In this document: positions 1-64,000 of the stretch, piece by piece
How the letters are laid out: each line of letters begins with the position of its first letter
How positions within the stretch are numbered: position 1 is the first letter of the stretch
Assembly: GCF_017875645.1 (NCBI RefSeq)
Contig: NZ_JAGGMR010000001.1
Location: 6,076,001-6,140,000, forward strand
Source of the DNA: Nocardia goodfellowii
Lineage (GTDB): Bacteria > Actinomycetota > Actinomycetes > Mycobacteriales > Mycobacteriaceae
Reading direction: 5' to 3'
Length of the DNA stretch: 64,000 nucleotides
Notes under the pieces: model-generated
What the model was told of the DNA's origin: nothing
The model's input: only the letters and a program-made list of their open reading frames with translations
Databases searched by the model: none
Position numbers and translations under genes: made by a program

Positions 1-186
1 ACTCGGAATTGTGCGTGGTCATCATGAACAGGTGGTAGGACACGGGGGTGTCGAGTTCGTCGAGGGCCAGTGTCAGGGACCGGATCTCGGGCACCGTGGA
101 TCGGAGGCCGGTCAGGAGCTTCGCCGCCTGCTGAGCGTCGCCGCGCTCGTGGAACTTCATCAGGACACGTGGGTCAGCGTGCTCAT
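1..186 (-). CDS. Dabb-family alpha/beta-barrel protein, partial, with an apparent one-base frameshift
   Basis: The gene runs off the left edge. Its ATG (184-186) overlaps the stop of the upstream gene as ATGA, the coupling used in this operon, but that frame (MSTLTHVS) stops at once. The next frame continues without stops from about position 170 to the edge and gives VLMKFHERGD, then VPEIRSL and SYHLFMMTTH, the layout of the stress-responsive Dabb (dimeric alpha-beta barrel) family. One extra G near position 166 would restore MSTLTHVVLMKFHE, a normal Dabb start. So it is a fresh pseudogene, a sequencing error, or translated from the internal ATG at 157-159. Dabb proteins are small dimers with varied functions, so no substrate is assigned. 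Confidence 0.6.
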
Positions 187-761
187 CGGGTGCTGCCGCG
201 GCGGCGCAGCAGGAAGAATGCCGCGATGGCCGCGACCACGAGGACCGCAGCGGCAATGCCGACGATCATTCTGGTGTTGCTGTCGTCGCTTTCGGATTCC
301 GCGGCGGGGGACGCCGCAGGGGTGGGCTGGACTGCGGTCTTCGCCGCGAAGGTCAGCGGTACGGAGGCCAGGATCTGGGACGGGTTGGTCAAGCTGGTGA
401 CGCTGATCGCGCAGGCGCCGGGGGCCGCGGCGCAGTCGGTGCCGCCCACCGCCGCGACCAGGGTGAGGGTGCGGGCGCCGTTTCTGGGCTGCCATACGCC
501 TTGCGCGTCGGCGGAGCCCATCAGCGATCCGGTGAGGTGGCAGTCGGTCGGCGCGACGACCTGCGGCTTACATTGCCCGACCGCGACGCCCGCCAGGTTG
601 GCGTCCAAGCCCGACAGTTCCACGGTGATCGTCTGTCCCGCCGCGACTCCCGTACTCGTATCCAGTTGCAGGGTGGGCGCGGCCGAGGCCGTCGGCGCGG
701 CCGCGAGCAGGCCGGTCGCGGCCGCCGTGAGGACGGCGAGCCGGAACGCGTTGTGTTTCAT
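183..761 (-). CDS. Membrane-anchored neocarzinostatin-family protein (copy 2)
   Basis: The 192-residue protein has a signal peptide ending near ASA (about residue 28). A neocarzinostatin-apoprotein-like immunoglobulin-type beta-barrel follows (about 30-140), with the motif ITVELSGLDANLAGVAVGQC and paired cysteines as in the family. After a Thr/Pro/Ser linker comes a C-terminal membrane helix starting MIVGIAAAVLVVAA and ending FFLLRRRGSTR. It is therefore predicted on the outer face of the membrane. Neocarzinostatin apoproteins bind an enediyne chromophore in an open cleft, but many actinobacterial homologues are not linked to antibiotics. The start has a good ribosome site (AGGAG, 8 bases upstream). 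It lies 20 bases downstream of a paralogue in one operon. The ligand is unknown; a planar chromophore such as a tetrapyrrole is my inference from the neighbourhood. Confidence 0.8.
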   Translation of the reverse strand: MKHNAFRLAVLTAAATGLLAAAPTASAAPTLQLDTSTGVAAGQTITVELSGLDANLAGVAVGQCKPQVVAPTDCHLTGSLMGSADAQGVWQPRNGARTLTLVAAVGGTDCAAAPGACAISVTSLTNPSQILASVPLTFAAKTAVQPTPAASPAAESESDDSNTRMIVGIAAAVLVVAAIAAFFLLRRRGSTR

Positions 762-781
762 GTCTTTTCTCCTGAGAGTGT

Positions 782-1387
782 TCACAGCCGTCGCCGGTCG
801 GCGAGGGCGAGACCGGCGACTACGACCAGCAGGGCGGCGGTCGCCGACCACAGCGGTAGCGACGGTCCGTCGATATCGGCCGTGGACGCGGTGGTCGCGA
901 CGGTGGGGGCGGCCGTGGCCGCCGGGAGTTGCGATCCGGTGAAAGTGACCGCGATCTCGGCGGAGTTGGCCGCGAGCACGCTGGGCGGTTCGGTGCCGGG
1001 CAGCGGCGCGGCGGCGATCACGCACTGCTGCCGCAGGCAGTCGATCATGTTGAAATGCGGGCGGGCGGTGAGTGTGACGGTCGGCAGGGTGCCGTCGTCG
1101 GCGACGTTGACGAACGTCGCGCCACCGCCGAGATCGCAATCCCGCATTCCGCTGGTGAAGCCCTGCTTGCACAGGCCCACCGCGATCGAAGCGAGTCCGG
1201 GTCGGAACCCCGTGCCGTGCACGGTGATTCGCTGGCCCGTGGTCAAGTCGGTACTGGCGCTCACCTGTATCGCGGCCGTGCCGGGTGCCGCCTGCGCGGG
1301 CAGCACCGAAACAACCGGCGTCGAAGTGAGAAGTGCCGCGGTCAGCGAGACGGCCGCGGCCGAGCGGACGGTGATGGTGCGAATCAT
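782..1387 (-). CDS. Membrane-anchored neocarzinostatin-family protein (copy 1)
   Basis: A 201-residue paralogue of the next gene. It has a signal peptide (cleavage after about LPAQA), a neocarzinostatin-like beta-barrel with four cysteines (GLCKQG, RDCDLGG, DCLRQQC) that can form the two family disulfides, and a C-terminal hydrophobic helix (WSATAALLVVVAGLAL) followed by DRRRL, a typical stop-transfer end. Start chosen at 1387: it has a strong AGGAGG site and its ATG overlaps the stop of the upstream membrane-protein gene (ATGA). Two different surface copies in one operon suggest related but non-identical ligands. No enediyne polyketide genes are nearby, so a role in antibiotic storage is not supported. 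Confidence 0.8.
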   Translation of the reverse strand: MIRTITVRSAAAVSLTAALLTSTPVVSVLPAQAAPGTAAIQVSASTDLTTGQRITVHGTGFRPGLASIAVGLCKQGFTSGMRDCDLGGGATFVNVADDGTLPTVTLTARPHFNMIDCLRQQCVIAAAPLPGTEPPSVLAANSAEIAVTFTGSQLPAATAAPTVATTASTADIDGPSLPLWSATAALLVVVAGLALADRRRL

Positions 1388-2724
1388 GTTGTGCCTCCTG
1401 GGAAGACGGGTTCGGCTCCAGCCGGCCGAGGTGCGAGCCGCCCGCACAGCAGCGCGCAGCCCACGCCCGCCCCGGCAAGCACGGCCAGTCCCGAGCCGGT
1501 GCCCGCCAGCCGTGCCAGAGCACTGACCAGCCCCAGCCCCGTCGCCGCGGCGACCGCGGCCACCAGCACGGTCGCGGCACCCGCGCCGGATGGCACGGTC
1601 GCGGCGCCCGCGCCGGATGGCACGCTCGCGGCGCCCGCGCCGGATGGCACGCTCGCGGCGCCCGCGCCGGATGGCACGCCCGTGGCGCCCGCGCCGGATG
1701 GCACGCCCGTGGCGCCCGCGCCGGATGGCACGCCCGTGGCGCCCGCGCCGGATGGCACGCCCGTGGCGCCCGCGCCGGATGGCACGCCCGTGGCGCCCGT
1801 GGCGGATGGCACGCCCGCGCCGGATAGCAGGATGGCGGCGCGGATTTCACCGTCGAGCCCGCGTGCGGCTCGGGCGGCCGCCGCCAGCGCTACGGCGATA
1901 CCGATGGCCAGAGTGGCCTCGCCCGGTGCGGTGCCGACCAGCAGCGGCCCGCCCGCTGCCAGGGCCAGCAGCGGCACCACGGCACTCGGATCAGGCGTGG
2001 GCAGCGCGACCGCGAAGACCGCGGGCAACGCCGCGAAGACCAGCCAGGTGGCCTGCTCGGATCCCACCGCGTTCCAGCGGAACAGCAGCAGATGCAGCGC
2101 CGGGAGCACAGTGCCGCCCACGAGCAGACCCAGCGCGCCGTAGCCTGCCAAGGCCCATCGCATCGGCGCCGGTATCAGCCGATCCCCGGGCCGTCGTCCG
2201 ACGGCCGTCGCGGAATCCGCACCGTCCGGAGCGAACACCGCCACCGCCGCACAGGACGCCGCCAACAGGCCCGACACGAAAAGCCCGGTCCCCGGGGACC
2301 GTTGGCAGACCGCGGCGACGGCCGCGGCGACAACCACACCGAGTGCGGTCACGATGTGCCAACCGGTCAGCGTGGATCCCGCGAGCGCGCGCATCCGACC
2401 GGCGACGAATGCCGGTCCGGTTCCCGCACCGGCGACCAGTACCGCCGTGGTGAACATCCACGGCGTCGACACGAGCCCCGCTATCGCGAACGCCATTCCC
2501 GCGATCACGCCGCAGACCCCGCCGACACGCACCGAACGACCGGGCCGGATCGCCGCGGTCACGCAACCGAGCGCGAAGGCCGAGATCGCCAGGTACCCGA
2601 CGGCGGCGCTGGGAATCCCGACAACACCGCCGAAAGGCTTGGCCAGCAAGGCCAATTGCCCGCCGGCCACCGGCCCGGCCAGCGCACCGCAGAGGATGAG
2701 GCCCCCGATTCCCGCGCGCATCAT
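1384..2724 (-). CDS. Polytopic membrane protein (MFS-like) with an internal nonapeptide repeat
   Basis: About 446 residues, with roughly ten hydrophobic segments in the first 310 residues and two or three more at the C-terminus. Glycine spacing in the early helices (GGLILCGALAGPVAGG) recalls major-facilitator-type carriers, but I cannot assign a subfamily. Between the helical blocks, after DGEIRAAILLSGAG, is a low-complexity stretch of nine near-identical nonapeptides (GAGATGVPS, drifting to GAGAASVPS and GAGAATVPS). The start at 2724 overlaps the upstream small ORF as ATGA; TTG at 2736 is the alternative. Encoded with the two neocarzinostatin-fold proteins, it may export or import their ligand; this is inference. 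Confidence 0.7.
   Translation of the reverse strand: MMRAGIGGLILCGALAGPVAGGQLALLAKPFGGVVGIPSAAVGYLAISAFALGCVTAAIRPGRSVRVGGVCGVIAGMAFAIAGLVSTPWMFTTAVLVAGAGTGPAFVAGRMRALAGSTLTGWHIVTALGVVVAAAVAAVCQRSPGTGLFVSGLLAASCAAVAVFAPDGADSATAVGRRPGDRLIPAPMRWALAGYGALGLLVGGTVLPALHLLLFRWNAVGSEQATWLVFAALPAVFAVALPTPDPSAVVPLLALAAGGPLLVGTAPGEATLAIGIAVALAAAARAARGLDGEIRAAILLSGAGVPSATGATGVPSGAGATGVPSGAGATGVPSGAGATGVPSGAGATGVPSGAGAASVPSGAGAASVPSGAGAATVPSGAGAATVLVAAVAAATGLGLVSALARLAGTGSGLAVLAGAGVGCALLCGRLAPRPAGAEPVFPGGTT
1567..1809. repeat. 27-bp coding minisatellite, nine tandem units
   Basis: Nine head-to-tail 27-base units, each starting CACG(G/C)(T/C)CG on the plus strand and containing CCCGCGCCGGATGG, lie inside the membrane-protein gene. 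Units differ by one to three bases, mostly in a graded order from one end to the other, as expected of slippage. The length of 27 keeps the frame, adding nine residues per unit, so copy number can vary without breaking the protein. Confidence 0.95.
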
Positions 2725-2924
2725 GGCCCCGCCCAACGATCGCGACGGCCTGGCGCCCGGCGGTTATCGGCGGCCCGGCGGTTACCGGCGGCCCGGCGGT
2801 TACCGGCGGCCCGAGGCGACGGCGCGCCCTCGCCGGAGACTGCCGAGCGACCTACCGGGAGTCCACACCGCGAAACCGCGTCGATGAGCCGGATCTCCTC
2901 CGGCGATGCTGCGCAGGTCATCAT
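2721..2924 (-). CDS. Small basic hypothetical protein, first gene of the neocarzinostatin operon
   Basis: A 67-residue ORF: MMTCAASPEEIRLIDAVSRCG followed by an Arg/Ala-rich tail with the hexapeptide NRRAAG repeated about three times. It is called real for three reasons: a GGAAGG sequence sits 5 bases before the ATG, its stop overlaps the start of the membrane-protein gene (ATGA) as at other joints here, and a GTTTC-N7-GAAAC operator lies 18 bases upstream. It may serve mainly to couple translation of the next gene. No family is recognised. The N-terminal part might be a cut-down helical regulator domain; I would not push this. Confidence 0.5.
   Translation of the reverse strand: MMTCAASPEEIRLIDAVSRCGLPVGRSAVSGEGAPSPRAAGNRRAAGNRRAADNRRAPGRRDRWAGP
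2761..2813. repeat. 18-bp tandem repeat, about three copies
   Basis: The unit CGGTTACCGGCGGCCCGG repeats three times (first copy with one change, last copy cut short). On the minus strand it encodes the NRRAAG hexapeptide of the small ORF. Confidence 0.9.
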
Positions 2925-2941
2925 GGCTACCTTCCCCCGAT

Positions 2942-2958
2942 GTTTCCCACAAAGAAAC
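2942..2958. promoter_or_regulatory. Operator site D, GTTTC-N7-GAAAC, before the minus-strand operon
   Basis: GTTTC at 2942-2946 and GAAAC at 2954-2958 form a perfect inverted repeat with a 7-base spacer; the flanking T and A extend symmetry to six bases per arm. It lies 18 bases upstream of the first minus-strand start (2924). Same arms and spacing as the sites at 3110, 12386 and 12492. Confidence 0.75.
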
Positions 2959-3107
2959 ACGGTTTCGGAATTGCCATATTGAACCCGCCGCACCGGCGGG
3001 TGTCAAGGCGAACCCGATGCGCGGCAATCGATTACCGCCGCGTGAAATCCCGGACGAGCGCTGGACAGATTCCACGACCGGGTACAGAATCAGCTAGATT
3101 GGAAACA

Positions 3108-3128
3108 GCGTTTCGATATACGAAACGC
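3108..3128. promoter_or_regulatory. Operator site A, extended GTTTC-N7-GAAAC, before the nitrilase-RCCR operon
   Basis: A perfect palindrome with arms GCGTTTCG and CGAAACGC separated by ATATA, ending 18 bases before the nitrilase ATG. The core is GTTTC-N7-GAAAC. The left part AACAGCGTTTC and the right part ACGAAAC are identical to site B at 12383-12402. Its position suggests a repressor site covering the promoter or early leader. Confidence 0.85.
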
Positions 3129-3146
3129 CGGGAGAGGTAGCAGCCC

Positions 3147-4751
3147 ATGACCCGAGTCGCCGCCGCACAGCTCGCCGCCGGCACCGACGTCGCGGCCAAT
3201 CTCGCCGCCTGCCTGCGCGCGATCGACGCCGCCGCCCGGGCGAGCGCCGAACTGGTGGTACTGCCGGAGTTCTGTAACCACCTATCCTGGTACGACGACC
3301 GGGCTCATGCCCGGCGAATGGCCCGTACGCTCGGAGATTCCTTCCTCACCGCCGTCGCGGCGCGGGCCGCGCGGCACGGCATCCACGTCAAGATCGGTGT
3401 CACACTGGCCCGCGAAGACGGGCGCATCACCGGCACCAGCCTGTTGTTCGGACCGGATGGCGCGCTGCTCGGTCAGGCCGACAAGCAGATCCTGATGGGC
3501 GCGGAGAACGACTATCTCGATGCCGGGCAAGCGGATTCGCCGGTCATCGACACACCGCTGGGCCGGATCGGCATGTACGCCTGCATGGAGGGCGTGATCT
3601 ACGAGGTCACCCGCTCGCTAGCGGTGCGCGGGGCCCAACTGCTGCTCAACAGTCTCAACTCCTTCGCCACCGATGAGGCGAGCCTGCACATCCCGGTGCG
3701 CGCCGCGGAGAACAAGGTGTGGGTGGTGGCGGCCAACAAGGTCGGGCCGCTGCTACCGGAGGACCAACTGCCCGCCATCGCGAAAAGGCTCGGCGTACCG
3801 CCGGAGCGGTTGCACGGGGCCGGGGAGAGTCAGATCGTCGCACCCGACGGCACCTGCGTGGCCATGGCTCCGGCCACGGGCGAGGCGGTGATCGTCGCCG
3901 ATATCGATGTCGTGCGAGCCGACGCCAAACAACGGCCGGACGGCACCGACGTGCTGGCCGCGCGCCGCCCGGAACTGTATGCCCCCCTGAGTGATTCAGC
4001 CTCCGGCCGCCGAGCGCCCGTAGGTGTAGAGACCATCACCGCGGCGATCGCCGCGCCGGAGACCGCGACGATCCGGCACCTGGCCACCACCGGTGTGGAT
4101 CTCATCGTCCTGCCGGAGCTGGCGGCGGTGCCGATCCCCGAACTGGTGCGCGCGCTGGCGGACACCTCCGCCTATGCCGTGCTCACCGTCCGCGACGGCG
4201 CGGCACATCATGGCGTGCTCGTGCATGCCGACGGTGTCCTAGGTCGACAGCCACAACTACATCGCAGTGCTCGCCATCGGTGGCTCACCGCACCCGGCGA
4301 CGACCTGGCCGTCTTCGAATTGCCCTGGGGCCGAATCGCACTCGTCGTCGGCGACGACGCCTTGTTTCCCGAGACCTTCCGGCTGGCCGCCGTGCGGGAC
4401 GCCGACGTGGTGGCCGTGCCCTGCACCCCCTCCGAACCCTGGGAGCTGCGCCTCGGCCTGCCCGAGCGGGCCGCAGAGAATCGCTTGAACGTGGTGGCCG
4501 CCGGGTGGGGTCCCGCGGGGCTCACCGGCGCGCTCTACGCGCTCAGCCCGGATTTCACGCTGTGGTCCACCTGGAGCGGCCCGTTCACCGGGGTGATCAG
4601 CCACCCGGTGGTGACCACCGTCCCGCCCGGCGCGCGCAGCGTGCGCGCCACCCTCCGTCCCGCGCAGGCGGTGAACCGCGCCGTCTCCAAGGGCACCGAC
4701 CTCGTCGACGGCCGGCCCCGCCACCGTCTCGACGCCGTGCGCGCGCGGTGA
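3147..4751 (+). CDS. Carbon-nitrogen hydrolase with two nitrilase domains, second degenerate
   Basis: The 534-residue protein is about twice the usual nitrilase-superfamily length. Domain 1 (about 1-265) has the full catalytic set: Glu41 in LPEF, Lys113 in ADKQ, and Cys146 in YACMEG. Domain 2 (about 295-520) repeats the fold (IVLPELA, then PWGRIALVV) but has GDD where the catalytic Cys belongs, so it is probably inactive and structural. The family hydrolyses amides, nitriles or N-carbamoyl compounds; which one cannot be told here. It opens the operon, preceded by GGGAGAGG, 13 bases from the ATG. Next to maleate-isomerase-like and lyase genes, an amidase acting on a maleamate-type intermediate is a plausible role (inference). 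Confidence 0.85.
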   Translation: MTRVAAAQLAAGTDVAANLAACLRAIDAAARASAELVVLPEFCNHLSWYDDRAHARRMARTLGDSFLTAVAARAARHGIHVKIGVTLAREDGRITGTSLLFGPDGALLGQADKQILMGAENDYLDAGQADSPVIDTPLGRIGMYACMEGVIYEVTRSLAVRGAQLLLNSLNSFATDEASLHIPVRAAENKVWVVAANKVGPLLPEDQLPAIAKRLGVPPERLHGAGESQIVAPDGTCVAMAPATGEAVIVADIDVVRADAKQRPDGTDVLAARRPELYAPLSDSASGRRAPVGVETITAAIAAPETATIRHLATTGVDLIVLPELAAVPIPELVRALADTSAYAVLTVRDGAAHHGVLVHADGVLGRQPQLHRSARHRWLTAPGDDLAVFELPWGRIALVVGDDALFPETFRLAAVRDADVVAVPCTPSEPWELRLGLPERAAENRLNVVAAGWGPAGLTGALYALSPDFTLWSTWSGPFTGVISHPVVTTVPPGARSVRATLRPAQAVNRAVSKGTDLVDGRPRHRLDAVRAR

Positions 4752-4785
4752 AGCCGACACCGCCGCACCGAACGAAAGCAGCCGC

Positions 4786-5595
4786 ATGAGTGAAACCGTC
4801 CAGCATGTCGAGCACCTGGTCGATACGACCCCGCGCGCCGATGTCACCGAGACCTTCCAGGAATGGCGGGACCTGTTGAGCCGGTTGCGCTCCCGCATCG
4901 CCGAGCGCTTCGAGCTCACCCGCGACCCGTCCACCGCGGACCTGGAAACCTATGGTGACCCGGAGCAGGGCCCGTCGGGCAGCCTCGCGGCGTACAGCGG
5001 CCCCGAGATCGACTGGCTGGTGCACTCCTGGATAGGCGACCCGCGAACGGGTTTCGTGAATCTGCACCTGACGGCCTGGCTCGGCCCGCAGGTCCAGGTG
5101 CCGCATCTGGGCTCCGCGCTGCTGCTGTGGCCGGAGGGCTGGTTCTACGTCGATGCGGTCCCGCGCGGTGACCTGGTGGGTGACGGTGACTACTTCGATC
5201 GCTATTACGCACCGAACGACGTGCCCTGGCTGACCTTCAAGGAGGAGCATCCCGACTTCAGCTGGTTCACCAGCCGCACCGGGTTCATCCGCGGCAGCCT
5301 CTCGCCCACCGCCTACTGCTATTCGTTCCCGCCGACCCGCCCGAATCTCGAGGTGGTGGACCAGATTCTGACCGCCCGGGTGGAGCAGTGGCTGGGCTGG
5401 GTCGACGCGGCCGATCCGGTACCCGCCGGCGAACAGGCCGAACTGGCGGCCCGCGACCTCGCGGTGCGCCGCAATATCGCCGAGCGCGATCCGGCGAATG
5501 TCATGGGCGAGCGCATGTTCGGGCCCGAACTCACCCAGCGGCTGGTCCGCGCCCTCTGGGGCGGCGACCGCCAACTACCCAGGGCGGGCGCATGA
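4786..5595 (+). CDS. Red chlorophyll catabolite reductase (RCCR)-like protein
   Basis: The 269-residue protein resembles plant RCC reductase in order and spacing: VDAVPRGDLVGDGDYFDRYY (residues 122-141; plants have an RKDLV-DYL-FYEDT pattern), FIRGSLSPTAY (168-178; plants FIRS-LSPTA), and ERMFGPELTQRLVRAL (242-257; plants RLFGPE-A-RI). RCCR, related in fold to ferredoxin-dependent bilin reductases, reduces a C=C bond of the open-chain tetrapyrrole made when PaO opens the chlorophyll ring. No signal peptide is seen, so it is probably cytoplasmic and would need reduced ferredoxin. The start lies 34 bases after the nitrilase stop. Family match is from recalled motifs, not a search; the true substrate may be another bilin. 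Confidence 0.8.
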   Translation: MSETVQHVEHLVDTTPRADVTETFQEWRDLLSRLRSRIAERFELTRDPSTADLETYGDPEQGPSGSLAAYSGPEIDWLVHSWIGDPRTGFVNLHLTAWLGPQVQVPHLGSALLLWPEGWFYVDAVPRGDLVGDGDYFDRYYAPNDVPWLTFKEEHPDFSWFTSRTGFIRGSLSPTAYCYSFPPTRPNLEVVDQILTARVEQWLGWVDAADPVPAGEQAELAARDLAVRRNIAERDPANVMGERMFGPELTQRLVRALWGGDRQLPRAGA

Positions 5596-5644
5596 GCGAG
5601 CGAAGCACACGCCGACCGGAGCCGCGCGGCACCGAGGTGCGCTC

Positions 5645-6646
5645 ATGACCGGCGATCCGAAGGCGGCGGCCGGCTCGACCATCGGCCCTGACCTGAATCG
5701 AGCAGCCCTGATCCGCTCGATGTGGTGGTCGGTCCGGACCGATGGCGTCGCGCCGTTCGATACCGCGCACCTCAAGGTGTACTACCCCGCTCTGCCCTCC
5801 GGCAGCGACGCGGAGCGCCTGACCGGCGTCTTCGCCCCGGATCCGACGCGTGCCCCCTATCCGGTGGTGGTGTTCCTCTCCGGCGTCAACGTCGGCCAGG
5901 ACTCCTACCGCCGGTTCGCCACCGCCGTCGCGGCAACCGGCTTCGTGGTGGTCACCATGGATCGGGTCGCCGAATTGTTCGGCGGTCAGCGCGGTCTCAC
6001 GCCGGGAGTCGATCTCGACGCCGCCCGCCCGGACGCCTACGGCACCCGCCCTACCTGCCCCACCATCGGCGCGGTACTCGACGCGTTGATCGAAATCAAC
6101 GAGCTGCCACCGCTACGCGGAGCATTGGACTTGGCGCGCATCGCCTTGGGCGGACATTCGGCAGGCGGCACCGTGGTCTTGCAGTCCGCCCGCTTCTTTC
6201 CTTCGGTGGCGGCGGTTTTCGCGTGGGGCGCGCACACGATGGTCGCGACCATGCTGGGCTGGGCTCCCGGTACCGTCCTGCCCGCGCAGGTCGGGTGTCC
6301 GGTGCTGCTCGGCGTCGGCACCAACGACGGTGTCATCCAGGCCAGCGCCGACCGCTACGGCGAAGACGGCGCGGAGCGGCCGGATCCGGTGCGGCGCACC
6401 TTTCTCGAGGCGCTGCCACAGGGTGATCATCTGCTGGCGGTGGTGCCCGGCGCCAACCATTTCGGTATCGCCGACACCGATCCGACGGCCGCCCGGGCCT
6501 TTCTGGACGGCCCGGCCGAGACCGACGCACTGGCACCGTTCGCCCGGCTCACCTCGGCCTTCTTACGGGCGCATCTGCGCGGCGACGGGGCGGCCGGAAC
6601 CGAACTGGCCGAGTTCGATCAGGGCGTACGGCTGAGCCGGCGATAG
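5645..6646 (+). CDS. Chlorophyllase-like alpha/beta hydrolase
   Basis: A 333-residue alpha/beta hydrolase without signal peptide. The nucleophile elbow is GGHSAGG (Ser172), a probable acid is in GVGTNDG and the base is His in GANHFG. The oxyanion region (PVVVFLSGVN) and the placing of the core strands fit the dienelactone hydrolase/chlorophyllase branch; plant chlorophyllases have GHSRGG at the elbow. In plants the enzyme removes phytol from chlorophyll, and sitting between RCCR-like and PaO-like genes makes de-esterification of a tetrapyrrole a fair guess. The ATG at 5645 has GAGGTG upstream. The serine hydrolase call is firm, the substrate inferred. Confidence 0.75.
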   Translation: MTGDPKAAAGSTIGPDLNRAALIRSMWWSVRTDGVAPFDTAHLKVYYPALPSGSDAERLTGVFAPDPTRAPYPVVVFLSGVNVGQDSYRRFATAVAATGFVVVTMDRVAELFGGQRGLTPGVDLDAARPDAYGTRPTCPTIGAVLDALIEINELPPLRGALDLARIALGGHSAGGTVVLQSARFFPSVAAVFAWGAHTMVATMLGWAPGTVLPAQVGCPVLLGVGTNDGVIQASADRYGEDGAERPDPVRRTFLEALPQGDHLLAVVPGANHFGIADTDPTAARAFLDGPAETDALAPFARLTSAFLRAHLRGDGAAGTELAEFDQGVRLSRR

Positions 6647-6656
6647 GAGCAAAACC

Positions 6657-7778
6657 ATGTTGAAGAACTTCTGGTACGCACTGGAATTCGCGGACAAAGT
6701 CACCCGCGAGCCGCGCAAGATCACCTGCGTGGGCCAGGATTTCGTGGTGTACCGCACCGAAGCCGGTGCGCCGGTCTGCCTTTCGGATCTGTGTGTGCAC
6801 CGCGGCGGCGCGTTGTCCATGGGCAAGGTCACCGGCGACTGTATCTCGTGCCCGTATCACGGCTGGCAGTACAACGCCGAGGGCGTGTGCGTGAAGATTC
6901 CCGCGAATGCCGAGGAACGCAAGATTCCACGCAAGGCGCGAGTGGACGCGTATCCGACAGTGGAACGCTATGGCATGGTGTGGGCCTTCCTCGGCGATCT
7001 CCCCGAGGCGGAACGGCCGCCGATCCCGGAATTGCCCGAGCACAACGATCCAGCGTTCCGGGCGGTGCAGTTCGAGATGGAGATCGCCGCCAACTACGAG
7101 CGCACGTTCGAGAACGTGGTCGACGCCGCGCACACGCCGTTCGTGCACGGCACCGCCTTCGGCAACCCGGACAAGCCGGGGATCCCGGATTTCCGTATCC
7201 GGCAGACGGAATGGTCGGCCGAAGCCGATATCCAGCTCAGCCCGCCGCTACCGAAGGGCCTGTGGGGACTGCTGGCCCGGCGGCGGCCACGGGCGGAGTA
7301 CGTCACCGTCACCAACGCCTGGTACCTGCCCAACATCGTGAAACTGCACGTGCGGCTGCCCATGGGCGACCTGCTGCTCTACGACTTCAATATCCCGCTG
7401 TCACAGGAGCGGACGCTGGTCAAGATTCTCGGCTACCGCAACTTCTTCACCGGCGCCTGGGCGGACGGCAATGCCCGCAAACGCATCGAGAAGATCCTGC
7501 TGCAGGACCAGCCGGTGGTGGAAAACCAACGCCCGGAGTTGCTTCCGTTCGATCTCGCCGACGAACTGCACGTGCGCAGCGACGGTTTGCAGGTCGCCTA
7601 TCGCCGCAGGCGTCTGGAACTGATCAAACAGGGCTGGTGGGTCGGCGGTGACGACATCATCACCGGCGACTCCCCACGCCGGAAGGCCACCGTCATCGCT
7701 TCCCCGGTCCGCCGCGACAATCCCGAACTGGCCAGTGCCTGGGTGCACAAGGCCCGCACCGGAGGTAATCCGCAATGA
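6657..7778 (+). CDS. Rieske non-haem iron oxygenase, pheophorbide a oxygenase-like
   Basis: The 373-residue protein has an N-terminal Rieske [2Fe-2S] domain with ligands Cys46-x-His48 (CVHRGG) and Cys65-x2-His68 (CPYHGW). The catalytic domain has N153-x2-D156-x2-H159-x4-H164 (NVVDAAHTPFVHG), providing the bridging Asp and the two His ligands of mononuclear iron. DQPVVENQRP near residue 284 matches the Asp-containing helix typical of the PaO/Tic55/vanillate-demethylase branch. PaO opens the pheophorbide a macrocycle to red chlorophyll catabolite. Unlike plant PaO, I see no C-terminal membrane helix. The start has AGGAG 9 bases upstream. Flanked by chlorophyllase-like and RCCR-like genes, a ring-opening role is the best hypothesis; the electron-transfer partner is not in the cluster. 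Confidence 0.85.
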   Translation: MLKNFWYALEFADKVTREPRKITCVGQDFVVYRTEAGAPVCLSDLCVHRGGALSMGKVTGDCISCPYHGWQYNAEGVCVKIPANAEERKIPRKARVDAYPTVERYGMVWAFLGDLPEAERPPIPELPEHNDPAFRAVQFEMEIAANYERTFENVVDAAHTPFVHGTAFGNPDKPGIPDFRIRQTEWSAEADIQLSPPLPKGLWGLLARRRPRAEYVTVTNAWYLPNIVKLHVRLPMGDLLLYDFNIPLSQERTLVKILGYRNFFTGAWADGNARKRIEKILLQDQPVVENQRPELLPFDLADELHVRSDGLQVAYRRRRLELIKQGWWVGGDDIITGDSPRRKATVIASPVRRDNPELASAWVHKARTGGNPQ

Positions 7779-8464
7779 GTCTCCCGACCGCGCTCAGCGA
7801 GCGCACCCTGGGCACGCTGAGTTCCGCACTGGGCCTGGACACCACTGAGGATGTGGCACTGACCAGCGCCATGTCACCCGAACCGGTGGGCCGGCTGCGG
7901 GTGCTGCGCGGCGGGCCGATCGACAAGGCGGTCACCGTCGATCTGGTGGTCCCGCAGATCGGCCTGGACAGTCACATGATCTTCGCGTTCACCGATAGTG
8001 CCTCCGCGATACCGCATTTCACGCTGGACTCGGTGCGGGCACCCGAGTATCACGCGCTGCATTTGGATCTGATTCCGCGCGCCGATCTGGCCGTCAACCT
8101 GGACTACCTGGATTCGGCGTTCCTGCCCCTGACGCCGCTGCTCGAAGCGGCATGGCGGATCGAGGGCCTGTCCCCCGCCGCCATCGGTCCGCGGCAGCGC
8201 GCCATGATGTCGCCGTGGATGCTGGTGTGCCGCGCCACCGAGGACGCCTTCCGCGCCTTGGACGTCACCGTCGACCGCTATCTGGCGCACTGGCTCACGT
8301 TGGCGGACAAGGGAGTTCCCACCGTGGACACCGACCTTCCGGCACGGGACCGGATCAATCGAGCGAATCTGTTCAGCCCGGCGGTGGATCCGGTGTGGGC
8401 GCAGGTGACCAGGCTGCTCGGCGCCGAACAGGCCGAGCGGGTGCGCGGGGAGCTGGTCGCGTGA
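7775..8464 (+). CDS. Second RCCR / ferredoxin-dependent bilin reductase-fold protein
   Basis: 229 residues. The central motif HLDLIPRADLAVNLDYLD (96-113) is the hallmark of the RCCR/bilin-reductase fold (LDL-PR-DLA-DYLD). The N-terminal half (RGGPIDKAVTVDLVVPQ) aligns with the sheet that carries the bilin. It lacks the FGPE C-terminal motif seen in the 4786 gene, so the two are diverged paralogues, possibly acting on successive or different bonds. The start overlaps the Rieske stop (ATGA) and has GGAGG 8 bases upstream. Confidence in the fold is fair and in the exact reaction low. Confidence 0.65.
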   Translation: MSLPTALSERTLGTLSSALGLDTTEDVALTSAMSPEPVGRLRVLRGGPIDKAVTVDLVVPQIGLDSHMIFAFTDSASAIPHFTLDSVRAPEYHALHLDLIPRADLAVNLDYLDSAFLPLTPLLEAAWRIEGLSPAAIGPRQRAMMSPWMLVCRATEDAFRALDVTVDRYLAHWLTLADKGVPTVDTDLPARDRINRANLFSPAVDPVWAQVTRLLGAEQAERVRGELVA

Positions 8465-9378
8465 GCACCCAGGCCGCGCCGAGCGCGTTCCAGCAACGCA
8501 TAGCGGGCGAATGGGTCGGCCGCCCTTCGCTTTTCGACGCGCACGGCACCTGGCGGGGCTATGAGGACATCCGCCGCAGTTCCGTGTTCGCCGACGGCGT
8601 CACCACCTACTACATGGACGGCGGGCTCACCGGCGGCGGCGATCTGGCCGGCCGGTTCGCGCTGGGCGCGCCGTTCGCCTTCGGCGTCCGGGATTCCGAC
8701 GCCGACCGCCTCTACACCGGACCCGATTTCTATGGATCCGGCCGGCCCTACGGCAATTTCGTCGACGCCCACTACTACGGTCCGGGCTGGCAGGTCTCGC
8801 TGAACACCTGGAATCAGACCATCGGCGACACCCAGGTGTATTCGTCGGTGCTCTACCAGGGCCCGGCCATGGTGGGCGTGTTCGACGGCGTCTACACGCG
8901 CGTGCCGGAGCTCGTCGAGCAGCGCATCGAGACCGAAACCCGGTGCGGCCCCGCTGTATTCACCGTGCCGACCAAGGAGAAGTCCCGATACTCCGGTGAA
9001 CTGGAAGTGTGGAGCGCGGGTCAGCGGTCGCTGGGCAGCCTGCACATGGCGCTCGACATCGATCCGCTGAACCTGCTCACCGCCGAACACCGCCTGGTGA
9101 TGTCCGGTCCGGTCGAGTTCGATTCCCGAACCACGGTGCGGCGCGACGGGGTCCGATCCTTCCACGAGGGCCCCGATCTCTGGGGCAACGGAAACTCCTA
9201 CGGCCGAGCCAATTTCGTCCGGCTGCACACTTCGGACGGGCGCAGACTCGTCGGACGGGAATTCATGATCGACGCCGAGCCGGGGATGGGCGCGGGCTCC
9301 GAGCTCGCGGTGGTGTACCAGATGTTCGAGCACAACTGCCTGGTCACGGTGCTGCACGGCGTGCTGGAGCGGGCATGA
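8461..9378 (+). CDS. Predicted beta-barrel protein, lipocalin-like, function unknown
   Basis: 305 residues starting at GTG, overlapping the previous stop (GTGA). The sequence is almost all short strands rich in Gly, Tyr and Trp (GEWVGRPSLFDAHGTWRG, then FYGSGRPYGNFVDAHYYGPGW), with two similar halves, as expected for one or two calycin-type barrels. No signal peptide or membrane segment is seen. I do not recognise a family with certainty. Calycin barrels often carry bilins or haem (for example the CpcT/CpeS bilin lyases), so a carrier or lyase for the operon's intermediate is a reasonable guess. It is not similar to the plant Mg-dechelatase SGR as far as I can judge. Confidence 0.55.
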   Translation: MSTQAAPSAFQQRIAGEWVGRPSLFDAHGTWRGYEDIRRSSVFADGVTTYYMDGGLTGGGDLAGRFALGAPFAFGVRDSDADRLYTGPDFYGSGRPYGNFVDAHYYGPGWQVSLNTWNQTIGDTQVYSSVLYQGPAMVGVFDGVYTRVPELVEQRIETETRCGPAVFTVPTKEKSRYSGELEVWSAGQRSLGSLHMALDIDPLNLLTAEHRLVMSGPVEFDSRTTVRRDGVRSFHEGPDLWGNGNSYGRANFVRLHTSDGRRLVGREFMIDAEPGMGAGSELAVVYQMFEHNCLVTVLHGVLERA

Positions 9379-10145
9379 GGACCGTGGTGGTGACCGGCGG
9401 GACCCGGGGCATCGGACTCGGCATGGTGCGGGCCCTGCTCGACGGCGGGCATCGGGTCGCTTTGTGCGGCACCGACACCGCGCGTGTCGCCGAAGTGCGC
9501 TCGCGCCTCGGTGATTCGGCCCTGGTCATGGCCGCCGACGTGACCGAGCGCGCGTCGCTGCAGGCGCTGTGGGACGCCGCGGTCGACCGCTTCGGCAAGG
9601 TCGACGTGTGGATCAACAACGCGGGGGTGTCGCACGATCGGGCCCCGCTGTGGCAGCTGCCCGCCGAGCAGGCCCGCGCCGTCGTCGAGACCAATCTCCT
9701 GGGCGTGCTGCACGGGTCGGCCGTCGCCGTGGCGGGGATGGCGGCGGCCGGCGGCGGGCACGTGTGGAACATGGAGGGTCTCGGCAGTGACGGCCGCACC
9801 GTGACCGGGCTGGCCGCCTACGGCGCCAGCAAGCGTGGTGTCACCTATGTGACCAAGGCGCTGGCCAAGGAAACACCGGCCGGAGTGTCGGTGGGACTGC
9901 TGAGCCCCGGCATGGTGGTCACCGACCTGCTCACCCACGGCTACGCCGATCCGGACGAATTGGCCAAGGCCCGCAAGGTGTTCAACATCCTCGCCGACAC
10001 CGTCGAGACCGTGGCACCGTGGCTGGCCGAGCGCGCTGTCACGCACACCCGCAACGGCGCGCATGTGCGCTGGCTGACCACGCCGAAGGTGATCGGGCGT
10101 TTCGCCATGGCGCCGGTGCGCCGCCGAGATCTGTTCGCCGGGTAG
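9375..10145 (+). CDS. Short-chain dehydrogenase, chlorophyll b reductase (NYC1/NOL)-like
   Basis: A 256-residue SDR with nucleotide motif TGGTRGIG (7-14), NNAG (81-84) and catalytic Tyr149/Lys153 in YGASK. Beyond general SDR features it has a run of NYC1/NOL-type signatures: VDVWINNAGV, HVWNMEGLGSDG (plants IFNMDGAGSGG), LLSPGMVVTDLL (plants SPGMV-TDLL), KVFNILADTVETVA (plants MFNI--LPETVA) and the end VRWLTTPKVI followed by RRR (plants YLTPPRI...RR). NYC1/NOL reduces the 7-formyl group of chlorophyll b, the first step towards breakdown. The start overlaps the previous stop (ATGA). Of all cluster members this match is the most specific. Confidence 0.85.
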   Translation: MRTVVVTGGTRGIGLGMVRALLDGGHRVALCGTDTARVAEVRSRLGDSALVMAADVTERASLQALWDAAVDRFGKVDVWINNAGVSHDRAPLWQLPAEQARAVVETNLLGVLHGSAVAVAGMAAAGGGHVWNMEGLGSDGRTVTGLAAYGASKRGVTYVTKALAKETPAGVSVGLLSPGMVVTDLLTHGYADPDELAKARKVFNILADTVETVAPWLAERAVTHTRNGAHVRWLTTPKVIGRFAMAPVRRRDLFAG

Positions 10146-10149
10146 CGCG

Positions 10150-10788
10150 GTGGAGTATCCGATCTCGCTGGCGGTGGAGGACTTCGCGCCGGTCCTGCTG
10201 ACCGTGGCCGGAGTCCTGGTGTTGCGCAACGTCTTCCCGGCCAGACGTGGAATTCTGGCGGCCGCGGCTCTGCTGGGCGCGGGCGGCTTCGCGAAAGCCA
10301 CGGCGAAACTGATCGCCGCGGCCGGCGGCCCGGATCTGCCGTGGCTGCGGAATCTGCTGTTTCCGCTACTGACGCTCGGCTTCGCGGTGCTGGCCTGGGT
10401 GGTCGTGGGCTCGCGTGCCGGGCGCATCCCACCGTGGCTCGGCTTTTTGGTGCCTGGGCTCACCCTCGCGTGCGCGCTGGGCGCGGTGCTGGCCCGCGAT
10501 CCCCTGCCGATGCTGGTGAGCACCACCGTGTTCGCCACCCTCACCGGCGGCCAGCTGATTCTGCTGGCGCGCGCCCGCGGTGACGCCATCGCGGCCGGCC
10601 TGTTCGGCACCCAATTGCTGGTGTTCTTCCTGCTCGGACCACTCGCGTCCCGGCCCGATCAGACGGTGGCCCTGCAGTGGGCCGAACAGCTGTGCAATAC
10701 CGCGGCGCAGGCCGCGTTCCTGGTCGCCGCCCGGCGACTCTCGGCCGCCCCCGTCGCGGCCCCGACCGACGAGGAGTTGATCCGATGA
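10150..10788 (+). CDS. Six-to-seven-helix membrane protein of unknown function
   Basis: 212 residues starting at GTG, with hydrophobic segments spread over the whole length (FAPVLLTVAGVLVL, ILAAAALLGAGGFA, LLFPLLTLGFAVLAWVVVG, WLGFLVPGLTLACALGAVL, LVSTTVFATLTGGQLILLA, FGTQLLVFFLLGPLA, AAFLVAARRL). No transporter signature is recognised. It lies between the SDR and the isomerase-like gene and overlaps the latter as ATGA, so it belongs to the operon. It may be a membrane platform or permease for a pathway intermediate. No internal repeat, cysteine pair or haem-ligand pattern stands out. Confidence 0.7.
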   Translation: MEYPISLAVEDFAPVLLTVAGVLVLRNVFPARRGILAAAALLGAGGFAKATAKLIAAAGGPDLPWLRNLLFPLLTLGFAVLAWVVVGSRAGRIPPWLGFLVPGLTLACALGAVLARDPLPMLVSTTVFATLTGGQLILLARARGDAIAAGLFGTQLLVFFLLGPLASRPDQTVALQWAEQLCNTAAQAAFLVAARRLSAAPVAAPTDEELIR

Positions 10789-11528
10789 CCGACGCACTGG
10801 GCTGGCGGCGCAAATTCGGCGTGATCGCACCCTCCACCAACACCATTGTGGAGCCCGACTTCTATCGGATGGGCGTGCCGGGCGTCACCGCGCATTTCAG
10901 CCGCATCCATATCCGCGATCAGAACATGGCCGACGATGCCGGCATGGACCGCCTGCTGGAACAGATTCGCGCCGAAATCGGTTCGGCCTGCGAGCGGGTG
11001 CTGACCTGCGAGCCCGACTACATGGTGATGGGTATGTCCGCCGAAACCTTCTGGGGCGGCGTGGAAGGCAACCGGCAGTTCGTCCAGCAGATCCACGATG
11101 TCACCGGCCTGGAGGTGGCGACCGGGGCCGAAGCCTGCCGCCGCGCCCTGGAACTGTTCGGTGCCCGGCGCATCGGCGTGGTGACGCCGTACCAGCCGAT
11201 CGGCGACGCGAACGTGGTCCGCTTCTTCGGCGAACTGGGTTTCGAGGTCGCCGCCATTCAGGGATTGCGCTGTCCCACCGCGGTTTCCATCGCCCACGTC
11301 ACCGAGGATGACTTGCGCACGGCACTGCTCGAAGTGAACAGCGACAATGTCGACGCCCTCATCCAGTGCGGCACGAATCTGTCCATGGTGCGGCTGGCCG
11401 ACGAGGCCGAGCGCTGGCTCGGCAAACCGGTGCTCGCCATCAACGCCGCGACGTGGTGGATGGCGCTGCGCGACAACGGCATTCCAGATCGAGTGGCGGG
11501 CGCGGGGTCACTGCTGCGCGACCACTGA
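10785..11528 (+). CDS. Maleate isomerase / arylmalonate decarboxylase-like enzyme, copy 1
   Basis: 247 residues of the Asp/Glu racemase superfamily: FGVIAPSTNTIVEPDF at the N-terminus, VMGMSAETFWGG in the middle, VTPYQPIGD, and QCGTNLSMV (Cys195). Maleate isomerases use two cysteines; here the first position is Ser85 and only the second Cys is present, as in one-cysteine arylmalonate-decarboxylase relatives. Likely chemistry is cis-trans isomerisation or decarboxylation of a small dicarboxylate. It is last in the long operon and coupled by ATGA. Oxidative tetrapyrrole breakdown gives substituted maleimides/maleates, which would be natural substrates (inference). Confidence 0.75.
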   Translation: MTDALGWRRKFGVIAPSTNTIVEPDFYRMGVPGVTAHFSRIHIRDQNMADDAGMDRLLEQIRAEIGSACERVLTCEPDYMVMGMSAETFWGGVEGNRQFVQQIHDVTGLEVATGAEACRRALELFGARRIGVVTPYQPIGDANVVRFFGELGFEVAAIQGLRCPTAVSIAHVTEDDLRTALLEVNSDNVDALIQCGTNLSMVRLADEAERWLGKPVLAINAATWWMALRDNGIPDRVAGAGSLLRDH

Positions 11529-11532
11529 CCGG

Positions 11533-12354
11533 TCATAGGGCGTCGAGCAGGCGGCGGGCCTGCCGGACCACCGCCTCGTCCACCATGCGGCCGGAGTCGT
11601 CGAGCATCACGCCCCCGGCGGCGTCCCGGAAGCGATCCACCAGCGCGCGGGCGCGCTCGACCTCGTCCGCGGTAGGCGTGAAGACCTCGTTGACCACCGG
11701 CAGTTGCGCGGGATGAATGCAGGCGCGACCCCGGAACCCCAAGCGGCGCAAGGCGATCGTCGACTCGCGCAGCGCTTCGAGGTCGCGGAAGTCGGTGCGC
11801 ACCGGGCCGAGCGGCGGCTCGATACCCGCCGCGGCGCCGGCCAGCACCACCTGCGATCGGATGGCCAGCAGTTCGCGTTCGTCCGGGCCGGGCGTGAGGC
11901 CGAGTTCGGCGGCTAGGTCCGCCTCACCGATCTGGAGCCGGGAAACGCGTGCCACGGAGGCGATCTCGAACGCCGCGAGAATCGCCGCCGCACTCTCGAG
12001 CAGAGCGCAGATCCGGATCGCGCCCGGGTGGGGCTCGCACGTGCTCAGCACCGCGCCCGCGGCGCGGACCTGCCGCGCCGATTCGGTCTTCGACAGACAG
12101 ACGGCCGCGACCATCGGCCCGGCCACCGCGCGCAGATCCTGGTGGCCGAGCTCGCCCGGATTGACCCGCACCCAGACCGCCGGACGCGCCCGCGTGACAC
12201 CGCGCAGCCAGGCGGCGACCTCCGCGCGCGCGGCGTCCTTGTCTGGTAGCGGGACGCCGTCCTCGAGATCGAGCAGCACCACGTCCGCCGGTCCGGCCAG
12301 CGCCTTGTCGAACAACTCCGGTCGATTGCCCGGCACGTACAGCGCGGATCTCAT
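11533..12354 (-). CDS. HpcH/HpaI aldolase / citrate lyase beta-subunit family protein
   Basis: 273 residues of the CitE-like TIM-barrel family: RSALYVPGNRPELFDKAL, LLDLEDGVP with the acidic metal residues, RVNPGEL, KTESARQV, CALLESAAAILAA and GEADLAAELG, ending FRGRACIHPAQLPVVNEVF. Members cleave citryl-, malyl- or citramalyl-CoA, or catalyse related carbon-carbon reactions with Mg2+. The chosen start (12354) has GGAGGG directly upstream. It converges with the long operon, with only 4 bases between stops, and its promoter carries GTTTC-N7-GAAAC site B, so it is co-regulated. It could cleave an acid made from the isomerised product. Confidence 0.85.
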   Translation of the reverse strand: MRSALYVPGNRPELFDKALAGPADVVLLDLEDGVPLPDKDAARAEVAAWLRGVTRARPAVWVRVNPGELGHQDLRAVAGPMVAAVCLSKTESARQVRAAGAVLSTCEPHPGAIRICALLESAAAILAAFEIASVARVSRLQIGEADLAAELGLTPGPDERELLAIRSQVVLAGAAAGIEPPLGPVRTDFRDLEALRESTIALRRLGFRGRACIHPAQLPVVNEVFTPTADEVERARALVDRFRDAAGGVMLDDSGRMVDEAVVRQARRLLDAL

Positions 12355-12385
12355 CCACCCTCCGAAATCCATTGAAGGGAACAGC

Positions 12386-12402
12386 GTTTCCTTCAACGAA
12401 AC
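12386..12402. promoter_or_regulatory. Operator site B, GTTTC-N7-GAAAC, before the lyase gene
   Basis: GTTTC (12386-12390) and GAAAC (12398-12402) flank CTTCAAC. The longer strings AACAGCGTTTC and ACGAAAC are shared exactly with site A. It lies 32 bases upstream of the minus-strand lyase start. Confidence 0.8.
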
Positions 12403-12491
12403 ATAGTGTGACCGATACTTTCTGTCTATCTCGAGTTCTCCCTTGACAGTTGGCCGTGGGCGACCAATGATCTGTCCATAAAAGAAACGCC

Positions 12492-12508
12492 ATTCCACTG
12501 TAGGAAAC
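12492..12508. promoter_or_regulatory. Operator site C, imperfect GTTTC-N7-GAAAC, before the secreted hydrolase
   Basis: ATTCC-ACTGTAG-GAAAC: one arm perfect and the other with two changes, spacer 7 as in sites A, B and D. It sits 26 bases upstream of the hydrolase ATG. A further GAAAC half-site is at 12484-12488. Confidence 0.55.
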
Positions 12509-12533
12509 GGCGCACCGCTCCCGGGGAGTCACC

Positions 12534-13484
12534 ATGACCCTTAGACGCCCGGTTCTGACCGCCGTCGCCGCCGCTCTCATCGCCGTTATCGGCACCGGAA
12601 CCACCGCCGCCACCACCCAGCTCTCGGGCAGCGTCGATATTCGCTGCGCCGCAAGCACTCTGCACCAGGACGCGGACTGGTACCTTCCCACCGCAAAGCC
12701 GACCGCCATGGTGTGGATCCAGCACGGATTCGCCCGGAGCAATGCGCAGATCGGGGCCTTGGCACGCGGTTTCGCCGAAGCCGGCTATCTGGTGTTCGCG
12801 CCGAGCCTGCCGTTCATGCAGTGGCAGGGCTGCACCCTGCAGAACCTCGGCGACAACAGCGCCTTCCTGCACAACGTGGCCGAACTGTTCGGCACCGCGA
12901 CCGATCCCACCGGCGCGCTCGCCGCCGGCCTGGCCACGGCGGCCCGCCGCAACGGCGTGCCGGTCCCGGAGTTGCCCAGCGAGCTGGTCTTTCTCGGGCA
13001 TTCGGCGGGAGCCGAAGCCGTCACCTTCGTCGCCGACCGGATCCGCAGCACGCATCCGCAGACCTTCATCGGACTGCGCGGGGTCATCCTGCTGGATCCG
13101 GTCAAGTCCTTCATCGGCGACAATATCGCCCGCGCGCTGACCGGTTTGGATCCCACCGGCCTGCCCATCCTGACCATCTCGGCGGCGCCCGCGCTGTGCA
13201 ACAGCTTCGGCGTCGGCACCGCCGCCGTGCAGACGCAGTTGCGCCGCCCGTTCGTGGGCATCCGCCTGCGGGACGGCGTGCACACCGATGCCGAGGGCGC
13301 CAGCTCGGACCCGCTGGGCACCCTGCTCTGCGGCACGCCCACCGCGGTGAACGCCGCCACCCTGCGCACCCTCGCCCTCGGCTGGACCGGCGACTTCCTC
13401 ACGGGTGCGACCGCCGCCACCGAACCTCGCGCCCGCGCCTTGGTGTCCACCGGGCTGGCCGCCGACCTCCTGCCCGGATCCTGA
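12534..13484 (+). CDS. Secreted alpha/beta hydrolase
   Basis: 316 residues with a signal peptide (about 1-27, TRRPVLTAVAAAL type, TTAAT cut region). An alpha/beta-hydrolase fold follows: oxyanion segment VWIQHGFARSNAQ, nucleophile elbow FLGHSAGAEA, and a probable His in LRDGVHTDAEG. The cysteines in the mature part (RCAAS, QGCTL, LCNSF, LLCGT) could form two disulfides, which fits export. The start has GGGGAG upstream. It is divergent from the lyase gene, with operator C in its promoter, so probably induced with the tetrapyrrole-type operon. An exported esterase could strip phytol from chlorophyll or pheophytin outside the cell; this is inference. Confidence 0.75.
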   Translation: MTLRRPVLTAVAAALIAVIGTGTTAATTQLSGSVDIRCAASTLHQDADWYLPTAKPTAMVWIQHGFARSNAQIGALARGFAEAGYLVFAPSLPFMQWQGCTLQNLGDNSAFLHNVAELFGTATDPTGALAAGLATAARRNGVPVPELPSELVFLGHSAGAEAVTFVADRIRSTHPQTFIGLRGVILLDPVKSFIGDNIARALTGLDPTGLPILTISAAPALCNSFGVGTAAVQTQLRRPFVGIRLRDGVHTDAEGASSDPLGTLLCGTPTAVNAATLRTLALGWTGDFLTGATAATEPRARALVSTGLAADLLPGS

Positions 13485-13496
13485 GCGAGACTCCCC

Positions 13497-14201
13497 ATGA
13501 TGTTTCCTACCCTGCGCCGCCGTCTGGCGGTGACCGTCCTGACCGCAGCCGCGGGCATCGGACTCACCGCGCCGATCGCCACCGCGGAACCTGCGGAACC
13601 CGAAACCTCTGAAGCGGAGGCGATTCCGCAACTCTGCCTGCGCGCACAGGTGCAGACGGCGAAGCTGCGGGTGGTGAAGTTCCGCCGGGGCGGGGGCACC
13701 CTGTCCGAAGTGCCCTACACCGACCCGGCCGCATTCGCCGCATCGAAGCCGCAGGCGCAACCGCTGACCGTCACCAGCTACACGACCTACCAGGCGGGCT
13801 TGCCGAAACAGGTGCGCTGCAAAGGCAAGTCGGCCGATCACCTCACCGACGTGTACGGCGCCGACATCGCCGGGCCCGAGGGCGCCTGCGCGAATGTCAA
13901 CCGCGTCACGCTGCGCCAGGTCATCCGATCGTTCACCGCGCGGGAGCGCGAAGCCCTCGTCTATCGGCCGAACAGGGTGGTCGTCGACCCGGACACCGCC
14001 GCGATAACCGGCCAGGACTGGTTGGCCGATTTCCCGGTCGCCACCAGGGTCGCCGCGGGCACCCTGCACCTGCCGTCCAAATCACTACTGGTGCCGTTGA
14101 ATACGCCCGGCATCCCCGAAGCCTTCAAAGGCCAGCACTACTGCACCCTGATCGCACCCGAGTATCTGAAAGCCCTACTGCTCGGCACAGTTCAGCCCTG
14201 A
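13497..14201 (+). CDS. Secreted protein of unknown function
   Basis: 234 residues with a twin-arginine-like N-terminus (MMFPTLRRRLAVTVLTAAAG), signal peptidase site near ATA-EP, then a Glu/Pro-rich linker and a domain with four cysteines (QLCLRA, QVRCKGK, GACANVN, HYCTLIAPEYL). It has no membrane helix after the signal. I do not recognise the family. It starts 12 bases after the secreted hydrolase stop, so the two are almost certainly one transcript and may act together outside the cell, for example as hydrolase and pigment-binding partner. The cysteine count suggests two disulfides. Confidence 0.65.
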   Translation: MMFPTLRRRLAVTVLTAAAGIGLTAPIATAEPAEPETSEAEAIPQLCLRAQVQTAKLRVVKFRRGGGTLSEVPYTDPAAFAASKPQAQPLTVTSYTTYQAGLPKQVRCKGKSADHLTDVYGADIAGPEGACANVNRVTLRQVIRSFTAREREALVYRPNRVVVDPDTAAITGQDWLADFPVATRVAAGTLHLPSKSLLVPLNTPGIPEAFKGQHYCTLIAPEYLKALLLGTVQP

Positions 14202-14301
14202 CCCGACGACCGACACGGTCGAGCCGCGATGCCGAAAGCTCATTACGCGCAGAGCCTGGTGCTGTCCGGCCATTCCACCGGTGGCGGCGAGCCGGGTGCG
14301 G

Positions 14302-15045
14302 TCAGTGCTCACGGAGTAGACAGCCCGCGCCGTCGACGCGGTCATCGAAACCGTGCTCGCGCAAGGCATTCCAGAGCGTAGCGGTGTTGATCGCGAGGAC
14401 CGGCTTGCCCAGCTCCGCCTCCAACCGGTCGGCCAGCGCGACGAAGGACAGATTCGTGCCGACCTGGACGATCGCCTGCACGTCGGCTCCGTCGATCTCG
14501 GCGACGACCGACCGTAGACGTCCGGCACCGACCCGGGCGATATCCATCGCCGTCGGACACCGCAGACCGGTGATCGCGGCGACGTCGAAACCGGCCTCGG
14601 TGAAGAACCGGCCGACCTCCTTGTCCGCGATCGGCTGATACGGGGAGAACACCGCGATGCGACGGCACCCCAGTTCCCGCAACGCGGCCCGGCACGAGCT
14701 CGCGCCGGTCGTGACCGGCAGACCACTACGGTCCCGCAGACGCTGCTCGAACGCGGCGTTTCCGGCCACGCCACCCCAGAAGGTTTCGGCCGACATGCCC
14801 ATGACCATACGATCGGGCTCCGCGGTGAGCACATCACGCACCGCGGTGTCGATGGACGCGCGGATCTGGCCGAGCAGTCCCTGAAAGTCCTCATCGTCGC
14901 CCATCACCGGATTCGGGATGTACATCGAGCCCGCCCGATAGGCGATGCCCGGAAGCCCGGCCCGCCAATAGTCGTGCTCGACAACGGTATTGGTACTGGG
15001 AACGATGACCCCGAAGACCGCCCGGGCGCCCACGACGTTGGTCAT
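14302..15045 (-). CDS. Maleate isomerase-like protein, copy 2, lacking both catalytic cysteines
   Basis: 247 residues, the same length as the copy at 10785 and alike throughout: VFGVIVPSTNTVVEHDY, MVMGMSAETFWGG, FSPYQPIADKEVG. Where copy 1 has QCGTNLSMV, this one has QVGTNLSFV, so the remaining catalytic Cys is Val; the first Cys position is Ser, as in copy 1. It may bind the ligand without turning it over, act as a partner subunit, or use other chemistry. The start at 15045 overlaps the TetR stop (ATGA), so the two form an operon in which a regulator precedes a possibly non-catalytic ligand-binding protein. Confidence 0.75.
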   Translation of the reverse strand: MTNVVGARAVFGVIVPSTNTVVEHDYWRAGLPGIAYRAGSMYIPNPVMGDDEDFQGLLGQIRASIDTAVRDVLTAEPDRMVMGMSAETFWGGVAGNAAFEQRLRDRSGLPVTTGASSCRAALRELGCRRIAVFSPYQPIADKEVGRFFTEAGFDVAAITGLRCPTAMDIARVGAGRLRSVVAEIDGADVQAIVQVGTNLSFVALADRLEAELGKPVLAINTATLWNALREHGFDDRVDGAGCLLREH

Positions 15046-15605
15046 CGCACGCTCCCGGCGCCGAGCCGGGCCAGCAGCTCGTCGACGGCGCGATGGGCGC
15101 GTTCCCGCTCGACGGGACGGTCCAGCAGCAGTGCTTCGACCACCAGCGGAGAAACGACGGACAGGGCCGCCTCCTCCACGTCGGCCACCCCGAGCGCGGT
15201 GAGTGCGGTGCGGAAAGGTCCGAGCAGGTCGTTGACGTAGCGGTGCCGCAGTTCGGTACACGACGGATCGGCCGAGGAGGCCTTGACCAGCGCCCGCAGG
15301 AACGCCGCAACGGGCTTGTCGCGCAATCGATCACAGAGCAGATCGGTTTCGGCGTGCAAGTCGGCCGCCAGATCACCGCTGGGCTCCGGCGATTCGTGCG
15401 GCGCCACCGCGATGAGCGCGGCGAGGAAGTCGCGCGGCGTCGGCCAGTGCCGGTAGATGGTCGTCCGCGCGACCCCGGTCACGGCATGCAGCCGCTGCGG
15501 CGTCAGCGCGGCCGCCCCCTCGGTCAGCAGCAGCTCCAATGCCGCTGTCAGCACGATGTTTTCGGTGTCGGCGGCAGGCCCCGCCGGACGGCCCGGTCTG
15601 GTCAT
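15042..15605 (-). CDS. TetR-family transcriptional regulator
   Basis: 187 residues: an N-terminal helix-turn-helix (TAALELLLTEGAAALTPQRL, then GVARTTIYRHWPTPRDFLAAL, about residues 15-65) and a ligand-binding helical C-terminus. It is divergent from the cupin gene at 15688; the 82-base gap holds a nested palindrome that is a good operator for control of both genes. It is co-transcribed with the isomerase-like copy 2. The ligand is unknown. Its operator does not resemble the GTTTC-N7-GAAAC sites, so another regulator probably controls the main operon. Confidence 0.85.
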   Translation of the reverse strand: MTRPGRPAGPAADTENIVLTAALELLLTEGAAALTPQRLHAVTGVARTTIYRHWPTPRDFLAALIAVAPHESPEPSGDLAADLHAETDLLCDRLRDKPVAAFLRALVKASSADPSCTELRHRYVNDLLGPFRTALTALGVADVEEAALSVVSPLVVEALLLDRPVERERAHRAVDELLARLGAGSVR

Positions 15606-15614
15606 GACAATTTA

Positions 15615-15660
15615 CGATACACCTTGTCTTGCTTATTGATAAGCACTACATTCTGTATCG
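15615..15660. promoter_or_regulatory. Nested palindromic operator between TetR and cupin genes
   Basis: An inner palindrome TGCTTAT-TG-ATAAGCA (15630-15645) and an outer inverted repeat CGATACA (15615-15621) / TGTATCG (15654-15660) share the same dyad axis (15637/15638). This is typical of a site taken by one large or two cooperating TetR dimers. Confidence 0.8.
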
Positions 15661-15687
15661 CATATATTGCTTCTCCGAGGAGGACCG

Positions 15688-16581
15688 ATGCGTCCACATG
15701 TAGAACTCATCGACGAAAAAGACCTGATCGAGCACGTAGCCGAATTCGAGCAGGCCACCGGAAACGCGGTGCAGCGCAACCTCAGCTACGACGAGGAGGA
15801 CGGCTCCGCGTCCCTCAAAGTCCGCTTCACCAGCGACTGGTCCCGTCCCGCCGGTGTGCATCACGCCGACACCGAATGGTTCGTGCTGACCGGTCAGGTC
15901 ACCATCGGGGACACGGTCCTCGGCCCGGAGGGCTTCTGGATGGCGCCGAAAGGCGTTCACACACCGTCACTCTCGGTCACCGCGGGCACCGAGATCCTGT
16001 TGTTCCGGGAGCACGGCGACTGGCATTTCGACCTGACCGGCGCCGACCGCGACTTCGTGCGCGCCGACCAGGAATTGATCGTCCGAAACTCCGCCGACAT
16101 GCCGTGGATCGACGTAAAAGACGGCAGCCCCATGCGTTTCGACCTCGGCGGCACTCCCGTCCCGGGCCTCTACATCAAACTCCTGGCCCGGGACGCCGAG
16201 ACCGGCTTCTACACCCGTCTCATCAAAGCGAAACCCGGCTGGCGGGAAGAACCCCTCGCCCACCACCCCTGCTCGGAAGAGGCCTACTGCCTCGCGGGCG
16301 GCTTCGACTATAACTTCGGCACCATGTGGCCCGGCACCTACTTCTGGCGTCCCGCCCTGATCCGGCACGGCGACTTCACCGCCGATGCCGACCAGGGCTG
16401 CACCTGGCTCGTCCGCTCCGACGCCGACCTGGTCGACTGGTACACCGACAACGCGCGAGTCGTGATGTCCGGCGATCCCACCAACTGGGGCCCGGAATAC
16501 CCGCACAGCCTGTCCCCGCGCTTCGTCGAGCCGGTCCGCTCCCGCTCCATCGGAACCTGGGCCGACCCCGCTTACCAATAG
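15688..16581 (+). CDS. Double-cupin protein (DUF4437-like)
   Basis: 297 residues with two cupin barrels. Domain 1 (about 45-115) contains GVHHADTEWFVLTGQVTIGD, then PEGFWMAPKGVHTP and LFREHGDWHFD; domain 2 (about 160-260) contains EEPLAHHPCSEEAYCLAGGFD and IRHGDFTADADQG. His/Glu ligands for a metal are visible in both. Start chosen at 15688, 6 bases after GAGGAGGACC. Possible roles are a dioxygenase, isomerase or sensing protein; no substrate can be named. Control by the divergent TetR is likely. It is the last gene that seems tied to the tetrapyrrole-type locus. Confidence 0.75.
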   Translation: MRPHVELIDEKDLIEHVAEFEQATGNAVQRNLSYDEEDGSASLKVRFTSDWSRPAGVHHADTEWFVLTGQVTIGDTVLGPEGFWMAPKGVHTPSLSVTAGTEILLFREHGDWHFDLTGADRDFVRADQELIVRNSADMPWIDVKDGSPMRFDLGGTPVPGLYIKLLARDAETGFYTRLIKAKPGWREEPLAHHPCSEEAYCLAGGFDYNFGTMWPGTYFWRPALIRHGDFTADADQGCTWLVRSDADLVDWYTDNARVVMSGDPTNWGPEYPHSLSPRFVEPVRSRSIGTWADPAYQ

Positions 16582-16593
16582 TCCCCACGGGAT

Positions 16594-18150
16594 TCAGCGA
16601 ACGGTGACTACCCGGTTGTGCCATCCGGTCGATCCGCTCGGAAACGGCGCGGCGCGCTGCTCGGTCTGCGCCGCGCCCGCGCGGTCGACGGCCCGGACCC
16701 GCAGTGTGTGGGTGCCGGGCGTCGCCCGCCAGCGCCATGTCCACTGCCGCCAGGTGTCGGTGGAGTACTCCGCCGCGAGATCCGCGGCCTGCCAAGGCTC
16801 GTCATCGACCCGCACCTGCACCGCGGCGATCCCGCGCCGCTGCGCCCAGGCGACGCCCGCGACCACGACCACGCCCGCGGCGACGGTGGCGAAAGCGGCG
16901 GGCACGTCGATCCGCGACGCCGTCTTGATGGGCGCGCGATCGGCCCAGCCGCGCTCGGTCCAGTAGGCGGTGGCCCGATCGAACCGGGTCACCTCCAAGT
17001 CGACGACCCACTTGGTCGCCGAAACATACCCGTACAGACCCGGGACGATCAGGCGCGCCGGATAGCCGTGCTCAATGGGCAGCGCCGCGCCGTTCATGCC
17101 CACCGCCAGGAGCGCGTCACGACCATCCGTGACCGCGGACAGCGGTGTGCCGGCGGTGAATCCGTCCACGCTGCGCGACAGCAGCATGTCCGCATCCGGC
17201 CGTATCCCGGCCTCGCCGAGCAGTTCGGCGAGCGGATAGCCCAGCCAGCGTGCCGTGCCCACGAGATCGCCGCCGACCTCGTTCGATACGCAGGTGAGCG
17301 TCACCAGGCGCTCGACCGCCGGGCGCCGGGCAAGTTCGTCGACATCGAGGATCAGCGGGCGATCCACCATGCCGTGGATCCGCAACCGCCACTCCGCACT
17401 GGGCAACGCGGGCAGTCGCAGTGCCGTGTCGACACGGTAGAACCGGTCGTTCGCGGTCACGAAGGAGGTCAGACCCTCGACTTGCGGCGTGACCTCCGGT
17501 GCTATCGCCGCCATCGGACTGTCCGTGCGCGGCAATCGGAAGCGGGCACGATCGGCCACTACGTCGTACCAGCGCGCCGAAAGCGCCCGCGCCGCGGTGG
17601 CCGAAACCACGACCACCGCACCGACGCTCATCGCCGTGACCAAGAACCTGCGCCGGGACGGCTCGGTGCCGGGAGAACGCAGAGCCGGTGTGCCCGTCAG
17701 CAACAGCCGCAGCGCGACGATGCCCGCCAGGACGCCCACCACGGTCGGCACGACGAACCACACTGTGGCCGTGGGCCGTTGCAGCGCCGCCCCGGCGGTG
17801 ACGACCCCCAGCACCACGAACAAGGCGCTGCCCAAGGGCCGCCTGCGTTCGAGCAACCCTGAGGCCACCGCACCGAGCAACATCACCGCCGCCATCGACA
17901 CGAACAACGCGTGTTTGTCGTGCGCACCGAAGCGCCGGATAGCGGCATCCTTCACCTCGTGCGGCGTGTGATCCACCATGGCGGCGCCGAGCGCGAAGAA
18001 CGGCGAGGACGCCGGAGCGATCAGGACGGACACCAGATGGCCGATGCCCAGCACGGTGGCGGCGGCGAGCACCCCCGCCACCGCGGCAGCGCCGCGACCG
18101 AGTCTCGGGGTCCGCGTCCGGGTTTCAGGTGTCCCAGGATCGGTGGTCAT
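16594..18150 (-). CDS. Membrane-anchored sulfite-oxidase-family molybdopterin oxidoreductase
   Basis: About 518 residues. The N-terminus carries some five membrane helices (23-170, including LLGAVASGLLERRRPLG). An Arg-rich loop (SRRRFLVTAMSVGAVVVVSAT) leads to the periplasmic molybdopterin domain with the Mo-ligating Cys in LVTLTCVSNEVGGDLVG and cofactor-binding segments GYPARLIVPGLYGY and ATKWVVDLEV. A C-terminal Ig-like dimerisation domain (about 430-518) ends TGWHNRVVTVR. The family oxidises sulfite or reduces S/N-oxides; the electron acceptor is unknown. Start chosen at the ATG (18150); a GTG at 18162 directly after the fasciclin stop is also possible. It is co-transcribed with the fasciclin lipoprotein and probably under SigK. 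Confidence 0.85.
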   Translation of the reverse strand: MTTDPGTPETRTRTPRLGRGAAAVAGVLAAATVLGIGHLVSVLIAPASSPFFALGAAMVDHTPHEVKDAAIRRFGAHDKHALFVSMAAVMLLGAVASGLLERRRPLGSALFVVLGVVTAGAALQRPTATVWFVVPTVVGVLAGIVALRLLLTGTPALRSPGTEPSRRRFLVTAMSVGAVVVVSATAARALSARWYDVVADRARFRLPRTDSPMAAIAPEVTPQVEGLTSFVTANDRFYRVDTALRLPALPSAEWRLRIHGMVDRPLILDVDELARRPAVERLVTLTCVSNEVGGDLVGTARWLGYPLAELLGEAGIRPDADMLLSRSVDGFTAGTPLSAVTDGRDALLAVGMNGAALPIEHGYPARLIVPGLYGYVSATKWVVDLEVTRFDRATAYWTERGWADRAPIKTASRIDVPAAFATVAAGVVVVAGVAWAQRRGIAAVQVRVDDEPWQAADLAAEYSTDTWRQWTWRWRATPGTHTLRVRAVDRAGAAQTEQRAAPFPSGSTGWHNRVVTVR

Positions 18151-18162
18151 CGAACGATCCAC

Positions 18163-18810
18163 TCAGGCCGGCGGCATGAGCACGGAGTCGATCAGGTAGA
18201 CCGTGGCGTTCGCGGTCTGCACGCCGCCGCAGATGACCGAGGCGTCGGCGACCTTGATGGTGTCGCCGGAACGGGTGACCGTCACCTCGCCGCCCTGGAC
18301 CGTCTTCTGGGTACCCGCGATCTGATCCGGCGCGATCCGACCCGGGACGACGTGGTAGGTCAAAATCTTTGTGAGGGTGGCCGAATCGGTCTTCAGCGCA
18401 TCGACGGTGCCGGCCGGGATCTTCGCGAAGGCCGCGTCGACCGGCGCGAAGACGGTGAACTGTCCGCCGTTGAGCGTGTCGACGAGGTTGACCTGCGGGT
18501 TCAGCTTCCCGGATACCGCCGACACCAACGTGGTGAGCAGCGGGTTGTTGGAGGCCGCCACCGCCACCGGATCTTGAGCCATACCGCGCACCGAACCCGC
18601 GCCGGTGGGCACCTGCTGTGCGTAGTCCTTGCATCCCGGTCCGACCGGATCCCCGGCGGACGTCGCCGGCATGGGCGTCGCGGAGGTGGCGGGCATGGAC
18701 GAGGACGTCGGCCCGGAATTCGATTCGGTGTCGCTGGAGCAGGCGCTCAGGCCCGCGACGGAAGCCGCCGCGACGATGGCTACCGAGGTGATGCGAGAGA
18801 AGAGTTTCAT
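18163..18810 (-). CDS. Fasciclin-domain lipoprotein (MPT70/MPT83-like)
   Basis: 215 residues: a lipoprotein signal with lipobox LSACSS (Cys24), a Ser/Thr/Pro/Met linker ([12 protein letters not shown]), and one fasciclin (FAS1) domain with [20 protein letters not shown], then [20 protein letters not shown] and TYHVVPGRI. This is the same order as mycobacterial MPT83/MPT70, abundant surface antigens controlled by SigK. The start has GAGG upstream. It faces the sigK-rskA pair across a 431-base gap, supporting SigK control. FAS1 domains mediate adhesion; here it may also be functionally tied to the molybdoenzyme behind it. Confidence 0.9.
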
Positions 18811-19241
18811 GATCGTTCCTCTGCGGGGGCGGCCCGGCTGGGCCGCGGTGAATGGGTGGATCAGGTATCGAGGAGGGGCACCGGCCGAAGTCGGGGTGGT
18901 GGTTCGGCCGGTGACCCTCCTGCCATGGGGCGGCTCGGCCCCTTCCGGCGCTTCGACGTATCCGATGCGCGCCGCAAGGGCTTCGCGCCCCACGGCGCGC
19001 AGGTTTGGTCTCGCAGCGAGAAATCTTCGAATCGGCGACCCGCGAGAAAACTTCGCCGGTAGACCAAACCCGAGCGCACGGCGTATCGAAGTGGAGGTAT
19101 GCGATCACCCTTCGTGCCCCTCGACCGACCGAGCCGCCGTGCCGATCGGAGCTGTCCCCGGCCGAGTTCATGGTGACCGGGCCGCGCGCTGTGGTGAGCG
19201 CCGTAGCATCGCTGGTACCTCAACTTACGGAGACACAGCGC
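18811..19241. promoter_or_regulatory. Divergent control region between fasciclin and sigK genes, with long inverted repeat
   Basis: There is no convincing gene in these 431 bases. The perfect inverted repeat GGTTTGGTCT (19002-19011) / AGACCAAACC (19061-19070) brackets two imperfect direct repeats, GCGAGAAATCTTCG (19016-19029) and GCGAGAAAACTTCG (19042-19055). Divergent promoters read by the same sigma factor would give such symmetry. I could not place -35/-10 boxes with confidence. Confidence 0.6.
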
Positions 19242-19892
19242 ATGGCGGATGAACGCCGCATCCTGTCGCTCGCCCTGGACCGGACAGTCGATCCGGCCGC
19301 CTGCCCGACCGATCGTCCGGCGCCCGACCCGGAGGCCGCTCGCAGGCTCGCGGAGTTGCTACGCCGCGTCGCCGACGCCGACCGGGACGCGTTCACCCAG
19401 TTCTATCGCTCGACGCACGACCGGGTATTCGGTCTGGCGCTACGCGTACTGCGCCGGCCCACCGCCGCCGAGGAGATCACCCAGGAGGTGTACCTCTATG
19501 TGTGGAACACCGCCGCGCAGTACGACAGCCGGTTGGCCAGCCCGATCGGATGGCTGATGATGCTCACCCACCGCCGCGCCGTGGACCGGGTCCGCACCGA
19601 ATCCTCCGCTACCACAAGAGATCTCGCCTACGGCCATCGGCACTTGGGCCGCGACCACGATATCGTCGCCGAGACCGTCACCCAGCGCTCGGACGAACGC
19701 GCCGTCGTGGCATGCCTGGGCACGCTCACCGACACCCAGCGCGAAACCGTCGCACTCGCCTACTACGGCGGTCGCACCTACGCCGAAGTGGCCACGCACC
19801 TGGGTATTCCGCTCAACACCGTCAAGACCCGCATCCGCGACGGTCTCAAACGTCTGCAGAACTGTCTGACCGGATCGGTGCGCGATGCCTGA
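19242..19892 (+). CDS. sigK: ECF sigma factor, SigK-like
   Basis: 216 residues with sigma region 2 (FTQFYRSTHDRVFGLALRVL, EITQEVYLYVWNTA) and region 4 (LTDTQRETVALAYYGGRTYAEVATHLGIPLNTVKTRI) typical of group 4 sigma factors. The order sigK-rskA, an 8-base overlap with the anti-sigma gene and the neighbouring MPT83-like target point to SigK rather than another ECF factor. Start at 19242 because GGAG lies 9 bases upstream; the frame is open further upstream (to 19005) without a good site. In mycobacteria SigK is released when RskA is cleaved at the membrane and drives mpt70/mpt83 and related genes. Confidence 0.85.
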   Translation: MADERRILSLALDRTVDPAACPTDRPAPDPEAARRLAELLRRVADADRDAFTQFYRSTHDRVFGLALRVLRRPTAAEEITQEVYLYVWNTAAQYDSRLASPIGWLMMLTHRRAVDRVRTESSATTRDLAYGHRHLGRDHDIVAETVTQRSDERAVVACLGTLTDTQRETVALAYYGGRTYAEVATHLGIPLNTVKTRIRDGLKRLQNCLTGSVRDA

Positions 19893-20604
19893 CATCCATT
19901 CGCACCACGACCTGCTCGACCTCGCGTATCCCTATGCCCTCTACGCCCTGTCCGAGGAGGACCGGCGCGCCGTCGAGCACATGCTGGACCACGCCGAGGA
20001 AGCGACCGCCGCCACGTTCCGCGCGACCGTTCGCGACCTGCGGGAAACACTCGCCGCCATGACCGTCGTGGATGCCGTTCCCGCCCCGCCGAATGTCGAG
20101 GAATCGCTGTTGCGCGCGCTCGACACCCAGCTCGCGGGTGCGCGCACATCCGCACCCGCGCGGGGCCGCAAACGCTGGGTCGCGGCGGCCGCGGCCGTCG
20201 CGATCGTCATCGGCGTCGGTGGCGGAATCACGGTGTACCGCAGCCAATCTCCCGATCCCGGTGCGGTGACGACCGAGCAGGTCCTCGCGCAGACCGACGT
20301 CCGCACCAAGACCGCGGCGGTCGCCGGTGGCGGCACCATCACCGTCTACACGTCCCGGGAGCTGGGCGCGGCGGTCGTCTCCTTCGACGCCGTACCGGCG
20401 CCGCCGCCCGAGCACACCTATCAGCTGTGGCTGATCGCCGAGGCCGATCAGGTCCGGTCGGGCGGCGTCGTGGACACCTTGCCCAGCAGCCGCGCGCCGA
20501 TGCTCATGCGGTTCGGCGACGCCGACCAGCTGGCGGTGTCGGTCGAACCGGCGGGCGGTTCGCTCGCACCGACCACTCCGCCGGTTGTCGGCGTACCCCT
20601 GTGA
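19885..20604 (+). CDS. rskA: Anti-sigma-K factor RskA-like
   Basis: 239 residues. The cytoplasmic anti-sigma part (1-90) has LLDLAYPYALYALSEEDRRA and the ATVRDLRETLAAM helix region; there is one membrane helix (WVAAAAAVAIVIGVGGGI, about 96-114) and an extracellular RskA domain (about 120-239) with YQLWLIAEADQVRSGGVVD and LAVSVEPAGGS. The gene overlaps sigK by 8 bases, so the pair is made together. Regulated proteolysis of RskA is expected to free SigK. The usual ZAS zinc-binding His/Cys motif is weak, as in other RskA proteins. Confidence 0.85.
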   Translation: MPDIHSHHDLLDLAYPYALYALSEEDRRAVEHMLDHAEEATAATFRATVRDLRETLAAMTVVDAVPAPPNVEESLLRALDTQLAGARTSAPARGRKRWVAAAAAVAIVIGVGGGITVYRSQSPDPGAVTTEQVLAQTDVRTKTAAVAGGGTITVYTSRELGAAVVSFDAVPAPPPEHTYQLWLIAEADQVRSGGVVDTLPSSRAPMLMRFGDADQLAVSVEPAGGSLAPTTPPVVGVPL

Positions 20605-20619
20605 GTCGGCAAAACCCGC

Positions 20620-21144
20620 TCAGCTGTTCAAGCGCCAGATCTCGAAATTCAGCGCGGCGGCGAAGGCGGTCCAGAGGAAGTACGGCACCAGCAACGCCGC
20701 CGCGATCCGGCTGTGCCGCAGGAACATCCAGATCGTCACGGCAATGGCGACCAGCAGCACCAGGATCTCGGCGAAGGCGAGTCCACGCAGATCGGACCCG
20801 AAGAACAGCGGTGTCCAGGCGGCGTTGAGGATCAGCTGCACCAGAAAGACCAGGAGCGCCGGGCGTACCGATCGCCAGGGCGCGCCGCGCCACACCAACC
20901 AGGCCGCGACCGCCATGAGGAGGTACAGCACGGTCCACACCGGCCCGAACAACCAGGACGGCGGCGCCCAGCCGGGCTGCGTCAAGCGTTTGTAGTCCTC
21001 GGCGGCGGAGACCGCCGCCAGATTTCCGACGGTGGCGGCCGCGGCTACCAGCACCAGCGCCACGACGAACCCCGCGACCTGAGTGGCCGCGCGGTACCGC
21101 TGGGCGCCCGGAGTTCGATCGGATTGCCGCACATTCTGGTTCAC
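20620..21144 (-). CDS. tspO: TspO/MBR family tetrapyrrole-binding membrane protein
   Basis: 174 residues with five membrane helices and the tryptophan-rich TspO pattern: WAPPSWLFGPVWTVLYLLMA, LILNAAWTPLFFG and PYFLWTAFAAALNFEIWRLN at the end. TspO binds porphyrins and, in some bacteria, breaks down protoporphyrin IX in light. The start is a GTG with GGAGG 5 bases upstream. It lies 25 bases before the MMPL gene end on the same strand. Its presence 5 kb from the chlorophyll-type locus is suggestive, but it lacks the shared operator, so any link is inference. Confidence 0.9.
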   Translation of the reverse strand: MNQNVRQSDRTPGAQRYRAATQVAGFVVALVLVAAAATVGNLAAVSAAEDYKRLTQPGWAPPSWLFGPVWTVLYLLMAVAAWLVWRGAPWRSVRPALLVFLVQLILNAAWTPLFFGSDLRGLAFAEILVLLVAIAVTIWMFLRHSRIAAALLVPYFLWTAFAAALNFEIWRLNS

Positions 21145-21169
21145 GGTTCCTCCTGCGATGTCGTGTGTG

Positions 21170-23275
21170 CTAGCTGTGTGCCGCCACCCGGTCGTCCTCG
21201 ACCGCGCGGTCGTTCGATTTCTCGCGGCCGGTGTCGCCCGGCCACCACACCTTCGCCCCGATCGCACTGAACAGTGCCGGGATGATCACGGTCCGAACCA
21301 CGAAGGTGTCGAGCAGGATTCCCACTCCGACGACGATGCCGAGCTGGGTGAGCGTGATCAGCGGCAGCACGCCCAGCACACAGAAGACGGCCGCGAGCAC
21401 GATGCCGGCACTGGTGATGACCGCGCCCGTGGACGACACCGCGCGCACCATGCCCCACTCGGTGCCGTGGGCGGGCGTCTCCTCACGCGCCCGGGTGACC
21501 AAGAAGATGGTGTAGTCGACGCCCAGCGCGACCAGGAACAGGAACGCGAACAACGGCACGGCGGTATCCATCGCCGGGAAGCCGAACAGGTGCACGCTCA
21601 GCCAGCTCCCGATGCCGAGCGCCGCCAGCGCACTGAGCACCGTGACCGCGACGAGCAGCAGTGCGGCGGGCACGGCGCGCAGCAGGCCGAGCAGGACGGC
21701 GCAGACGGCGGCGAGGATCAGCGGAATGAGCACCAGCCGGTCGCGTCCCGCAGCGGTGCGGCTGTCGAGGGCCTGCGCGTCGTTGCCGCCGACCAGCGCC
21801 TCGGCCTCGGGCCGGGAGTCCAGTCGCGTGCGGAGGGATTCGACGATCCGGAACGCCCGATCCGAGCCCGGCTCGGCGTCGAGGAGCACGGTCCAGCGCG
21901 CCCAGCCGGTCGGTGACGTCCCCGTCGGGGTCGCTCGAACCACGCCCGGGGTGCTCGAGATGAGATCGGTGAGACCGGGCGCGGCGGAGGCGCGCGCGAC
22001 GATCTGCGCCGGGTCGGCCGATCCGGCGGGGAAATGCGCTGCGAGCGTGTCGAATCCGGTGACCGACTCGGCTCGCACCCGGAACTGCTCGGTCTGTGAC
22101 AGACCCACGTCGACGGTGAACAGGCCCAGCACGCAGATCAGCAGCCCAGCCACCGTCACACCAGCGACCCGCACCGGTCGGGCGATGACCCGGGTCGCGA
22201 CCGCGTGCCAGACGCCCTGTTCGGCGAGATCCTGATCGTCCGAGGCTGGGATATAGGGCCAGAACACTTTTCGGCCGCACAGTGCCAGGGCGGCCGGTAG
22301 TCCGACGAGCGCGAAGAGCAGGGCGATCACCAAACCCGCCGCGGCGAACACGCCGAGACTGCGTGTACTCGGGACCGACGCCAGCACCAGTATCAGCAGG
22401 GCCATGACCACTGTGAGATTACTGGCCACGATCGCGGGACCGGCGCGACGCACCGCGCGACGCAACGCCCGCCGATGGTCGGTGTCGCGATGCAGTTCGT
22501 CCCGGTATCGCGAGATCAGCAGCAACGCGTAGTTGGTGCCGGCGCCGAAGACCAGCACGCTGGTGATGCCCGAGGTCGAGCCGTCGAAGGTGATGTCGGT
22601 CAACCGGGACAGCCCGGTGCCCGCCGCGTTCGCGACGCGGTCGGCCAGGCCGATGATCAGCAAAGGCAGCAACCACAGGATCGGCGACCGGTAGGTCACG
22701 ATCAGCAGCACGGCCACCACCGCCGCGGTCACCGCCAGCAAGGTCACGTCCGCGCCGGAAAACGAGTCGGCGATATCGGCGGCGAAGGCCGGGCCGCCGG
22801 TGATCTCCACGGTCAGTTCGGCGGGCAGGCCGGCGCGCGCGGCTGCTCGCACGCGCTCGACCAGTTCGGTCAGCGCGGTGCCGCTCGACTTCCCGGAGAT
22901 CGGCACCTGCCCGAGCACCGCCGCGCCGTCCGGCGCCGCGACGAGCTGGTTCGGGGCGGGCCCGGCACCGGCTGCCTCGGCCGCGCGCGTCACCGCCGCG
23001 GCGGCGGCCTGCCGGTCCGACTGGCCCAGTTGACCGCCATCGGACCGGGTCACCACGGCGATCACCGAGGCCGCGCCCGCGTCCGGGAATTCGTCCAGCA
23101 CCTGCTCGATACGCGTCGACTGCGCGTTGTCGGGCAGCGATTTCGGTGATTCACCGGCGGCATCGTTTCCGCCCGCACCTCCGATTATCGCCAGCGCGAT
23201 GGCGAGGAGCACCAGCAGTAGCGCCCACGACCTGCGATGCGTAACGACAGCTCCGTACCGATCCCAGATACTCAC
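21170..23275 (-). CDS. MMPL-family RND-type transporter
   Basis: 701 residues with two repeated halves, each with one membrane helix, a large extracellular loop and five helices (11-12 in total): WALLLVLLAIALAIIGG at the N-terminus; VTLLAVTAAVVAVLLIVTYR and FGAGTNYALLLISRYRDEL in half 1; FLFLVALGVDYTIFLVTRAR in half 2. The GxxxDY signature (GVDYTIFL; degenerate GTNYALLL in half 1) places it in the MmpL/YdfJ group, which exports lipids or drugs using the proton gradient. Starts at GTG. It is divergent from a MarR gene with a short palindrome between, so MarR-repressed efflux is likely. Continuing into tspO suggests one transcript. Confidence 0.9.
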   Translation of the reverse strand: MSIWDRYGAVVTHRRSWALLLVLLAIALAIIGGAGGNDAAGESPKSLPDNAQSTRIEQVLDEFPDAGAASVIAVVTRSDGGQLGQSDRQAAAAAVTRAAEAAGAGPAPNQLVAAPDGAAVLGQVPISGKSSGTALTELVERVRAAARAGLPAELTVEITGGPAFAADIADSFSGADVTLLAVTAAVVAVLLIVTYRSPILWLLPLLIIGLADRVANAAGTGLSRLTDITFDGSTSGITSVLVFGAGTNYALLLISRYRDELHRDTDHRRALRRAVRRAGPAIVASNLTVVMALLILVLASVPSTRSLGVFAAAGLVIALLFALVGLPAALALCGRKVFWPYIPASDDQDLAEQGVWHAVATRVIARPVRVAGVTVAGLLICVLGLFTVDVGLSQTEQFRVRAESVTGFDTLAAHFPAGSADPAQIVARASAAPGLTDLISSTPGVVRATPTGTSPTGWARWTVLLDAEPGSDRAFRIVESLRTRLDSRPEAEALVGGNDAQALDSRTAAGRDRLVLIPLILAAVCAVLLGLLRAVPAALLLVAVTVLSALAALGIGSWLSVHLFGFPAMDTAVPLFAFLFLVALGVDYTIFLVTRAREETPAHGTEWGMVRAVSSTGAVITSAGIVLAAVFCVLGVLPLITLTQLGIVVGVGILLDTFVVRTVIIPALFSAIGAKVWWPGDTGREKSNDRAVEDDRVAAHS

Positions 23276-23295
23276 ATCTTCGAATGTTTCATATT

Positions 23296-23308
23296 CTTAA
23301 ATATTAAG
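23296..23308. promoter_or_regulatory. Palindrome between MMPL and MarR genes
   Basis: CTTAA-ATA-TTAAG, AT-rich in a GC-rich setting, 21 bases upstream of the MMPL start and 37 upstream of the MarR start. It has the size and place of a MarR operator and may overlap a -10 element. Confidence 0.65.
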
Positions 23309-23344
23309 CAACAGAGAGATCGAGCCGAGGACTACGCTATCGCG

Positions 23345-23860
23345 GTGACCGACAACGACCAGAACGCCACCACGCCCCGTGCCGACACCGGCCCGGAACG
23401 CGCGACGCTGGAGACGGAAATCGGCGCCGACCTGCGCGCACTGACCGCGGTCTCGGAACAGCTCGGACATGTCTTCGCGCGATCGAACAACCTGCGGCCC
23501 AACGATTTCCGGGCGTTGCTGCACATCGCCACGGCCGAGTTCGCCGACCGCCCGCTCACCGCCGGCCAGCTCGGCGGGTTGATGGGAATGTCCTCGGCGG
23601 CGGTGACCTACCTGGTGGAGCGACTGATCGAATCGGGCCACCTGCGTCGCGGGGCCGACCCGCGCGACCGCCGCCGGGTGCTCCTGTTCCACGACGCTCC
23701 CGGCCGCGCCGCCGCCGAGGACTTCTTCATTCCGATCGGCCAGCGCACCCGCGCGGCCACCGCCCAGTTCTCCGATGCGGAACTATCCGCCGCGCACCGG
23801 GTGCTGACCGCGATCACCGCGGCCTTGCGTACCCACCTCGACGAAGTAAGCGGCCGCTGA
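23345..23860 (+). CDS. MarR-family transcriptional regulator
   Basis: 171 residues with a winged helix (about 60-125): LRPNDFRALLHIATAEF, TAGQLGGLMGMSSAAVTYLV and the wing RRGADPRDRRRVLLF containing the conserved DxRxRR arginine motif. Start chosen at the GTG of VTDNDQN; the frame is open upstream to 23237 but would overlap the divergent MMPL start. It probably represses its own gene and the MMPL exporter from the CTTAA palindrome. The ligand is unknown. Confidence 0.85.
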   Translation: MTDNDQNATTPRADTGPERATLETEIGADLRALTAVSEQLGHVFARSNNLRPNDFRALLHIATAEFADRPLTAGQLGGLMGMSSAAVTYLVERLIESGHLRRGADPRDRRRVLLFHDAPGRAAAEDFFIPIGQRTRAATAQFSDAELSAAHRVLTAITAALRTHLDEVSGR

Positions 23861-23910
23861 GAGTCGCTGCGATTTCATGAATCTCCCGCGGGTTCAGCAG
23901 AAGACGGTTG

Positions 23911-23931
23911 TATGGGACTCAGGGTCCCATA
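23911..23931. promoter_or_regulatory. Palindromic operator before the diiron oxygenase
   Basis: Perfect arms TATGGGAC (23911-23918) and GTCCCATA (23924-23931) around TCAGG; the right arm runs into TATATCC, a possible -10. Likely target of a TetR-type regulator, perhaps the convergent one at 25003. Confidence 0.7.
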
Positions 23932-23994
23932 TATCCTCGGAAGTGATGCACCGACCGCTCGGCTACGCCGGTCGGCCCGAACGAGGAGATATCG

Positions 23995-24990
23995 ATGACG
24001 CTGTCGCAATCGGTTGGGGAACTGTTCGACCAGGACTATCGGGACGCGCTGGCGACCCTGTCCGAAGGCTCGGTTCACCGCCGCTTCGATCCCTATCTGG
24101 ACATCGACTGGGACGCACCAGAATTCGCGATCGATCCGAATGATCCGCGCTGGGTGCTGTCCCCGGAATACGATCCGCTGGGCGCGACACGCTGGTATCA
24201 GGAGTTGCCCCTGGACCGGCAGATCGAGATCGGCAAATGGCGGATAGCCAATGTCATCAAGGTCGGCGCGGCCTTCGAGAGCGTGCTCATCCGCGGGATG
24301 ATGCAGTACATCATGAAGCTGCCCAACGGTTCTCCCGAGTTCAGGTACTGCCTGCACGAGATGACCGAGGAATGCAATCACATCCAGATGTTCCAGGAAC
24401 TGGTCAATCGCATCGGCGTGGACGTGCCCGGTATGCGGCGGCTGTTCAAGATCCTCTCGCCCTTCATCGGCGTGGCCGGCGGATACGCGCACGTCATCCT
24501 GTTCATCGGCATTCTGGGTGGCGAGGAGCCGATCGATCACTATCAGAAGGCACTGATCCGCGACGGCGACTCGGTGCCGCCCGCGGTGCTGCGCACCATG
24601 GAGATCCACATTGCCGAGGAGGCCCGGCACATCTCCTTCGCGGGCGAATTCCTCGCCGCCCACCTGGCGCATATGAACGCCGCCTCGAAGGCGGTGTGCG
24701 CCTTGGCTTTCCCGCTCGCGATGCGCTGGCTCGCCGGAGAGATCATGTCGCCGCCGCGCTCCTTCGGGCGCCAGTTCGACATCCCCGACGAGGTCATCCG
24801 CGAAGCCTTCTGGAACTCACCGCAATCCCGGCGCATCCTGTCCGGCTACTTCGGTGACATGCGCAAGCTCGCCGGCGACCTCGGGCTGATGAACCCGATC
24901 ACCAAACCGCTGTGGTCACTGCTGCACATCGACGGTGCGCCGTCGCGGTATCGCAGTGAGCCGGAGCGTGGAACACGGCGCACCGCTTGA
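23995..24990 (+). CDS. AurF-like diiron oxygenase
   Basis: 331 residues. Two ExxH-type iron-binding helices are seen, EMTEECNHIQMFQEL (about 121-135) and IHIAEEARHISFAGEF (about 203-218), with a further Glu in FESVLIRGM, the pattern of p-aminobenzoate N-oxygenase AurF and related proteins. AurF oxidises arylamines to nitro groups; other members have unknown substrates. The start has GAGGAG 7 bases upstream and a perfect palindrome in the promoter. It converges with a TetR gene (12 bases between stops), a common pairing. No biosynthetic partner is nearby, so detoxification is as likely as biosynthesis. Confidence 0.85.
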   Translation: MTLSQSVGELFDQDYRDALATLSEGSVHRRFDPYLDIDWDAPEFAIDPNDPRWVLSPEYDPLGATRWYQELPLDRQIEIGKWRIANVIKVGAAFESVLIRGMMQYIMKLPNGSPEFRYCLHEMTEECNHIQMFQELVNRIGVDVPGMRRLFKILSPFIGVAGGYAHVILFIGILGGEEPIDHYQKALIRDGDSVPPAVLRTMEIHIAEEARHISFAGEFLAAHLAHMNAASKAVCALAFPLAMRWLAGEIMSPPRSFGRQFDIPDEVIREAFWNSPQSRRILSGYFGDMRKLAGDLGLMNPITKPLWSLLHIDGAPSRYRSEPERGTRRTA

Positions 24991-25002
24991 GGTTTCACCG
25001 CT

Positions 25003-25728
25003 TCAGAGCGGCGCGGAGAGCTCTCTGAGCACTTCGAGCAGCGGTCGATCCGGGTCCAGCGCGAGGTCGTGCTCCCGGGCGACCGCGTCGACCAGGCTCC
25101 ACGCGTATCCGGCCACGGTGGTGATCAGGGCGGCGCGACTCAGCGTCGGGGCGGGGTCGCGGGTCCAGCGGGTCACCGTGGCCTCGACCATGGAGACAAT
25201 GGCGAAAGTCATGGTGTCGACGGCCGGTTCGTCGACGACACCGACCACGCCGGCGAGACCCGAGACCAGCCCCCGGGTGCGCGCCGCGACGGCGGTGGCG
25301 AGGCTGGTGGCGGCGTCGATATCGTCCGGATCGCCGGTCGCCGGGCCTTTGCGCAGGAAATCGTGCAGACGCTGGTGATTCTCGAACCAGTCCACGACGG
25401 CGTCCACCGCTCGGACCAGGATCTCGCGGATCGATCCGAACGCCACGTTCAGCGCCTCGTCGAGGGTGTCGGTGAACCGCTCGCCGATCGCCGTGCGCAC
25501 CCGCCGGTCGAGGTCATCCCGCCCGGAGAACTGCCGGTACACCACCGATTTCGCCAACCCGGCCCGTTCGGCGATCTGCTGCATCGAAATCTCACCCCCC
25601 ACCGGGGTCTCCTCCAGCAGCTCGATGGTCGCCGCGACGATCTGCCCCTGGCGACTCTCGTTGTGCGGCTGCCACCGCGCCTGCCGCCCACCCAGGGCGG
25701 TCGACGCGGCTGACTCGGCGCTCGGCAC
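25003..25728 (-). CDS. TetR-family transcriptional regulator
   Basis: 241 residues starting at GTG. The DNA-binding part (about 27-75) reads IVAATIELLEETPVGGEISM, then QIAERAGLAKSVVYRQFSGRDDL; the rest is a helical ligand-binding domain with RWTRDPAPTLSRAAL. It converges with the AurF-like gene and is the nearest candidate for the TATGGGAC palindrome before it. It shares an 89-base divergent gap with the small gene at 25818. Regulatory target and ligand are inferred only from position. Confidence 0.8.
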   Translation of the reverse strand: MPSAESAASTALGGRQARWQPHNESRQGQIVAATIELLEETPVGGEISMQQIAERAGLAKSVVYRQFSGRDDLDRRVRTAIGERFTDTLDEALNVAFGSIREILVRAVDAVVDWFENHQRLHDFLRKGPATGDPDDIDAATSLATAVAARTRGLVSGLAGVVGVVDEPAVDTMTFAIVSMVEATVTRWTRDPAPTLSRAALITTVAGYAWSLVDAVAREHDLALDPDRPLLEVLRELSAPL

Positions 25729-25817
25729 CGCCCGAGTCTAAAACACCGACCCAGGCCGGTCCCGGATCGAGGTTCGCGAGAAGCAGTCGAGTCTCGTCGC
25801 AACCTAGAGTTGCGCCG

Positions 25818-26117
25818 GTGTCTGTGAATATTCATCTTTCGATGTACATCGAGCAGCTCGCCTCCCCGGCGGAAGCCGACGCTGTCGAGGTAGCGGTGTC
25901 AAAGGTGTTGCGCGAGCATGGGATCGAGTCGTGGATGCACATCGGCGTATTCCACGATCCGCCGTGGGTCAAGGCGTGCAGTGAGAATGGGCCGATCGTC
26001 ATCCGGGGCTTCGGTGAGTGGAGCAAAACTTTCGAGCGGGATGTCACCAAAGCGATCCGTGGTGTCGCACCGGACGCGGACATCGATTTGGCGTGGGGCT
26101 ATCCGGACGAAGGTTGA
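25818..26117 (+). CDS. Small hypothetical protein, 99 residues
   Basis: Starts at GTG (VNIHLSMYIEQL). Acidic with a mixed alpha/beta look (ADAVEVAVSKVLREHGIE, WMHIGVFHDPPW, DADIDLAWGYPDEG) and no signal peptide, membrane helix or cysteine pair. Base composition is lower in GC than its neighbours, and an AT-rich stretch follows directly, so this small patch may be acquired. I do not recognise a family; the size and acidity would fit an immunity-type or other small soluble protein, which is a guess. Confidence 0.55.
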   Translation: MSVNIHLSMYIEQLASPAEADAVEVAVSKVLREHGIESWMHIGVFHDPPWVKACSENGPIVIRGFGEWSKTFERDVTKAIRGVAPDADIDLAWGYPDEG

Positions 26118-26291
26118 CACTCGGAGGCTTTGTATCTCATCTCATAATTAAATCTCATTATGTGAAGATTTTGAGATGGCAGGAATATTCTGATTTATCC
26201 CGTGTTTGTGTGCACATTCACTTACCAATGGTCAATTTTCCCTTAGGATGACTGACTGACAGTCAGTCCATTGCCTCAGGGATGGTCCCGT
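26118..26291. promoter_or_regulatory. AT-rich spacer with a strong TetR-type operator
   Basis: The 174 bases are much richer in A+T than the rest of the window. At 26250-26268 a palindrome with arms GACTGACTG and CAGTCAGTC around one A ends 23 bases before the hydrolase start. This TGACTGACNGTCAGTCA type is bound by many TetR regulators. No tRNA or integrase trace is visible. Confidence 0.7.
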
Positions 26292-27170
26292 ATGCGAACC
26301 CATGTCTCGTTCACCGCCGGTGGCGTCCGATGCGCCGGCTACCTCTACCTGCCCGCCGATTCCGGGCCAGCGCCCTGTGTCGTGCTCTGTCACGGCTTCA
26401 GCGGGACGATGGACCGCCTCTTCGACTACGCCGAGCGTTTCGCCGCCGCGGGCTTCGCCGCTCTTGTCTTCGACTATCGCAGCTTCGGCGAGAGCGACGG
26501 CGAGCCCCGCCAACTGCCCGATCTCGACGGTCAACTCGCAGACATCCGTGCCGCCGTGGCGTTCGTTCGCGGGCAGCAGCGGGTCGACCCGGACAAGGTG
26601 CTGCTGTGGGGCAACTCGCTGGGCGGCGCGCACGTAATCACCGTTGCCGCAAGCGATTCCCGGATCGCGGCCGTGGTGGCGCAGATTCCGTTCAACGGAT
26701 TCCCCAAGCAGGTCGAGGGTCGATCGACCGGCGACACGGTGAAACTGCTCGGCGCGATCTGCTGGGACGCGCTGCGCGGCAAGCTGGGCCTGCGCCCCTA
26801 CTACATCCCCATGGTGGGGCACCCCGGTGAACTCGCCGTGGCCGCGACCCCTGAGGCCGAACAACACATCCAGACCCTGACCGGCGGACAGAAAACGCTG
26901 TGGCGCAACAGCATCGCGCCCAGGGCGCTGTTGCGCATGATGCGCTACCGGCCCGCCGCGGAACGCCTGACCTGCCCGCTACTCGTCTGTGCCGCCGCCG
27001 AGGACCGGGAAACTCCAGTGGAGACCAGCCGGGCATTGGCCGACCGCGCCGCCAACGGCGAACTCCGCGTCTATCCCGGCACCCACTTCACCTTCTACAC
27101 CGATCCCACGCTGCGAGATCAGGTGGTCGCCGACCAGATCGACTTCTACCGCTCAGCCACAGGCGAGTAA
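26292..27170 (+). CDS. Alpha/beta hydrolase (dienelactone hydrolase/acylaminoacyl-type esterase)
   Basis: 292 residues: oxyanion segment VVLCHGFSGTMDRL, nucleophile elbow LLWGNSLGGAHV, probable acid in CAAAEDRETPV and base His in YPGTHFTFYTDP. No signal peptide. ATG at 26292 follows the GACTGACTG operator, so the gene is presumably switched on by an inducer acting on a TetR protein not next to it. Related proteins are broad esterases/carboxylesterases; no substrate is assigned. It converges with the DHA2 pump, with 13 bases between stops. Confidence 0.8.
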   Translation: MRTHVSFTAGGVRCAGYLYLPADSGPAPCVVLCHGFSGTMDRLFDYAERFAAAGFAALVFDYRSFGESDGEPRQLPDLDGQLADIRAAVAFVRGQQRVDPDKVLLWGNSLGGAHVITVAASDSRIAAVVAQIPFNGFPKQVEGRSTGDTVKLLGAICWDALRGKLGLRPYYIPMVGHPGELAVAATPEAEQHIQTLTGGQKTLWRNSIAPRALLRMMRYRPAAERLTCPLLVCAAAEDRETPVETSRALADRAANGELRVYPGTHFTFYTDPTLRDQVVADQIDFYRSATGE

Positions 27171-27183
27171 TGCCGCTTCCGGC

Positions 27184-28770
27184 CTACCGGGACTGCACCG
27201 GTTCGGGCGCTTCGGCGGCTGCCTGCGGGACGGTCTTCTTTCGCCCGAGGCTCAGGATGTAGAGCAGCAACCCGCCCATCACCGCGACGCCCACCCACAT
27301 GGCCTGCTGCCAGCCGTCGACGAAGGAGTGCTGGGCAGCCTGAACCACCTGTTGGGCATGGTCGCCCGCACGTCCGGCGACATCGACGGCATTGGCGACG
27401 CCTTCGCGCGCGGTGTCGGCAGTACCGCCGGGCACCCCGTCGAGCTTGCCGTCGATGGAGTCGCGGTAACCCGTGGCTACGAGCGCGCCGAGCAAGGCCA
27501 CGCCGAGGGCGGTGCCGAACTCGCGAGTGACGTCGTTGAGTGCCGAAGCCACGCCCTGTTTCTCCTGGGGCAGGGAGCTGGTGATGGCCTGAGTGGCGGG
27601 TGTCATCGCCAGCCCCATACCGATACCCATCGCGATGATGCCGGGCAGGATGGACAGGTATCCCCCGTCTACGGAAGCGAATCCGGCCATCTGCGCCAAC
27701 CCCGCCCCGCCCAGCGCGATGCCGATCGCCATCGTGGATCCGGCGCCGATCCGCTCGGCCGACTTCGGCGCCGCACCGGAGGCGATCATCATCGCCACGG
27801 CCATGGGCATCAGCGCGAGTGTGGCGAGCAGACCGGACCAGCCGAGGACGGCCTGAAAGAACGGGAACAGCACCACGGCGACACCGGCGTGCACACCGAA
27901 CACCACCAGCAACGTGATCGAGCCACCGGCCAAACCGCGCTCACGGAAGAGCCGGACATCGAGCAGCGCGGCGTCGCGGCGACGCAGTTCCCATCCCACG
28001 AACCCGGCGGCGGCGAGCAGACCGACGGTCAGGCTGATCAGTGTTGCCGGAGCGGTCCAGCCGCGTTCGGGGCCTTCTTGCAACACGAAGATCAGACCGA
28101 CCACGGCGACGACCGAGATGGACGCTCCGACTGTGTCGAAGGGATGGTCGGCGTGCTCGCGGGAGTTAGGTACCGCGGTGAGCGTGGTGACCAGGGCGGC
28201 CAGCACCAGCACGAGCGGAAGAACGAACAACCATCGCCAGTCGGCGACATCGACCAGCAGGGCGGACAGGAACATCCCCAGAATGCCGCCGCCCCCGGCC
28301 ACACCGGTCCAGACACCGATCGCTCTGCCGCGCTGTTCCGCGGGGAACGTCGAGGTGATCACGGCCAGAGTGATCGGCATGATCATCGCCGCGCCGATAC
28401 CGGCGGCCACGCGCGCGCCGATCATCACCTCGGCGCTCGGAGCAAGCGCCGCAACGACATTCGCGATGCCGAACACCACCAGACCGGCGACGAGCATAGG
28501 TTTACGGCCCAGCCGATCCCCGATCGCGCCCAACGGCAGCAACAGCGCGGCCAAACTCAGGGTGTAGATGTTGATGATCCACAGAATGGTGTTCTGTGCG
28601 GCGCCGAACTCGACCGCCATGTCGATCTGGGCCACGCTGAGCCCGGACACCGAAGCGATGACAGCCATCAGCGCCAGCGACACCGCGATCAAGATGGCAC
28701 GCAGCTGCCCGGCGGTCGGCGTGCCGGCACCAGCGGTAGCAGCCGCAGTTGTGGATTGGTTGACGTTCAT
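27184..28770 (-). CDS. DHA2-family (14-helix) MFS drug exporter
   Basis: 528 residues, 14 predicted helices. Motif A (LGAIGDRLGRKPML) in loop 2-3 and motif C-like GVAGGGGILGMFLSALLVD in helix 5 mark a proton-driven exporter of the EmrB/QacA group. A loop near the end is rich in Ala/Gly/Val (GTADTAREGVANAVDVAGRAGDHAQQVVQAA), as in many actinobacterial members. The gene follows the thioredoxin-reductase-like gene by 74 bases on the same strand, so control by the XRE-cupin regulator further up is possible. Substrate unknown. Confidence 0.9.
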   Translation of the reverse strand: MNVNQSTTAAATAGAGTPTAGQLRAILIAVSLALMAVIASVSGLSVAQIDMAVEFGAAQNTILWIINIYTLSLAALLLPLGAIGDRLGRKPMLVAGLVVFGIANVVAALAPSAEVMIGARVAAGIGAAMIMPITLAVITSTFPAEQRGRAIGVWTGVAGGGGILGMFLSALLVDVADWRWLFVLPLVLVLAALVTTLTAVPNSREHADHPFDTVGASISVVAVVGLIFVLQEGPERGWTAPATLISLTVGLLAAAGFVGWELRRRDAALLDVRLFRERGLAGGSITLLVVFGVHAGVAVVLFPFFQAVLGWSGLLATLALMPMAVAMMIASGAAPKSAERIGAGSTMAIGIALGGAGLAQMAGFASVDGGYLSILPGIIAMGIGMGLAMTPATQAITSSLPQEKQGVASALNDVTREFGTALGVALLGALVATGYRDSIDGKLDGVPGGTADTAREGVANAVDVAGRAGDHAQQVVQAAQHSFVDGWQQAMWVGVAVMGGLLLYILSLGRKKTVPQAAAEAPEPVQSR

Positions 28771-28844
28771 GGGTTCCTCTCGGAAATGAGCAGGCCGAAA
28801 CAGGCGCCGGGCCGATGCCCGGTCGCCTTAGGTGGCGGGACCGA

Positions 28845-29849
28845 TCAGGTAGTGACCCGCGCGGCGGCGAGGGCCGCGTCGGTGTCGGCGGTGGCGAGCA
28901 TGGCGTTGATGTGGGCACCGGCCAGCGCGCCCGCCGCTGCGGAGGCACCGACCTGGGCCATCAGGTCGGTGGCGTTGCCGACTACCCAGACTCCGGGCAC
29001 GTCGGTGGTGCCGGCCATGCCGGAGGTGAACCGCCGGCCCAAGTTGTCGGGCAGATCCTCCATCGGCAACCCGAGCCCTTCCAATCCCGCCGTGCGGGCC
29101 AGCATGCGGGTGGCGACCGCGAGAACACGGCGGGCCACGACCCGGCCATCGGTCAACCGGACGCCGTTCAGCGTGCCGTCCTCGGCACTGACGATCTCCT
29201 CCCACGGGGTGTCGATGACGGTGATGTCGCGGGCGGCGAAGCGGGCGCGGGTGTCGGCGTCGAGGCCGGTGCCGCCGGTGAAATAGACCAGGTCGTCGGT
29301 CAACTGGCGAAACAGCAATGCGTGGTGGACGGACCCGGGACCGGTGGCGATGATGCCGATGGGTTCGTCGCGCACTTCCCAGCCATGGCAGTACGGGCAG
29401 TGCACCACACTGTGTCCCCAGTGCCGCGTCAGCCCTGGGATGTCGGGCAATTCATCCCGCAGCCCGGTGGCCACCAGCACGCGGCGCGCGGTCAGTCGGC
29501 GGCCGTCGGCCAGCGTGACGGTGAATCGCAGGTCACCGTCCGCGGACGGGGCGGCCGGTGCGGTGTCGGCCACCGTCGCGTGCACGACCCGGCCCCCGTA
29601 GTGCCGCACTTGTTCACGTCCCTGTGCCAGCAAGCGCGCGGGCGGGGTGCCGTCGAGCACGATGAATCCGTGCATCGCCTCCGCCGGGGCATTGCGTGGG
29701 TCGCCGCCGTCGAGCACGACGACCGAACGCCGTGAGCGGGCCAGCATCAGCGCCCCGTTGAGGCCTGCGGCGCCACCGCCGACGACCACGACATCGACGG
29801 TCCGATCGGGCACTGCGTCCGACGCGTAGGTGAAAGCGGTCTCCGCCAT
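28845..29849 (-). CDS. Thioredoxin-reductase-like FAD-dependent oxidoreductase
   Basis: 334 residues with the FAD-binding GVVVVGGGAAGLNGALMLARS near residue 20 and a second dinucleotide region (IGIIATGPGSVHHAL). A CPYC pair (VVHCPYCHGWEV) sits where thioredoxin reductases keep their redox disulfide; the C-terminal FAD motif is WVVGNATDLMAQVGASAAAG. It fits the TrxR-like/dithiol-oxidase branch that includes enzymes oxidising small dithiols in gliotoxin-like pathways. The start at 29849 lies 89 bases from the divergent XRE-cupin gene. That pairing is common and suggests a specific redox stress response rather than housekeeping thioredoxin reduction. Confidence 0.85.
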   Translation of the reverse strand: MAETAFTYASDAVPDRTVDVVVVGGGAAGLNGALMLARSRRSVVVLDGGDPRNAPAEAMHGFIVLDGTPPARLLAQGREQVRHYGGRVVHATVADTAPAAPSADGDLRFTVTLADGRRLTARRVLVATGLRDELPDIPGLTRHWGHSVVHCPYCHGWEVRDEPIGIIATGPGSVHHALLFRQLTDDLVYFTGGTGLDADTRARFAARDITVIDTPWEEIVSAEDGTLNGVRLTDGRVVARRVLAVATRMLARTAGLEGLGLPMEDLPDNLGRRFTSGMAGTTDVPGVWVVGNATDLMAQVGASAAAGALAGAHINAMLATADTDAALAAARVTT

Positions 29850-29911
29850 ATCTACACCCTTCGTATCTGGTCCAGCCGTTCTGGACAGCCACGAACGACC
29901 ATAACGCCGCC

Positions 29912-29947
29912 TTGCCGCAAGGGCATACAATGTTGCCTATGACGCAA
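29912..29947. promoter_or_regulatory. TTGC/GCAA inverted repeats over the XRE-cupin start
   Basis: TTGC-C-GCAA (29912-29920) and TTGC-N7-GCAA (29933-29936, 29944-29947) lie in the divergent gap, the second covering the start codon at 29939. They are candidate self-binding sites for the regulator. Confidence 0.5.
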
Positions 29948-30547
29948 GAAGATGGCGATCTGGACAGCCTCGTACGCAAGCGCATCCGTGCATTGCGGGT
30001 GGCGCAGGGCTGGTCACTGGACGAGTTGGCCACCAAGGCGCACATGAGTCAGTCCAGCCTTTCCCGGATCGAGAACGGTCAGCGCCGGCTCGCCCTGGAT
30101 CAACTGGTCACGTTGGCTCGCGCCCTGGACACCACCCTGGATCAACTGGTGGAGACCGACGCCGACGACGTGATCATCAGCCCCGTGATCGACACGGCGC
30201 ACGGCATGATGCGCTGGTCCATGAAGGCCGAACCCGGCATGAGCGTCATCCGCCAGCGGATGACCCAACCGCCGCCGGACAATCCCGCGCGCATGCGCGC
30301 ACACCCGGGCCGGGAATGGCTGGTCGTCCTCTCCGGCACCGCCATCCTGATGCTGGGCCACCGGCGCTTCCGGGTGGAGACGAACCAGGCCGCCGAGTTC
30401 CCCACCATGCTGCCGCACGCGATCGGCGCCGAAGGCGGACCGTGCGAGATTCTCGGAATTTTCGACCGCGACGCCCGGCGCGGTCACCAGCGCGACGGCC
30501 AGGACGATGAATCACCGTGTCTGCCAGGGGATCCGGCGATAGGGTAA
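29939..30547 (+). CDS. XRE-family regulator with C-terminal cupin domain
   Basis: 202 residues: lambda-repressor-type HTH (about 12-65, IRALRVAQGWSLDELATKAHMSQSSLSRIENGQRRL) followed by a cupin barrel (about 115-180, MRAHPGREWLVVLSGTAILMLGHRRF, AAEFPTMLPHAI). HTH-cupin proteins sense small ligands. ATG at 29939 (MTQEDGD) chosen; ATG at 29930 is in frame and cannot be excluded. It is divergent from the flavoprotein gene, which it likely controls. No ribosome site is seen, so the transcript may be leaderless. Confidence 0.8.
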   Translation: MTQEDGDLDSLVRKRIRALRVAQGWSLDELATKAHMSQSSLSRIENGQRRLALDQLVTLARALDTTLDQLVETDADDVIISPVIDTAHGMMRWSMKAEPGMSVIRQRMTQPPPDNPARMRAHPGREWLVVLSGTAILMLGHRRFRVETNQAAEFPTMLPHAIGAEGGPCEILGIFDRDARRGHQRDGQDDESPCLPGDPAIG

Positions 30548-30552
30548 GCGCC

Positions 30553-31071
30553 ATGGACCAGGTTTCGGCCTTTGTCGATGCGTTCGTGGCCAACGGCCCG
30601 CGGCCCGAGTTGGCGACGGAGTTGCAGTTGTTCGCCCCGTTGATCGGCAGCTGGGATCTGCGGGTATTCGAATACGACGCGGATGACTCGGTGACCGAGA
30701 CGACAGCCGAATGGCATTTCTCGTGGGCGCTGGACGGGCACGCGGTCGCCGATGTGTGGATCAGCCCCCGCCGGGCCGACCGCGGTGCGGGCACCGAGGG
30801 AGAGTGGGGATTGTCGTTACGGTTCTACGACCCCAAGATCCAGGCGTGGCGTTCCACCTGGCACGGTCCGATGCGCGGCTGGGTGATCCCGTTCCTCGGA
30901 CAGCGGACCGAGGAGGGCATCGAGCTGCGGGCACAGCAGGACGGCGTAACCCACCGCTGGATCTTCTCGCACCTGACCGCGGAATCGTTCCGGTGGCGGC
31001 GGGAGGAAATCGGGCGCGACGAGACAGTACGTCTTCGGCAACGGTTCGAGGCGCACCGGACGGGCGCGTAG
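30553..31071 (+). CDS. DUF1579-like hypothetical protein
   Basis: 172 residues. LFAPLIGSWDLRVFEYDADD near the start, then strands ending in Trp/Tyr pairs (WHFSWALDGHAVADVWISP, LSLRFYDPKIQAWRSTWHGP, THRWIFSHLTAESFRWRREE), the pattern of small lipocalin-like domains of unknown function. No signal peptide. It starts 5 bases after the XRE-cupin stop, so the two are co-transcribed. It may bind a small hydrophobic molecule; no reaction can be assigned. Confidence 0.65.
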   Translation: MDQVSAFVDAFVANGPRPELATELQLFAPLIGSWDLRVFEYDADDSVTETTAEWHFSWALDGHAVADVWISPRRADRGAGTEGEWGLSLRFYDPKIQAWRSTWHGPMRGWVIPFLGQRTEEGIELRAQQDGVTHRWIFSHLTAESFRWRREEIGRDETVRLRQRFEAHRTGA

Positions 31072-31075
31072 GCGG

Positions 31076-31561
31076 TCAGAACCCGCGGTACATCACGTGC
31101 AGCCCGACCCGGCCGAGTGCGGGATGGTGAAACGCTCCCGGCACGGTGCCTACGATCTCGAAGCCCAACCGCTGGTACACCTCGATGGCCCGGCGATTGG
31201 AATCGGCCACCGCGTTGAATTGCATTCCGGCGAAACCACGTTCCTTCGCCCACTCCATCACATGCCGGCACAAAGCCGTACCGATGCCCTGGCCGCGCGC
31301 GGTGGCGGCGACCATGAAACTCGCCGTCGATACGTGCGCGCCCGGCCCCTGACGATTGGCGTAGGCATTGGCGGTACCCACCACTCGGCCGCCCGCCACG
31401 GCGACGACGGTCGTGGCCGGCGGCCCCATCACCCAGATGTCGCGCGCCTGCTCCTCCGTCATCGCCTGGTCGTAGGTGAATGTCTCCCCGGAGCGCACGA
31501 TGTCGCGGACGATCGGCCAGACCTGCGGCCAGTCGTCCGCGGTGTACTCACGAATTCGCAT
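31076..31561 (-). CDS. GNAT-family N-acetyltransferase
   Basis: 161 residues: MRIREYTADDWPQVWPIV at the N-terminus, acetyl-CoA-binding motif A VAATARGQGIGTALCRHVMEWA, and motif B with NAVADSNRRAIEVYQRLGFEIVG. The order and length fit L-amino-acid or phosphinothricin-type GNAT enzymes that acetylate small amines. It converges with the DUF1579-like gene. The ATG at 31561 is the first in-frame Met followed by the family start. Confidence 0.85.
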   Translation of the reverse strand: MRIREYTADDWPQVWPIVRDIVRSGETFTYDQAMTEEQARDIWVMGPPATTVVAVAGGRVVGTANAYANRQGPGAHVSTASFMVAATARGQGIGTALCRHVMEWAKERGFAGMQFNAVADSNRRAIEVYQRLGFEIVGTVPGAFHHPALGRVGLHVMYRGF

Positions 31562-31649
31562 AGCCGACAAGCTATTCGAAGCCGTCACGCGCATCGACCC
31601 GCGGCGCGGCTTTCCGCGTCACGGGTCGATCTGCGAGGTTCAGCGGGAG

Positions 31650-32189
31650 TTACCTGCCCGCGCTTCCGGTAGACGGTCGCGCCCTGCGCAATTCGCACGC
31701 CAGCCGGTCGGCGTCGGGCCGGTCCGGACCGGATCGGGCGCAGCCTTGCGAGGTGTAGCCCTCCGAGTTGTAGCCCTGCCGGTCATAGCCCCACCTGTCG
31801 TAACCCCAGCGGTCATAGCCCCACCGGTCATAGCCCCAGAAATCGAAGCCGTCAGGGCCGTAAGGGTCTTCCTGCACAGGGGGTTTGGGAAGTGACGGTG
31901 TCGTCCGGGGTGGTTCGGTCGTGACCGGCGGCGCAGTGGTTACCGGCGGCGCAGTGGTGACCGGCGGCGCAGTGGTGACCGGCGGCGCGGTCGTCACCGG
32001 CGGCGCGGTAGTGACCGGCGGTGCAGTCGTCACGGGCGGCACCGTTGGCACGGGCGCGGACGTGGTCGGGCCCGGGGTTGCGAATGCCGGAATGACAAGC
32101 GCGGCCGGAGCAAGCGCCACCGTCCCGGCGGCCGCGGCCAGCAGGACCGACTGCCGAACCGTACGCGGACTTCTCCTCCACTGCGACAT
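31650..32189 (-). CDS. Secreted repeat protein with VTTAPP and GYDRW repeats
   Basis: 179 residues. A signal peptide (SVLLAAAAGTVALAPAALVIPAFA) leads to seven VTTAPP hexapeptides (about 48-90), then four WGYDR pentapeptides decaying into GYNSEGYTSQG, and an Arg-rich tail with two separated cysteines. Thr/Pro repeats are usual sites of O-mannosylation and wall-spanning in actinobacteria; aromatic Tyr/Trp repeats often bind glycans or self-assemble. The start has GGAGG 6 bases upstream. Function unknown. Both repeat blocks are near-identical at DNA level and could vary in length. Confidence 0.7.
   Translation of the reverse strand: MSQWRRSPRTVRQSVLLAAAAGTVALAPAALVIPAFATPGPTTSAPVPTVPPVTTAPPVTTAPPVTTAPPVTTAPPVTTAPPVTTAPPVTTEPPRTTPSLPKPPVQEDPYGPDGFDFWGYDRWGYDRWGYDRWGYDRQGYNSEGYTSQGCARSGPDRPDADRLACELRRARPSTGSAGR
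31755..31840. repeat. 15-bp tandem repeats encoding GYDRW
   Basis: About four in-frame copies related to CCACCGGTCATAGCC, with diverging copies on the left; they encode WGYDR on the minus strand. Confidence 0.85.
31921..32046. repeat. 18-bp tandem repeats encoding VTTAPP
   Basis: Seven copies of GTGACCGGCGGCGCAGTG, with a few third-position changes, lie in the secreted repeat-protein gene; all keep frame. Confidence 0.9.
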
Positions 32190-32550
32190 AGATGACCTCC
32201 AACTCGAGATGGGCGCGCTCACCGCACCCGAGTCCCCTATCGGTCGACCGTCCAAATTCGCTACATCACAGTGACTTTCGCGACCGCCTCACCCGCGCAG
32301 GGCTTACCGAGCACTCCGAGCATTATGCGGGCTGCGAAACTCATAACGCCGTGCGAACACCCGGGAACAAAGCCTGGACCGCTCAGTATGCTTCTACTGC
32401 TGACGCACGCGGAATGTGTACGCCGACACCCATCTCGGTTCGTCGGCTGGGCTGCGCCTACGCCGGGTGCCCCGGCTCAGTGTCGAACGGAAGGAGCCAG
32501 GTGGTGCCCACAACACCCCGTATCCAGCGTCGGCCGCCCGGTGCAGCGTG
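32190..32550. other. Divergent 361-base gap, no gene seen
   Basis: It lies between the repeat-protein start and the AraC start. It holds the GGAGG of the former and an open extension of the AraC frame (from 32416) without a good start. No palindrome, repeat or RNA gene stands out. Confidence 0.5.
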
Positions 32551-33330
32551 ATGACCGCCGTCACCGCACCGCCGACCGATCCACTCCCGGCTGCCGCAGT
32601 CGCGCGGTGGCGCGGCGGGGTGGTGTTCACGCCGGGGTTGATGGCGTTCACCGGCCGCATCGGGGACGCGGCCGCGCACGCGCATGCCGCTGTGCAGGTG
32701 TTGTTCGTCGCCCGAGGCGCGCTCACCCTCACCGACAACGCCGGGCGCACCGTGCCCGCGCAGGCGGCGATCATCCCGCCCGGTGCCGGCCATCGCGTGC
32801 ACGCCGAACCCGGGACCAGCGGCTTCGTCGCCTTCCTCGATCCCGACAGCGCCACCGCCCACGCCGCCGTGGCGCGGCTGGCCGGATTACCCACCGATCA
32901 CGCGGCGAGCTGGGTCGCGGCCGCCCGACCGCGCCCACCGATGCTTTCGCCCGCCCCGGCCGTCCGGCCCCGGCGAGCGCATCCGGTGCTCGCCGAAGCG
33001 CTGCGCGCGGCGGCCGAATGGCCGGGCGGACCTCCCGCACTCGGCGAACTCGCCGCACGAGTGGGGATCTCGGGCAGTCGGCTGTCCCACGTGTTCACCG
33101 CGCAGGTCGGGCTGCCCTATGCGGCGTGGCGGCGCTGGACCCGCCTGCATCAGGCCTTCGAGGTCGTGCGCGCCGGCGGGTCGTTGACCGAGGCCGCGCA
33201 CACCTCCGGGTTCGCCGACAGCGCGCACCTCACACGCACCTGCCGGGAGCTGATCGGTATCACTCCCACCGAAGCGCTCATCGCCACCGGCTGGCGGCCT
33301 GAACCGGCGGGCCACGGCGAAGTCGGCTGA
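32551..33330 (+). CDS. AraC-family transcriptional regulator with cupin-like sensor
   Basis: 259 residues. The N-terminal cupin-like domain reads AAHAHAAVQVLFVARGALTL, then PAQAAIIPPGAGHRVHAEPG. The C-terminal two-HTH AraC domain (about 160-250) has LGELAARVGISGSRLSHVFTAQVGLPYAAWRRWTRLHQAF and TEAAHTSGFADSAHLTRTCRELIGITPTEAL. ATG at 32551 chosen because homologous N-termini begin near it; the frame stays open upstream. It precedes the sterol-desaturase-like gene by 43 bases and may activate it. Confidence 0.85.
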   Translation: MTAVTAPPTDPLPAAAVARWRGGVVFTPGLMAFTGRIGDAAAHAHAAVQVLFVARGALTLTDNAGRTVPAQAAIIPPGAGHRVHAEPGTSGFVAFLDPDSATAHAAVARLAGLPTDHAASWVAAARPRPPMLSPAPAVRPRRAHPVLAEALRAAAEWPGGPPALGELAARVGISGSRLSHVFTAQVGLPYAAWRRWTRLHQAFEVVRAGGSLTEAAHTSGFADSAHLTRTCRELIGITPTEALIATGWRPEPAGHGEVG

Positions 33331-33373
33331 TTTCTTCAATCCCGCACCCCGGCGCGGGCGCGAGGCTGATCCC

Positions 33374-34294
33374 ATGTCCACCCTCGCCCGTCCCCTCATC
33401 CGCTACGGCTACGCACCGTTCATGCTGCTCGGCATCAACGGCGTCGCCATCGCCCTGGTCGGCGGCGGCGCCGGCAAAGCTTGGCTGCTCGCCCTGCTCG
33501 CCGTCGCGGTCGCGGCCTCGTTCACCGCCGAAGCGCTGCTGCCCTACCAGGATTCCTGGAACGGCTCCCATGGCGACACCGGCCGCGACGCCGCGCACGC
33601 CTTCGTCAACGAAACCCTCATCCTCACCAGCGTCGCCGCAATTCCCGCCCTGGCCGCGCTCATCCCCGGCGACGGGATCTGGCCGGACAGTTGGCCTTTC
33701 GTCGGACAGGTGCTGTTCGCGATCTTGGTCGCCGACCTCGGCATCACCCTGACGCACTACGCCAGCCACAAGGTCGGGGTGCTGTGGCGCTTCCATGCCG
33801 TGCACCACAGCGTCCAACGCTTCTATGGGCTCAACGGGCTGATGAAACATCCTCTGCACCAAACCCTCGAGATGGCCGCCGGTGTCACCCCGCTCCTGCT
33901 CGCCGGGATTCCGGTATCGATCGCGGCCGTGCTGTCGCTGGCCGTGGCGGTGCAACTGCTGCTGCAACACTCCAACGCCGACTACCGCGTCGGACCGTTC
34001 GAACACGTTCTCGCGCTCAACGCGGGCCACCGCTTCCACCACCTCAAATGGGCCGGCATCGGCGATGTCAACTTCGGGCTGTTCACGCTGATCTGGGATC
34101 ACCTGCTGCGCACCTACAGCTATGACCCGGCCCGCCGCTTCACCAGCGACGACCTCGGCATGGCAGCCAAACCCGACTACCCCACCGGCTACCTGGCCCA
34201 ACTCGCCGAACCCTGCACCCGCCGCGGCGCCTGCCACTTCACCTCTGACGCCACCGGCACATCGGATTCCGCCGAACAGGTCAGCACAGCCTGA
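33374..34294 (+). CDS. Sterol desaturase / fatty acid hydroxylase superfamily membrane enzyme
   Basis: 306 residues with membrane helices and the diiron histidine clusters of the superfamily: HYASH, HAVHHS, HPLHQ and HRFHH. Helices flank the clusters (ILTSVAAIPALAALI, LLAGIPVSIAAVLSLAVAVQLLL). Such enzymes hydroxylate or desaturate lipids, sterols or carotenoids using O2 and electrons from a reductase not found here. The unusual C-terminal tail (CTRRGACHFTSDATGT) contains two cysteines. It is followed 33 bases later by a DUF3703 gene, likely one transcript. Confidence 0.85.
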   Translation: MSTLARPLIRYGYAPFMLLGINGVAIALVGGGAGKAWLLALLAVAVAASFTAEALLPYQDSWNGSHGDTGRDAAHAFVNETLILTSVAAIPALAALIPGDGIWPDSWPFVGQVLFAILVADLGITLTHYASHKVGVLWRFHAVHHSVQRFYGLNGLMKHPLHQTLEMAAGVTPLLLAGIPVSIAAVLSLAVAVQLLLQHSNADYRVGPFEHVLALNAGHRFHHLKWAGIGDVNFGLFTLIWDHLLRTYSYDPARRFTSDDLGMAAKPDYPTGYLAQLAEPCTRRGACHFTSDATGTSDSAEQVSTA

Positions 34295-34327
34295 CCCGCC
34301 GACCCCGACCACCCGAAAGGCCAAGCC

Positions 34328-34678
34328 ATGCCACCAATCCCGCCCGCAGCACGCGCCCGCTATCACGAGGAAATGCGCGCGGCCGAGACCGCACCCGACC
34401 CCGCCCAGCGCTGGTTCCACCTCGAACGCGCCCATATCCTGTCCCAGCCCGAACCGTGGCTGCACACGGCCAACCACATCGCGATGTTCGTCCTCGCCGT
34501 GCGCGGGCGTAACCGCCGCGAAGCCCTCGGCCAAGTCGTGCGCATCATCGCCGCCGCACCCGCGTCGCTGGCCGGTCTCGCCCCCGCAGGCAACACCGGC
34601 CGCGCCGACGTCGGTCTGCGCCGAACCATGCCCCTTCCATCCGATCTCGCGGCGCTGCTGCGTCCAGCGTCGGCATAA
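34328..34678 (+). CDS. DUF3703 family protein
   Basis: 116 residues. The helical pattern FHLERAHILSQ, then LHTANHIAMFVLAVRGRNRREALGQVVRI with conserved His/Glu fits DUF3703, which often travels with membrane desaturase-like genes or metal-related genes. No signal peptide; one amphipathic-to-hydrophobic helix. It is probably co-transcribed with the sterol-desaturase-like gene. Function unknown. Confidence 0.75.
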   Translation: MPPIPPAARARYHEEMRAAETAPDPAQRWFHLERAHILSQPEPWLHTANHIAMFVLAVRGRNRREALGQVVRIIAAAPASLAGLAPAGNTGRADVGLRRTMPLPSDLAALLRPASA

Positions 34679-34740
34679 CTCCACGACCCGACCGCCCGTG
34701 ATCAACCAAACTTGTTCCGAGCGGCCGACGGTCGCTCTCC

Positions 34741-35082
34741 TCAGTGAGCGGGCACCGACACGCACACCATGGTGGTGTCTTCGAGGGCCTCGACAATCCC
34801 GGGCGCCTGCTCCGGGACGTGGACGAATTCGCCCGCGCGGACCGTTACGGCATCGCTCTGGTCGCCCACGCGTAGCGCTCCACTGAGCACCACCCACACC
34901 TCTGCGTAGGGAGCCGGGAGGTCGGCGCGTGCCCCGGCGTAGAAGAACGACGTGTAGGCACTCATCGACCCACCGGCCGTTTTGTCGAGTCCGGGCGCGA
35001 TCAAGATCCGATCACCGAAGCGAACGGCGTCGTCACCGATCGCGGAGCTGAACTTGTGCGCCCGCGGAGGCATGGCAGCCAT
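34741..35082 (-). CDS. Small single-domain cupin protein
   Basis: 113 residues, one cupin barrel: ADLPAPYAEVWVVLSGALRVGD, then VRAGEFVHVPEQAPGIVEAL. The Glu of the first motif and His/Glu of the second are present but the usual HxH is replaced by PYAEV, so metal binding is uncertain. ATG at 35082 follows GAGAGG. It trails the ABM-like gene by 23 bases on the same strand, likely as a two-gene operon. Function unknown. Confidence 0.75.
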   Translation of the reverse strand: MAAMPPRAHKFSSAIGDDAVRFGDRILIAPGLDKTAGGSMSAYTSFFYAGARADLPAPYAEVWVVLSGALRVGDQSDAVTVRAGEFVHVPEQAPGIVEALEDTTMVCVSVPAH

Positions 35083-35105
35083 GTGGAACCTCTCCGTGGG
35101 TAGCT

Positions 35106-35378
35106 TCAGGCGTCGAGTTCGATCGCGGCGGGCGCGTGCACCGGCGGCCCTTGGAGTCCGAGTTGGCCCGCGATGGTCGGAATTTCGGGGTCCGCGAGAA
35201 AGCCCTCGTAGTCCTTCGCGTCCCAGTCGAAGACGCACCACGCCCGGTGCGCGTCGTCCGGATCGAAATAGACTCGGGCCCCCCGGCACCCGTGCTGCTT
35301 CCGCTTCTCGGCGCCGACGGTCTCGAAGACCTCGAGGAACCGTTCGGGGTCGGTAACCCTTGCGATGGTGATAATCAC
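35106..35378 (-). CDS. Antibiotic-biosynthesis-monooxygenase (ABM)-like small protein
   Basis: 90 residues: VIITIARVTDPERFLEVFETV, then GARVYFDPDDAHRAWCVFDWDAKDYEGFLAD, a ferredoxin-like alpha/beta sandwich pattern seen in ABM/Dabb-type proteins. The GTG start at 35378 has GGAGGAG at the right distance; the upstream GTG (35393) overlaps that site. No catalytic residues can be read with confidence. Paired with the small cupin downstream; a joint role in handling a small aromatic or quinone is only a guess. Confidence 0.65.
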   Translation of the reverse strand: MIITIARVTDPERFLEVFETVGAEKRKQHGCRGARVYFDPDDAHRAWCVFDWDAKDYEGFLADPEIPTIAGQLGLQGPPVHAPAAIELDA

Positions 35379-35435
35379 TGCGCGCTCCTCCACTATCGGG
35401 GACGAAGACCCCCGGTCGGCCGGAAGCGTAAAACG

Positions 35436-36272
35436 TCAACTTCGATTGAGGTCAAGTGCCCGCGGGCCGACGGGCCAGGCAGGTTGCGCACGTCGCCGCG
35501 CATGGCGCTGCGCTCGGCCGGTAGCGAGGTACCACTGGCCCGCGACTACCGCGGCGAGCGCGAGCTCGACGACATCGCCCCCGTAATACATGATCTGCGC
35601 GCCGAGCTGTAGATCGCTCGCGGCGAAGGAGGTTCCCGGTGGACCGGCCGCATACAGGGTCTTGGCCAGGACCCCGTGCCCTGCGGCAGCCGCGACCAGT
35701 GTCGTTGCCCGGAGCACGAGCGAGTAGCGGTGCCGAACCGGTTCGAGCTGGGTCACCGCGGTGGAAAACAGTGTCCCCGAAGCGAAGACATGCACGAACA
35801 CCAACGCATGCGGGCCCGGCCGATCATGGACCGCCGCGAACATGCCGGTGCGGTACAGCAGCCATAGCCCGCCGATATCCAGCAGCGCCGCCACCGGCGG
35901 GCACATCACCACCGCGACCACCCGAGACCGCACGACCTCGAGCAACGCCGCCCTGACCGGCTGACGCAGAGCACGCAGCGCGAGGGTGACCGGCCGGGCC
36001 AGCACCAGCGTCAACGGCGCCACCATGCCCACCACCAGGTGCTGAATCATATGCCGGGTGAACGGTGCGCCCGGGAGCGGCGCCAGCACCGTAATGAGCA
36101 GCAGCACACCGCAACTCAGAGCCGCCGCGCTCCGCCACCAGGACCAGTGGTCGCCGCGCGAACGTAACCGCCACACGGCCGCCAGATAGGCACCCACGCC
36201 GGCGAACACGAGCAGAACGACAATTCCGCCCAGGTAGCCACTCAGCACGTCAGGGCTGTGATGTTCATGCAT
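35436..36272 (-). CDS. CtaG-like cytochrome c oxidase assembly membrane protein (caa3 type)
   Basis: 278 residues, about seven helices. Histidine-bearing helices HMIQHLVVGMVAPLTLVLARP and ALVFVHVFASGTLFSTAV, followed by MYYGGDVVELALAAVVAGQWY, fit the caa3_CtaG family that helps copper delivery to the oxidase. An N-terminal HEHH may bind copper. It follows the DUF2243 gene by 10 bases, a frequent pairing in actinobacteria. The C-terminus is Arg-rich and cytoplasmic. Confidence 0.85.
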   Translation of the reverse strand: MHEHHSPDVLSGYLGGIVVLLVFAGVGAYLAAVWRLRSRGDHWSWWRSAAALSCGVLLLITVLAPLPGAPFTRHMIQHLVVGMVAPLTLVLARPVTLALRALRQPVRAALLEVVRSRVVAVVMCPPVAALLDIGGLWLLYRTGMFAAVHDRPGPHALVFVHVFASGTLFSTAVTQLEPVRHRYSLVLRATTLVAAAAGHGVLAKTLYAAGPPGTSFAASDLQLGAQIMYYGGDVVELALAAVVAGQWYLATGRAQRHARRRAQPAWPVGPRALDLNRS

Positions 36273-36282
36273 GGGTCGGCCG

Positions 36283-36777
36283 CTATCGGGTAGCGGTCGT
36301 ACGGCGGCTCTTGGCTACTCGCAACAGCAACACGCCCACCACGAGTAAGAGCACGGCGATGACATTCCACGTCCAGTCGTAGGGTGCGATGTCGACCTCG
36401 TACCGGATCTGATGCAATCGCATCAGCTTGTGTTGAACAGTGCCGTCGTAAAGCTGAAATCCCCCGAGCCCGAGGAAGATTCCGGCGGCTACGCCGTACT
36501 TCGACAGCCCGGCGCGACGGACGAGGTCGGCGACCATGACCAGGCCGATCACCACCGCGAAGAACCCGAACGCATGGAACAACCCGTCCGAGACCAGACC
36601 CACCGAGGTGGTCGACTTGTCGTAGAAATGGTGCCAATGCAGCAGCTGGTGAAACACGGTCTCGTCGATGAACGCCGCGGTTCCGAGGCCGACCAGCACA
36701 CCGGACCACACCGAGCGGGCCAGCAATGGCGTCGTCTCCACCGCTCCCGGTTGGATCGATGTATCTCTAGGCGTCAT
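36283..36777 (-). CDS. DUF2243 membrane protein
   Basis: 164 residues, four helices with conserved histidines: GVLVGLGTAAFIDETVFHQLLHWHHFYD, GLFHAFGFFAVVIGL, GLGGFQLYDGTVQHKLMRLHQIRY, and WNVIAVLLLVVGVLLLRVAKSRR. The many His residues at membrane borders suggest metal or haem binding. It is directly upstream of ctaG on the same strand. Its exact role in oxidase assembly is unproven. Confidence 0.85.
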   Translation of the reverse strand: MTPRDTSIQPGAVETTPLLARSVWSGVLVGLGTAAFIDETVFHQLLHWHHFYDKSTTSVGLVSDGLFHAFGFFAVVIGLVMVADLVRRAGLSKYGVAAGIFLGLGGFQLYDGTVQHKLMRLHQIRYEVDIAPYDWTWNVIAVLLLVVGVLLLRVAKSRRTTATR

Positions 36778-36939
36778 CGGCACACCTCTCCTGATTCGGG
36801 CTGAACGCGTCGGTGTGCCGGGCTTACCCCTCGGGATCCACGCAAAACGGCGGCACCGAGGATCCAGGACGTGCCCCGACGGCTTCGGAATCACTCCGCT
36901 TGCTGCGCCGGGTCGGCGATTTCCGCCAGCTGCCCTACT

Positions 36940-37329
36940 CTATTCGCCGTCTCGCGCACGAGTCGCGGCCAACGCGATGGCGCGGTCGAATGTTTCGGTG
37001 ATCACCGCGCGACGGCCAGTCTTGAAATCGTCGTCGGGGTCGAGTTGGTCGATGTAGCCGTCCCATACCCGTAGATACCGTTCGCGCCACTCGCCGAGCA
37101 CCGCCGCCGAGGGGAAGCTCGCGCCGACCCGCTGGGTTCGGACGATCTCGGTGAGGATTTCGAGCCAGGCGGGCACCATGTTCCCGCCCCACTCGTCGGG
37201 CTCCAAGGGCGTGTCGTCGGAAGGGTCCTGGAATTGTTCGGCGATATCGCCGATGATGCGGTCGGTCAACTCTCCGAGTCCGTCCGCAACGGTGTCGCTG
37301 TCGAAGTTCCCAGGACCCCAGACACCCAT
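36940..37329 (-). CDS. DUF4259 family protein
   Basis: 129 residues, starting MGVWGPGNFDSDTVADGLGEL, the signature of DUF4259 (short acidic proteins that begin with a GPGNFD-like motif), then helical repeats ending TETFDRAIALAATRARDGE. No signal peptide or membrane helix. Such proteins sometimes occur near polymorphic toxin immunity genes, but no toxin is visible here. Stand-alone gene. Confidence 0.8.
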   Translation of the reverse strand: MGVWGPGNFDSDTVADGLGELTDRIIGDIAEQFQDPSDDTPLEPDEWGGNMVPAWLEILTEIVRTQRVGASFPSAAVLGEWRERYLRVWDGYIDQLDPDDDFKTGRRAVITETFDRAIALAATRARDGE

Positions 37330-37474
37330 GACTACCTCTCCAGCCGAACACCCGGTTGCGAGGGGCAGCCTATCAACCTCTCAGCGCGTCAATGTGCTTC
37401 GCGGGCATCGGATTCGGGGTGCGACTTGATTGCCGGAGAGCCAGGTCTTCCGCCCAGGGCCTTGTTGCTCCGAG

Positions 37475-37765
37475 TCAGATCACCGCGTTCATGATGGTCC
37501 CCGCGCTGGTGGCGACCGCGCCGCCGGCCATGGCGCTGGCCACCATCTTCGGCGACTGGAGGCCACCGCCGTTCCACCGCTCCCAGGCGAAGCGGCCGCC
37601 GCCGTAGGTGATGGCGGTGATGCCCGACAGCTGGACCAGCCAGGTGAAGTAGCGGCCCATCTGCATCAGTTTGTCGGCCAGCGGCGGAGCCTCGGGGGCG
37701 GGGTTGCCGACGACCTGGGCCAGGACGGTGTCTTGTAGCGCGCAGAGGATCAGGCTCACTGTCAT
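37475..37765 (-). CDS. Small membrane protein, possible pilin- or conjugation-related type, unknown
   Basis: 96 residues with one or two hydrophobic segments (YFTWLVQLSGITAITYGGGRFAWERW, SAMAGGAVATSAGTIMNAVI) separated by a basic-to-polar loop. AAGGAGC lies directly before the ATG at 37765. The size and two-helix shape recall VirB2/TrbC-like or integrated-element membrane proteins of actinomycetes, but no other transfer genes are present. No firm family. Confidence 0.6.
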   Translation of the reverse strand: MTVSLILCALQDTVLAQVVGNPAPEAPPLADKLMQMGRYFTWLVQLSGITAITYGGGRFAWERWNGGGLQSPKMVASAMAGGAVATSAGTIMNAVI

Positions 37766-38004
37766 GCTCCTTCGGGATGCCGAGGTGAGGTAATTCGCCG
37801 ACCGTGCGGTCTTGTTCTCGGCCCATTGAACAACACCTAAAACGCCTGGCAGAGCCGACACACCGCACCTGCCCTGCCCCCTTGTCAGCGGGTTTGCGCA
37901 CCTCACCTCGCCAGCCGCGAATCCGGCTGCCTTGCTTGGGCGATACCGGCCCGCTGGGGGTTCGCTGGACATAGTCTGGGCGGACGCCCAAGGAAGGACT
38001 CTCG

Positions 38005-38844
38005 ATGGCGCAGCCACACGCTCAGACCACCTCCGGATTGTCGGCCAGAATCGATACGACCGTCGCGCACGAAGCGCGGGTGTATGACTACTGGCTCGGT
38101 GGCAAAGACAATTACCCCGCCGATCGCGCCCTGGGCGACGCGATAGCCGGGCACATCCCCGCCATCCAGACCATGGCCCAGGCCAATCGGGCGTTCCTCG
38201 GCCGGTCGGTGCGCTATCTGGTGCGAGAGGCCGGGATCACGCAGTTCCTCGACATCGGCACCGGGATTCCTACCGCGGGCAATACCCACGAGGTGGCGCA
38301 GCGGGCACAGCCCGCCGCCCGCGTCGTCTACGTCGACAACGACCCGATCGTGCTGGCGCACGCGCGCGCTTTGATGTCGAGTTCCGCGGCGGGGAAGACG
38401 GCGTTCATTCACGCCGATCTGCACGATCCGGACAGCATCCTGACCGACTCGGCGCTCATCGACACCCTGGATTTCGATCAGCCGGTCGCGATCATGATGG
38501 TGGCCGTGCTGATGTACTTCGAGGACGCCGACAAGCCGCACGACATCGTGGCCAAGTTGCTGGATGCCGTCCCCTCGGGCAGTTATCTGGTGATCACCCA
38601 TCCGACCGCTGATTTCGACGAACGCGCGATGGCCCGGGTGGTGCATTCGGCGGAGGACGCCGGGATCACCTTCCATCCACGCACCCGCGCGGAGACGGAG
38701 TCGCTGTTCGCGGGCACGGAACTGGTCGAGCCGGGGGTGGTACCGGTCGTCACGTGGCGGCCCGACCTCGCCGACCGAACGCCGAGGACCGTGGCCGATC
38801 CGGAATCGGCCTGGTATTGGGCGGGCGTGGGCCGCAAGCCGTAG
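38005..38844 (+). CDS. SAM-dependent methyltransferase, SAV_2177 family (DUF574), copy 1
   Basis: 279 residues. ARVYDYWLGGKDNYPADRALG is the family's N-terminal hallmark; the Rossmann part has FLDIGTGIPTAGNTHEVAQ, VVYVDNDPIVLAHARAL and AIMMVAVLMYFED; it ends WAGVGRKP. Members are very common in Nocardia and Streptomyces and their substrates are mostly unknown. Stand-alone, with a separate exporter gene downstream. A second copy is at 62129. Confidence 0.9.
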   Translation: MAQPHAQTTSGLSARIDTTVAHEARVYDYWLGGKDNYPADRALGDAIAGHIPAIQTMAQANRAFLGRSVRYLVREAGITQFLDIGTGIPTAGNTHEVAQRAQPAARVVYVDNDPIVLAHARALMSSSAAGKTAFIHADLHDPDSILTDSALIDTLDFDQPVAIMMVAVLMYFEDADKPHDIVAKLLDAVPSGSYLVITHPTADFDERAMARVVHSAEDAGITFHPRTRAETESLFAGTELVEPGVVPVVTWRPDLADRTPRTVADPESAWYWAGVGRKP

Positions 38845-38881
38845 CAACCCCTTCCATGCGGGAATAACCAGGGGGACGATA

Positions 38882-38913
38882 CGTTCGTTGGGAACAAGTT
38901 AGTCCAACGAACG
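38882..38913. promoter_or_regulatory. Perfect 10-bp inverted repeat before the EmrB-type exporter
   Basis: CGTTCGTTGG (38882-38891) and CCAACGAACG (38904-38913) around 12 bases, ending 13 bases before the GTG start. It is a good TetR-type operator; no regulator gene is adjacent. Confidence 0.75.
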
Positions 38914-38926
38914 AAAGGGGCCGCCG

Positions 38927-40345
38927 GTGGCGACCGAGACAGCGGAGCCGGCTGTCGGCCTCAGATCCGAGCGCGGGGCGGTCCTCGGAGCATTGATGCT
39001 CTCGACCGGGCTGGTCGCCTTGGATTCCACCATTATCGCCACCGCGATCCTGACCATCACTCAAAGTCTGGGCGGGTTCGCCCAATTCCCCTGGCTGTTC
39101 TCGATCTATCTGCTGGCGCAGGCCGTGACGGTGCCGATCTACGGCAAACTGGCCGACACGTTCGGCCGAAAGCCCGTGCTGCTGTTCGGTATCGCGGTGT
39201 TCGCCCTCGGTTCGCTGCTGTGCGGGCTGGCGACCAGCATGCTGGGGCTGATCATCTTCCGCGCCATCCAAGGCTTGGGCGCGGGCGCGGTGCAGCCGAT
39301 GACGCTGACCATCGCCGGCGATCTGTACACCCTCGCCGAACGTGGCAAGGTGCAGGGCTATATCGCCGCGGTGTGGGCCGCCTCCTCGGTACTCGGCCCA
39401 CTGCTGGGCGGGCTGTTCTCCGAATATCTGAGCTGGCGCCTGATCTTCCTGGTGAACCTGCCCTTGTCCGGCCTGGCCGCGTGGATGTTGTTGCGGCACT
39501 TCAAGGAAACAGCGCCGCGCCATCGGCGCAGCAGCATCGACTACCTCGGCGCGGGCCTGCTCACCCTCGGTGCGGGCGCGATCATTCTGGGGCTGCTCGA
39601 AGGCGGGCACTCCTGGGCGTGGGCCTCCGCGCCCAGCATCGGGATTTTCACCGGCGGCGCGGTCGTGCTGCTCGTGTTCGCCGTGGTGGAGCGGCGGGCC
39701 GCGAATCCGATTCTGCCGCTGTGGGTTTTCACCCGCCGGGTGCTGGTGGCCAGCAGCCTGATCTCGCTGTTCGTCGGCGCGATAATCCTCGGATTGACCT
39801 CCTATATCCCGACTTTCGCGCAAGGCGTGCTCGGCAGCAGCGCGCTGATCGCGGGTCTCGGTGTCGGCGCACTCACTCTGGGCTGGCCGATCACCGGTTC
39901 GCAGGCGGGAAAGGTGTACATGCGCATCGGTTTCCGCAACAGCGCTTTGATCGGCAGCGTCGTCGCGACGATCGGCGCCGCCTCGCTGCTGCTGGCGGGC
40001 CCGCAGTCGACGGTGTGGCAGTTGGCGGGTTCGTGCTTTGTGATGGGCCTCGGGCTGGGCTTGGTCTCCACACCGTCGATCATCGCCGCGCAGTCCAGTG
40101 TGGATTGGCCGGAGCGCGGAGTGGCCACCTCGACCAATATGTTCGCCCGGTCCATCGGCAGCGCGGTGGGCGTCGCGGTGTTCGGCGCCATCGTGAACTC
40201 GCACGTGCACGGTGCCGACCATCCCGCACCGGACGCCCTGTCCGCGGCGGTTCACCTGGTGTTCGTCGCGGTCACCGCGGCCGCCGTGGTGTTGATCCTG
40301 GCGTCGACCATGCTCCCCGGCCGCCCCACCGCCGACGCGCACTAG
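38927..40345 (+). CDS. MFS multidrug exporter (EmrB/QacA group)
   Basis: 472 residues, about 14 helices. Motif D1 LDSTIIATAILTI in helix 1, motif A YGKLADTFGRKPVLLFG and motif C-like AVWAASSVLGPLLGGLFSEY in helix 5 support a drug/proton antiporter. GTG start with GAAAGGGG 7 bases upstream and a strong inverted repeat covering the promoter. It converges with the methyltransferase gene; the two stop codons share CTAG at 40342-40345. Confidence 0.9.
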   Translation: MATETAEPAVGLRSERGAVLGALMLSTGLVALDSTIIATAILTITQSLGGFAQFPWLFSIYLLAQAVTVPIYGKLADTFGRKPVLLFGIAVFALGSLLCGLATSMLGLIIFRAIQGLGAGAVQPMTLTIAGDLYTLAERGKVQGYIAAVWAASSVLGPLLGGLFSEYLSWRLIFLVNLPLSGLAAWMLLRHFKETAPRHRRSSIDYLGAGLLTLGAGAIILGLLEGGHSWAWASAPSIGIFTGGAVVLLVFAVVERRAANPILPLWVFTRRVLVASSLISLFVGAIILGLTSYIPTFAQGVLGSSALIAGLGVGALTLGWPITGSQAGKVYMRIGFRNSALIGSVVATIGAASLLLAGPQSTVWQLAGSCFVMGLGLGLVSTPSIIAAQSSVDWPERGVATSTNMFARSIGSAVGVAVFGAIVNSHVHGADHPAPDALSAAVHLVFVAVTAAAVVLILASTMLPGRPTADAH

Positions 40346-41097
40346 CGCTTGCGGGCCTCGATCAGGAACCGGGTGGTGGTCGCGACGAAGGGACCGGTGG
40401 CTTCGATCTGCTCGTGCAGTTCGCGCAAGCGGTCTCGGTACTGGTCGACGGTGAAACCGGGGACCATCCAGATCACTTTGCGCAGGAAGTAGATCACCGC
40501 CCCGATATCGTCGAATTCGGTGCGTAACTTCTCGAAACGCAGGTCCACGACCTCGAGGCCTGCGGCCTCGGCGTCGCGGCGTGCATCTTCGGGATCCCGC
40601 GCTTTACGCGCTTCCGGTTGCGGACCCAGGAAGTAGTCGACCAGTTCGAAGACGCTGGCGGGTCCGACATGCTGGGACAGGTAGCTGCCGCCCGGGCGTA
40701 GTACGCGGGCGATTTCGGCCCACCACGCCCGCACGGGGTGGCGGCTGGTGACCAGATCGAAAGCGTTGTCCGCGAACGGAAGTGGTGGTTCGTCGGCATC
40801 GCTGACGACCACCGCGCCCAGCGGATGCAGCAGCCGGGTGGCCTCGGCGATGTTCGGCGGCCACGACTCGGTCGCCACCATGGTGCGCGGCAGTTTCGCA
40901 GCGCCGGCGAGCACTTCACCGCCGCCGGTCTGGATATCCAGGGCCGCATCGACTTCGGCCAACCGCGCGCTCATCAGACGCTGATAACCCCACGACGGTC
41001 GCTGTTCGGTTGCCCGGCCTTCCAGCCAAGCGAAATCCCACCCGTCCACCGACACCGATTCGGCCTCGGCCACCAGATCCTCGAAGGTTCGCGACAT
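40342..41097 (-). CDS. Class I SAM-dependent methyltransferase
   Basis: 251 residues. The SAM-binding motif is DIQTGGGEVLAG; the acidic loop is VVSDADEPPLPFADNAFDLVTS; the post-core contains ARVLRPGGSYLSQHVGP. The motif I Gly-rich loop is unusual (TGGGE) but consistent with small-molecule or ubiquinone-type methyltransferases. ATG at 41097 fits family starts. Substrate unknown. Confidence 0.85.
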   Translation of the reverse strand: MSRTFEDLVAEAESVSVDGWDFAWLEGRATEQRPSWGYQRLMSARLAEVDAALDIQTGGGEVLAGAAKLPRTMVATESWPPNIAEATRLLHPLGAVVVSDADEPPLPFADNAFDLVTSRHPVRAWWAEIARVLRPGGSYLSQHVGPASVFELVDYFLGPQPEARKARDPEDARRDAEAAGLEVVDLRFEKLRTEFDDIGAVIYFLRKVIWMVPGFTVDQYRDRLRELHEQIEATGPFVATTTRFLIEARKR

Positions 41098-41144
41098 AGC
41101 AGCGATCCTCGCATCGGTGTCCACCGAATTTCCGTGCGGAAACA

Positions 41145-41180
41145 CCGAGGGCCGACCGGCGATGCGCGATCGGCCCTCGG
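41145..41180. terminator. Stem-loop, likely terminator of the amino-acid permease
   Basis: An 11-bp perfect stem (CCGAGGGCCGA / TCGGCCCTCGG) with a 14-base loop, 10 bases past the permease stop in its reading direction. No T-run follows, as is usual in actinobacteria. Confidence 0.7.
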
Positions 41181-41190
41181 ACACCCGTGG

Positions 41191-42603
41191 CTAGGCGGTG
41201 CGCTTGCCGAGTCTGAGCAGCGTCAGATAACCCAGGCCGACCAGCACGCCCCACCCCAAGCCGACCGCGATCGCGGTACGGCCGCTCTCGGTGAGGAACA
41301 GCAGGACCACGACGAGTCCCAGGAAGCCGAGCGCCAGCCAGGTGGTAACCGGCGCGCCGGGCAGCCGGTAGTCGCTGGCGGGCAGCAGGCCCTGCCGCAC
41401 CCGGCCGCGGTAGATCAGGTGGCAGACCAGGATCATGCCCCAGACGAAGATGATGCCGATCGTGCTGACCGAGGTGATGTAGGCGAACGCCTTGTCCGGC
41501 GAGATCACGTTGACCACCACGCCGATCACCATGACCGCCGCCGACAGGCTGATTCCGACATACGGCACCGCGCGCGGGCTGAGCTTGCGCAACGCGGCCG
41601 GCGCCTCACCGTGCAGGGACAGGGTGCGCAGCATCCGGCCGGTCGAGTAGATACCGGAGTTACACGACGACAGCGCCGCGGTGAGCAGCACGAAGTTGAT
41701 CAGGCCGGCGGCTCCCGGGATGCCGATCTGCTGGAAGACCTCCACGAACGGACTCTTGCCCTCGTGGAAGTTGCGCCAGCTGGACACCGACATGATCACC
41801 AGAAGTGCGCCCACATAGAACAATCCGATGCGGAACGGCAGCGTATTGATGGCTTTGCGCAGGGTCTTGCGCGGTTCGCGGGCCTCCCCCGCGGTGACGC
41901 CGACGAGTTCGACGCCGACGTAGGCGAACAGCACGATCTGCAGCACCAGTAGCGACTGGCCGAAGCCGTTCGGGAAGACGCCGCCGTCGGCCCACAGGTT
42001 GGTCACCGTCGGATCGGCGGCGTGACCGAACCCGATGGTGAGCACGCCGATACCGAGCAGGATCATGCCGATGATCGCGGTCACCTTGATGGTGGAGAAC
42101 CAGAACTCACCCTCGCCGAACAGGCGCACCGAGATCAGGTTCGCCGCGTACATCACCGCGAGCACGACCAGCGCGGTGATCCATGGCTCGATGTCGAACC
42201 AGTACTGCACGTACTTGCCGGCAACCGTGATCTCGGCCATGCAGGTCGCCACCCACACCGCCCAGTACGACCAGCCCGTCGCGAAACCGGCGAAGCGGCC
42301 CAGGAACTCGTGCGCGTATTCGGCGAAACTGCCGGACACCGGACGGTAGGTGAGCAGTTCACCGAGCGCCCGCATGATGACGAAGATGGCCAGGCCGGCG
42401 ACCAGGTAGGCCAGGATCAGAGCCGGGCCCGCCTGCTCGATGGCCCCGCCCGCGCCGTAGAACAGGCCGGTGCCGATGGCGCCGCCGATCGCGATCATCT
42501 GAATAGTGCGCGGGTTCAGGCCCCGCGCGTAGCCCTCTTCGCCCGATTCGGGCGAGTCCGGGAGTTCCGCGCCCGCGTGTAGCTGACGGTCAGCGGCTGT
42601 CAT
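41191..42603 (-). CDS. Amino acid permease (APC superfamily, AnsP/GabP-type)
   Basis: 470 residues, 12 helices. RTIQMIAIGGAIGTGLFYGAG in helix 1, LGELLTYRPVSGSFAEYAHEFLG and AYVGVELVGVTAGEAREPRKTL are standard for the amino-acid/GABA permease family. It probably imports an amino acid with protons. ATG at 42603. An 11-bp inverted repeat lies just upstream and a terminator-like hairpin just downstream, so it is a single-gene unit. Confidence 0.9.
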   Translation of the reverse strand: MTAADRQLHAGAELPDSPESGEEGYARGLNPRTIQMIAIGGAIGTGLFYGAGGAIEQAGPALILAYLVAGLAIFVIMRALGELLTYRPVSGSFAEYAHEFLGRFAGFATGWSYWAVWVATCMAEITVAGKYVQYWFDIEPWITALVVLAVMYAANLISVRLFGEGEFWFSTIKVTAIIGMILLGIGVLTIGFGHAADPTVTNLWADGGVFPNGFGQSLLVLQIVLFAYVGVELVGVTAGEAREPRKTLRKAINTLPFRIGLFYVGALLVIMSVSSWRNFHEGKSPFVEVFQQIGIPGAAGLINFVLLTAALSSCNSGIYSTGRMLRTLSLHGEAPAALRKLSPRAVPYVGISLSAAVMVIGVVVNVISPDKAFAYITSVSTIGIIFVWGMILVCHLIYRGRVRQGLLPASDYRLPGAPVTTWLALGFLGLVVVLLFLTESGRTAIAVGLGWGVLVGLGYLTLLRLGKRTA

Positions 42604-42619
42604 GGGTGGTTCCTTCCGC

Positions 42620-42660
42620 ATTGCCGAACGATCTGCGACGTCACGCTACCGTTCGGCAAT
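42620..42660. promoter_or_regulatory. 11-bp inverted repeat upstream of the permease
   Basis: ATTGCCGAACG (42620-42630) and CGTTCGGCAAT (42650-42660) around 19 bases. It lies 17 bases before the permease start and after the end of the epimerase-like gene on the same strand. It may be an operator, or a terminator for the upstream gene. Confidence 0.6.
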
Positions 42661-42736
42661 CCCACTGCGGCATGCCACCGCCGGTCAGCGCCCGGATAGC
42701 CGGATGCTTACCGGTGCACCGATATCCGGAGCGGAC

Positions 42737-43819
42737 TCACCCGTCCCGAGCCGACCGGCCCTGATCCACCGGATCCAAACCGCCGACGCCCGAGGCGAAC
42801 TCGTGGACCCGCAGTCGCCCGCCCGCCCGCGGGTCCAGCGGCGGGGTCTGGGTACCCGCGCCGGTGCGCAGGCCCTCCAGCAGTTCAGCGAGTGCGTCGA
42901 GGGAGGTCCGGCGCGGTGTCCACCCCAGTTCGGCACGGGCGCGGGTGGTGTCCATGAGCGGCAACCGGAGCAACGCATCGAACAGTGTCGGCTCGGCGGG
43001 CACCAGGCGCAGATGCCAGGCGGCCGCCAGTGCGCCGCGCACCGCCGTGCTCGGCACGCGCACCGGGCGGGCGCCGAGCAATTCGCCCAGTTGCCGCGCG
43101 TCGATCACCGGGTCGGCGGCGATATTGAAGGCACCCCGCACATCGCCGAGCACGGCCCGGCGGTAGGCGTCGGCGACGTCGTCGCTGTGCGCTGCCTGGA
43201 ACCGCAAGCCCGTCGGCATCGGCAGGATGGGGATCAGTCCCGGCCGGACGAGCCGGTTCGGCAGCAGCGGTCCGAGGAACAATCGCCGCTGGGCGCTGGC
43301 CGCCCCGCGCTGGAAAATGAATCCCGGGCGCAGCCGGACGGTCCGGCACTCGGGATTGTCGAGTTCGAAGGCATCCAGAAGTCTTTCCACATAAGCCTTT
43401 TCGCGGGTGTAGCCCGCGGCGGGCCAGCCGTCGGTCGGCCAACTCTCGGGCACCGGCACGTCGTCGTGTTTGGGCGAGTAAGCGCCGACGGACGAGGCGT
43501 AGACGAAGGCGGGCACCTTGGCCGCCGCCACCGCGCGCAGCACCCGCGTGGTGCCGCCCACGTTGGCCTCCCAGGTGGTCATCGGTCCGTGCATCGGCTG
43601 GATGAGCCAGGCCAGGTGGATCACCGCGTCGGCGCCGCGGAAGTGCGGCTCCAGCTCGCTGCTCCGGACATCGGCCCGCACCCACTCCGTTTTCGGCCAC
43701 TGCCGGTCCGGCAGGCGGCGCGCCAAGCCCAGGATCGAGGTGACCTCGGGGTCCGCGGCCAACGCCGTGAGCACGCTGGTTCCCACATTTCCGGTAGCAC
43801 CGGTAACGACGACACGCAT
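42737..43819 (-). CDS. NAD-dependent epimerase/dehydratase family protein
   Basis: 360 residues: the dinucleotide motif VVVTGATGNVGTSVLTAL at the start, VIHLAWLIQPMHGPMTTWEANV, FVYASSVGAY and the active-site pair in AAGYTREKAYVERL (Tyr and Lys). It is an extended SDR (atypical). Substrates may be nucleotide sugars or other alcohols/ketones. The start has AGGAG 6 bases upstream. Possible role with the divergent membrane protein is not clear. Confidence 0.85.
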   Translation of the reverse strand: MRVVVTGATGNVGTSVLTALAADPEVTSILGLARRLPDRQWPKTEWVRADVRSSELEPHFRGADAVIHLAWLIQPMHGPMTTWEANVGGTTRVLRAVAAAKVPAFVYASSVGAYSPKHDDVPVPESWPTDGWPAAGYTREKAYVERLLDAFELDNPECRTVRLRPGFIFQRGAASAQRRLFLGPLLPNRLVRPGLIPILPMPTGLRFQAAHSDDVADAYRRAVLGDVRGAFNIAADPVIDARQLGELLGARPVRVPSTAVRGALAAAWHLRLVPAEPTLFDALLRLPLMDTTRARAELGWTPRRTSLDALAELLEGLRTGAGTQTPPLDPRAGGRLRVHEFASGVGGLDPVDQGRSARDG

Positions 43820-43921
43820 GACGCACTCCTTCTCCGACGGGTGCTCCCGGCATACCCGGGGCAGCGGCCACGACACCTCGAACCCAACCCTGGCCAGGGC
43901 ATGTTCGGTACGGTCTACGAG

Positions 43922-44992
43922 ATGGGGATGTCGTCGGGAATTCAGGATCGAACCGGGGTGGCCCGGCGGCCACGCGCCACGCTGGGCGACGACGCGGGCA
44001 CCGCCCTGACGTCGCTGTGGTTGATCGGCGGGCTGATGCTCGACGCGTGGGCACACTCGAATCGGCCCGGATTGGAGTCGTTCTTCACACCCTGGCACGC
44101 GGTGTTCTACAGCGGGTTCGCGGCCACCGCCGGCTGGGTCGGCTGGGTGGTGTGGAAGCACTGGCGCACCGGGCGGCGCGGCCTCGACGCGATTCCGCTC
44201 GGGTATGGCCCGACGCTGATCGCGTTGGCCGCCTTCGGGCTCAGCGGTGTCGCGGACATGTTCTGGCACACCCTCTTCGGCATCGAGGAGTCCATCGACA
44301 TCCTGTTCAGCCCGAGCCACCTCGGACTCGCCATCACGATGTGTGTCATCGTCACCACCCCGGTGCGCTCCGCCTGGACCGACCCGGCTCCGGGCACGCT
44401 ACGACGGCTGTGGCCCGCGCTGCTCGGCATCGGCCTGGCGATCGCCGAGATCATGGTCTTCCTGGAATACGGCAACGCCCTGACCATCCGCGCGACCCGG
44501 ATCGTCAGCGGCTTCTCCGATACGGAGAACGGCTCGGCGTCGCAGATCGCGGTCCGGATGCTGGTGACGAACGCGGCCCTGCTGCTGCCGCTGCTGTTCG
44601 TGGCCAGACGCTGGGGCCTGCCGCCGGGTGCGGCGACGATCTGCACCGTCCCCCTGCTGGTCCTGAGCGGCGCGGAAACCGGCGGCCGCAATATGAGCAC
44701 GCTGGTATCGATCCTGGTCGCGGCGATCGGCGCGGACCTGCTGGCACAAGCCTTGCGTCCCACGCATATTCGTCGCTGGGCCTACTGGGCCTTCGCCACC
44801 GCCGTACCCTTCTTCACCTGGTCGCTGTACCTCGGGGTCGCCGCCGCGGCGGTGGGCCGCCTGCCCTCGATCGTCGAATTGTGGACCGGCGCACCGATTG
44901 TCGCCGCCGCCGTCGGCCTGCTACTCGGCGCGCTGATGATGCCGGGCGACGGGGGCACGGACCCGAGCCGGGAGCAGACGACGAGCGCCTGA
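43922..44992 (+). CDS. Multi-helix membrane protein of unknown function
   Basis: About 356 residues with eight or more hydrophobic segments (SLWLIGGLMLDAWAHSNRPG, VFYSGFAATAGWVGWVVW, LIALAAFGLSGVADMFWHTL, LGLAITMCVIVTTPV, LLGIGLAIAEIMVFLE, AALLLPLLFVARRWG and others). Conserved-looking His/Asp residues near helix ends (DAWAHSN, MFWHTLFGIEE, FSPSHLG) suggest an enzyme or metal site in the membrane. The start is unsure: ATG at 43901, 43922 or 43928. No family is recognised. Confidence 0.7.
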   Translation: MGMSSGIQDRTGVARRPRATLGDDAGTALTSLWLIGGLMLDAWAHSNRPGLESFFTPWHAVFYSGFAATAGWVGWVVWKHWRTGRRGLDAIPLGYGPTLIALAAFGLSGVADMFWHTLFGIEESIDILFSPSHLGLAITMCVIVTTPVRSAWTDPAPGTLRRLWPALLGIGLAIAEIMVFLEYGNALTIRATRIVSGFSDTENGSASQIAVRMLVTNAALLLPLLFVARRWGLPPGAATICTVPLLVLSGAETGGRNMSTLVSILVAAIGADLLAQALRPTHIRRWAYWAFATAVPFFTWSLYLGVAAAAVGRLPSIVELWTGAPIVAAAVGLLLGALMMPGDGGTDPSREQTTSA

Positions 44993-45000
44993 GCGTGCGG

Positions 45001-45660
45001 TCACGCGGCCGGATCAGGCTGCGGCGCGACGGTTTCCGGCAGAACAGCGGTCGTCTCGATGGCACTGCGCGCGTGGAAACCGGGCAGGTGCCGGTTCACC
45101 AGCGGGATCATGAGCTGGATGAGGGGTCCGATGCCGAAGGCGTAGACCAGGGTGCCGACGCCGACGCTGCCGCCGAGCACGAACCCGATCACCAGCACCG
45201 TCACCTCGATCGTGGTGCGGATGAGACGGACCGACCACCCGGTGCGGCGCACCAGGCCAGTCATCAGGCCATCGCGCGGTCCGGGACCCATCCCCGCGCC
45301 GATGTAGAGGACCGTGGCGGCGGCATTGAGCACCACCGCCAGCACCATCGCGCCGATCCGGACCAGCAGCGAATCCCACGCCGGTAGCAGCCACAACCCG
45401 GCGTCCACCGAAATACCGATCACGACGACGTTGCTGAGCGTGCCGAGGCCGGGCCGCTGCCGCAGCGGGATCCACAGCAGCAGCACGACCACGCCGGTAA
45501 TGGCCGTGACCATGCCGAAACTGAGCGGGACGTGCTCGGCCACGCCCTGATGGAAGACATCCCACGGGTCCAGCCCGAGCCCGGCCCGGATCATGACCGC
45601 CATGGAGAACCCGTACAACCACAGCCCGCTGTACAGCGCGACCACACGACGAACCAGCAT
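45001..45660 (-). CDS. YczE/YitT-type membrane protein
   Basis: 219 residues, five helices: ALYSGLWLYGFSMAVMIRAGLGLDPWDVFHQGVAEHVP at the start, and GLGTLSNVVVIGISVDAGLWLLP, TVLYIGAGMGPGPRDGLMTGL. This repeated GLG-DPWD / GMGPGPRDGLM pattern marks the YczE family. Function unknown; possibly transport or small-molecule flux. It converges with the previous membrane-protein gene with 8 bases between stops. Confidence 0.8.
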   Translation of the reverse strand: MLVRRVVALYSGLWLYGFSMAVMIRAGLGLDPWDVFHQGVAEHVPLSFGMVTAITGVVVLLLWIPLRQRPGLGTLSNVVVIGISVDAGLWLLPAWDSLLVRIGAMVLAVVLNAAATVLYIGAGMGPGPRDGLMTGLVRRTGWSVRLIRTTIEVTVLVIGFVLGGSVGVGTLVYAFGIGPLIQLMIPLVNRHLPGFHARSAIETTAVLPETVAPQPDPAA

Positions 45661-45783
45661 GCGCTTCAGCGTGCGGGTGACTGGCCCGCGAATACAGAGC
45701 CAGTCAGGGATTACTGGTCTGGTTGCCGTGGAAGTCCGGCTGGTCCGGCCCCGTACTCGGCGCGATGCCGCGAACCGCGCATG

Positions 45784-47385
45784 TCAATTCGCGGTGATCT
45801 TCACGACCGGGGCGAACGTGCCCGGGAACGGTGCGGCGAGCACGGTGTCGGCACCTTCCGGGCGCACCGTCACCGGTCCCGCTGCACCCAGCAACGTCGC
45901 TTCCCCTTGGAGGACAAGGCCTTTCAGGGTGACCGGGCCCGTCGGGCGACCGAGCACGATGGCGTAGGTAGCGGAGCCCTTGCGCGTGAAGAGGACTCGG
46001 GTGCCGTCGGTGGTGGTCGCCGTGGAGGTCGTCCACGGGCGGGTACCGTCCACCGCTTCCCGGTTGATCCGCAACCACGCGCCGATCGCGTCCAGCCGGG
46101 ACTGCTGTTCGGCCACGATAACGCCCGCTCCCCCGCTCGGGCCCGCATTGAGTAGCAGCGCACCATTGTTCGCGCTCGCCTCGACGAGGCTCGTGAGCAA
46201 CTCCTCGGGTGGCGCGTAATCGGCGTCGGTCTCCCGGCGGTTGTAGCCGAAGGAGCCGCCGATGCCGCGGTCCTGCTGCCAGAACTTCTCCTGCACGACA
46301 TCGAAGCCGGTGTACTCCGGGGTCCGGAAGTCGCTGTGCGGCACGGACGGTGGTGTGGTGATCCGCTCGGCACCGCCGGGCTGGGACAGCGCCCACTTCA
46401 TGACCCGGTCGAACCCCCAGCGCAGCGGTTGCCGGCCCATCAGCGCCTGCCAGAACGACGCGGTCTGCCACCGGTCGTTGACCACGCCTTCGGGAACGGT
46501 GTTGTAGTAGTCGGCGAACAGCGCGTTCAGCCGCTGCTGACCGGTGGGCCAGCCGATGTCGTTCCAGAGGATGTCGGGCCGGTATCGGTCGATCAACTCG
46601 CGCACCTGGGCCTCGGCGTAGTCACCGTAGTCGGCTCCGTAGGGCAGATAGATGTAGTCCCCCAACGTGTTCACCACCCGCGGCTGGAAGGTCCAGTCGA
46701 CCCCGCCGGAGTAGTAGAGACCGAATTTCATGCCGCGGGCGCGCACGGCGGCCGCCAGCTCACCCACCAGGTCACGCTGGGAATGGAAGTCCGGGGCGTG
46801 CGGGTTGGGCACGGCTGACGGCCAAAGAGCATATCCGTCAGCGTATTTCGCGGTGAGTACGACATAGGAGGCGCCGGCGGAGCGGAACTTCTCCGCCCAG
46901 GCATCGGGATCCCAGTCGGCCAGTTCGGCCTCGAACTTCCGGGCGATGTCCGCATAGGTAGCCGCGCCGTAGGTGGCGCGATGGTAGGCCGCGGTCGGTG
47001 AATCCGGATCCTTGATCTGGTTGGCGTAGTCCTCGGCGTAGGGGCTGCGGGTGAGAGCGTGGTCGTAGTCCTGGACCACGGTCTCGGTGAAGGTCCGGCC
47101 GGTCGGAGCGAAGCCCGGCACCGAGTACGGGCCCCAGTGCAGCATGATCCCGAACTTCGCGTCCTGGAACCAGGCGGGCAGCGGATGCCGGCGCAGTGAT
47201 TCCAGGGAACTGTCGTAACGGCCGGTGGTCGTCATGGCCGCCTTGGCGTCGTCCTGGCGAGCCCACCGCCAGGCCCCGATGCCGAGCGCGGCCGCGGCAG
47301 CCACGCCGAGTACCAGCAGGCCGATTCCGGCGCGCAACGCGAACCGGCCGATCCGCCGGGGCCAGGGCCTGGACTTCGGGTTCAT
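45784..47385 (-). CDS. Alpha-L-fucosidase, GH29 family, membrane-anchored
   Basis: 533 residues. N-terminal basic then hydrophobic helix (LRAGIGLLVLGVAAAAALGIGAW) anchors or exports it. The GH29 barrel has WFQDAKFGIMLHWGPYSVPGFAP, VLTAKYADGYALWPS, KFGLYYSGGVDWTF and PDILWNDIGWP, whose Asp is the expected nucleophile; a C-terminal beta-sandwich ends FPGTFAPVVKITAN. It likely removes fucose from plant or host glycans outside the cell. The neighbouring divergent oxidoreductase may act on the sugar product. Confidence 0.9.
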   Translation of the reverse strand: MNPKSRPWPRRIGRFALRAGIGLLVLGVAAAAALGIGAWRWARQDDAKAAMTTTGRYDSSLESLRRHPLPAWFQDAKFGIMLHWGPYSVPGFAPTGRTFTETVVQDYDHALTRSPYAEDYANQIKDPDSPTAAYHRATYGAATYADIARKFEAELADWDPDAWAEKFRSAGASYVVLTAKYADGYALWPSAVPNPHAPDFHSQRDLVGELAAAVRARGMKFGLYYSGGVDWTFQPRVVNTLGDYIYLPYGADYGDYAEAQVRELIDRYRPDILWNDIGWPTGQQRLNALFADYYNTVPEGVVNDRWQTASFWQALMGRQPLRWGFDRVMKWALSQPGGAERITTPPSVPHSDFRTPEYTGFDVVQEKFWQQDRGIGGSFGYNRRETDADYAPPEELLTSLVEASANNGALLLNAGPSGGAGVIVAEQQSRLDAIGAWLRINREAVDGTRPWTTSTATTTDGTRVLFTRKGSATYAIVLGRPTGPVTLKGLVLQGEATLLGAAGPVTVRPEGADTVLAAPFPGTFAPVVKITAN

Positions 47386-47509
47386 GACTCCACGCTATGG
47401 GCGGCAGCCGCCCGGCGTCGTCATACCAACGGCCCATCGCGGGTCGTTCTCCGGTAGCACCAGCCCGGGCGTCACGGAATTCGGTGCCCACGGCGGTAAC
47501 GTCGGGTTC

Positions 47510-48559
47510 ATGACTAGTCTCGAGGTCGCCGTGATCGGATACGGGCTGGCGGGATCGGTGTTCCACGCACCGTTGATCGCCGCCGAGCCGCGACTGCGGG
47601 TGGCCGCGGTGGTCACCGGATCGGCGGAGCGGGCCGCGCAGGCCGAGCGGGAGCACCCCGGGGTCCGCGTGTTCCCCGACGCCGACGCGCTCTTCGCCGA
47701 CCTGTCCGGTATCGATCTGGTGGTGATCGCTACGCCGAACCGCACGCACGCCCCCCTCGCGCACCGTGCCTTAACGGCGGGAGTGCCTGTGGTGGTGGAC
47801 AAACCGTTCGCGGTCACCGCGGCCGACGCGGAAGCCCTTGTGGCACAGGCTCAACAGCGCGGGGTGCTGCTGTCCGTCTTCCAGAACCGGCGCTGGGACG
47901 GCGATTTCCTGACCGTGCGGGAACTGATCGACACCGGAAGGCTCGGCGCGGTGCGCCGGTTCGAGTCCCGTTTCGAGCGCTGGCGTCCCGTGCCCAAGGG
48001 TGGCTGGCGTGAAGTCGGTGACGCGGCGGACGGCGCGGGCATCCTGCTCGATCTGGGCCCGCACCTCGTCGACCAGGCGCTCACCTTGTTCGGCCCGGTC
48101 CGCGAGGTGTATTGCGAACTGGACCGCCGCCGCGACGGCATCCGAACCGATGACGACGCGTTTCTCGCGCTCACCCACGACTCCGGGGTCCGCTCGCACC
48201 TGTGGATGAGCGCGGTGACACCCCAGCTCGGGCCACGCTTTCGCGTGCTCGGCTCGGAATCCGGCTATGTCACCTACGGATTGGACCCGCAGGAGGCGGC
48301 CTTGCGCGCGGGCCGGCGCCCCGGCGAAGGACCTTGGGGTGCAGTGGAATCCGATGCCTGGGGCATGCTCGGCGCGGACCCCGACCTGGAGCCGTATCCG
48401 ACCCGAGCGGGCGACTATCCCGCCTTCTACACCGCGATGGCGGACGCGTTGCTGGACGGCGCGCCCGTCCCCGTGGACCCGCGCGATGCCGTGACCGCGC
48501 TGCGCATCCTCGAATCCGCGCGCGACTCCGCCGCCACCGGAGTCGCCCGGCCGCTCTAG
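47510..48559 (+). CDS. Gfo/Idh/MocA family oxidoreductase
   Basis: 349 residues. NAD-binding motif VAVIGYGLAGSVFHAPLIAA, LVVIATPNRTHAPLAHRAL and VVVDKPFAVTAADAEALV (the EKP-type motif, here DKP), then a C-terminal alpha/beta domain containing GILLDLGPHLVDQAL. Such enzymes oxidise or reduce sugars and inositols. It is divergent from the fucosidase, so sugar use is a likely theme. The ATG has no clear ribosome site. Confidence 0.9.
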   Translation: MTSLEVAVIGYGLAGSVFHAPLIAAEPRLRVAAVVTGSAERAAQAEREHPGVRVFPDADALFADLSGIDLVVIATPNRTHAPLAHRALTAGVPVVVDKPFAVTAADAEALVAQAQQRGVLLSVFQNRRWDGDFLTVRELIDTGRLGAVRRFESRFERWRPVPKGGWREVGDAADGAGILLDLGPHLVDQALTLFGPVREVYCELDRRRDGIRTDDDAFLALTHDSGVRSHLWMSAVTPQLGPRFRVLGSESGYVTYGLDPQEAALRAGRRPGEGPWGAVESDAWGMLGADPDLEPYPTRAGDYPAFYTAMADALLDGAPVPVDPRDAVTALRILESARDSAATGVARPL

Positions 48560-48594
48560 TGGACGGTCCCCGGGCGCGCCGATAGGGTGCGGCG

Positions 48595-49395
48595 GTGGAT
48601 AGTGCGGAATTGATCGACCGAGGCGCGTCTATTGCCGATCGGCTCCAGACGACACAGCTGCCGCCGCCATGGCAACTGGTGGTGATCACCGGCCTGATCG
48701 CGCTGGTGCTCGTCGCCTACTCCCCGGTGTGGCGGATGACCCGCAACGTGGTGACCATCGCACACGAAGGCGGGCACGCGCTGTTCGCCCTGCTCACCGG
48801 TCGCCGTTTGAACAGCATCACTTTGCATTCGGACACGTCGGGGCTGACCGTGTCCAGCGGCAAACCGTACGGATTCGGCATGATCGTCACCGCGATGGCC
48901 GGTTACCCCGCGCCGCCGCTGCTGGGTCTCGGTTTCGCGGCCCTGCTCGGCGCCGACCGCATCACCCTCATGCTGTGGACCGCTATCGTCCTGCTCGCCG
49001 CGGTCCTCATCAAGGTCCGCAACATCTATGGTCTGATCACGGTATTCGGTTTGGGTGCGCTGATTTTCGCGGTGTCCTGGTTCGGCACCGACACCCTGCA
49101 GGCCGCCTTCGCCTATCTCGGCGCGTGGTTCCTGCTCCTGGCGGGCACCCGCCCGGTCCTGGAGCTACAGCGCGGTCGCCGCCAACGCTGGCGCAACCCC
49201 GGCGGCGTCGACTCCGACGCCGACCAGCTCGCCCGTCTCACCCATCTGCCGGGTCTGCTCTGGGTCTTGTTCTTCGCCGCCGTCGCCGTCGTCTGCCTGG
49301 TCGCCGGTACCGGTTTTCTACTGTCCGACGCCACCGGCGTCTGCATCCCGGTGGTCTCCGGCGACTGCCCGGCCCCGTCCTGGCTCAACCCCTGA
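48595..49395 (+). CDS. M50-like membrane metalloprotease
   Basis: 266 residues starting at GTG. The zinc motif HEGGHALFALLTGRRL (HExxH type with Gly, HEGGH) lies after the first helix, and six or more helices follow. LHSDTSGLTVSS and YGFGMIVTAMAGYPAPPLLGL match the M50B-like group. It is probably an intramembrane protease or an inactive relative, as the third zinc ligand is not obvious. It lies 35 bases after the oxidoreductase, so co-transcription is possible. Confidence 0.8.
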   Translation: MDSAELIDRGASIADRLQTTQLPPPWQLVVITGLIALVLVAYSPVWRMTRNVVTIAHEGGHALFALLTGRRLNSITLHSDTSGLTVSSGKPYGFGMIVTAMAGYPAPPLLGLGFAALLGADRITLMLWTAIVLLAAVLIKVRNIYGLITVFGLGALIFAVSWFGTDTLQAAFAYLGAWFLLLAGTRPVLELQRGRRQRWRNPGGVDSDADQLARLTHLPGLLWVLFFAAVAVVCLVAGTGFLLSDATGVCIPVVSGDCPAPSWLNP

Positions 49396-49482
49396 CCCGC
49401 GAACCGAGCCCGCGTTCGTTGCGTAGCGGGGGCCCGGCCTGCGTAAATTGCTAGGCAGGATCGTGTGTACAGGGGTGACTCC

Positions 49483-50142
49483 ATGCAACCGGATAATGGA
49501 CGAGTGCTGTCCGAAGCCGCCGTCGAAGCACTGCTCGGTGCGGTGCTGCGGGAATGCGCGCTGGAACCGCTGCTGCTGCTGGACGCCGCCCGTTCCGGTA
49601 GCGCGCTGGTCCGGATCGCCCGCGCCGGCGCCGCCGGGCCCGACCCCTTCGACGAGATCCTCACCGATGCCTACGAATCCACCCGCCGGGAGATGATCGA
49701 CTGGGCCGCCGGCGAGCTCACCCCAGCGGGCAGCGCGGAGGGCGTCGTACGCACCGCGTTCATGCGGGTCTATGCCCGTCGCCCGGATATCACCGATCCC
49801 GGGGAGATGCGCGCATACCTGTGGCATGCCACCGAGAAACTGGTCCGCGACACCTCGCACCACCACACCGCCGACCGCCTCGAACCAGCCGGTGACGAAC
49901 ACATCGCCATGCTCGCCGACCGGGTGGGCGTCTCGTTCGACGACACGATCACCGTGCGGCACATGGTGATCGCGGCGCTGGAGACGATTCCGCAACGCGA
50001 ACGTGAGGCCGTGGTGCTGCGCGGCTACGAGGACAGCGGCTATGCCGAAGTCGCCCGGATCATGGGTTCGTCGCAGGACGCCGCGCGGTCCTACGTCCGC
50101 GATGCCCTCGCCCGAATCCACGAGCGCCTGCGGGCGGCATAA
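49483..50142 (+). CDS. Sigma-70-like (ECF-type) regulatory protein
   Basis: 219 residues. Region-4-like C-terminus: MVIAALETIPQREREAVVLRGYEDSGYAEVARIMGSSQDAARSYVRDALARIHERL. The N-terminal half shows a weak region 2 (EGVVRTAFMRVYARRPDITDPGEMRAYLWHATEKLVRDT) preceded by an unfamiliar helical segment. ATG at 49483 follows AGGGG. No anti-sigma gene is adjacent. It could be an ECF sigma factor of a minor group. Confidence 0.7.
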   Translation: MQPDNGRVLSEAAVEALLGAVLRECALEPLLLLDAARSGSALVRIARAGAAGPDPFDEILTDAYESTRREMIDWAAGELTPAGSAEGVVRTAFMRVYARRPDITDPGEMRAYLWHATEKLVRDTSHHHTADRLEPAGDEHIAMLADRVGVSFDDTITVRHMVIAALETIPQREREAVVLRGYEDSGYAEVARIMGSSQDAARSYVRDALARIHERLRAA

Positions 50143-50178
50143 GTCCCGGGCGGACGCCGGGTATTTCCCTCGGGCACG

Positions 50179-51105
50179 ATGGATGCCATGAAACTGCGCA
50201 TCTTCACCGAGCCGCAGCAGGGTGCGGACTACGACACGCTGCTGGCCGTCGCGAAAGCTACCGAGGACTTGGGGTTCGACGCATTCTTCCGGTCCGACCA
50301 CTACCTGGCCATGGGTGACTCCGATGGGCTGCCCGGCCCGACCGACGCCTGGATCACGCTGGCCGGGCTGGCGCGCGAGACCGAGCGGATCCGGTTGGGC
50401 ACGCTGGTCACCGCCGCTACCTTCCGGCTGCCCGGACCGTTGGCGATTCAAGTGGCCCAGGTAGATCAGATGTCGGGCGGCCGTATCGAATTGGGGCTGG
50501 GCAGCGGATGGTTCGCCAGTGAGCACGCCGCCTACGGAATCCCCTTCCCGGCGGACAAGTTCGCGCGGTTCGAAGAGCAGCTGGCGATCGTCACCGGGTT
50601 GTGGGCGACCGAGGTGGGTGCCAAGTTCGACTTCGACGGCGAGCATTATCAGCTGAAGGATTCGCCAGCCCTGCCCAAGCCGGTGCAGAATCCGGTGCCG
50701 GTGATCATCGGCGGCACCGGGCCCAAGCGCACGCCACGGCTGGCCGCGCGGTACGCGAGCGAGTTCAACGTGCCGTTCCACTCGGTCGAGGACAGTGCCC
50801 GCAGCTTCGACCGGGTGCGCGCGGCCGCCGCGGCCCACGGGCGCACCGATGAGCTGGTGTACTCCAACGCGCTGGTCGTCTGTGTCGGCGACAATGACGC
50901 CGAGGTGGCCCGGCGGGCTGCCGCGATCGGCCGGGAGGTGGCGGAACTGAAGACCAATGGCCTGGCCGGTTCGCCCGCCGAGGTCGTCGACAAGATCGGG
51001 CGCTACGCCGAGATCGGTAGTTCGCGCCTCTACCTGCAGGTGCTGGATCTGCAGGATCTCGACCACCTGGAATTGATCTCGGCGAAGGTACAGTCGCAGC
51101 TCTGA
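50179..51105 (+). CDS. LLM-class F420-dependent oxidoreductase
   Basis: 308 residues with the luciferase-like barrel: LRIFTEPQQGADYDTLLAVAKATEDLGFDAFFRSDHYL, TERIRLGTLVTAATFRLPG, VDQMSGGRIELGLGSGWFASEHAAYGIPF and VPVIIGGTGPKRTPRLAARYA. These loops fit F420 rather than FMN users in actinobacteria. Substrate unknown. ATG at 50179; the ATG at 50188 is an alternative, as MKLRIF starts there. Confidence 0.9.
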   Translation: MDAMKLRIFTEPQQGADYDTLLAVAKATEDLGFDAFFRSDHYLAMGDSDGLPGPTDAWITLAGLARETERIRLGTLVTAATFRLPGPLAIQVAQVDQMSGGRIELGLGSGWFASEHAAYGIPFPADKFARFEEQLAIVTGLWATEVGAKFDFDGEHYQLKDSPALPKPVQNPVPVIIGGTGPKRTPRLAARYASEFNVPFHSVEDSARSFDRVRAAAAAHGRTDELVYSNALVVCVGDNDAEVARRAAAIGREVAELKTNGLAGSPAEVVDKIGRYAEIGSSRLYLQVLDLQDLDHLELISAKVQSQL

Positions 51106-51340
51106 GTGCCGAACCCGCTCGTGCGCCCGGTGATTCCGGTGCGCGAGCGGGTCGTGCCGCCGGATTGCTAACGATCCGCCGATGGTCGCCGATTCAGCAG
51201 GTGGTCGCGCACATCGATGTCGCTGTGCGCCAGTTCACAACTAAAGCCCCCGCCGTGTTGCCCTGCGCGACGTCCGCGCAGGATGTCCGAACAGACAGCA
51301 ATCCACTGGCTATCCGAGTACTACCCGCCCAGGAGTTCTC

Positions 51341-52099
51341 TTGAGACCGTTCCGCCGCACCAACCGTCCTGCCGGTTCGCGCAAGCCCGGCGCCGTGGCC
51401 ACCGCCATCGTCGCCTCGGGCCTCGCCCTGACCGTGTGCGCGGCGACCGCCGGCGCCCGCCCCGTCGGGCCCTTCGACGTGGGCGGTGCGATCGAGACGG
51501 AATACGACCGAGCGGGTGGCACGGCGGCGCTCGGCGAGCCCACCGCGCCGGAAGCGGACGCGGCGAACGGCGGCAAGTTCCAGACCTTCACCAACAACGC
51601 CGCCATCTACTGGACCGCCGACACCGGCGCGCACGTCGTCTCGGGCCCGATTCGCAACAAGTGGGGCGCGCTCGGCTACGAGAGCGGCGCATTGCGCTAC
51701 CCGGTGACCAGCGAAGCGCAGACCCCCGCCGGAAATGGCCTGTTCGTCCAGTTCCAGGGCGGTTCCATCTACTACTCCGTCGGCACCGACGCACACCAGA
51801 TCGGTGGATTCATCCGCGACAAATGGGGACAGCTGGGCTGGGAGAACGGGCCGCTCGGGTTCCCGCTCACCGACGAAGCCGCCGGCCCCAAGGGGGGACG
51901 CTACAACCTCTTCCCAGGTGGAGCCATCTATTGGGCGCCCACCACCGGCGCGCACGCGGTCTGGGGCTCGATTCGCGACAACTGGGTCCGAGCCGGCGGC
52001 GAAAGCGGCCGCTACGGCTATCCCACCAGCGACGAATACGACTACGAGGACGGCAAAGCCCAGGACTTCCAGGGCGGCCGCATCACGTGGCAGCCGTAG
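51341..52099 (+). CDS. Secreted LGFP-repeat protein
   Basis: 252 residues starting at TTG with AGGAG 6 bases upstream. After a signal peptide (AIVASGLALTVCAATAGA) come four repeats of about 53 residues, each with an LGFP-type core: AALGEPTAPE, GALGYESGALRYPVTSE, QLGWENGPLGFPLTDE, GGESGRYGYPTSDE. LGFP repeats anchor proteins to the mycolyl-arabinogalactan wall in mycolic-acid bacteria (for example corynebacterial mycolyltransferases), which supports a Nocardia-type host. The wall role is inferred. Confidence 0.85.
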   Translation: MRPFRRTNRPAGSRKPGAVATAIVASGLALTVCAATAGARPVGPFDVGGAIETEYDRAGGTAALGEPTAPEADAANGGKFQTFTNNAAIYWTADTGAHVVSGPIRNKWGALGYESGALRYPVTSEAQTPAGNGLFVQFQGGSIYYSVGTDAHQIGGFIRDKWGQLGWENGPLGFPLTDEAAGPKGGRYNLFPGGAIYWAPTTGAHAVWGSIRDNWVRAGGESGRYGYPTSDEYDYEDGKAQDFQGGRITWQP

Positions 52100-52117
52100 G
52101 TAGGTAGCCTGTCGCCT

Positions 52118-53764
52118 GTGCAACCGCTTGGCGTGAACGATCCGCGACGGATCGGGGACTACCGGATTCTCGGCGTCCTCGGAGCCGGCGGTATGGGCAA
52201 GGTCTATCTCGGCCGCAACGCGGGTGGGCGCACCGTCGCCGTCAAGGTCATCCGGCCCGATCTGGTCGGCAACGGAGAATTCCGCACCCGGTTCGAGCGT
52301 GAGGTGACCGCCGCGAAGCGCGTCGGCGGACGATTCACCGCTCCGGTGCTCGACGCCGACGTCAACGCGAACCCGCCCTGGCTGGCCACCGGCTATGTCG
52401 CGGGGCTCCCGCTCGATGACGCGATCCAGCGATTCGGCACCTTCACCGAAGACACGTTGCTGGTGCTCGCGCGCGGATTGGCCGAAGCGCTGGTCGCCGT
52501 GCACAGCGCGGGCGTGGTGCATCGGGACTTGAAGCCGTCGAATGTGCTGCTGGCCGTGGACGGTCCGAAGGTGATCGACTTCGGTATCGCGCGCGCCGTG
52601 GAGGACACCGCGCTCACCACCACCGGAAAGGTCATCGGCTCACCGGGATTCATGTGCCCGGAGCAGGTCACCGGGGAAGCGGTGGTGCCGGCCAGCGATG
52701 TGTTCGCGCTCGGCGGTGTGCTGGTGTACGCGGCCAGTGGACAGGGGCCGTTCGGCAGCGGTGACACCGTGCAGATGCTGTGGCGGGTGGTGTACGAGGA
52801 ACCGCGGCTGGAGGCCGTGCCGGAACGGCTGCGTGCACTGGTCGCCGCATGCCTGGCCAAGGATCCCGCCGCGCGCCCGACCCCGCAGCAGATTATGGAC
52901 GAACTGCCCCAACTCGGGGTGCCCGCGGGCGGCGGCTGGCTGCCCGGACCGGTGCTGCACGAGGTGAGCACTCGCGCGGTACAGCTGCTCGATCTGGACT
53001 CCGGTCACTCCGATCCGATACCGGATCACACCCCGCCCGCAGGCGCGGGCCAGTGGTCCGGTCAGCACACCCCGCCACCCGGCCAGTCCTGGCCCGGCAC
53101 CGCCCCGGCGGTGGAACACTATGCGCCGCACGGATATCCGGGGCGCACCGACCCGACGCAGTTGTCCCACCAGCAGACCGGCTCCCGCAACCACTGGCAA
53201 CCCGAGCCCCCGAAGCCGAAACGCCGCGGCGCACTCATCGCCGGACTCCTCGTCGCCATCCTGGTCGCGGCCGGCGCCTTTGTCGTCGGCAACCAGCTCC
53301 GCGACGACAACTCCGGCGCGGCCGCCACGTCCACCTCCCCCACCGACACAGCGAACACCACCACCCAGCGCGCCCCCACCTCCGCCACAGCGGCCACCAC
53401 CACGGCCGCCTCGGGCGAATCCGTACCGGAAGCCTTTGTCGGACAATGGAAGGGGACGGCGCAGGACGGGTTGGTCGGCTTCGACATCGAGCTGACCATC
53501 AAGGAGGGCAAGGTCGGCCAGGAAGTCGCTACCTCGGCCAATACCGGTCAACTGCTCCGCCACCGCTGTAGCCGAATCGAAACCCTCACCAACGCCACCG
53601 ACAGCCAACTGACCTTCCGCGCCCGCCTCGCCGCCGACACCGCGGGCGGATGCGTCGACGACGGCAAACCCTCCACGGTCGAACTGCAGCCGGACGGCTC
53701 GCTGTCCTACAGCACGCCCGGGGTGTTCGGCGGCACCATCGCGGGCGTGCTCCGCAAGTCTTAG
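52118..53764 (+). CDS. Serine/threonine protein kinase with extracellular C-terminal domain
   Basis: 548 residues. The kinase domain (about 12-275) is complete: GAGGMGKVYLG, VAVKVI, HRDLKPSN, IDFGIA and SPGFMCPEQ in the activation segment. A Pro/Gln-rich linker, a membrane helix (GALIAGLLVAILVAAGAFVVG, about 370-390), a Thr-rich spacer and a roughly 110-residue outer domain with two cysteines (RHRCSR, GGCVDD) follow. It belongs to the PknB/PknD-like receptor kinases; the outer domain is not a PASTA repeat and its signal is unknown. Start GTG at 52118. Confidence 0.9.
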   Translation: MQPLGVNDPRRIGDYRILGVLGAGGMGKVYLGRNAGGRTVAVKVIRPDLVGNGEFRTRFEREVTAAKRVGGRFTAPVLDADVNANPPWLATGYVAGLPLDDAIQRFGTFTEDTLLVLARGLAEALVAVHSAGVVHRDLKPSNVLLAVDGPKVIDFGIARAVEDTALTTTGKVIGSPGFMCPEQVTGEAVVPASDVFALGGVLVYAASGQGPFGSGDTVQMLWRVVYEEPRLEAVPERLRALVAACLAKDPAARPTPQQIMDELPQLGVPAGGGWLPGPVLHEVSTRAVQLLDLDSGHSDPIPDHTPPAGAGQWSGQHTPPPGQSWPGTAPAVEHYAPHGYPGRTDPTQLSHQQTGSRNHWQPEPPKPKRRGALIAGLLVAILVAAGAFVVGNQLRDDNSGAAATSTSPTDTANTTTQRAPTSATAATTTAASGESVPEAFVGQWKGTAQDGLVGFDIELTIKEGKVGQEVATSANTGQLLRHRCSRIETLTNATDSQLTFRARLAADTAGGCVDDGKPSTVELQPDGSLSYSTPGVFGGTIAGVLRKS

Positions 53765-54109
53765 CCATCCCCCCGATTCGCTGCGGTCGCTCGCTTCGGA
53801 CGCCCGACGCGGCCTGGCTGTACGCCGGGCCGGCGCGCGAGTTCCCGGAGGTCGAAACGCCTTGGCCGGCGTCCCGGGGGCCGTCGCCGAAAGCGGGTGC
53901 TCGGGCCGGACTTACCTACGCTGAACCCGATTGCGTTATAGCAGGCGGCCTGTCGCGCCGCGCGACCCGTGATCTCGGATACGCTTGCGCTGCCTCGTCC
54001 CTCGCTTCCGCGCCGTCGCGACCGAGGGGTGGGTGATTGCCAGCCGGACGATGTTGTCCGTCCCGGATCTCTCGGCAGCGGCCGAGGAGCTGACGAACAC
54101 GGAGTTGTC
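53765..54109. other. 345-base gap before the DUF5995 gene, no gene seen
   Basis: It is GC-rich with several short self-complementary stretches. The only AT-leaning spot, near 53931 (TTGCGTTATA), could be a promoter. I see no coding frame with a ribosome site and family match. Confidence 0.5.
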
Positions 54110-55006
54110 ATGACGATCGCTGGTGCGCGCAACGCTGTGCTGATCGCGGTATCGACCGTGGTCCTGTCCGTGGCGGGATTGGCCGCGCCTGCCGCGAGCG
54201 CGGTCGTTTCCGACACGGTCTGCGGGACGCCGCTGAGTCAGGACGAGCTTTCCTCGATCGAACGGCTGTCCGACACAAGCACTTTGCGCGGCTCATCGAT
54301 GGAGCGCCTGGAACGTGCGGTCGACAACCATCGGCAGATCACCGAAATCCTGGTGCGGCACCGGGATCGTCGCGGGCTACTGGCGCTCGGGCTCAACGGT
54401 GTCGAATACGCCGCCGTGATGCCCCTGCAGCGCGACCCGGCAGCATTCGCCGATCCCGAATGGGCACACCGCATCAGCCTCGAGTTGCTCTCCCGCTTCC
54501 TCGACAATCTGCACGCCGAATTCACCGGCGCTCCGGCGGAGCCGCACTGGGCCCACTACTTCGCGTTGACCCGCCGCTGCGAGCTCTCCGCCGCCCGGGT
54601 CGCCATGGCGGGCTACAACGCGCACCTCACCGTCGACCTCTCCTATTCGGTTGCGGCCGTGGGCAGTACACCCGAGAATGCCCCCGACTACTTTCGTATC
54701 GTCGACGCCATCGCCCAGCAGGGCCCGCTCATCATCGAGTCCACCAAAGAGGTCTATCACGGGGACCTGGGTCCCCTCTGGCGCTTCTATTTCGTCGGCG
54801 AGGGCCTCGACGCGGTCCTGGGCGCGGGCGTAGCCACCGGCCCGCTCCTGCGTCTCGCCGACGCCGGCGCCAACGTTGTCATCTTCACCAACGGCCTCGC
54901 ATTGCAGGATCCCGCCCTGGCCCCGGCTGTGCGCATCGAGATCGATCTGCTGTGGCCCACTGCCGACACCGCCTTCGCGGTGCTCAGCGCCAACGGCGGG
55001 CTGTAG
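54110..55006 (+). CDS. Secreted DUF5995 family protein
   Basis: 298 residues. Signal peptide (AVLIAVSTVVLSVAGLAAPAASA), then a helical domain: MERLERAVDNHRQITEILVRH, FADPEWAHRISLELLSRFLDNLHAEF and DLSYSVAAVGSTPENAPDYFRIVDAI, the DUF5995 layout. Two cysteines (TVCGTP, RRCELS) may pair. GGAG lies 5 bases before the ATG. Function unknown. Confidence 0.8.
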   Translation: MTIAGARNAVLIAVSTVVLSVAGLAAPAASAVVSDTVCGTPLSQDELSSIERLSDTSTLRGSSMERLERAVDNHRQITEILVRHRDRRGLLALGLNGVEYAAVMPLQRDPAAFADPEWAHRISLELLSRFLDNLHAEFTGAPAEPHWAHYFALTRRCELSAARVAMAGYNAHLTVDLSYSVAAVGSTPENAPDYFRIVDAIAQQGPLIIESTKEVYHGDLGPLWRFYFVGEGLDAVLGAGVATGPLLRLADAGANVVIFTNGLALQDPALAPAVRIEIDLLWPTADTAFAVLSANGGL

Positions 55007-55136
55007 ACGCGAACAACGAAGGGTGTCATCTCGGCGCATGATCGAAAGAGAGCGGTCCGCGTGCCGAGCAATCCGGCACCATGGAAATGGATTCGTTTCG
55101 ATCGGTGGCACCAGGCGATCGGGTAAGGACCAAGAC

Positions 55137-56261
55137 ATGGGGATCGGGAAGAACCGGGGACGCCGAGCGCGTTCCGCGTCGATACTGGTCGCGCTGCTGA
55201 TCGGCGCGGCGCTCACCGCTTGCGGCGGGGAGCCCGACCCCGGCGAGGCGAACCCGGGCACCGCGGTCAGCAGTACCGCGACGAGTACACCGTCCGGCGT
55301 GCCGGATTTGGGGGCGGCGGAGGAGATCGCGCTCGGCATCGACGTCCCGTGGGGGTTGGCGTTGTTGCCCGATGGCGCGGCGTTGGTGGCGGAGCGGGAT
55401 ACCGGCCGGGTCTTGCGGGTGGTGGCGGGGCGGGCGCCGGAGCAGGTCTATCAGGTTTCGGGAGTGGTCGCACGAGGCGAGGGCGGGCTGCTCGGGCTGG
55501 CGATCGCCCGCGATTACGCCGCGACCGGCTGGGTCTACGCGTATTTCACCGGCGCGGACGACAATCGGATCGTACGGTTCCGGCTGGGCGGGCCGCAGGA
55601 GGTGGTGTTCACCGGAATCGCCAAGGCGGGCAACCACAATGGCGGGCGGATCGAATTCGGGCCGGACGGAATGCTGTACGTCGGAACCGGGGACGCGGGG
55701 CAGACGGACCGCTCACCCGATCCGGGCAGTCCCAATGGGAAGATTCTGCGCTTGACACCGGACGGACAGCCCGCGCCGGGCAATCCCACGACCGGGTCAC
55801 CGGTGTACAGCCTGGGGCATCGGAATGTGCAAGGGCTGGCGTGGGATCGGTCGGGGCGATTGTTCGCGGCGGAGTTCGGTCAGAACCGTTTGGACGAGGT
55901 CAATCTGATCGAACCCGGCCGTAACTACGGCTGGCCCGCGGTGGAGGGAGCCGGCGGCGGCGATCGAGGCTACGCCGACCCGCTGTTGACCTGGCCCACC
56001 TCCGCCGCGTCTCCCTCGGGCATCGCCATTGCGGGCGACACCCTGTACGTCGCCGCTCTCCGTGGCGAGAGGCTGTGGACCGCAAAGATTTCCGACGGCA
56101 AGCTCGGCGAACCCGCGGCTCTGCTGCAAGACCGCTATGGCCGTCTGCGCACCGTCGCCGTGGCCGCCGACGGCGCTCTGTGGCTCACCACGTCCAATAC
56201 CGATGGGCGCGGCGATATCCGTGACGGCGACGACCGCATCCTCCGCTTCCCGGCGAAGTGA
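55137..56261 (+). CDS. PQQ-dependent sugar dehydrogenase-like lipoprotein
   Basis: 374 residues. The lipobox LTACGG (Cys29) attaches it to the membrane. A six-bladed propeller follows: IDVPWGLALLPDGAALVAERDTGRVL, EGGLLGLAIARDYAATGWVYAYFT, AGNHNGGRIEFGPDGMLYVGTGDAG, SLGHRNVQGLAWD and GRNYGWPAVEG, all standard in soluble aldose/sorbosone dehydrogenase relatives. His in GNHNGG is the expected catalytic base. It oxidises aldoses using PQQ. AAGGA lies before the ATG. Confidence 0.88.
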   Translation: MGIGKNRGRRARSASILVALLIGAALTACGGEPDPGEANPGTAVSSTATSTPSGVPDLGAAEEIALGIDVPWGLALLPDGAALVAERDTGRVLRVVAGRAPEQVYQVSGVVARGEGGLLGLAIARDYAATGWVYAYFTGADDNRIVRFRLGGPQEVVFTGIAKAGNHNGGRIEFGPDGMLYVGTGDAGQTDRSPDPGSPNGKILRLTPDGQPAPGNPTTGSPVYSLGHRNVQGLAWDRSGRLFAAEFGQNRLDEVNLIEPGRNYGWPAVEGAGGGDRGYADPLLTWPTSAASPSGIAIAGDTLYVAALRGERLWTAKISDGKLGEPAALLQDRYGRLRTVAVAADGALWLTTSNTDGRGDIRDGDDRILRFPAK

Positions 56262-56335
56262 ACCCGCGGTGAGGCCTCGTCGAGCGCCAGCGGTTCGGGG
56301 ATGACCAACGTTTCCGTGCCGGTCGATGTGGTCCG

Positions 56336-57988
56336 TCAGTCACGTTCCCACATCGGGATGCGCACCCCGCGCTCCGCCGCGACCACGGCCGCATCTTCGT
56401 AACCCGCGTCCACATGGCGCATCACCCCGGTGCCCGGGTCGTTGGTGAGCACCCGCTCGATCTTCTGGGCGGCGAGGTCGGTGCCGTCGGCCACGCACAC
56501 CTGTCCGGCGTGGATGGATCGGCCCATGCCGACGCCGCCACCGTGGTGGATCGACACCCAGCTGGCGCCGGAGGCGGTGTTGAGCAGGGCGTTGAGGAGC
56601 GGCCAGTCGGCGATGGCGTCGGATCCGTCTGCCATGGACTCGGTTTCGCGGTAGGGCGACGCGACGCTGCCCGAGTCGAGGTGGTCGCGGCCGATCACCA
56701 CGGGGGCACGGAGCTCCCCGGCGGCGACCATCTCGTTGAACCGCAGGCCGGCCACCTGGCGTTCGCCGTAGCCGAGCCAGCAGATGCGGGCCGGAAGCCC
56801 TTGGAAGGCAACGCGTTCGCCCGCGAGACGGAGCCAGCGGCGCAGGGATTGATTGTGCGGGAACAGCTCCACCATGGCGCGGTCGGTGGCGGCGATGTCG
56901 GCCGGATCGCCGGAAAGGGCGGCCCACCGGAAGGGGCCTTTGCCCGCGCAGAAGAGGGGGCGGATGTAGGCGGGGACGAACCCCGGATAGTCGAAGGCGC
57001 GGTCGCAGCCACCGAGTTTCGCTTCACCGCGCAGCGAGTTGCCGTAGTCGAAGACTTCGGCGCCACGGTCCAGGAAGCCGAGCATGCCCGCTACGTGGTC
57101 GGCCATGGATTCGCGGGCGCGGTCGGTGAATTCGTCGGGCTTCGCGGCCGCGTAGTCCGGCCAATCATCCACTTCGACGCCGCGCGGGAGATAGGACAGC
57201 GGGTCGTGTGCGGAGGTCTGGTCGGTGACGATGTCGGCTTCCAGACCTACGGCGAGCAGTCGCGGGATCACCTCGCACGCGTTGCCGATCAGGCCGACCG
57301 ACAAGGCTTTTCGCGCGCTCCTCGCCGCTGACACCCGCCGGACCGCGTCATCGAAGTCGTCGGCGATCTCGTCGAGGTAGCGGTCGGCGACGCGCCGCCG
57401 GGCCCGCGCCGGATCGCATTCGACGACCAGGGCGATGCCCCCGTTCATGGTGACCGCCAGCGGCTGCGCCCCGCCCATGCCGCCGAGACCCGCCGTGAGG
57501 GTGAGCGTGCCGGAAAGCGTTCCGCCGAAGCGTTTGTCGGCGATGGCGGCGAAGGTCTCGTAGGTGCCCTGCAGGATCCCCTGGGTGCCGATGTAGATCC
57601 AGGATCCGGCGGTCATCTGCCCGTACATGGTCAACCCGAGCGCTTCGAGGCGGCGGAACTCCGGCCAGTTCGCCCAGTCCCCCACCAGATTCGAATTGGC
57701 GATCAGCACCCGCGGCGCCCACTCGTGGGTGCGGAACACCCCCACCGGCTTCCCGGACTGGACGAGCAGCGTTTCGTCGCTGTCGAGCGTGGTCAGCGTG
57801 CGGGTGATCGCGTCGAAACTGGCCCAGTCCCGCGCCGCTTTCCCGGTGCCGCCGTACACGACCAGATCCTGCGGTCGCTCGGCCACCTCCGGGTCGAGGT
57901 TGTTGTGCAACATCCGGATCGCCGCTTCGGTCTGCCAGGACTTGGCAATCAGATCCGTCCCGCGCGCGGCCCGTACCGTTCGAGTCAT
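56336..57988 (-). CDS. hutU: Urocanate hydratase
   Basis: 550 residues, normal length. It contains [59 protein letters not shown] and [18 protein letters not shown], all urocanase signatures with the NAD+-binding region in the middle. It hydrates urocanate to imidazolone propionate, step 2 of histidine breakdown. It follows hutH by 26 bases on the same strand. hutI is not in the window. Confidence 0.97.
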
Positions 57989-58014
57989 GCGTTCCTCCGT
58001 TCTCGGCGGTTGGA

Positions 58015-59559
58015 CTACTGGTCGATGCGCAGGTGCGCGGCGACGGCGTCGTCGAGCGCCCCGGAGTTGATGAGTCGTTCGGCGGCGGCGATTTCCGGCG
58101 CCAGGTGCCGGTCCGGTCCGGGGCCGGGGACCTCGGTGCGCAACAGCGCGAGCGCGGCGGCCGTCACCGGGCCCGGTCGCAGGGGCGCGCGCAGATCCAG
58201 AGCCCGTGCGGCCGTGAGGTATTCGATGGCCAGCACCGTGGTGAGCCCGGCTACCGCTTTGCGCAATTTGCGTGCCGCCGACCAGCCCATCGATACATGG
58301 TCCTCCTGCATCGCACTGCTCGGGATCGAATCCACCGAAGCGGGCGCGGCAAGTCGCTTCAGCTCGCTGACCACACCGGCCTGGGTGTACTGGGCGATCA
58401 TGTGCCCGGAGTCGACGCCGGGATCGGCGGCCAGAAACGCCGGAAGTCCGTGCGAGCGTGCGGTATCCAGCATGCGGTCGGTGCGCCGCTCGGCCATGCT
58501 CGCCACGTCGGCGATCGGGATGGCCAGGAAATCCAGTACATAGGCCACCGGGGCGCCGTGGAAGTTGCCGTTGGATTCCAGACGGCCGTCGGCCAGCACG
58601 ACGGGATTGTCGATCGCGGAGGCCAATTCGCGATCGGCGACAGTTTCGGCGTGCAGCACGGTATCGCGGGCGGCGCCGTGCACCTGGGGTGCGCAGCGCA
58701 AGGAGTAGGCGTCCTGCACCCGGTTGCAGTCCGGCCCGCGATGACTCGCGACGATCTCCGAATCCGCCAGCGCCGCGCGCATCCGCGCCGCCGAGCGCGC
58801 CTGCCCGGGATGCGGGCGCAGCGCTTGCAGGTCCGCCGCGAAAACCCGGTCGGTGCCGAGCAGCGCCTCGACACTCATGGCCGCGGTGATATCCGCGACG
58901 TCGAGCAGCCGACGCAGATCGTCCAGGGCGAGCACCAGCATGCCGAGCATGCCGTCGGTGCCGTTGGTCAGCGCGAGGCCCTCCTTCTCGGCCAGCACTA
59001 CGGGCTCGATCCCCTCGACCCGCAAAGCCTCCGACGCGGGCAGGCGTACGCCCTCTGCGTCGACGACCTCTCCTTCACCCATCAGCGCCAGTCCGATCGC
59101 GGCCAGCGGGGCCAGATCACCGGAGCAGCCGAGCGACCCGTACTCCGGGACCACCGGCACGATTCCCGCGTTCAGCAGTGCGGCGAGCGTGTGCGCGGTT
59201 TCCGGCCGCACTCCGGTGTGCCCGGTGGCGAGGGTGCGCAGGCGCAGCACCATCAGCGCCCGCACCACCTCGCGTTCCACCGCCGGTCCGGCGCCCGCCG
59301 CGTGCGAGCGGATCAACGACCGCTGCAAAGCGGCCCGGCTCTCCGGCGGGATATGCCGGGTGGCGAGTGCGCCGAAGCCGGTGGACACGCCGTAGGTCGG
59401 CACATCGCTCACCGCCAGCGCCTCGACGTGCCCGCGCGCACTGCTCAGCCGCTTCTCCGCGGCCGCGCTCAAACGCACCGTCGCCGCTCCGCGCGCGACA
59501 GCGACAACCCACTCCCTCGACAGCGGCCCATCCAATTCGACCTGTGCGATATCCGGCAT
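58015..59559 (-). CDS. hutH: Histidine ammonia-lyase
   Basis: 514 residues. The MIO cofactor motif is CSGDLAPL (Cys145-Ser146-Gly147) instead of the more usual ASG. Other family features: [15 protein letters not shown] with the catalytic Tyr, [33 protein letters not shown] and [12 protein letters not shown]. It deaminates histidine to urocanate, the first hut step. ATG at 59559 (MPDIAQ); ATG at 59568 is also in frame. It is divergent from an IclR gene with a palindrome in the 85-base gap. Confidence 0.95.
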
Positions 59560-59614
59560 GGGTCCCATTCCACAACCGCGACGGCGCAGGCAGAATGAGG
59601 CCACGCCGGATACA

Positions 59615-59630
59615 GTCTGGTATTTCAGAC
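59615..59630. promoter_or_regulatory. Inverted repeat in the hutH-IclR divergent promoter
   Basis: GTCTG-GTATTT-CAGAC, 14 bases before the IclR start and 55 before hutH. AT-rich spacer. A candidate operator for the IclR regulator. Confidence 0.6.
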
Positions 59631-59644
59631 AGAGCGAGGAAGTC

Positions 59645-60418
59645 ATGGGTGATATCCCGGCCCTGCGCCGCGGCCTCGCGGTACTGCGATTACTGGCGAC
59701 CCGCGCCGGCCCGGTGTCGGCCGCCACCATCGCCCGCGAGCTCGCCCTGCCGCGCTCCACCACCTACCACCTGCTCACGGAACTGGAACGGGCCCGTTTC
59801 GTCACTCATCTGCCGGCCGAGCGACGCTACGGCCTCGGCATCGCCGCGTTCGAACTCGGCTCGGCCTACCTGCGCCACGATCCGCTGGAACGACTGGCGG
59901 CGCCGCTACTGCGCGAACTCGTGGAACGCGTCGGTCACAACGCGCATCTCGGCGTCCTGCACGGCAACGAACTGCTCTACCTGATCAAGGAACACCCTGC
60001 CCGGCCGGAAACGGTGGTCACCGAAGTCGGTGTCCGGCTCCCGGCGCAGCTGACCGCTTCGGGCCGAGCCATCCTCGCGCATCTGCCGGCGGCGCACGTC
60101 CGCGCGCTGTTCCCCACCGCGAGCGCGTTCGTCCACCGCACCGACCGCGGGCCCACCACGCTCGCCGCGCTGCGGTCGATCCTGTCCGCCGAACGCCGCC
60201 GCGGCTGGTCCTGCGAGGACGGACACATCACCCCCGGGTTCGCCTCGGTAGCGCACCCCATCTTCGATCACGCCCACCACCCCATCGCCGCCATCAGCGT
60301 CACCCTGCGCCACCACTGCGACAACACCCCGTGCGGCACCGACTGGTCCGCGTTGGCCACCGAAGTCCGTTGCACCGCAACCGAACTCACGCGCCGCATC
60401 GGCGGCCGGAGCGACTGA
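59645..60418 (+). CDS. IclR-family transcriptional regulator, likely hut regulator
   Basis: 257 residues: winged helix (about 8-65) ALRRGLAVLRLLATRAGPVSAATIARELALPRSTTYHLLTEL and an IclR effector domain (about 85-250) with HNAHLGVLHGNELLYL, VGVRLPAQLTASGRAILAHL and RGWSCEDGHITPGFASVAHPIF. GAGGAAG precedes the ATG. Divergence from hutH suggests it controls histidine use, with urocanate or histidine as effector (inference). Confidence 0.9.
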   Translation: MGDIPALRRGLAVLRLLATRAGPVSAATIARELALPRSTTYHLLTELERARFVTHLPAERRYGLGIAAFELGSAYLRHDPLERLAAPLLRELVERVGHNAHLGVLHGNELLYLIKEHPARPETVVTEVGVRLPAQLTASGRAILAHLPAAHVRALFPTASAFVHRTDRGPTTLAALRSILSAERRRGWSCEDGHITPGFASVAHPIFDHAHHPIAAISVTLRHHCDNTPCGTDWSALATEVRCTATELTRRIGGRSD

Positions 60419-60479
60419 GCACGCTGCCGCCGGAGCTGCGGATCATCCGGCGCTCCGGCGGCACACCACTTCTGACGAA

Positions 60480-60998
60480 CTACTCGCAGGCGACGCCGTC
60501 ATTGTCGCGGTCCAGCTTCGAGCTGTAACCGGGTTCACCTCGATGCAACGGAGCCGCCCCGGCGGCTCTGGCCGCAGCGCAGTTGGCGTAGTAGGCGGCG
60601 GGCGGAGCCACGGTAACCGGCGGGGGCGGCGGAGGCGGTGCGACAGTAGTCGGGACCACGATCGGAGCACGCACAGTCGGTGGCACGGTCACCACCGGCG
60701 GGACAACCGGAGTGCCGGCCGTCGGCGGCGGAGTGGGCGGTGGCACAACTTCGTTCACGGTGGTCGGCACGGCCGTCGGGGTGCTCGACGCGGTGGTTGT
60801 GGGCACCTGGGTGGCGATCGGCGCCACCGGGACCGACAATGGCGCGATGGGAGTCGCCGGTTTGTCGCGGTCGCCGCCGCTGATCACGCCGAGAAGCAAT
60901 AAGAAAGCAAGTAAACCGCCGCCGATTCCGGCGAAAATCTTGAGATTCTTCTTCTTTGCTGCACGCTGAGACGCGTTCGGCTGCGGCCGATTATCCAT
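60480..60998 (-). CDS. Membrane-anchored protein with C-terminal excalibur domain
   Basis: 172 residues. Basic N-terminus, one membrane helix (IFAGIGGGLLAFLLLLGVI), a long Pro/Thr/Val linker (TTTASSTPTAVPTTV, PPPPPPPVTVAPP), and an excalibur domain (about 136-172): YYANCAAARAAGAAPLHRG, KLDRDNDGVACE, with two Cys and the DxDxDG-type calcium loop. It is predicted outside the membrane. Function unknown. Confidence 0.85.
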   Translation of the reverse strand: MDNRPQPNASQRAAKKKNLKIFAGIGGGLLAFLLLLGVISGGDRDKPATPIAPLSVPVAPIATQVPTTTASSTPTAVPTTVNEVVPPPTPPPTAGTPVVPPVVTVPPTVRAPIVVPTTVAPPPPPPPVTVAPPAAYYANCAAARAAGAAPLHRGEPGYSSKLDRDNDGVACE

Positions 60999-61248
60999 GG
61001 GGTACTTTCTCTGTCTCGCAGGCGAATCCGTCGCCACTGCGGTCGAGCTGTACCCGGGATTTCGGCTTCTCCGCGCCGAGTGTTACGGCTACTGGAGCGA
61101 ACTGCTCCGGCGTGCGCCCAGAACACGCTCGAAAGCCGCCTTTTCCGACTCGGCGATCCGGAGGCGGTAGCAGAACTTGCCTTCGATCCGGCGTGTTCCG
61201 CCGCCGGCTACGATCCGCCGAAAACTCATCTCGCTCTTTCCCGCTCAC
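60991..61248 (-). pseudogene. Excalibur-domain remnant or small excalibur protein
   Basis: The frame ends KSRVQLDRSGDGFACETEKVPHG, a good match to the last half of an excalibur domain; the part before it (FRACSGRTPEQFAPVAV) has only the first Cys and no normal domain start or signal. Its stop overlaps the start of the next excalibur gene. Either a decayed tandem copy or a short 85-residue protein from a GTG. Confidence 0.45.
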
Positions 61249-61311
61249 TCGATCGACACTGTGCTACCAACGGTAGCGACCCCAGAGAATATCGAGCAAC
61301 CGAATGTTTTC

Positions 61312-62064
61312 CTAATCCGGCACCCCTGGCCGGCACCGCAGCGGGATTGCCGCGGGCGCGATCGCGGCGAACAGCGCGAATACGCCGCGCGCGAAATCCA
61401 CCCGGCCGATACCGAATTGCCGCAGCGCCGGACCATGATCGACAGCCACGACCACGGTCACACCGGCCATCAGCGCCCACCACACCGCTACGGCGAAAAG
61501 CCGTGCCGGGCGGGATTTCGCGGCGAACGCCACCCGCAACCGCTGACAGTGAAACGGCACATGCCGTTGTTCGTCGGCGAGCACGAGCCCGGCGACCTGC
61601 GTGGTCAGTGCATCGCCGGTACCGTCGCGCAGCGCCCGGTAATACCGCAGCGCAACCACTTCCGCCAGCATCAGCACCATCAGCTCGAGCCGCAGACCCA
61701 GCGCCCGGCGCAACCGGACGAACACCGCGTCGGTCCAGTGCGCCGAAATGGTGGGCTGCCCGGCGGACTCCAGCAACAATCCGAGCATGCGCGCGTGATT
61801 GCGTTCCTCCGCGACGAACAACCGCACCGCGGCCGAATACTCCGGATCCCCCGCGCGATCCGCCTTTCCGATCAGGTTCGCGCCGTCACCGCTCTCCCCG
61901 ACTTGGAAACGTTGCACGCTGCGCACGATCGCCGGATCGAGCCGAGCGCCCCGGGACCAATCCGGGTCCCCCGCGGCGGCCCGCGCGGTGACCTTCGCTT
62001 CGAATTCTCTTGTCCATCGCGTGAAATCATAGGTATGAGCAACGCCGCCCCGCACTGTGTCCAT
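61312..62064 (-). CDS. Ferritin-like diiron protein
   Basis: 250 residues. Two iron-binding helix motifs, EERNHARMLGLLL and ADEQRHVPFHCQRL, each with ExxH, spaced as in ferritin-like/hydroxylase proteins; a Glu in LMVLMLAEVVALRYY may complete the site. Near the C-terminus is a hydrophobic helix (LFAVAVWWALMAGVTVVVAV). Function may be oxygenase or membrane-bound oxidase; no close family named. ATG at 62064. Confidence 0.75.
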   Translation of the reverse strand: MDTVRGGVAHTYDFTRWTREFEAKVTARAAAGDPDWSRGARLDPAIVRSVQRFQVGESGDGANLIGKADRAGDPEYSAAVRLFVAEERNHARMLGLLLESAGQPTISAHWTDAVFVRLRRALGLRLELMVLMLAEVVALRYYRALRDGTGDALTTQVAGLVLADEQRHVPFHCQRLRVAFAAKSRPARLFAVAVWWALMAGVTVVVAVDHGPALRQFGIGRVDFARGVFALFAAIAPAAIPLRCRPGVPD

Positions 62065-62128
62065 AGGCCAAACCCTAGGAAGCGGCTGTGCGGATCGGCG
62101 GGCCCCGGCGTGGAGATTCTGTGCAGGA

Positions 62129-62920
62129 TCAGGGCTTGCGGCCCACCCCGCCCCAGACCGAACCCGGCCGGATACCTTTCGCTTCCTCATCGGTCCGCCA
62201 GTAATTGAGCGGGACGATCCCGGGCGGCACCAACTCCAGCCCCTCGTAGTAACCGGCGATCACCTTGTTCGGACGCGGATGATAGGGCACACCACCGCTT
62301 TTGGCGTAGTTGTGGCACAGCCGCACATAACCCTCGTCGTCGTCGGTGCCGTCGTTGTGCGCGAGATAGCTGCCGGGGACGACGGCGTCCATCATGGTCC
62401 GGATGATGCGGTGCGCGTCTTCCGCGGTAGGCGCGTGACCGAGCACACCCATGAACAGCACGGCGATCGGTTCTTTGAAGTTCAGCACGTTGCGGGCGTC
62501 GGCGATGATGGATTCCGGCTCGTTGAAATCGCCCTCCACATAGGTCGTCACCCCTTCGTCGGTGGTGTTGACCAGTAGCGCCCGCGCGTGCGCGAGCACC
62601 AGCGGATCGTTGTCGACATAGACGATTTTGGAGCTGGGCGCCGCCTTCTGCGCGACCTCGTGCGTGTTCTCCATGGTGGGCAGGCCGGTGCCGACATCGA
62701 TGAACTGCCTGACTCCTTGTTCCGCCAGGTATTCGACCGAACGGATCAGGAACTGCCGGGACTGGACCGCCATCGTCTTGATCTCCGGGTACCCCTGCAC
62801 CGACGATTCCCCGACCACCCGGTCGACCTCGTAATTGTCGCGACCTCCCAGCCAGTAGTTCCAGATCCGGGCCGAATGCGGAACATCGGTGCGAATTAGG
62901 TCTTTGCGCTTGTTCGCCAT
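62129..62920 (-). CDS. SAM-dependent methyltransferase, SAV_2177 family (DUF574), copy 2
   Basis: 263 residues. Hallmarks: SARIWNYWLGGRDNYEVDRVVGE, FIDVGTGLPTMENTHEVAQ, VYVDNDPLVLAHARALL, AVLFMGVLGHAP and the end WGGVGRKP. Clearly related to the copy at 38005 but not a recent duplicate. GGAGCC lies directly before the ATG. Substrate unknown. Confidence 0.9.
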   Translation of the reverse strand: MANKRKDLIRTDVPHSARIWNYWLGGRDNYEVDRVVGESSVQGYPEIKTMAVQSRQFLIRSVEYLAEQGVRQFIDVGTGLPTMENTHEVAQKAAPSSKIVYVDNDPLVLAHARALLVNTTDEGVTTYVEGDFNEPESIIADARNVLNFKEPIAVLFMGVLGHAPTAEDAHRIIRTMMDAVVPGSYLAHNDGTDDDEGYVRLCHNYAKSGGVPYHPRPNKVIAGYYEGLELVPPGIVPLNYWRTDEEAKGIRPGSVWGGVGRKP

Positions 62921-63002
62921 GGGAGGCTCCTGAACGAAAGGAACGATTGCGTCGCGGTGACTGTACTGCCGATCGGCGGTCCGCCGGAGCGTGTTCGGCG
63001 GA

Positions 63003-64000
63003 CTAGGACTCCAGCACAGCCATGGCGGCATTGTGACCGCCGATTCCGCTGACGCCGCCGCCGCGCACCGCGCCCGCGCCACAGAGGAAGACGGTCTTCC
63101 GGCCGGTCCCGACGCCCCAGCGAGCGGCGGGATCGGAGGGATCTTCCGCGGCGTAGGGGAAGGCGAGATCACGGTGGAAGATGTGGCCGCCAGGCAGGCC
63201 GATATCGCGTTCCAGATCGACCGGCGATTTGGCTTCCAGACAGGGTTTGCCGGTGGCATCGACGGCCAGGCAGTCGGCGATGGGTTCGGCCAGGACCGTA
63301 TCCAGTTGCGCCAGAGTTGCTTTCACCAGCTCGGCCTTGTTCGCGGCCGGGTCGGTGCCGAACAGCCGGGCCGGGGTGTGCAAGCCGAACAGGGTGAGGG
63401 TGTGCAGGCCCGCGGCGGCCGCATCCGGGGACAGGATGGTGGGGTCGGTCAGTGTGTGGCAATAGATTTCCGACGGCGGGGCCGCGGGCATCCGGCCGGC
63501 GGCCGCGTCCCGGTAGGCCCGCTCCAGTTGGGTGTAGGACTCGGCGATGTGGAATGTTCCGGCGAAGGCGTCACGCGGGTCTACCGCGGGATCGCGCAGG
63601 CGGGGCAGTCGACGCAGCACCATGTTCACTTTCAATTGCGCGCCTTCGGGTTTCGCGGGCTCCGGCTCGCCGAGCAGGCGACTCAGTTCATACGGGGAGG
63701 CGTTCACCAGAACATGACCGGCTCCGGTGACGCCGTGTTCATGGCGCACTTCGGTTGCGCTGCCGTCGGTTTCGATCGCGGTGACAGCACAGCCGGTGAC
63801 GATGTCGGCCCCCGCCGTACGGGCGGCCGTGGCCAGCGCGTCGGTGAGCGCGCCCATTCCGCCGATCGGCACATCCCAGTCGCCCGTGCCGCCGCCGATG
63901 ATGTGGTACAGGAAGCAGCGGTTCTGCAGCAGGGCCGGATCGTGGGCATGGGTGAAGGTGCCGATCAGCGCGTCGGTGAGCACGATGCCGCGCACGGTGT
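63003..64000 (-). CDS. FAD-dependent phytoene-desaturase/PYROXD2-like oxidoreductase, partial
   Basis: The C-terminal 332 residues only; the N-terminal FAD-binding part lies beyond the window. YHIIGGGTGDWDVPIGGMGALTDALATAAR, VLVNASPYELSRLLGE and the C-terminal FAD motif VFLCGAGAVRGGGVSGIGGHNAAMAVL match the carotenoid-desaturase-like branch that includes PYROXD2. The C-terminal GIGGHNAA segment binds FAD. Substrate unknown; no carotenoid genes are next to it on this side. Confidence 0.85.
   Translation of the reverse strand, partial: TVRGIVLTDALIGTFTHAHDPALLQNRCFLYHIIGGGTGDWDVPIGGMGALTDALATAARTAGADIVTGCAVTAIETDGSATEVRHEHGVTGAGHVLVNASPYELSRLLGEPEPAKPEGAQLKVNMVLRRLPRLRDPAVDPRDAFAGTFHIAESYTQLERAYRDAAAGRMPAAPPSEIYCHTLTDPTILSPDAAAAGLHTLTLFGLHTPARLFGTDPAANKAELVKATLAQLDTVLAEPIADCLAVDATGKPCLEAKSPVDLERDIGLPGGHIFHRDLAFPYAAEDPSDPAARWGVGTGRKTVFLCGAGAVRGGGVSGIGGHNAAMAVLES

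Follow-up and report, generated by a model that had tools for sequence, protein, structure and literature searches.

The DNA analysed here is a 64,000-nt stretch of Nocardia goodfellowii (GCF_017875645.1, NZ_JAGGMR010000001.1, 6,076,001 to 6,140,000 of the forward strand), hereafter the window. Between its positions 3147 and 11528 lie nine plus-strand open reading frames, tightly packed and co-directional (g1 to g9), with 4-base overlaps between the genes for the Rieske oxygenase and RCCR2, RCCR2 and g6, and g6 and the short-chain dehydrogenase/reductase (SDR):

3147..4751, plus strand: g1, double CN_hydrolase of the nitrilase/amidase superfamily (PF00795, E 2.3e-48, two stretches)
4786..5595, plus strand: g2, RCCR1, red chlorophyll catabolite reductase family (PF06405, 6.1e-15)
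5645..6646, plus strand: g3, alpha/beta hydrolase, DLH/PAF-AH/chlorophyllase-like (DLH 1.5e-5; Chlorophyllase 3e-5, below cut-off)
6657..7778, plus strand: g4, Rieske non-haem iron oxygenase of VanA_C type (Rieske 6.5e-22, VanA_C 2.5e-21)
7775..8464, plus strand: g5, RCCR2, RCCR/ferredoxin-dependent bilin reductase fold protein (fold match)
8461..9378, plus strand: g6, two-barrel protein of DUF3598/BFA1-like fold (fold match along the chain)
9375..10145, plus strand: g7, classical SDR (adh_short, 6.1e-38)
10150..10788, plus strand: g8, membrane protein as judged by sequence, no family (no Pfam or NCBIfam match)
10785..11528, plus strand: g9, arylmalonate decarboxylase/EutA-like, Asp/Glu racemase superfamily (PF17645, 1.6e-20)

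A preliminary description of this DNA had presented the block as one coupled operon. The operon is real, with its genes where they had been placed and in an order conserved over loci, but it is only the middle of an island of about 37 kb, which lies largely upstream of the window: one end is about 20 kb ahead of the window start, the other about 16.6 kb within the window. The block also encodes a CN-hydrolase, a DUF3598-like protein, a membrane protein and an AMDase-like enzyme that the description had left unnamed. Around it, the window holds these further island genes:

2..160, minus strand: Dabb-domain gene, truncated at the edge of the window (PF07876, 5.7e-12; complete in locus L112, at 15900-16160)
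183..761, minus strand: neocarzinostatin-fold protein (PF00960, 8.4e-6; a hydrophobic segment at each terminus, by eye)
782..1387, minus strand: second neocarzinostatin-fold protein (PF00960, 2.5e-10)
1384..2724, minus strand: multi-pass membrane protein, by sequence (homologues in 22 of 26 Nocardia loci)
11533..12354, minus strand: CitE/HpcH-type C-C lyase (PF03328, 3.9e-37)
12534..13484, plus strand: protein that begins like a signal peptide and has a GHSAGA motif resembling that of alpha/beta-hydrolases, both by eye (no Pfam match)
14302..15045, minus strand: second AMDase-like enzyme (PF17645, 1.8e-22)
15042..15605, minus strand: TetR regulator (domain scan)
15688..16581, plus strand: DUF4437/ChrR-type cupin (PF14499, 9e-39)

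Conservation and spread of the cluster

We located 126 loci in genome contigs through RCCR1 and compared the best 80, a sample that leans to close relatives and contains RCCR1 by construction; genes were called with a home-made gene finder. Genes g1 to g7 and g9 keep the same order on one strand in 70 of these 80 loci, g8 standing beside the other eight in 46 of the 70. By the same comparison, flanking genes outside the island (r52-r79) mostly matched in none of the 80 loci and at most in four. Given these two observations, the g1 to g9 arrangement is beyond chance.

Some of the ten exceptions are gene-finder misses or contig ends: tblastn recovers the Rieske gene in L069, RCCR1 in both L090 and L091, the SDR in L099 and a portion of g1 in L110. 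Other exceptions are genuine: g6 has no match in L059, nor g3 in L071 and L072; g1 is flipped in L065, as are the Rieske gene and g6 in L091; and RCCR1 stands on its own in L061. The expectation that the genes would be conserved together is also upheld within Nocardia, where RCCR1 and the Rieske oxygenase co-occur in 35 genomes (each was found in 36, one genome being unique to each list).

Homologues of the first neocarzinostatin-fold protein, possibly a surface binder, occur within the flank in 23 of 26 Nocardia loci and in none of 54 others; the corresponding figures are 23 of 26 and 8 of 54 for the second, and 23 of 26 and 13 of 54, near the operon, for the GHSAGA protein. The multi-pass membrane protein shows a 39% match to a Thermomonospora homologue (L114, 11943-13760) that has an ABC ATPase domain (ABC_tran, 25 bits, exactly at the cut-off). 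The part of the island upstream of the window is kept across Nocardia. It encodes an IclR regulator, flavin and FAD oxygenases and two aldehyde dehydrogenases; cyclic-amide-type hydrolases (dihydropyrimidinase-like, cyclase-family) and an isochorismatase-type amidase; a CoA-transferase, MmgE/PrpD and HMGL/CitE-type lyases; and a secreted-looking hydrolase.

Further afield, the block RCCR1-Rieske-RCCR2-g6 is retained in two distant actinobacteria. In one of them, G399, it ends an 11-gene same-strand run in which neighbouring genes are never more than 60 bases apart, in the order CoA-transferase, cyclase, MmgE/PrpD, hydantoinase B and A, isochorismatase, luciferase-like monooxygenase, RCCR1, Rieske, RCCR2, g6. 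The RCCR1 of this run matches PF06405 with 72 bits, and the cupin also adjoins the cluster there (68% identity). Its g6 has 34% identity, and is missing from our island-conservation comparison because matches below 40% were dropped. No match was returned for plasmid copies of RCCR1 and RCCR2.

The cluster is patchily spread among actinobacteria, since RCCR1 was found in 3 of 396 sampled genomes of the phylum, the N. goodfellowii genome included. This was counted against tetrapyrrole degradation, the function we propose below. It would suit an island that builds a small pyrrole-, lactam- or maleimide-type metabolite with RCCR-fold reductases as tailoring enzymes, the more so as oxygenases and SDRs are common in that role. 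Yet we recognised no PKS, NRPS or pyrrole-building enzyme among the genes scanned, which were part of the island genes, and IclR regulators, CoA-transferases, HMGL- and CitE-type lyases, aldehyde dehydrogenases and hydantoinase- or isochorismatase-type hydrolases are typical of catabolism. We regard a biosynthetic island as improbable.

Enzymes of the core operon

Two RCCR/bilin-reductase-fold proteins had been proposed, and both assignments hold: RCCR1 by Pfam and a profile search of the PDB, RCCR2 by fold. RCCR1 scores 55.5 bits against PF06405 (cut-off 24.9) over positions 3-251 of 253, and RCCR2, at 18.7 bits, falls under the cut-off while showing the fold over its whole chain. Neither matches the ferredoxin-dependent bilin reductase family PF05996 at E 0.1, and some RCCR1 relatives match PF06405 and PF05996 together. 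Coproporphyrinogen oxidase is the other enzyme family with the RCCR fold, and it too binds tetrapyrroles (PMC13193486).

Residue counts were restricted to orthologues that span 80% or more of the reference (78 to 80 sequences, including the window's own). In RCCR1, His107, Ala111 and Asp235 are invariant in 79 of 79. Asp235 aligns with Asp291 of Arabidopsis RCCR in the profile alignment (a single-sequence alignment is off by one residue), and Ala111 occupies the position of Glu154, so that one of the two residues we take to form the active site is absent throughout; this Ala was counted against tetrapyrrole degradation. AtRCCR numbering was fixed from the F218V structure entries. In RCCR2, Asp85 aligns with AtRCCR Glu154 and Asp205 with SlHY2 Asp263, both in 80 of 80, HY2 numbering being set from the Arg259/Asp263 spacing (PMC11879140). 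By alignment, both predicted catalytic proton-donor positions thus keep an acid. The pair are putative linear-tetrapyrrole reductases, presumably dependent on ferredoxin. No ferredoxin motif was found among the predicted genes of the loci, which was also counted against a tetrapyrrole role; the same motif search gave a single reductase-like gene, far downstream in L117.

In the PDB profile search RCCR1 is nearer to plant RCCR (1.7e-16) than to bilin reductases (6qwq, 1.2e-8). This bears on whether the island might instead degrade haem-derived or phycobilin-type bilins, with the Rieske enzyme acting on the bilin and ring opening left to haem oxygenase or to other organisms. A haem-derived bilin is possible because haem oxygenase (PF01126) is encoded elsewhere in 10 of 14 island genomes. 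Against this, the other four had no match to PF01126, the sole haem-degrading family searched; the N. goodfellowii gene lies about 219 kb from RCCR1; and alpha/beta-hydrolases suit an esterified pigment better. The nearness of RCCR1 to RCCR also speaks against it. We hold a haem or phycobilin substrate to be rather unlikely.

That a Rieske non-haem iron oxygenase is coupled to the RCCR genes is supported by family match and shared gene order, with the Rieske ligands (CxH/CxxH) and the iron ligands Asp156-His159-His164 present in 79 of 79. The more specific name PaO-like has to be dropped: g4 scores as VanA_C and has no match to PF08417, the PaO family, which was absent from all 14 island genomes and matched in 3 of 14 control genomes (one above cut-off). 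Its best solved relatives are NdmA and SxtDIOX/SxtT; these relatives include N- and O-demethylases. This and the absence of a PaO match were counted against tetrapyrrole degradation. We consider it likely that g4 opens or hydroxylates a tetrapyrrole.

Two other specific names were not adopted, although the general classes stand. The hydrolase g3 has an intact triad (Ser172, Asp228, His272; 78 of 78) and is likely an ester hydrolase; the chlorophyllase match (PF07224) reaches 23.4 bits against a cut-off of 26, covers 37 residues only and is outscored by DLH. The SDR g7, described as NYC1/NOL-like, was compared with Pfam, NCBIfam and the PDB, where it gave only generic SDR matches (best solved relative, hydroxybutyrate dehydrogenase); that the SDR does not adjoin the core block in either distant genome was also counted against that name.

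The first domain of g1 carries the triad Glu41-Lys113-Cys146 in all 78 sequences aligned; by eye, the second domain has no Cys at the matching position. The protein g6 is possibly a tetrapyrrole carrier or chaperone. In fold searches its first half has several likenesses, haem-binding nitrobindin and the bilin lyase CpeS among them. However, its halves match unrelated barrels (spirocyclase, outer-membrane proteins) about equally, which was counted against a tetrapyrrole role, and a sequence search of the PDB gave no match for g6. With 84% mean identity over loci, g9 is the best conserved of the nine, with Cys163 and Cys195 in 79 of 79; in the second AMDase-like enzyme Val replaces Cys195 (18 of 18 sequences). 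Maleate isomerase was rejected as a name for g9, the best matches being AMDase and EutA and the second copy being without Cys195.

A putative island for tetrapyrrole degradation

We think it reasonably probable that the block is the core of a conserved actinobacterial island degrading a chlorophyll-type tetrapyrrole through an oxygenase, an RCCR pair and hydrolases and lyases. Chlorophyll itself is our best guess for the substrate; the preliminary caution that it may be another tetrapyrrole stands. The proposal is built on gene order and conservation, family and fold assignments and conserved active-site residues, from which we infer the order of steps and the substrates. Counted in its favour were the RCCR1 family, the fold and acids of RCCR2, the tetrapyrrole binding of coproporphyrinogen oxidase, the g6 fold, the Rieske/RCCR2 overlap, the distant core blocks, the RCCR1/Rieske co-occurrence, the G399 run, the upstream conservation and the plant PAO-RCCR precedent.

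In the proposed route, esterases (g3 and the secreted-looking upstream hydrolase) would remove ester groups, and g4 would act on the macrocycle by cleavage or hydroxylation. The resulting bilin, possibly held by g6, would then have C=C bonds reduced by RCCR1 and RCCR2, with a ferredoxin encoded elsewhere. Oxidation of fragments to lactams or maleimides may fall to the SDR, the FAD and two-component flavin oxygenases and the two aldehyde dehydrogenases, and the pyrrole-derived rings of these products would be opened by the dihydropyrimidinase-like, cyclase-family, CN-hydrolase and isochorismatase-type enzymes. AMDase-like enzymes, CoA-transferase, MmgE/PrpD and HMGL/CitE-type lyases would complete the breakdown to central metabolism, the whole under IclR control.

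In the degradation modules for nicotinate, pyrimidine (Rut) and hydantoin, too, an amide or imide ring is opened before isochorismatase-type amidases and enzymes of the racemase superfamily act; the island differs in linking such enzymes to RCCR-fold reductases and a Rieske oxygenase. Could the RCCR-fold pair have shifted to a non-tetrapyrrole N-heterocycle, the island being a catabolic cluster for that compound? The dihydropyrimidinase-, cyclase-, isochorismatase-, hydantoinase- and luciferase-like enzymes do recall pyrimidine or hydantoin degradation, and RCCR1 has lost the Glu154 acid. But RCCR2 keeps both acids, and the good-scoring solved relatives of the pair are tetrapyrrole enzymes, save two chains of the chloroplast FtsHi motor complex. 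We give this shift little credence.

For tetrapyrrole degradation, a close known parallel is the plant PAO/phyllobilin pathway, in which the Rieske oxygenase PAO produces the RCCR substrate (PMC8621299). The island shares a Rieske oxygenase beside an RCCR-family reductase, plus alpha/beta-hydrolases. Its Rieske enzyme, however, is of VanA_C type and not PaO by Pfam, it has two RCCR-fold paralogues, and it adds about 20 linked genes pointing to breakdown past the bilin. The Mg-dechelatase Staygreen (PF12638) matched 0 of 18 genomes, in a search in which no positive control matched. Of the parallel first drawn with plant chlorophyll breakdown, the oxygenase-plus-RCCR step therefore survives and most other parts do not.

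Among bacteria, Nostoc and Anabaena also have PF06405 proteins, Nostoc with two neighbouring copies, but these hosts are photosynthetic cyanobacteria, not actinobacteria with a conserved catabolic-looking island (PMC2716323). FDBRs and pre-PcyA of heterotrophic bacteria share the fold, the C-terminal Asp and non-photosynthetic hosts; their clusters contain Fe-S, V4R and globin proteins, with haem oxygenase upstream in the pathway, whereas in the Nocardia island a Rieske oxygenase is accompanied by hydrolases for ring opening (PMC10151467). The words actinobacter-, Nocardia, Streptomyces and Rieske are absent from the main text of that paper. Searches of open-access papers turned up plant pathways, Staygreen homologues of bacteria, RCCR-family proteins of cyanobacteria and pre-PcyA clusters; we found no bacterial Rieske-plus-RCCR cluster in them, nor a description of a bacterial route like the breakdown of chlorophyll-type pigments that the island likely carries out.

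A bolder, tentative version, which we are inclined to doubt, is that of a complete chlorophyll-mineralisation island: surface proteins and secreted hydrolases would capture and de-esterify plant-litter chlorophyll, a non-PaO Rieske enzyme would open the macrocycle, the RCCR pair with a dedicated carrier would reduce the bilin, and through an imide/lactam pathway all four rings would enter CoA metabolism.

Some 10^12 kg of chlorophyll are formed and broken down each year, and the later fate of the degradation products is described as largely open (PMC7318184). With a gene set defined in actinobacteria that can be cultured, the microbial half of this cycle would become directly testable, and the island would offer candidate enzymes for the post-bilin steps. 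Finally, the source of RCCR genes has been termed problematical (PMC2716323), and a bacterial RCCR relative would bear on the debated origin of plant RCCR.

The RCCR/Rieske operon and its upstream neighbourhood

The operon seen in the preliminary description is real: nine genes follow one another head to tail on the (+) strand, from 3147 to 11528 of the window, with 4-base overlaps at the Rieske/RCCR2, RCCR2/g6 and g6/SDR junctions. The host is a Nocardia, since RCCR2 shares 97 % identity with its counterpart in a record named Nocardia goodfellowii.

Genes of the operon (3147 to 11528), in order
g1, (+), double CN-hydrolase
g2, (+), RCCR1, red chlorophyll catabolite reductase (RCCR) family
g3, (+), alpha/beta-hydrolase
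g4, (+), Rieske oxygenase
g5, (+), RCCR2
g6, (+), no family by sequence
g7, (+), SDR
g8, (+), membrane protein
g9, (+), AMDase-like enzyme

Both RCCR assignments are upheld. The likeness to pheophorbide a oxygenase (PaO) proposed for the Rieske protein, and that to chlorophyllase proposed for a hydrolase, do not amount to membership of those families; nothing speaks for NYC1 beyond a generic SDR. As to extent, the operon part stands, and the system is larger than was reported: upstream genome sequence shows that it reaches some 20 kb before the start of the window.

Genes of the island upstream of the operon (negative coordinates lie before the window start; strand given where (-))
-20176..-18707, (-), dihydropyrimidinase-like amidohydrolase (label from an amidohydrolase match and our own reading)
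-17339..-16539, cyclase-family hydrolase
-16427..-15009, MmgE/PrpD
-13633..-12734, (-), HMGL-like
-12653..-11439, CoA-transferase
-11427..-10810, isochorismatase
-9708..-8812, (-), PETase/chlorophyllase-like hydrolase
-8698..-7991, membrane protein
-7984..-7199, (-), IclR
-7044..-6520, flavin reductase
-6523..-5207, acyl-CoA-dehydrogenase-like flavoprotein
-5137..-3731, first aldehyde dehydrogenase
-3734..-2592, FAD monooxygenase
-2372..-954, second aldehyde dehydrogenase
-100..160, (-), Dabb
183-2724, (-), two neocarzinostatin-fold proteins, then a membrane protein

This last membrane protein (1384-2724, (-)) carries a run of GAGATGVPS-type repeats that are nearly identical to each other, and its Thermomonospora homologue contains an ABC ATPase domain. 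Elsewhere in the window, a predicted ORF at 31921-32274 (+) consists mostly of a VTGGAV repeat and is probably low-complexity sequence, not a gene.

Conservation across loci and genomes

A search of genome_contigs with RCCR1 returned 126 encoding stretches, the best 80 of which were compared. These 80 loci comprise 26 from Nocardia and 54 from other genera, including Nonomuraea, Streptosporangium, Actinomadura, Streptomyces, Catellatospora, Actinoplanes, Dactylosporangium and Micromonospora, and the order of eight operon genes is kept in 70 of them. Upstream genes were counted in the same best 80 loci by best hit within a 10-kb flank, so that counts drop toward the end of the flank: the second aldehyde dehydrogenase was found in 69/80, the FAD monooxygenase in 65/80, the first aldehyde dehydrogenase in 60/80 and the acyl-CoA-dehydrogenase-like flavoprotein in 48/80. 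Deeper upstream, we sampled one 20-kb stretch from each of ten additional Nocardia genomes. Isochorismatase, IclR and the membrane protein are present in all ten; CoA-transferase, flavin reductase and the flavoprotein each in nine; HMGL, cyclase and MmgE/PrpD each in eight; and the dihydropyrimidinase-like gene in six.

Within Nocardia, 36 of 150 genomes encode an RCCR family protein above cut-off and 36 of 148 encode the Rieske oxygenase, 35 genomes being common to the two lists. In the phylum sample, RCCR1 occurs in 3 of 396 genomes, two of them distant (G399 and G441), and both keep RCCR1, Rieske, RCCR2 and g6 as a block. In the 2.6-Mb actinobacterial genome G399, the block closes an 11-gene same-strand run (L129 10992 to L130 3811, gaps of at most 60 bases) made up of CoA-transferase, cyclase, MmgE/PrpD, hydantoinase B, hydantoinase A, isochorismatase and luciferase-like monooxygenase, followed by RCCR1, Rieske, RCCR2 and g6. 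This run links amide-ring-opening enzyme families with the RCCR/Rieske core.

Some loci depart from this arrangement. Nonomuraea corallina has an RCCR1 gene (L061 10001-10798) with no other operon gene nearby, which may be a lone copy, a relocation or a product of decay. Actinomadura sp. J1-007 (L091) has a rearranged form, with relatives of Rieske and g6 downstream on the opposite strand. The Rhizocola cluster is followed by genes for a substrate-binding protein, an ABC ATPase and a permease (L119 5901-10301), Liv-type by eye; they possibly encode an importer, and the substrate-binding protein has no Pfam match. Several Nocardioides/Mumia RCCR1 proteins (P0104, P0105, P0119) match both PF06405 (RCCR) and PF05996 (ferredoxin-dependent bilin reductase) and thereby bridge the two families.

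Candidate substrate and proposed pathway

Which tetrapyrrole would this island degrade? We infer that a chlorophyll-type pigment is most likely, because alpha/beta-hydrolases occur in and beside the operon, because the Rieske oxygenase stands where a haem oxygenase would, and because 4 of the 14 island genomes have no match to PF01126 haem oxygenase, which is one haem-degrading family. The other ten do have a match, RCCR2 is about equally near to bilin reductases and to RCCR, and a search for Mg-dechelatase, run without a positive control, found none; these points count against chlorophyll. The main rival is a haem- or phycobilin-type bilin.

The substrate of plant RCCR is described in PMC8621299 as the product of a Rieske oxygenase. 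The tight packing of the RCCR/Rieske core suggests, by analogy, that the two steps follow one another here as in plants, with an oxygenase from another Rieske subfamily. The other island genes encode the enzyme types that would be expected for later steps on presumed substrates: pyrrole rings would be oxidised to lactams or maleimides, which would be opened as cyclic amides and de-amidated, and the products would then undergo CoA activation and cleavage. Maleimides and hematinic acid are reported in PMC7318184 as oxidation products of chlorophyll and haem. The island is predicted to represent a new variant of tetrapyrrole catabolism.
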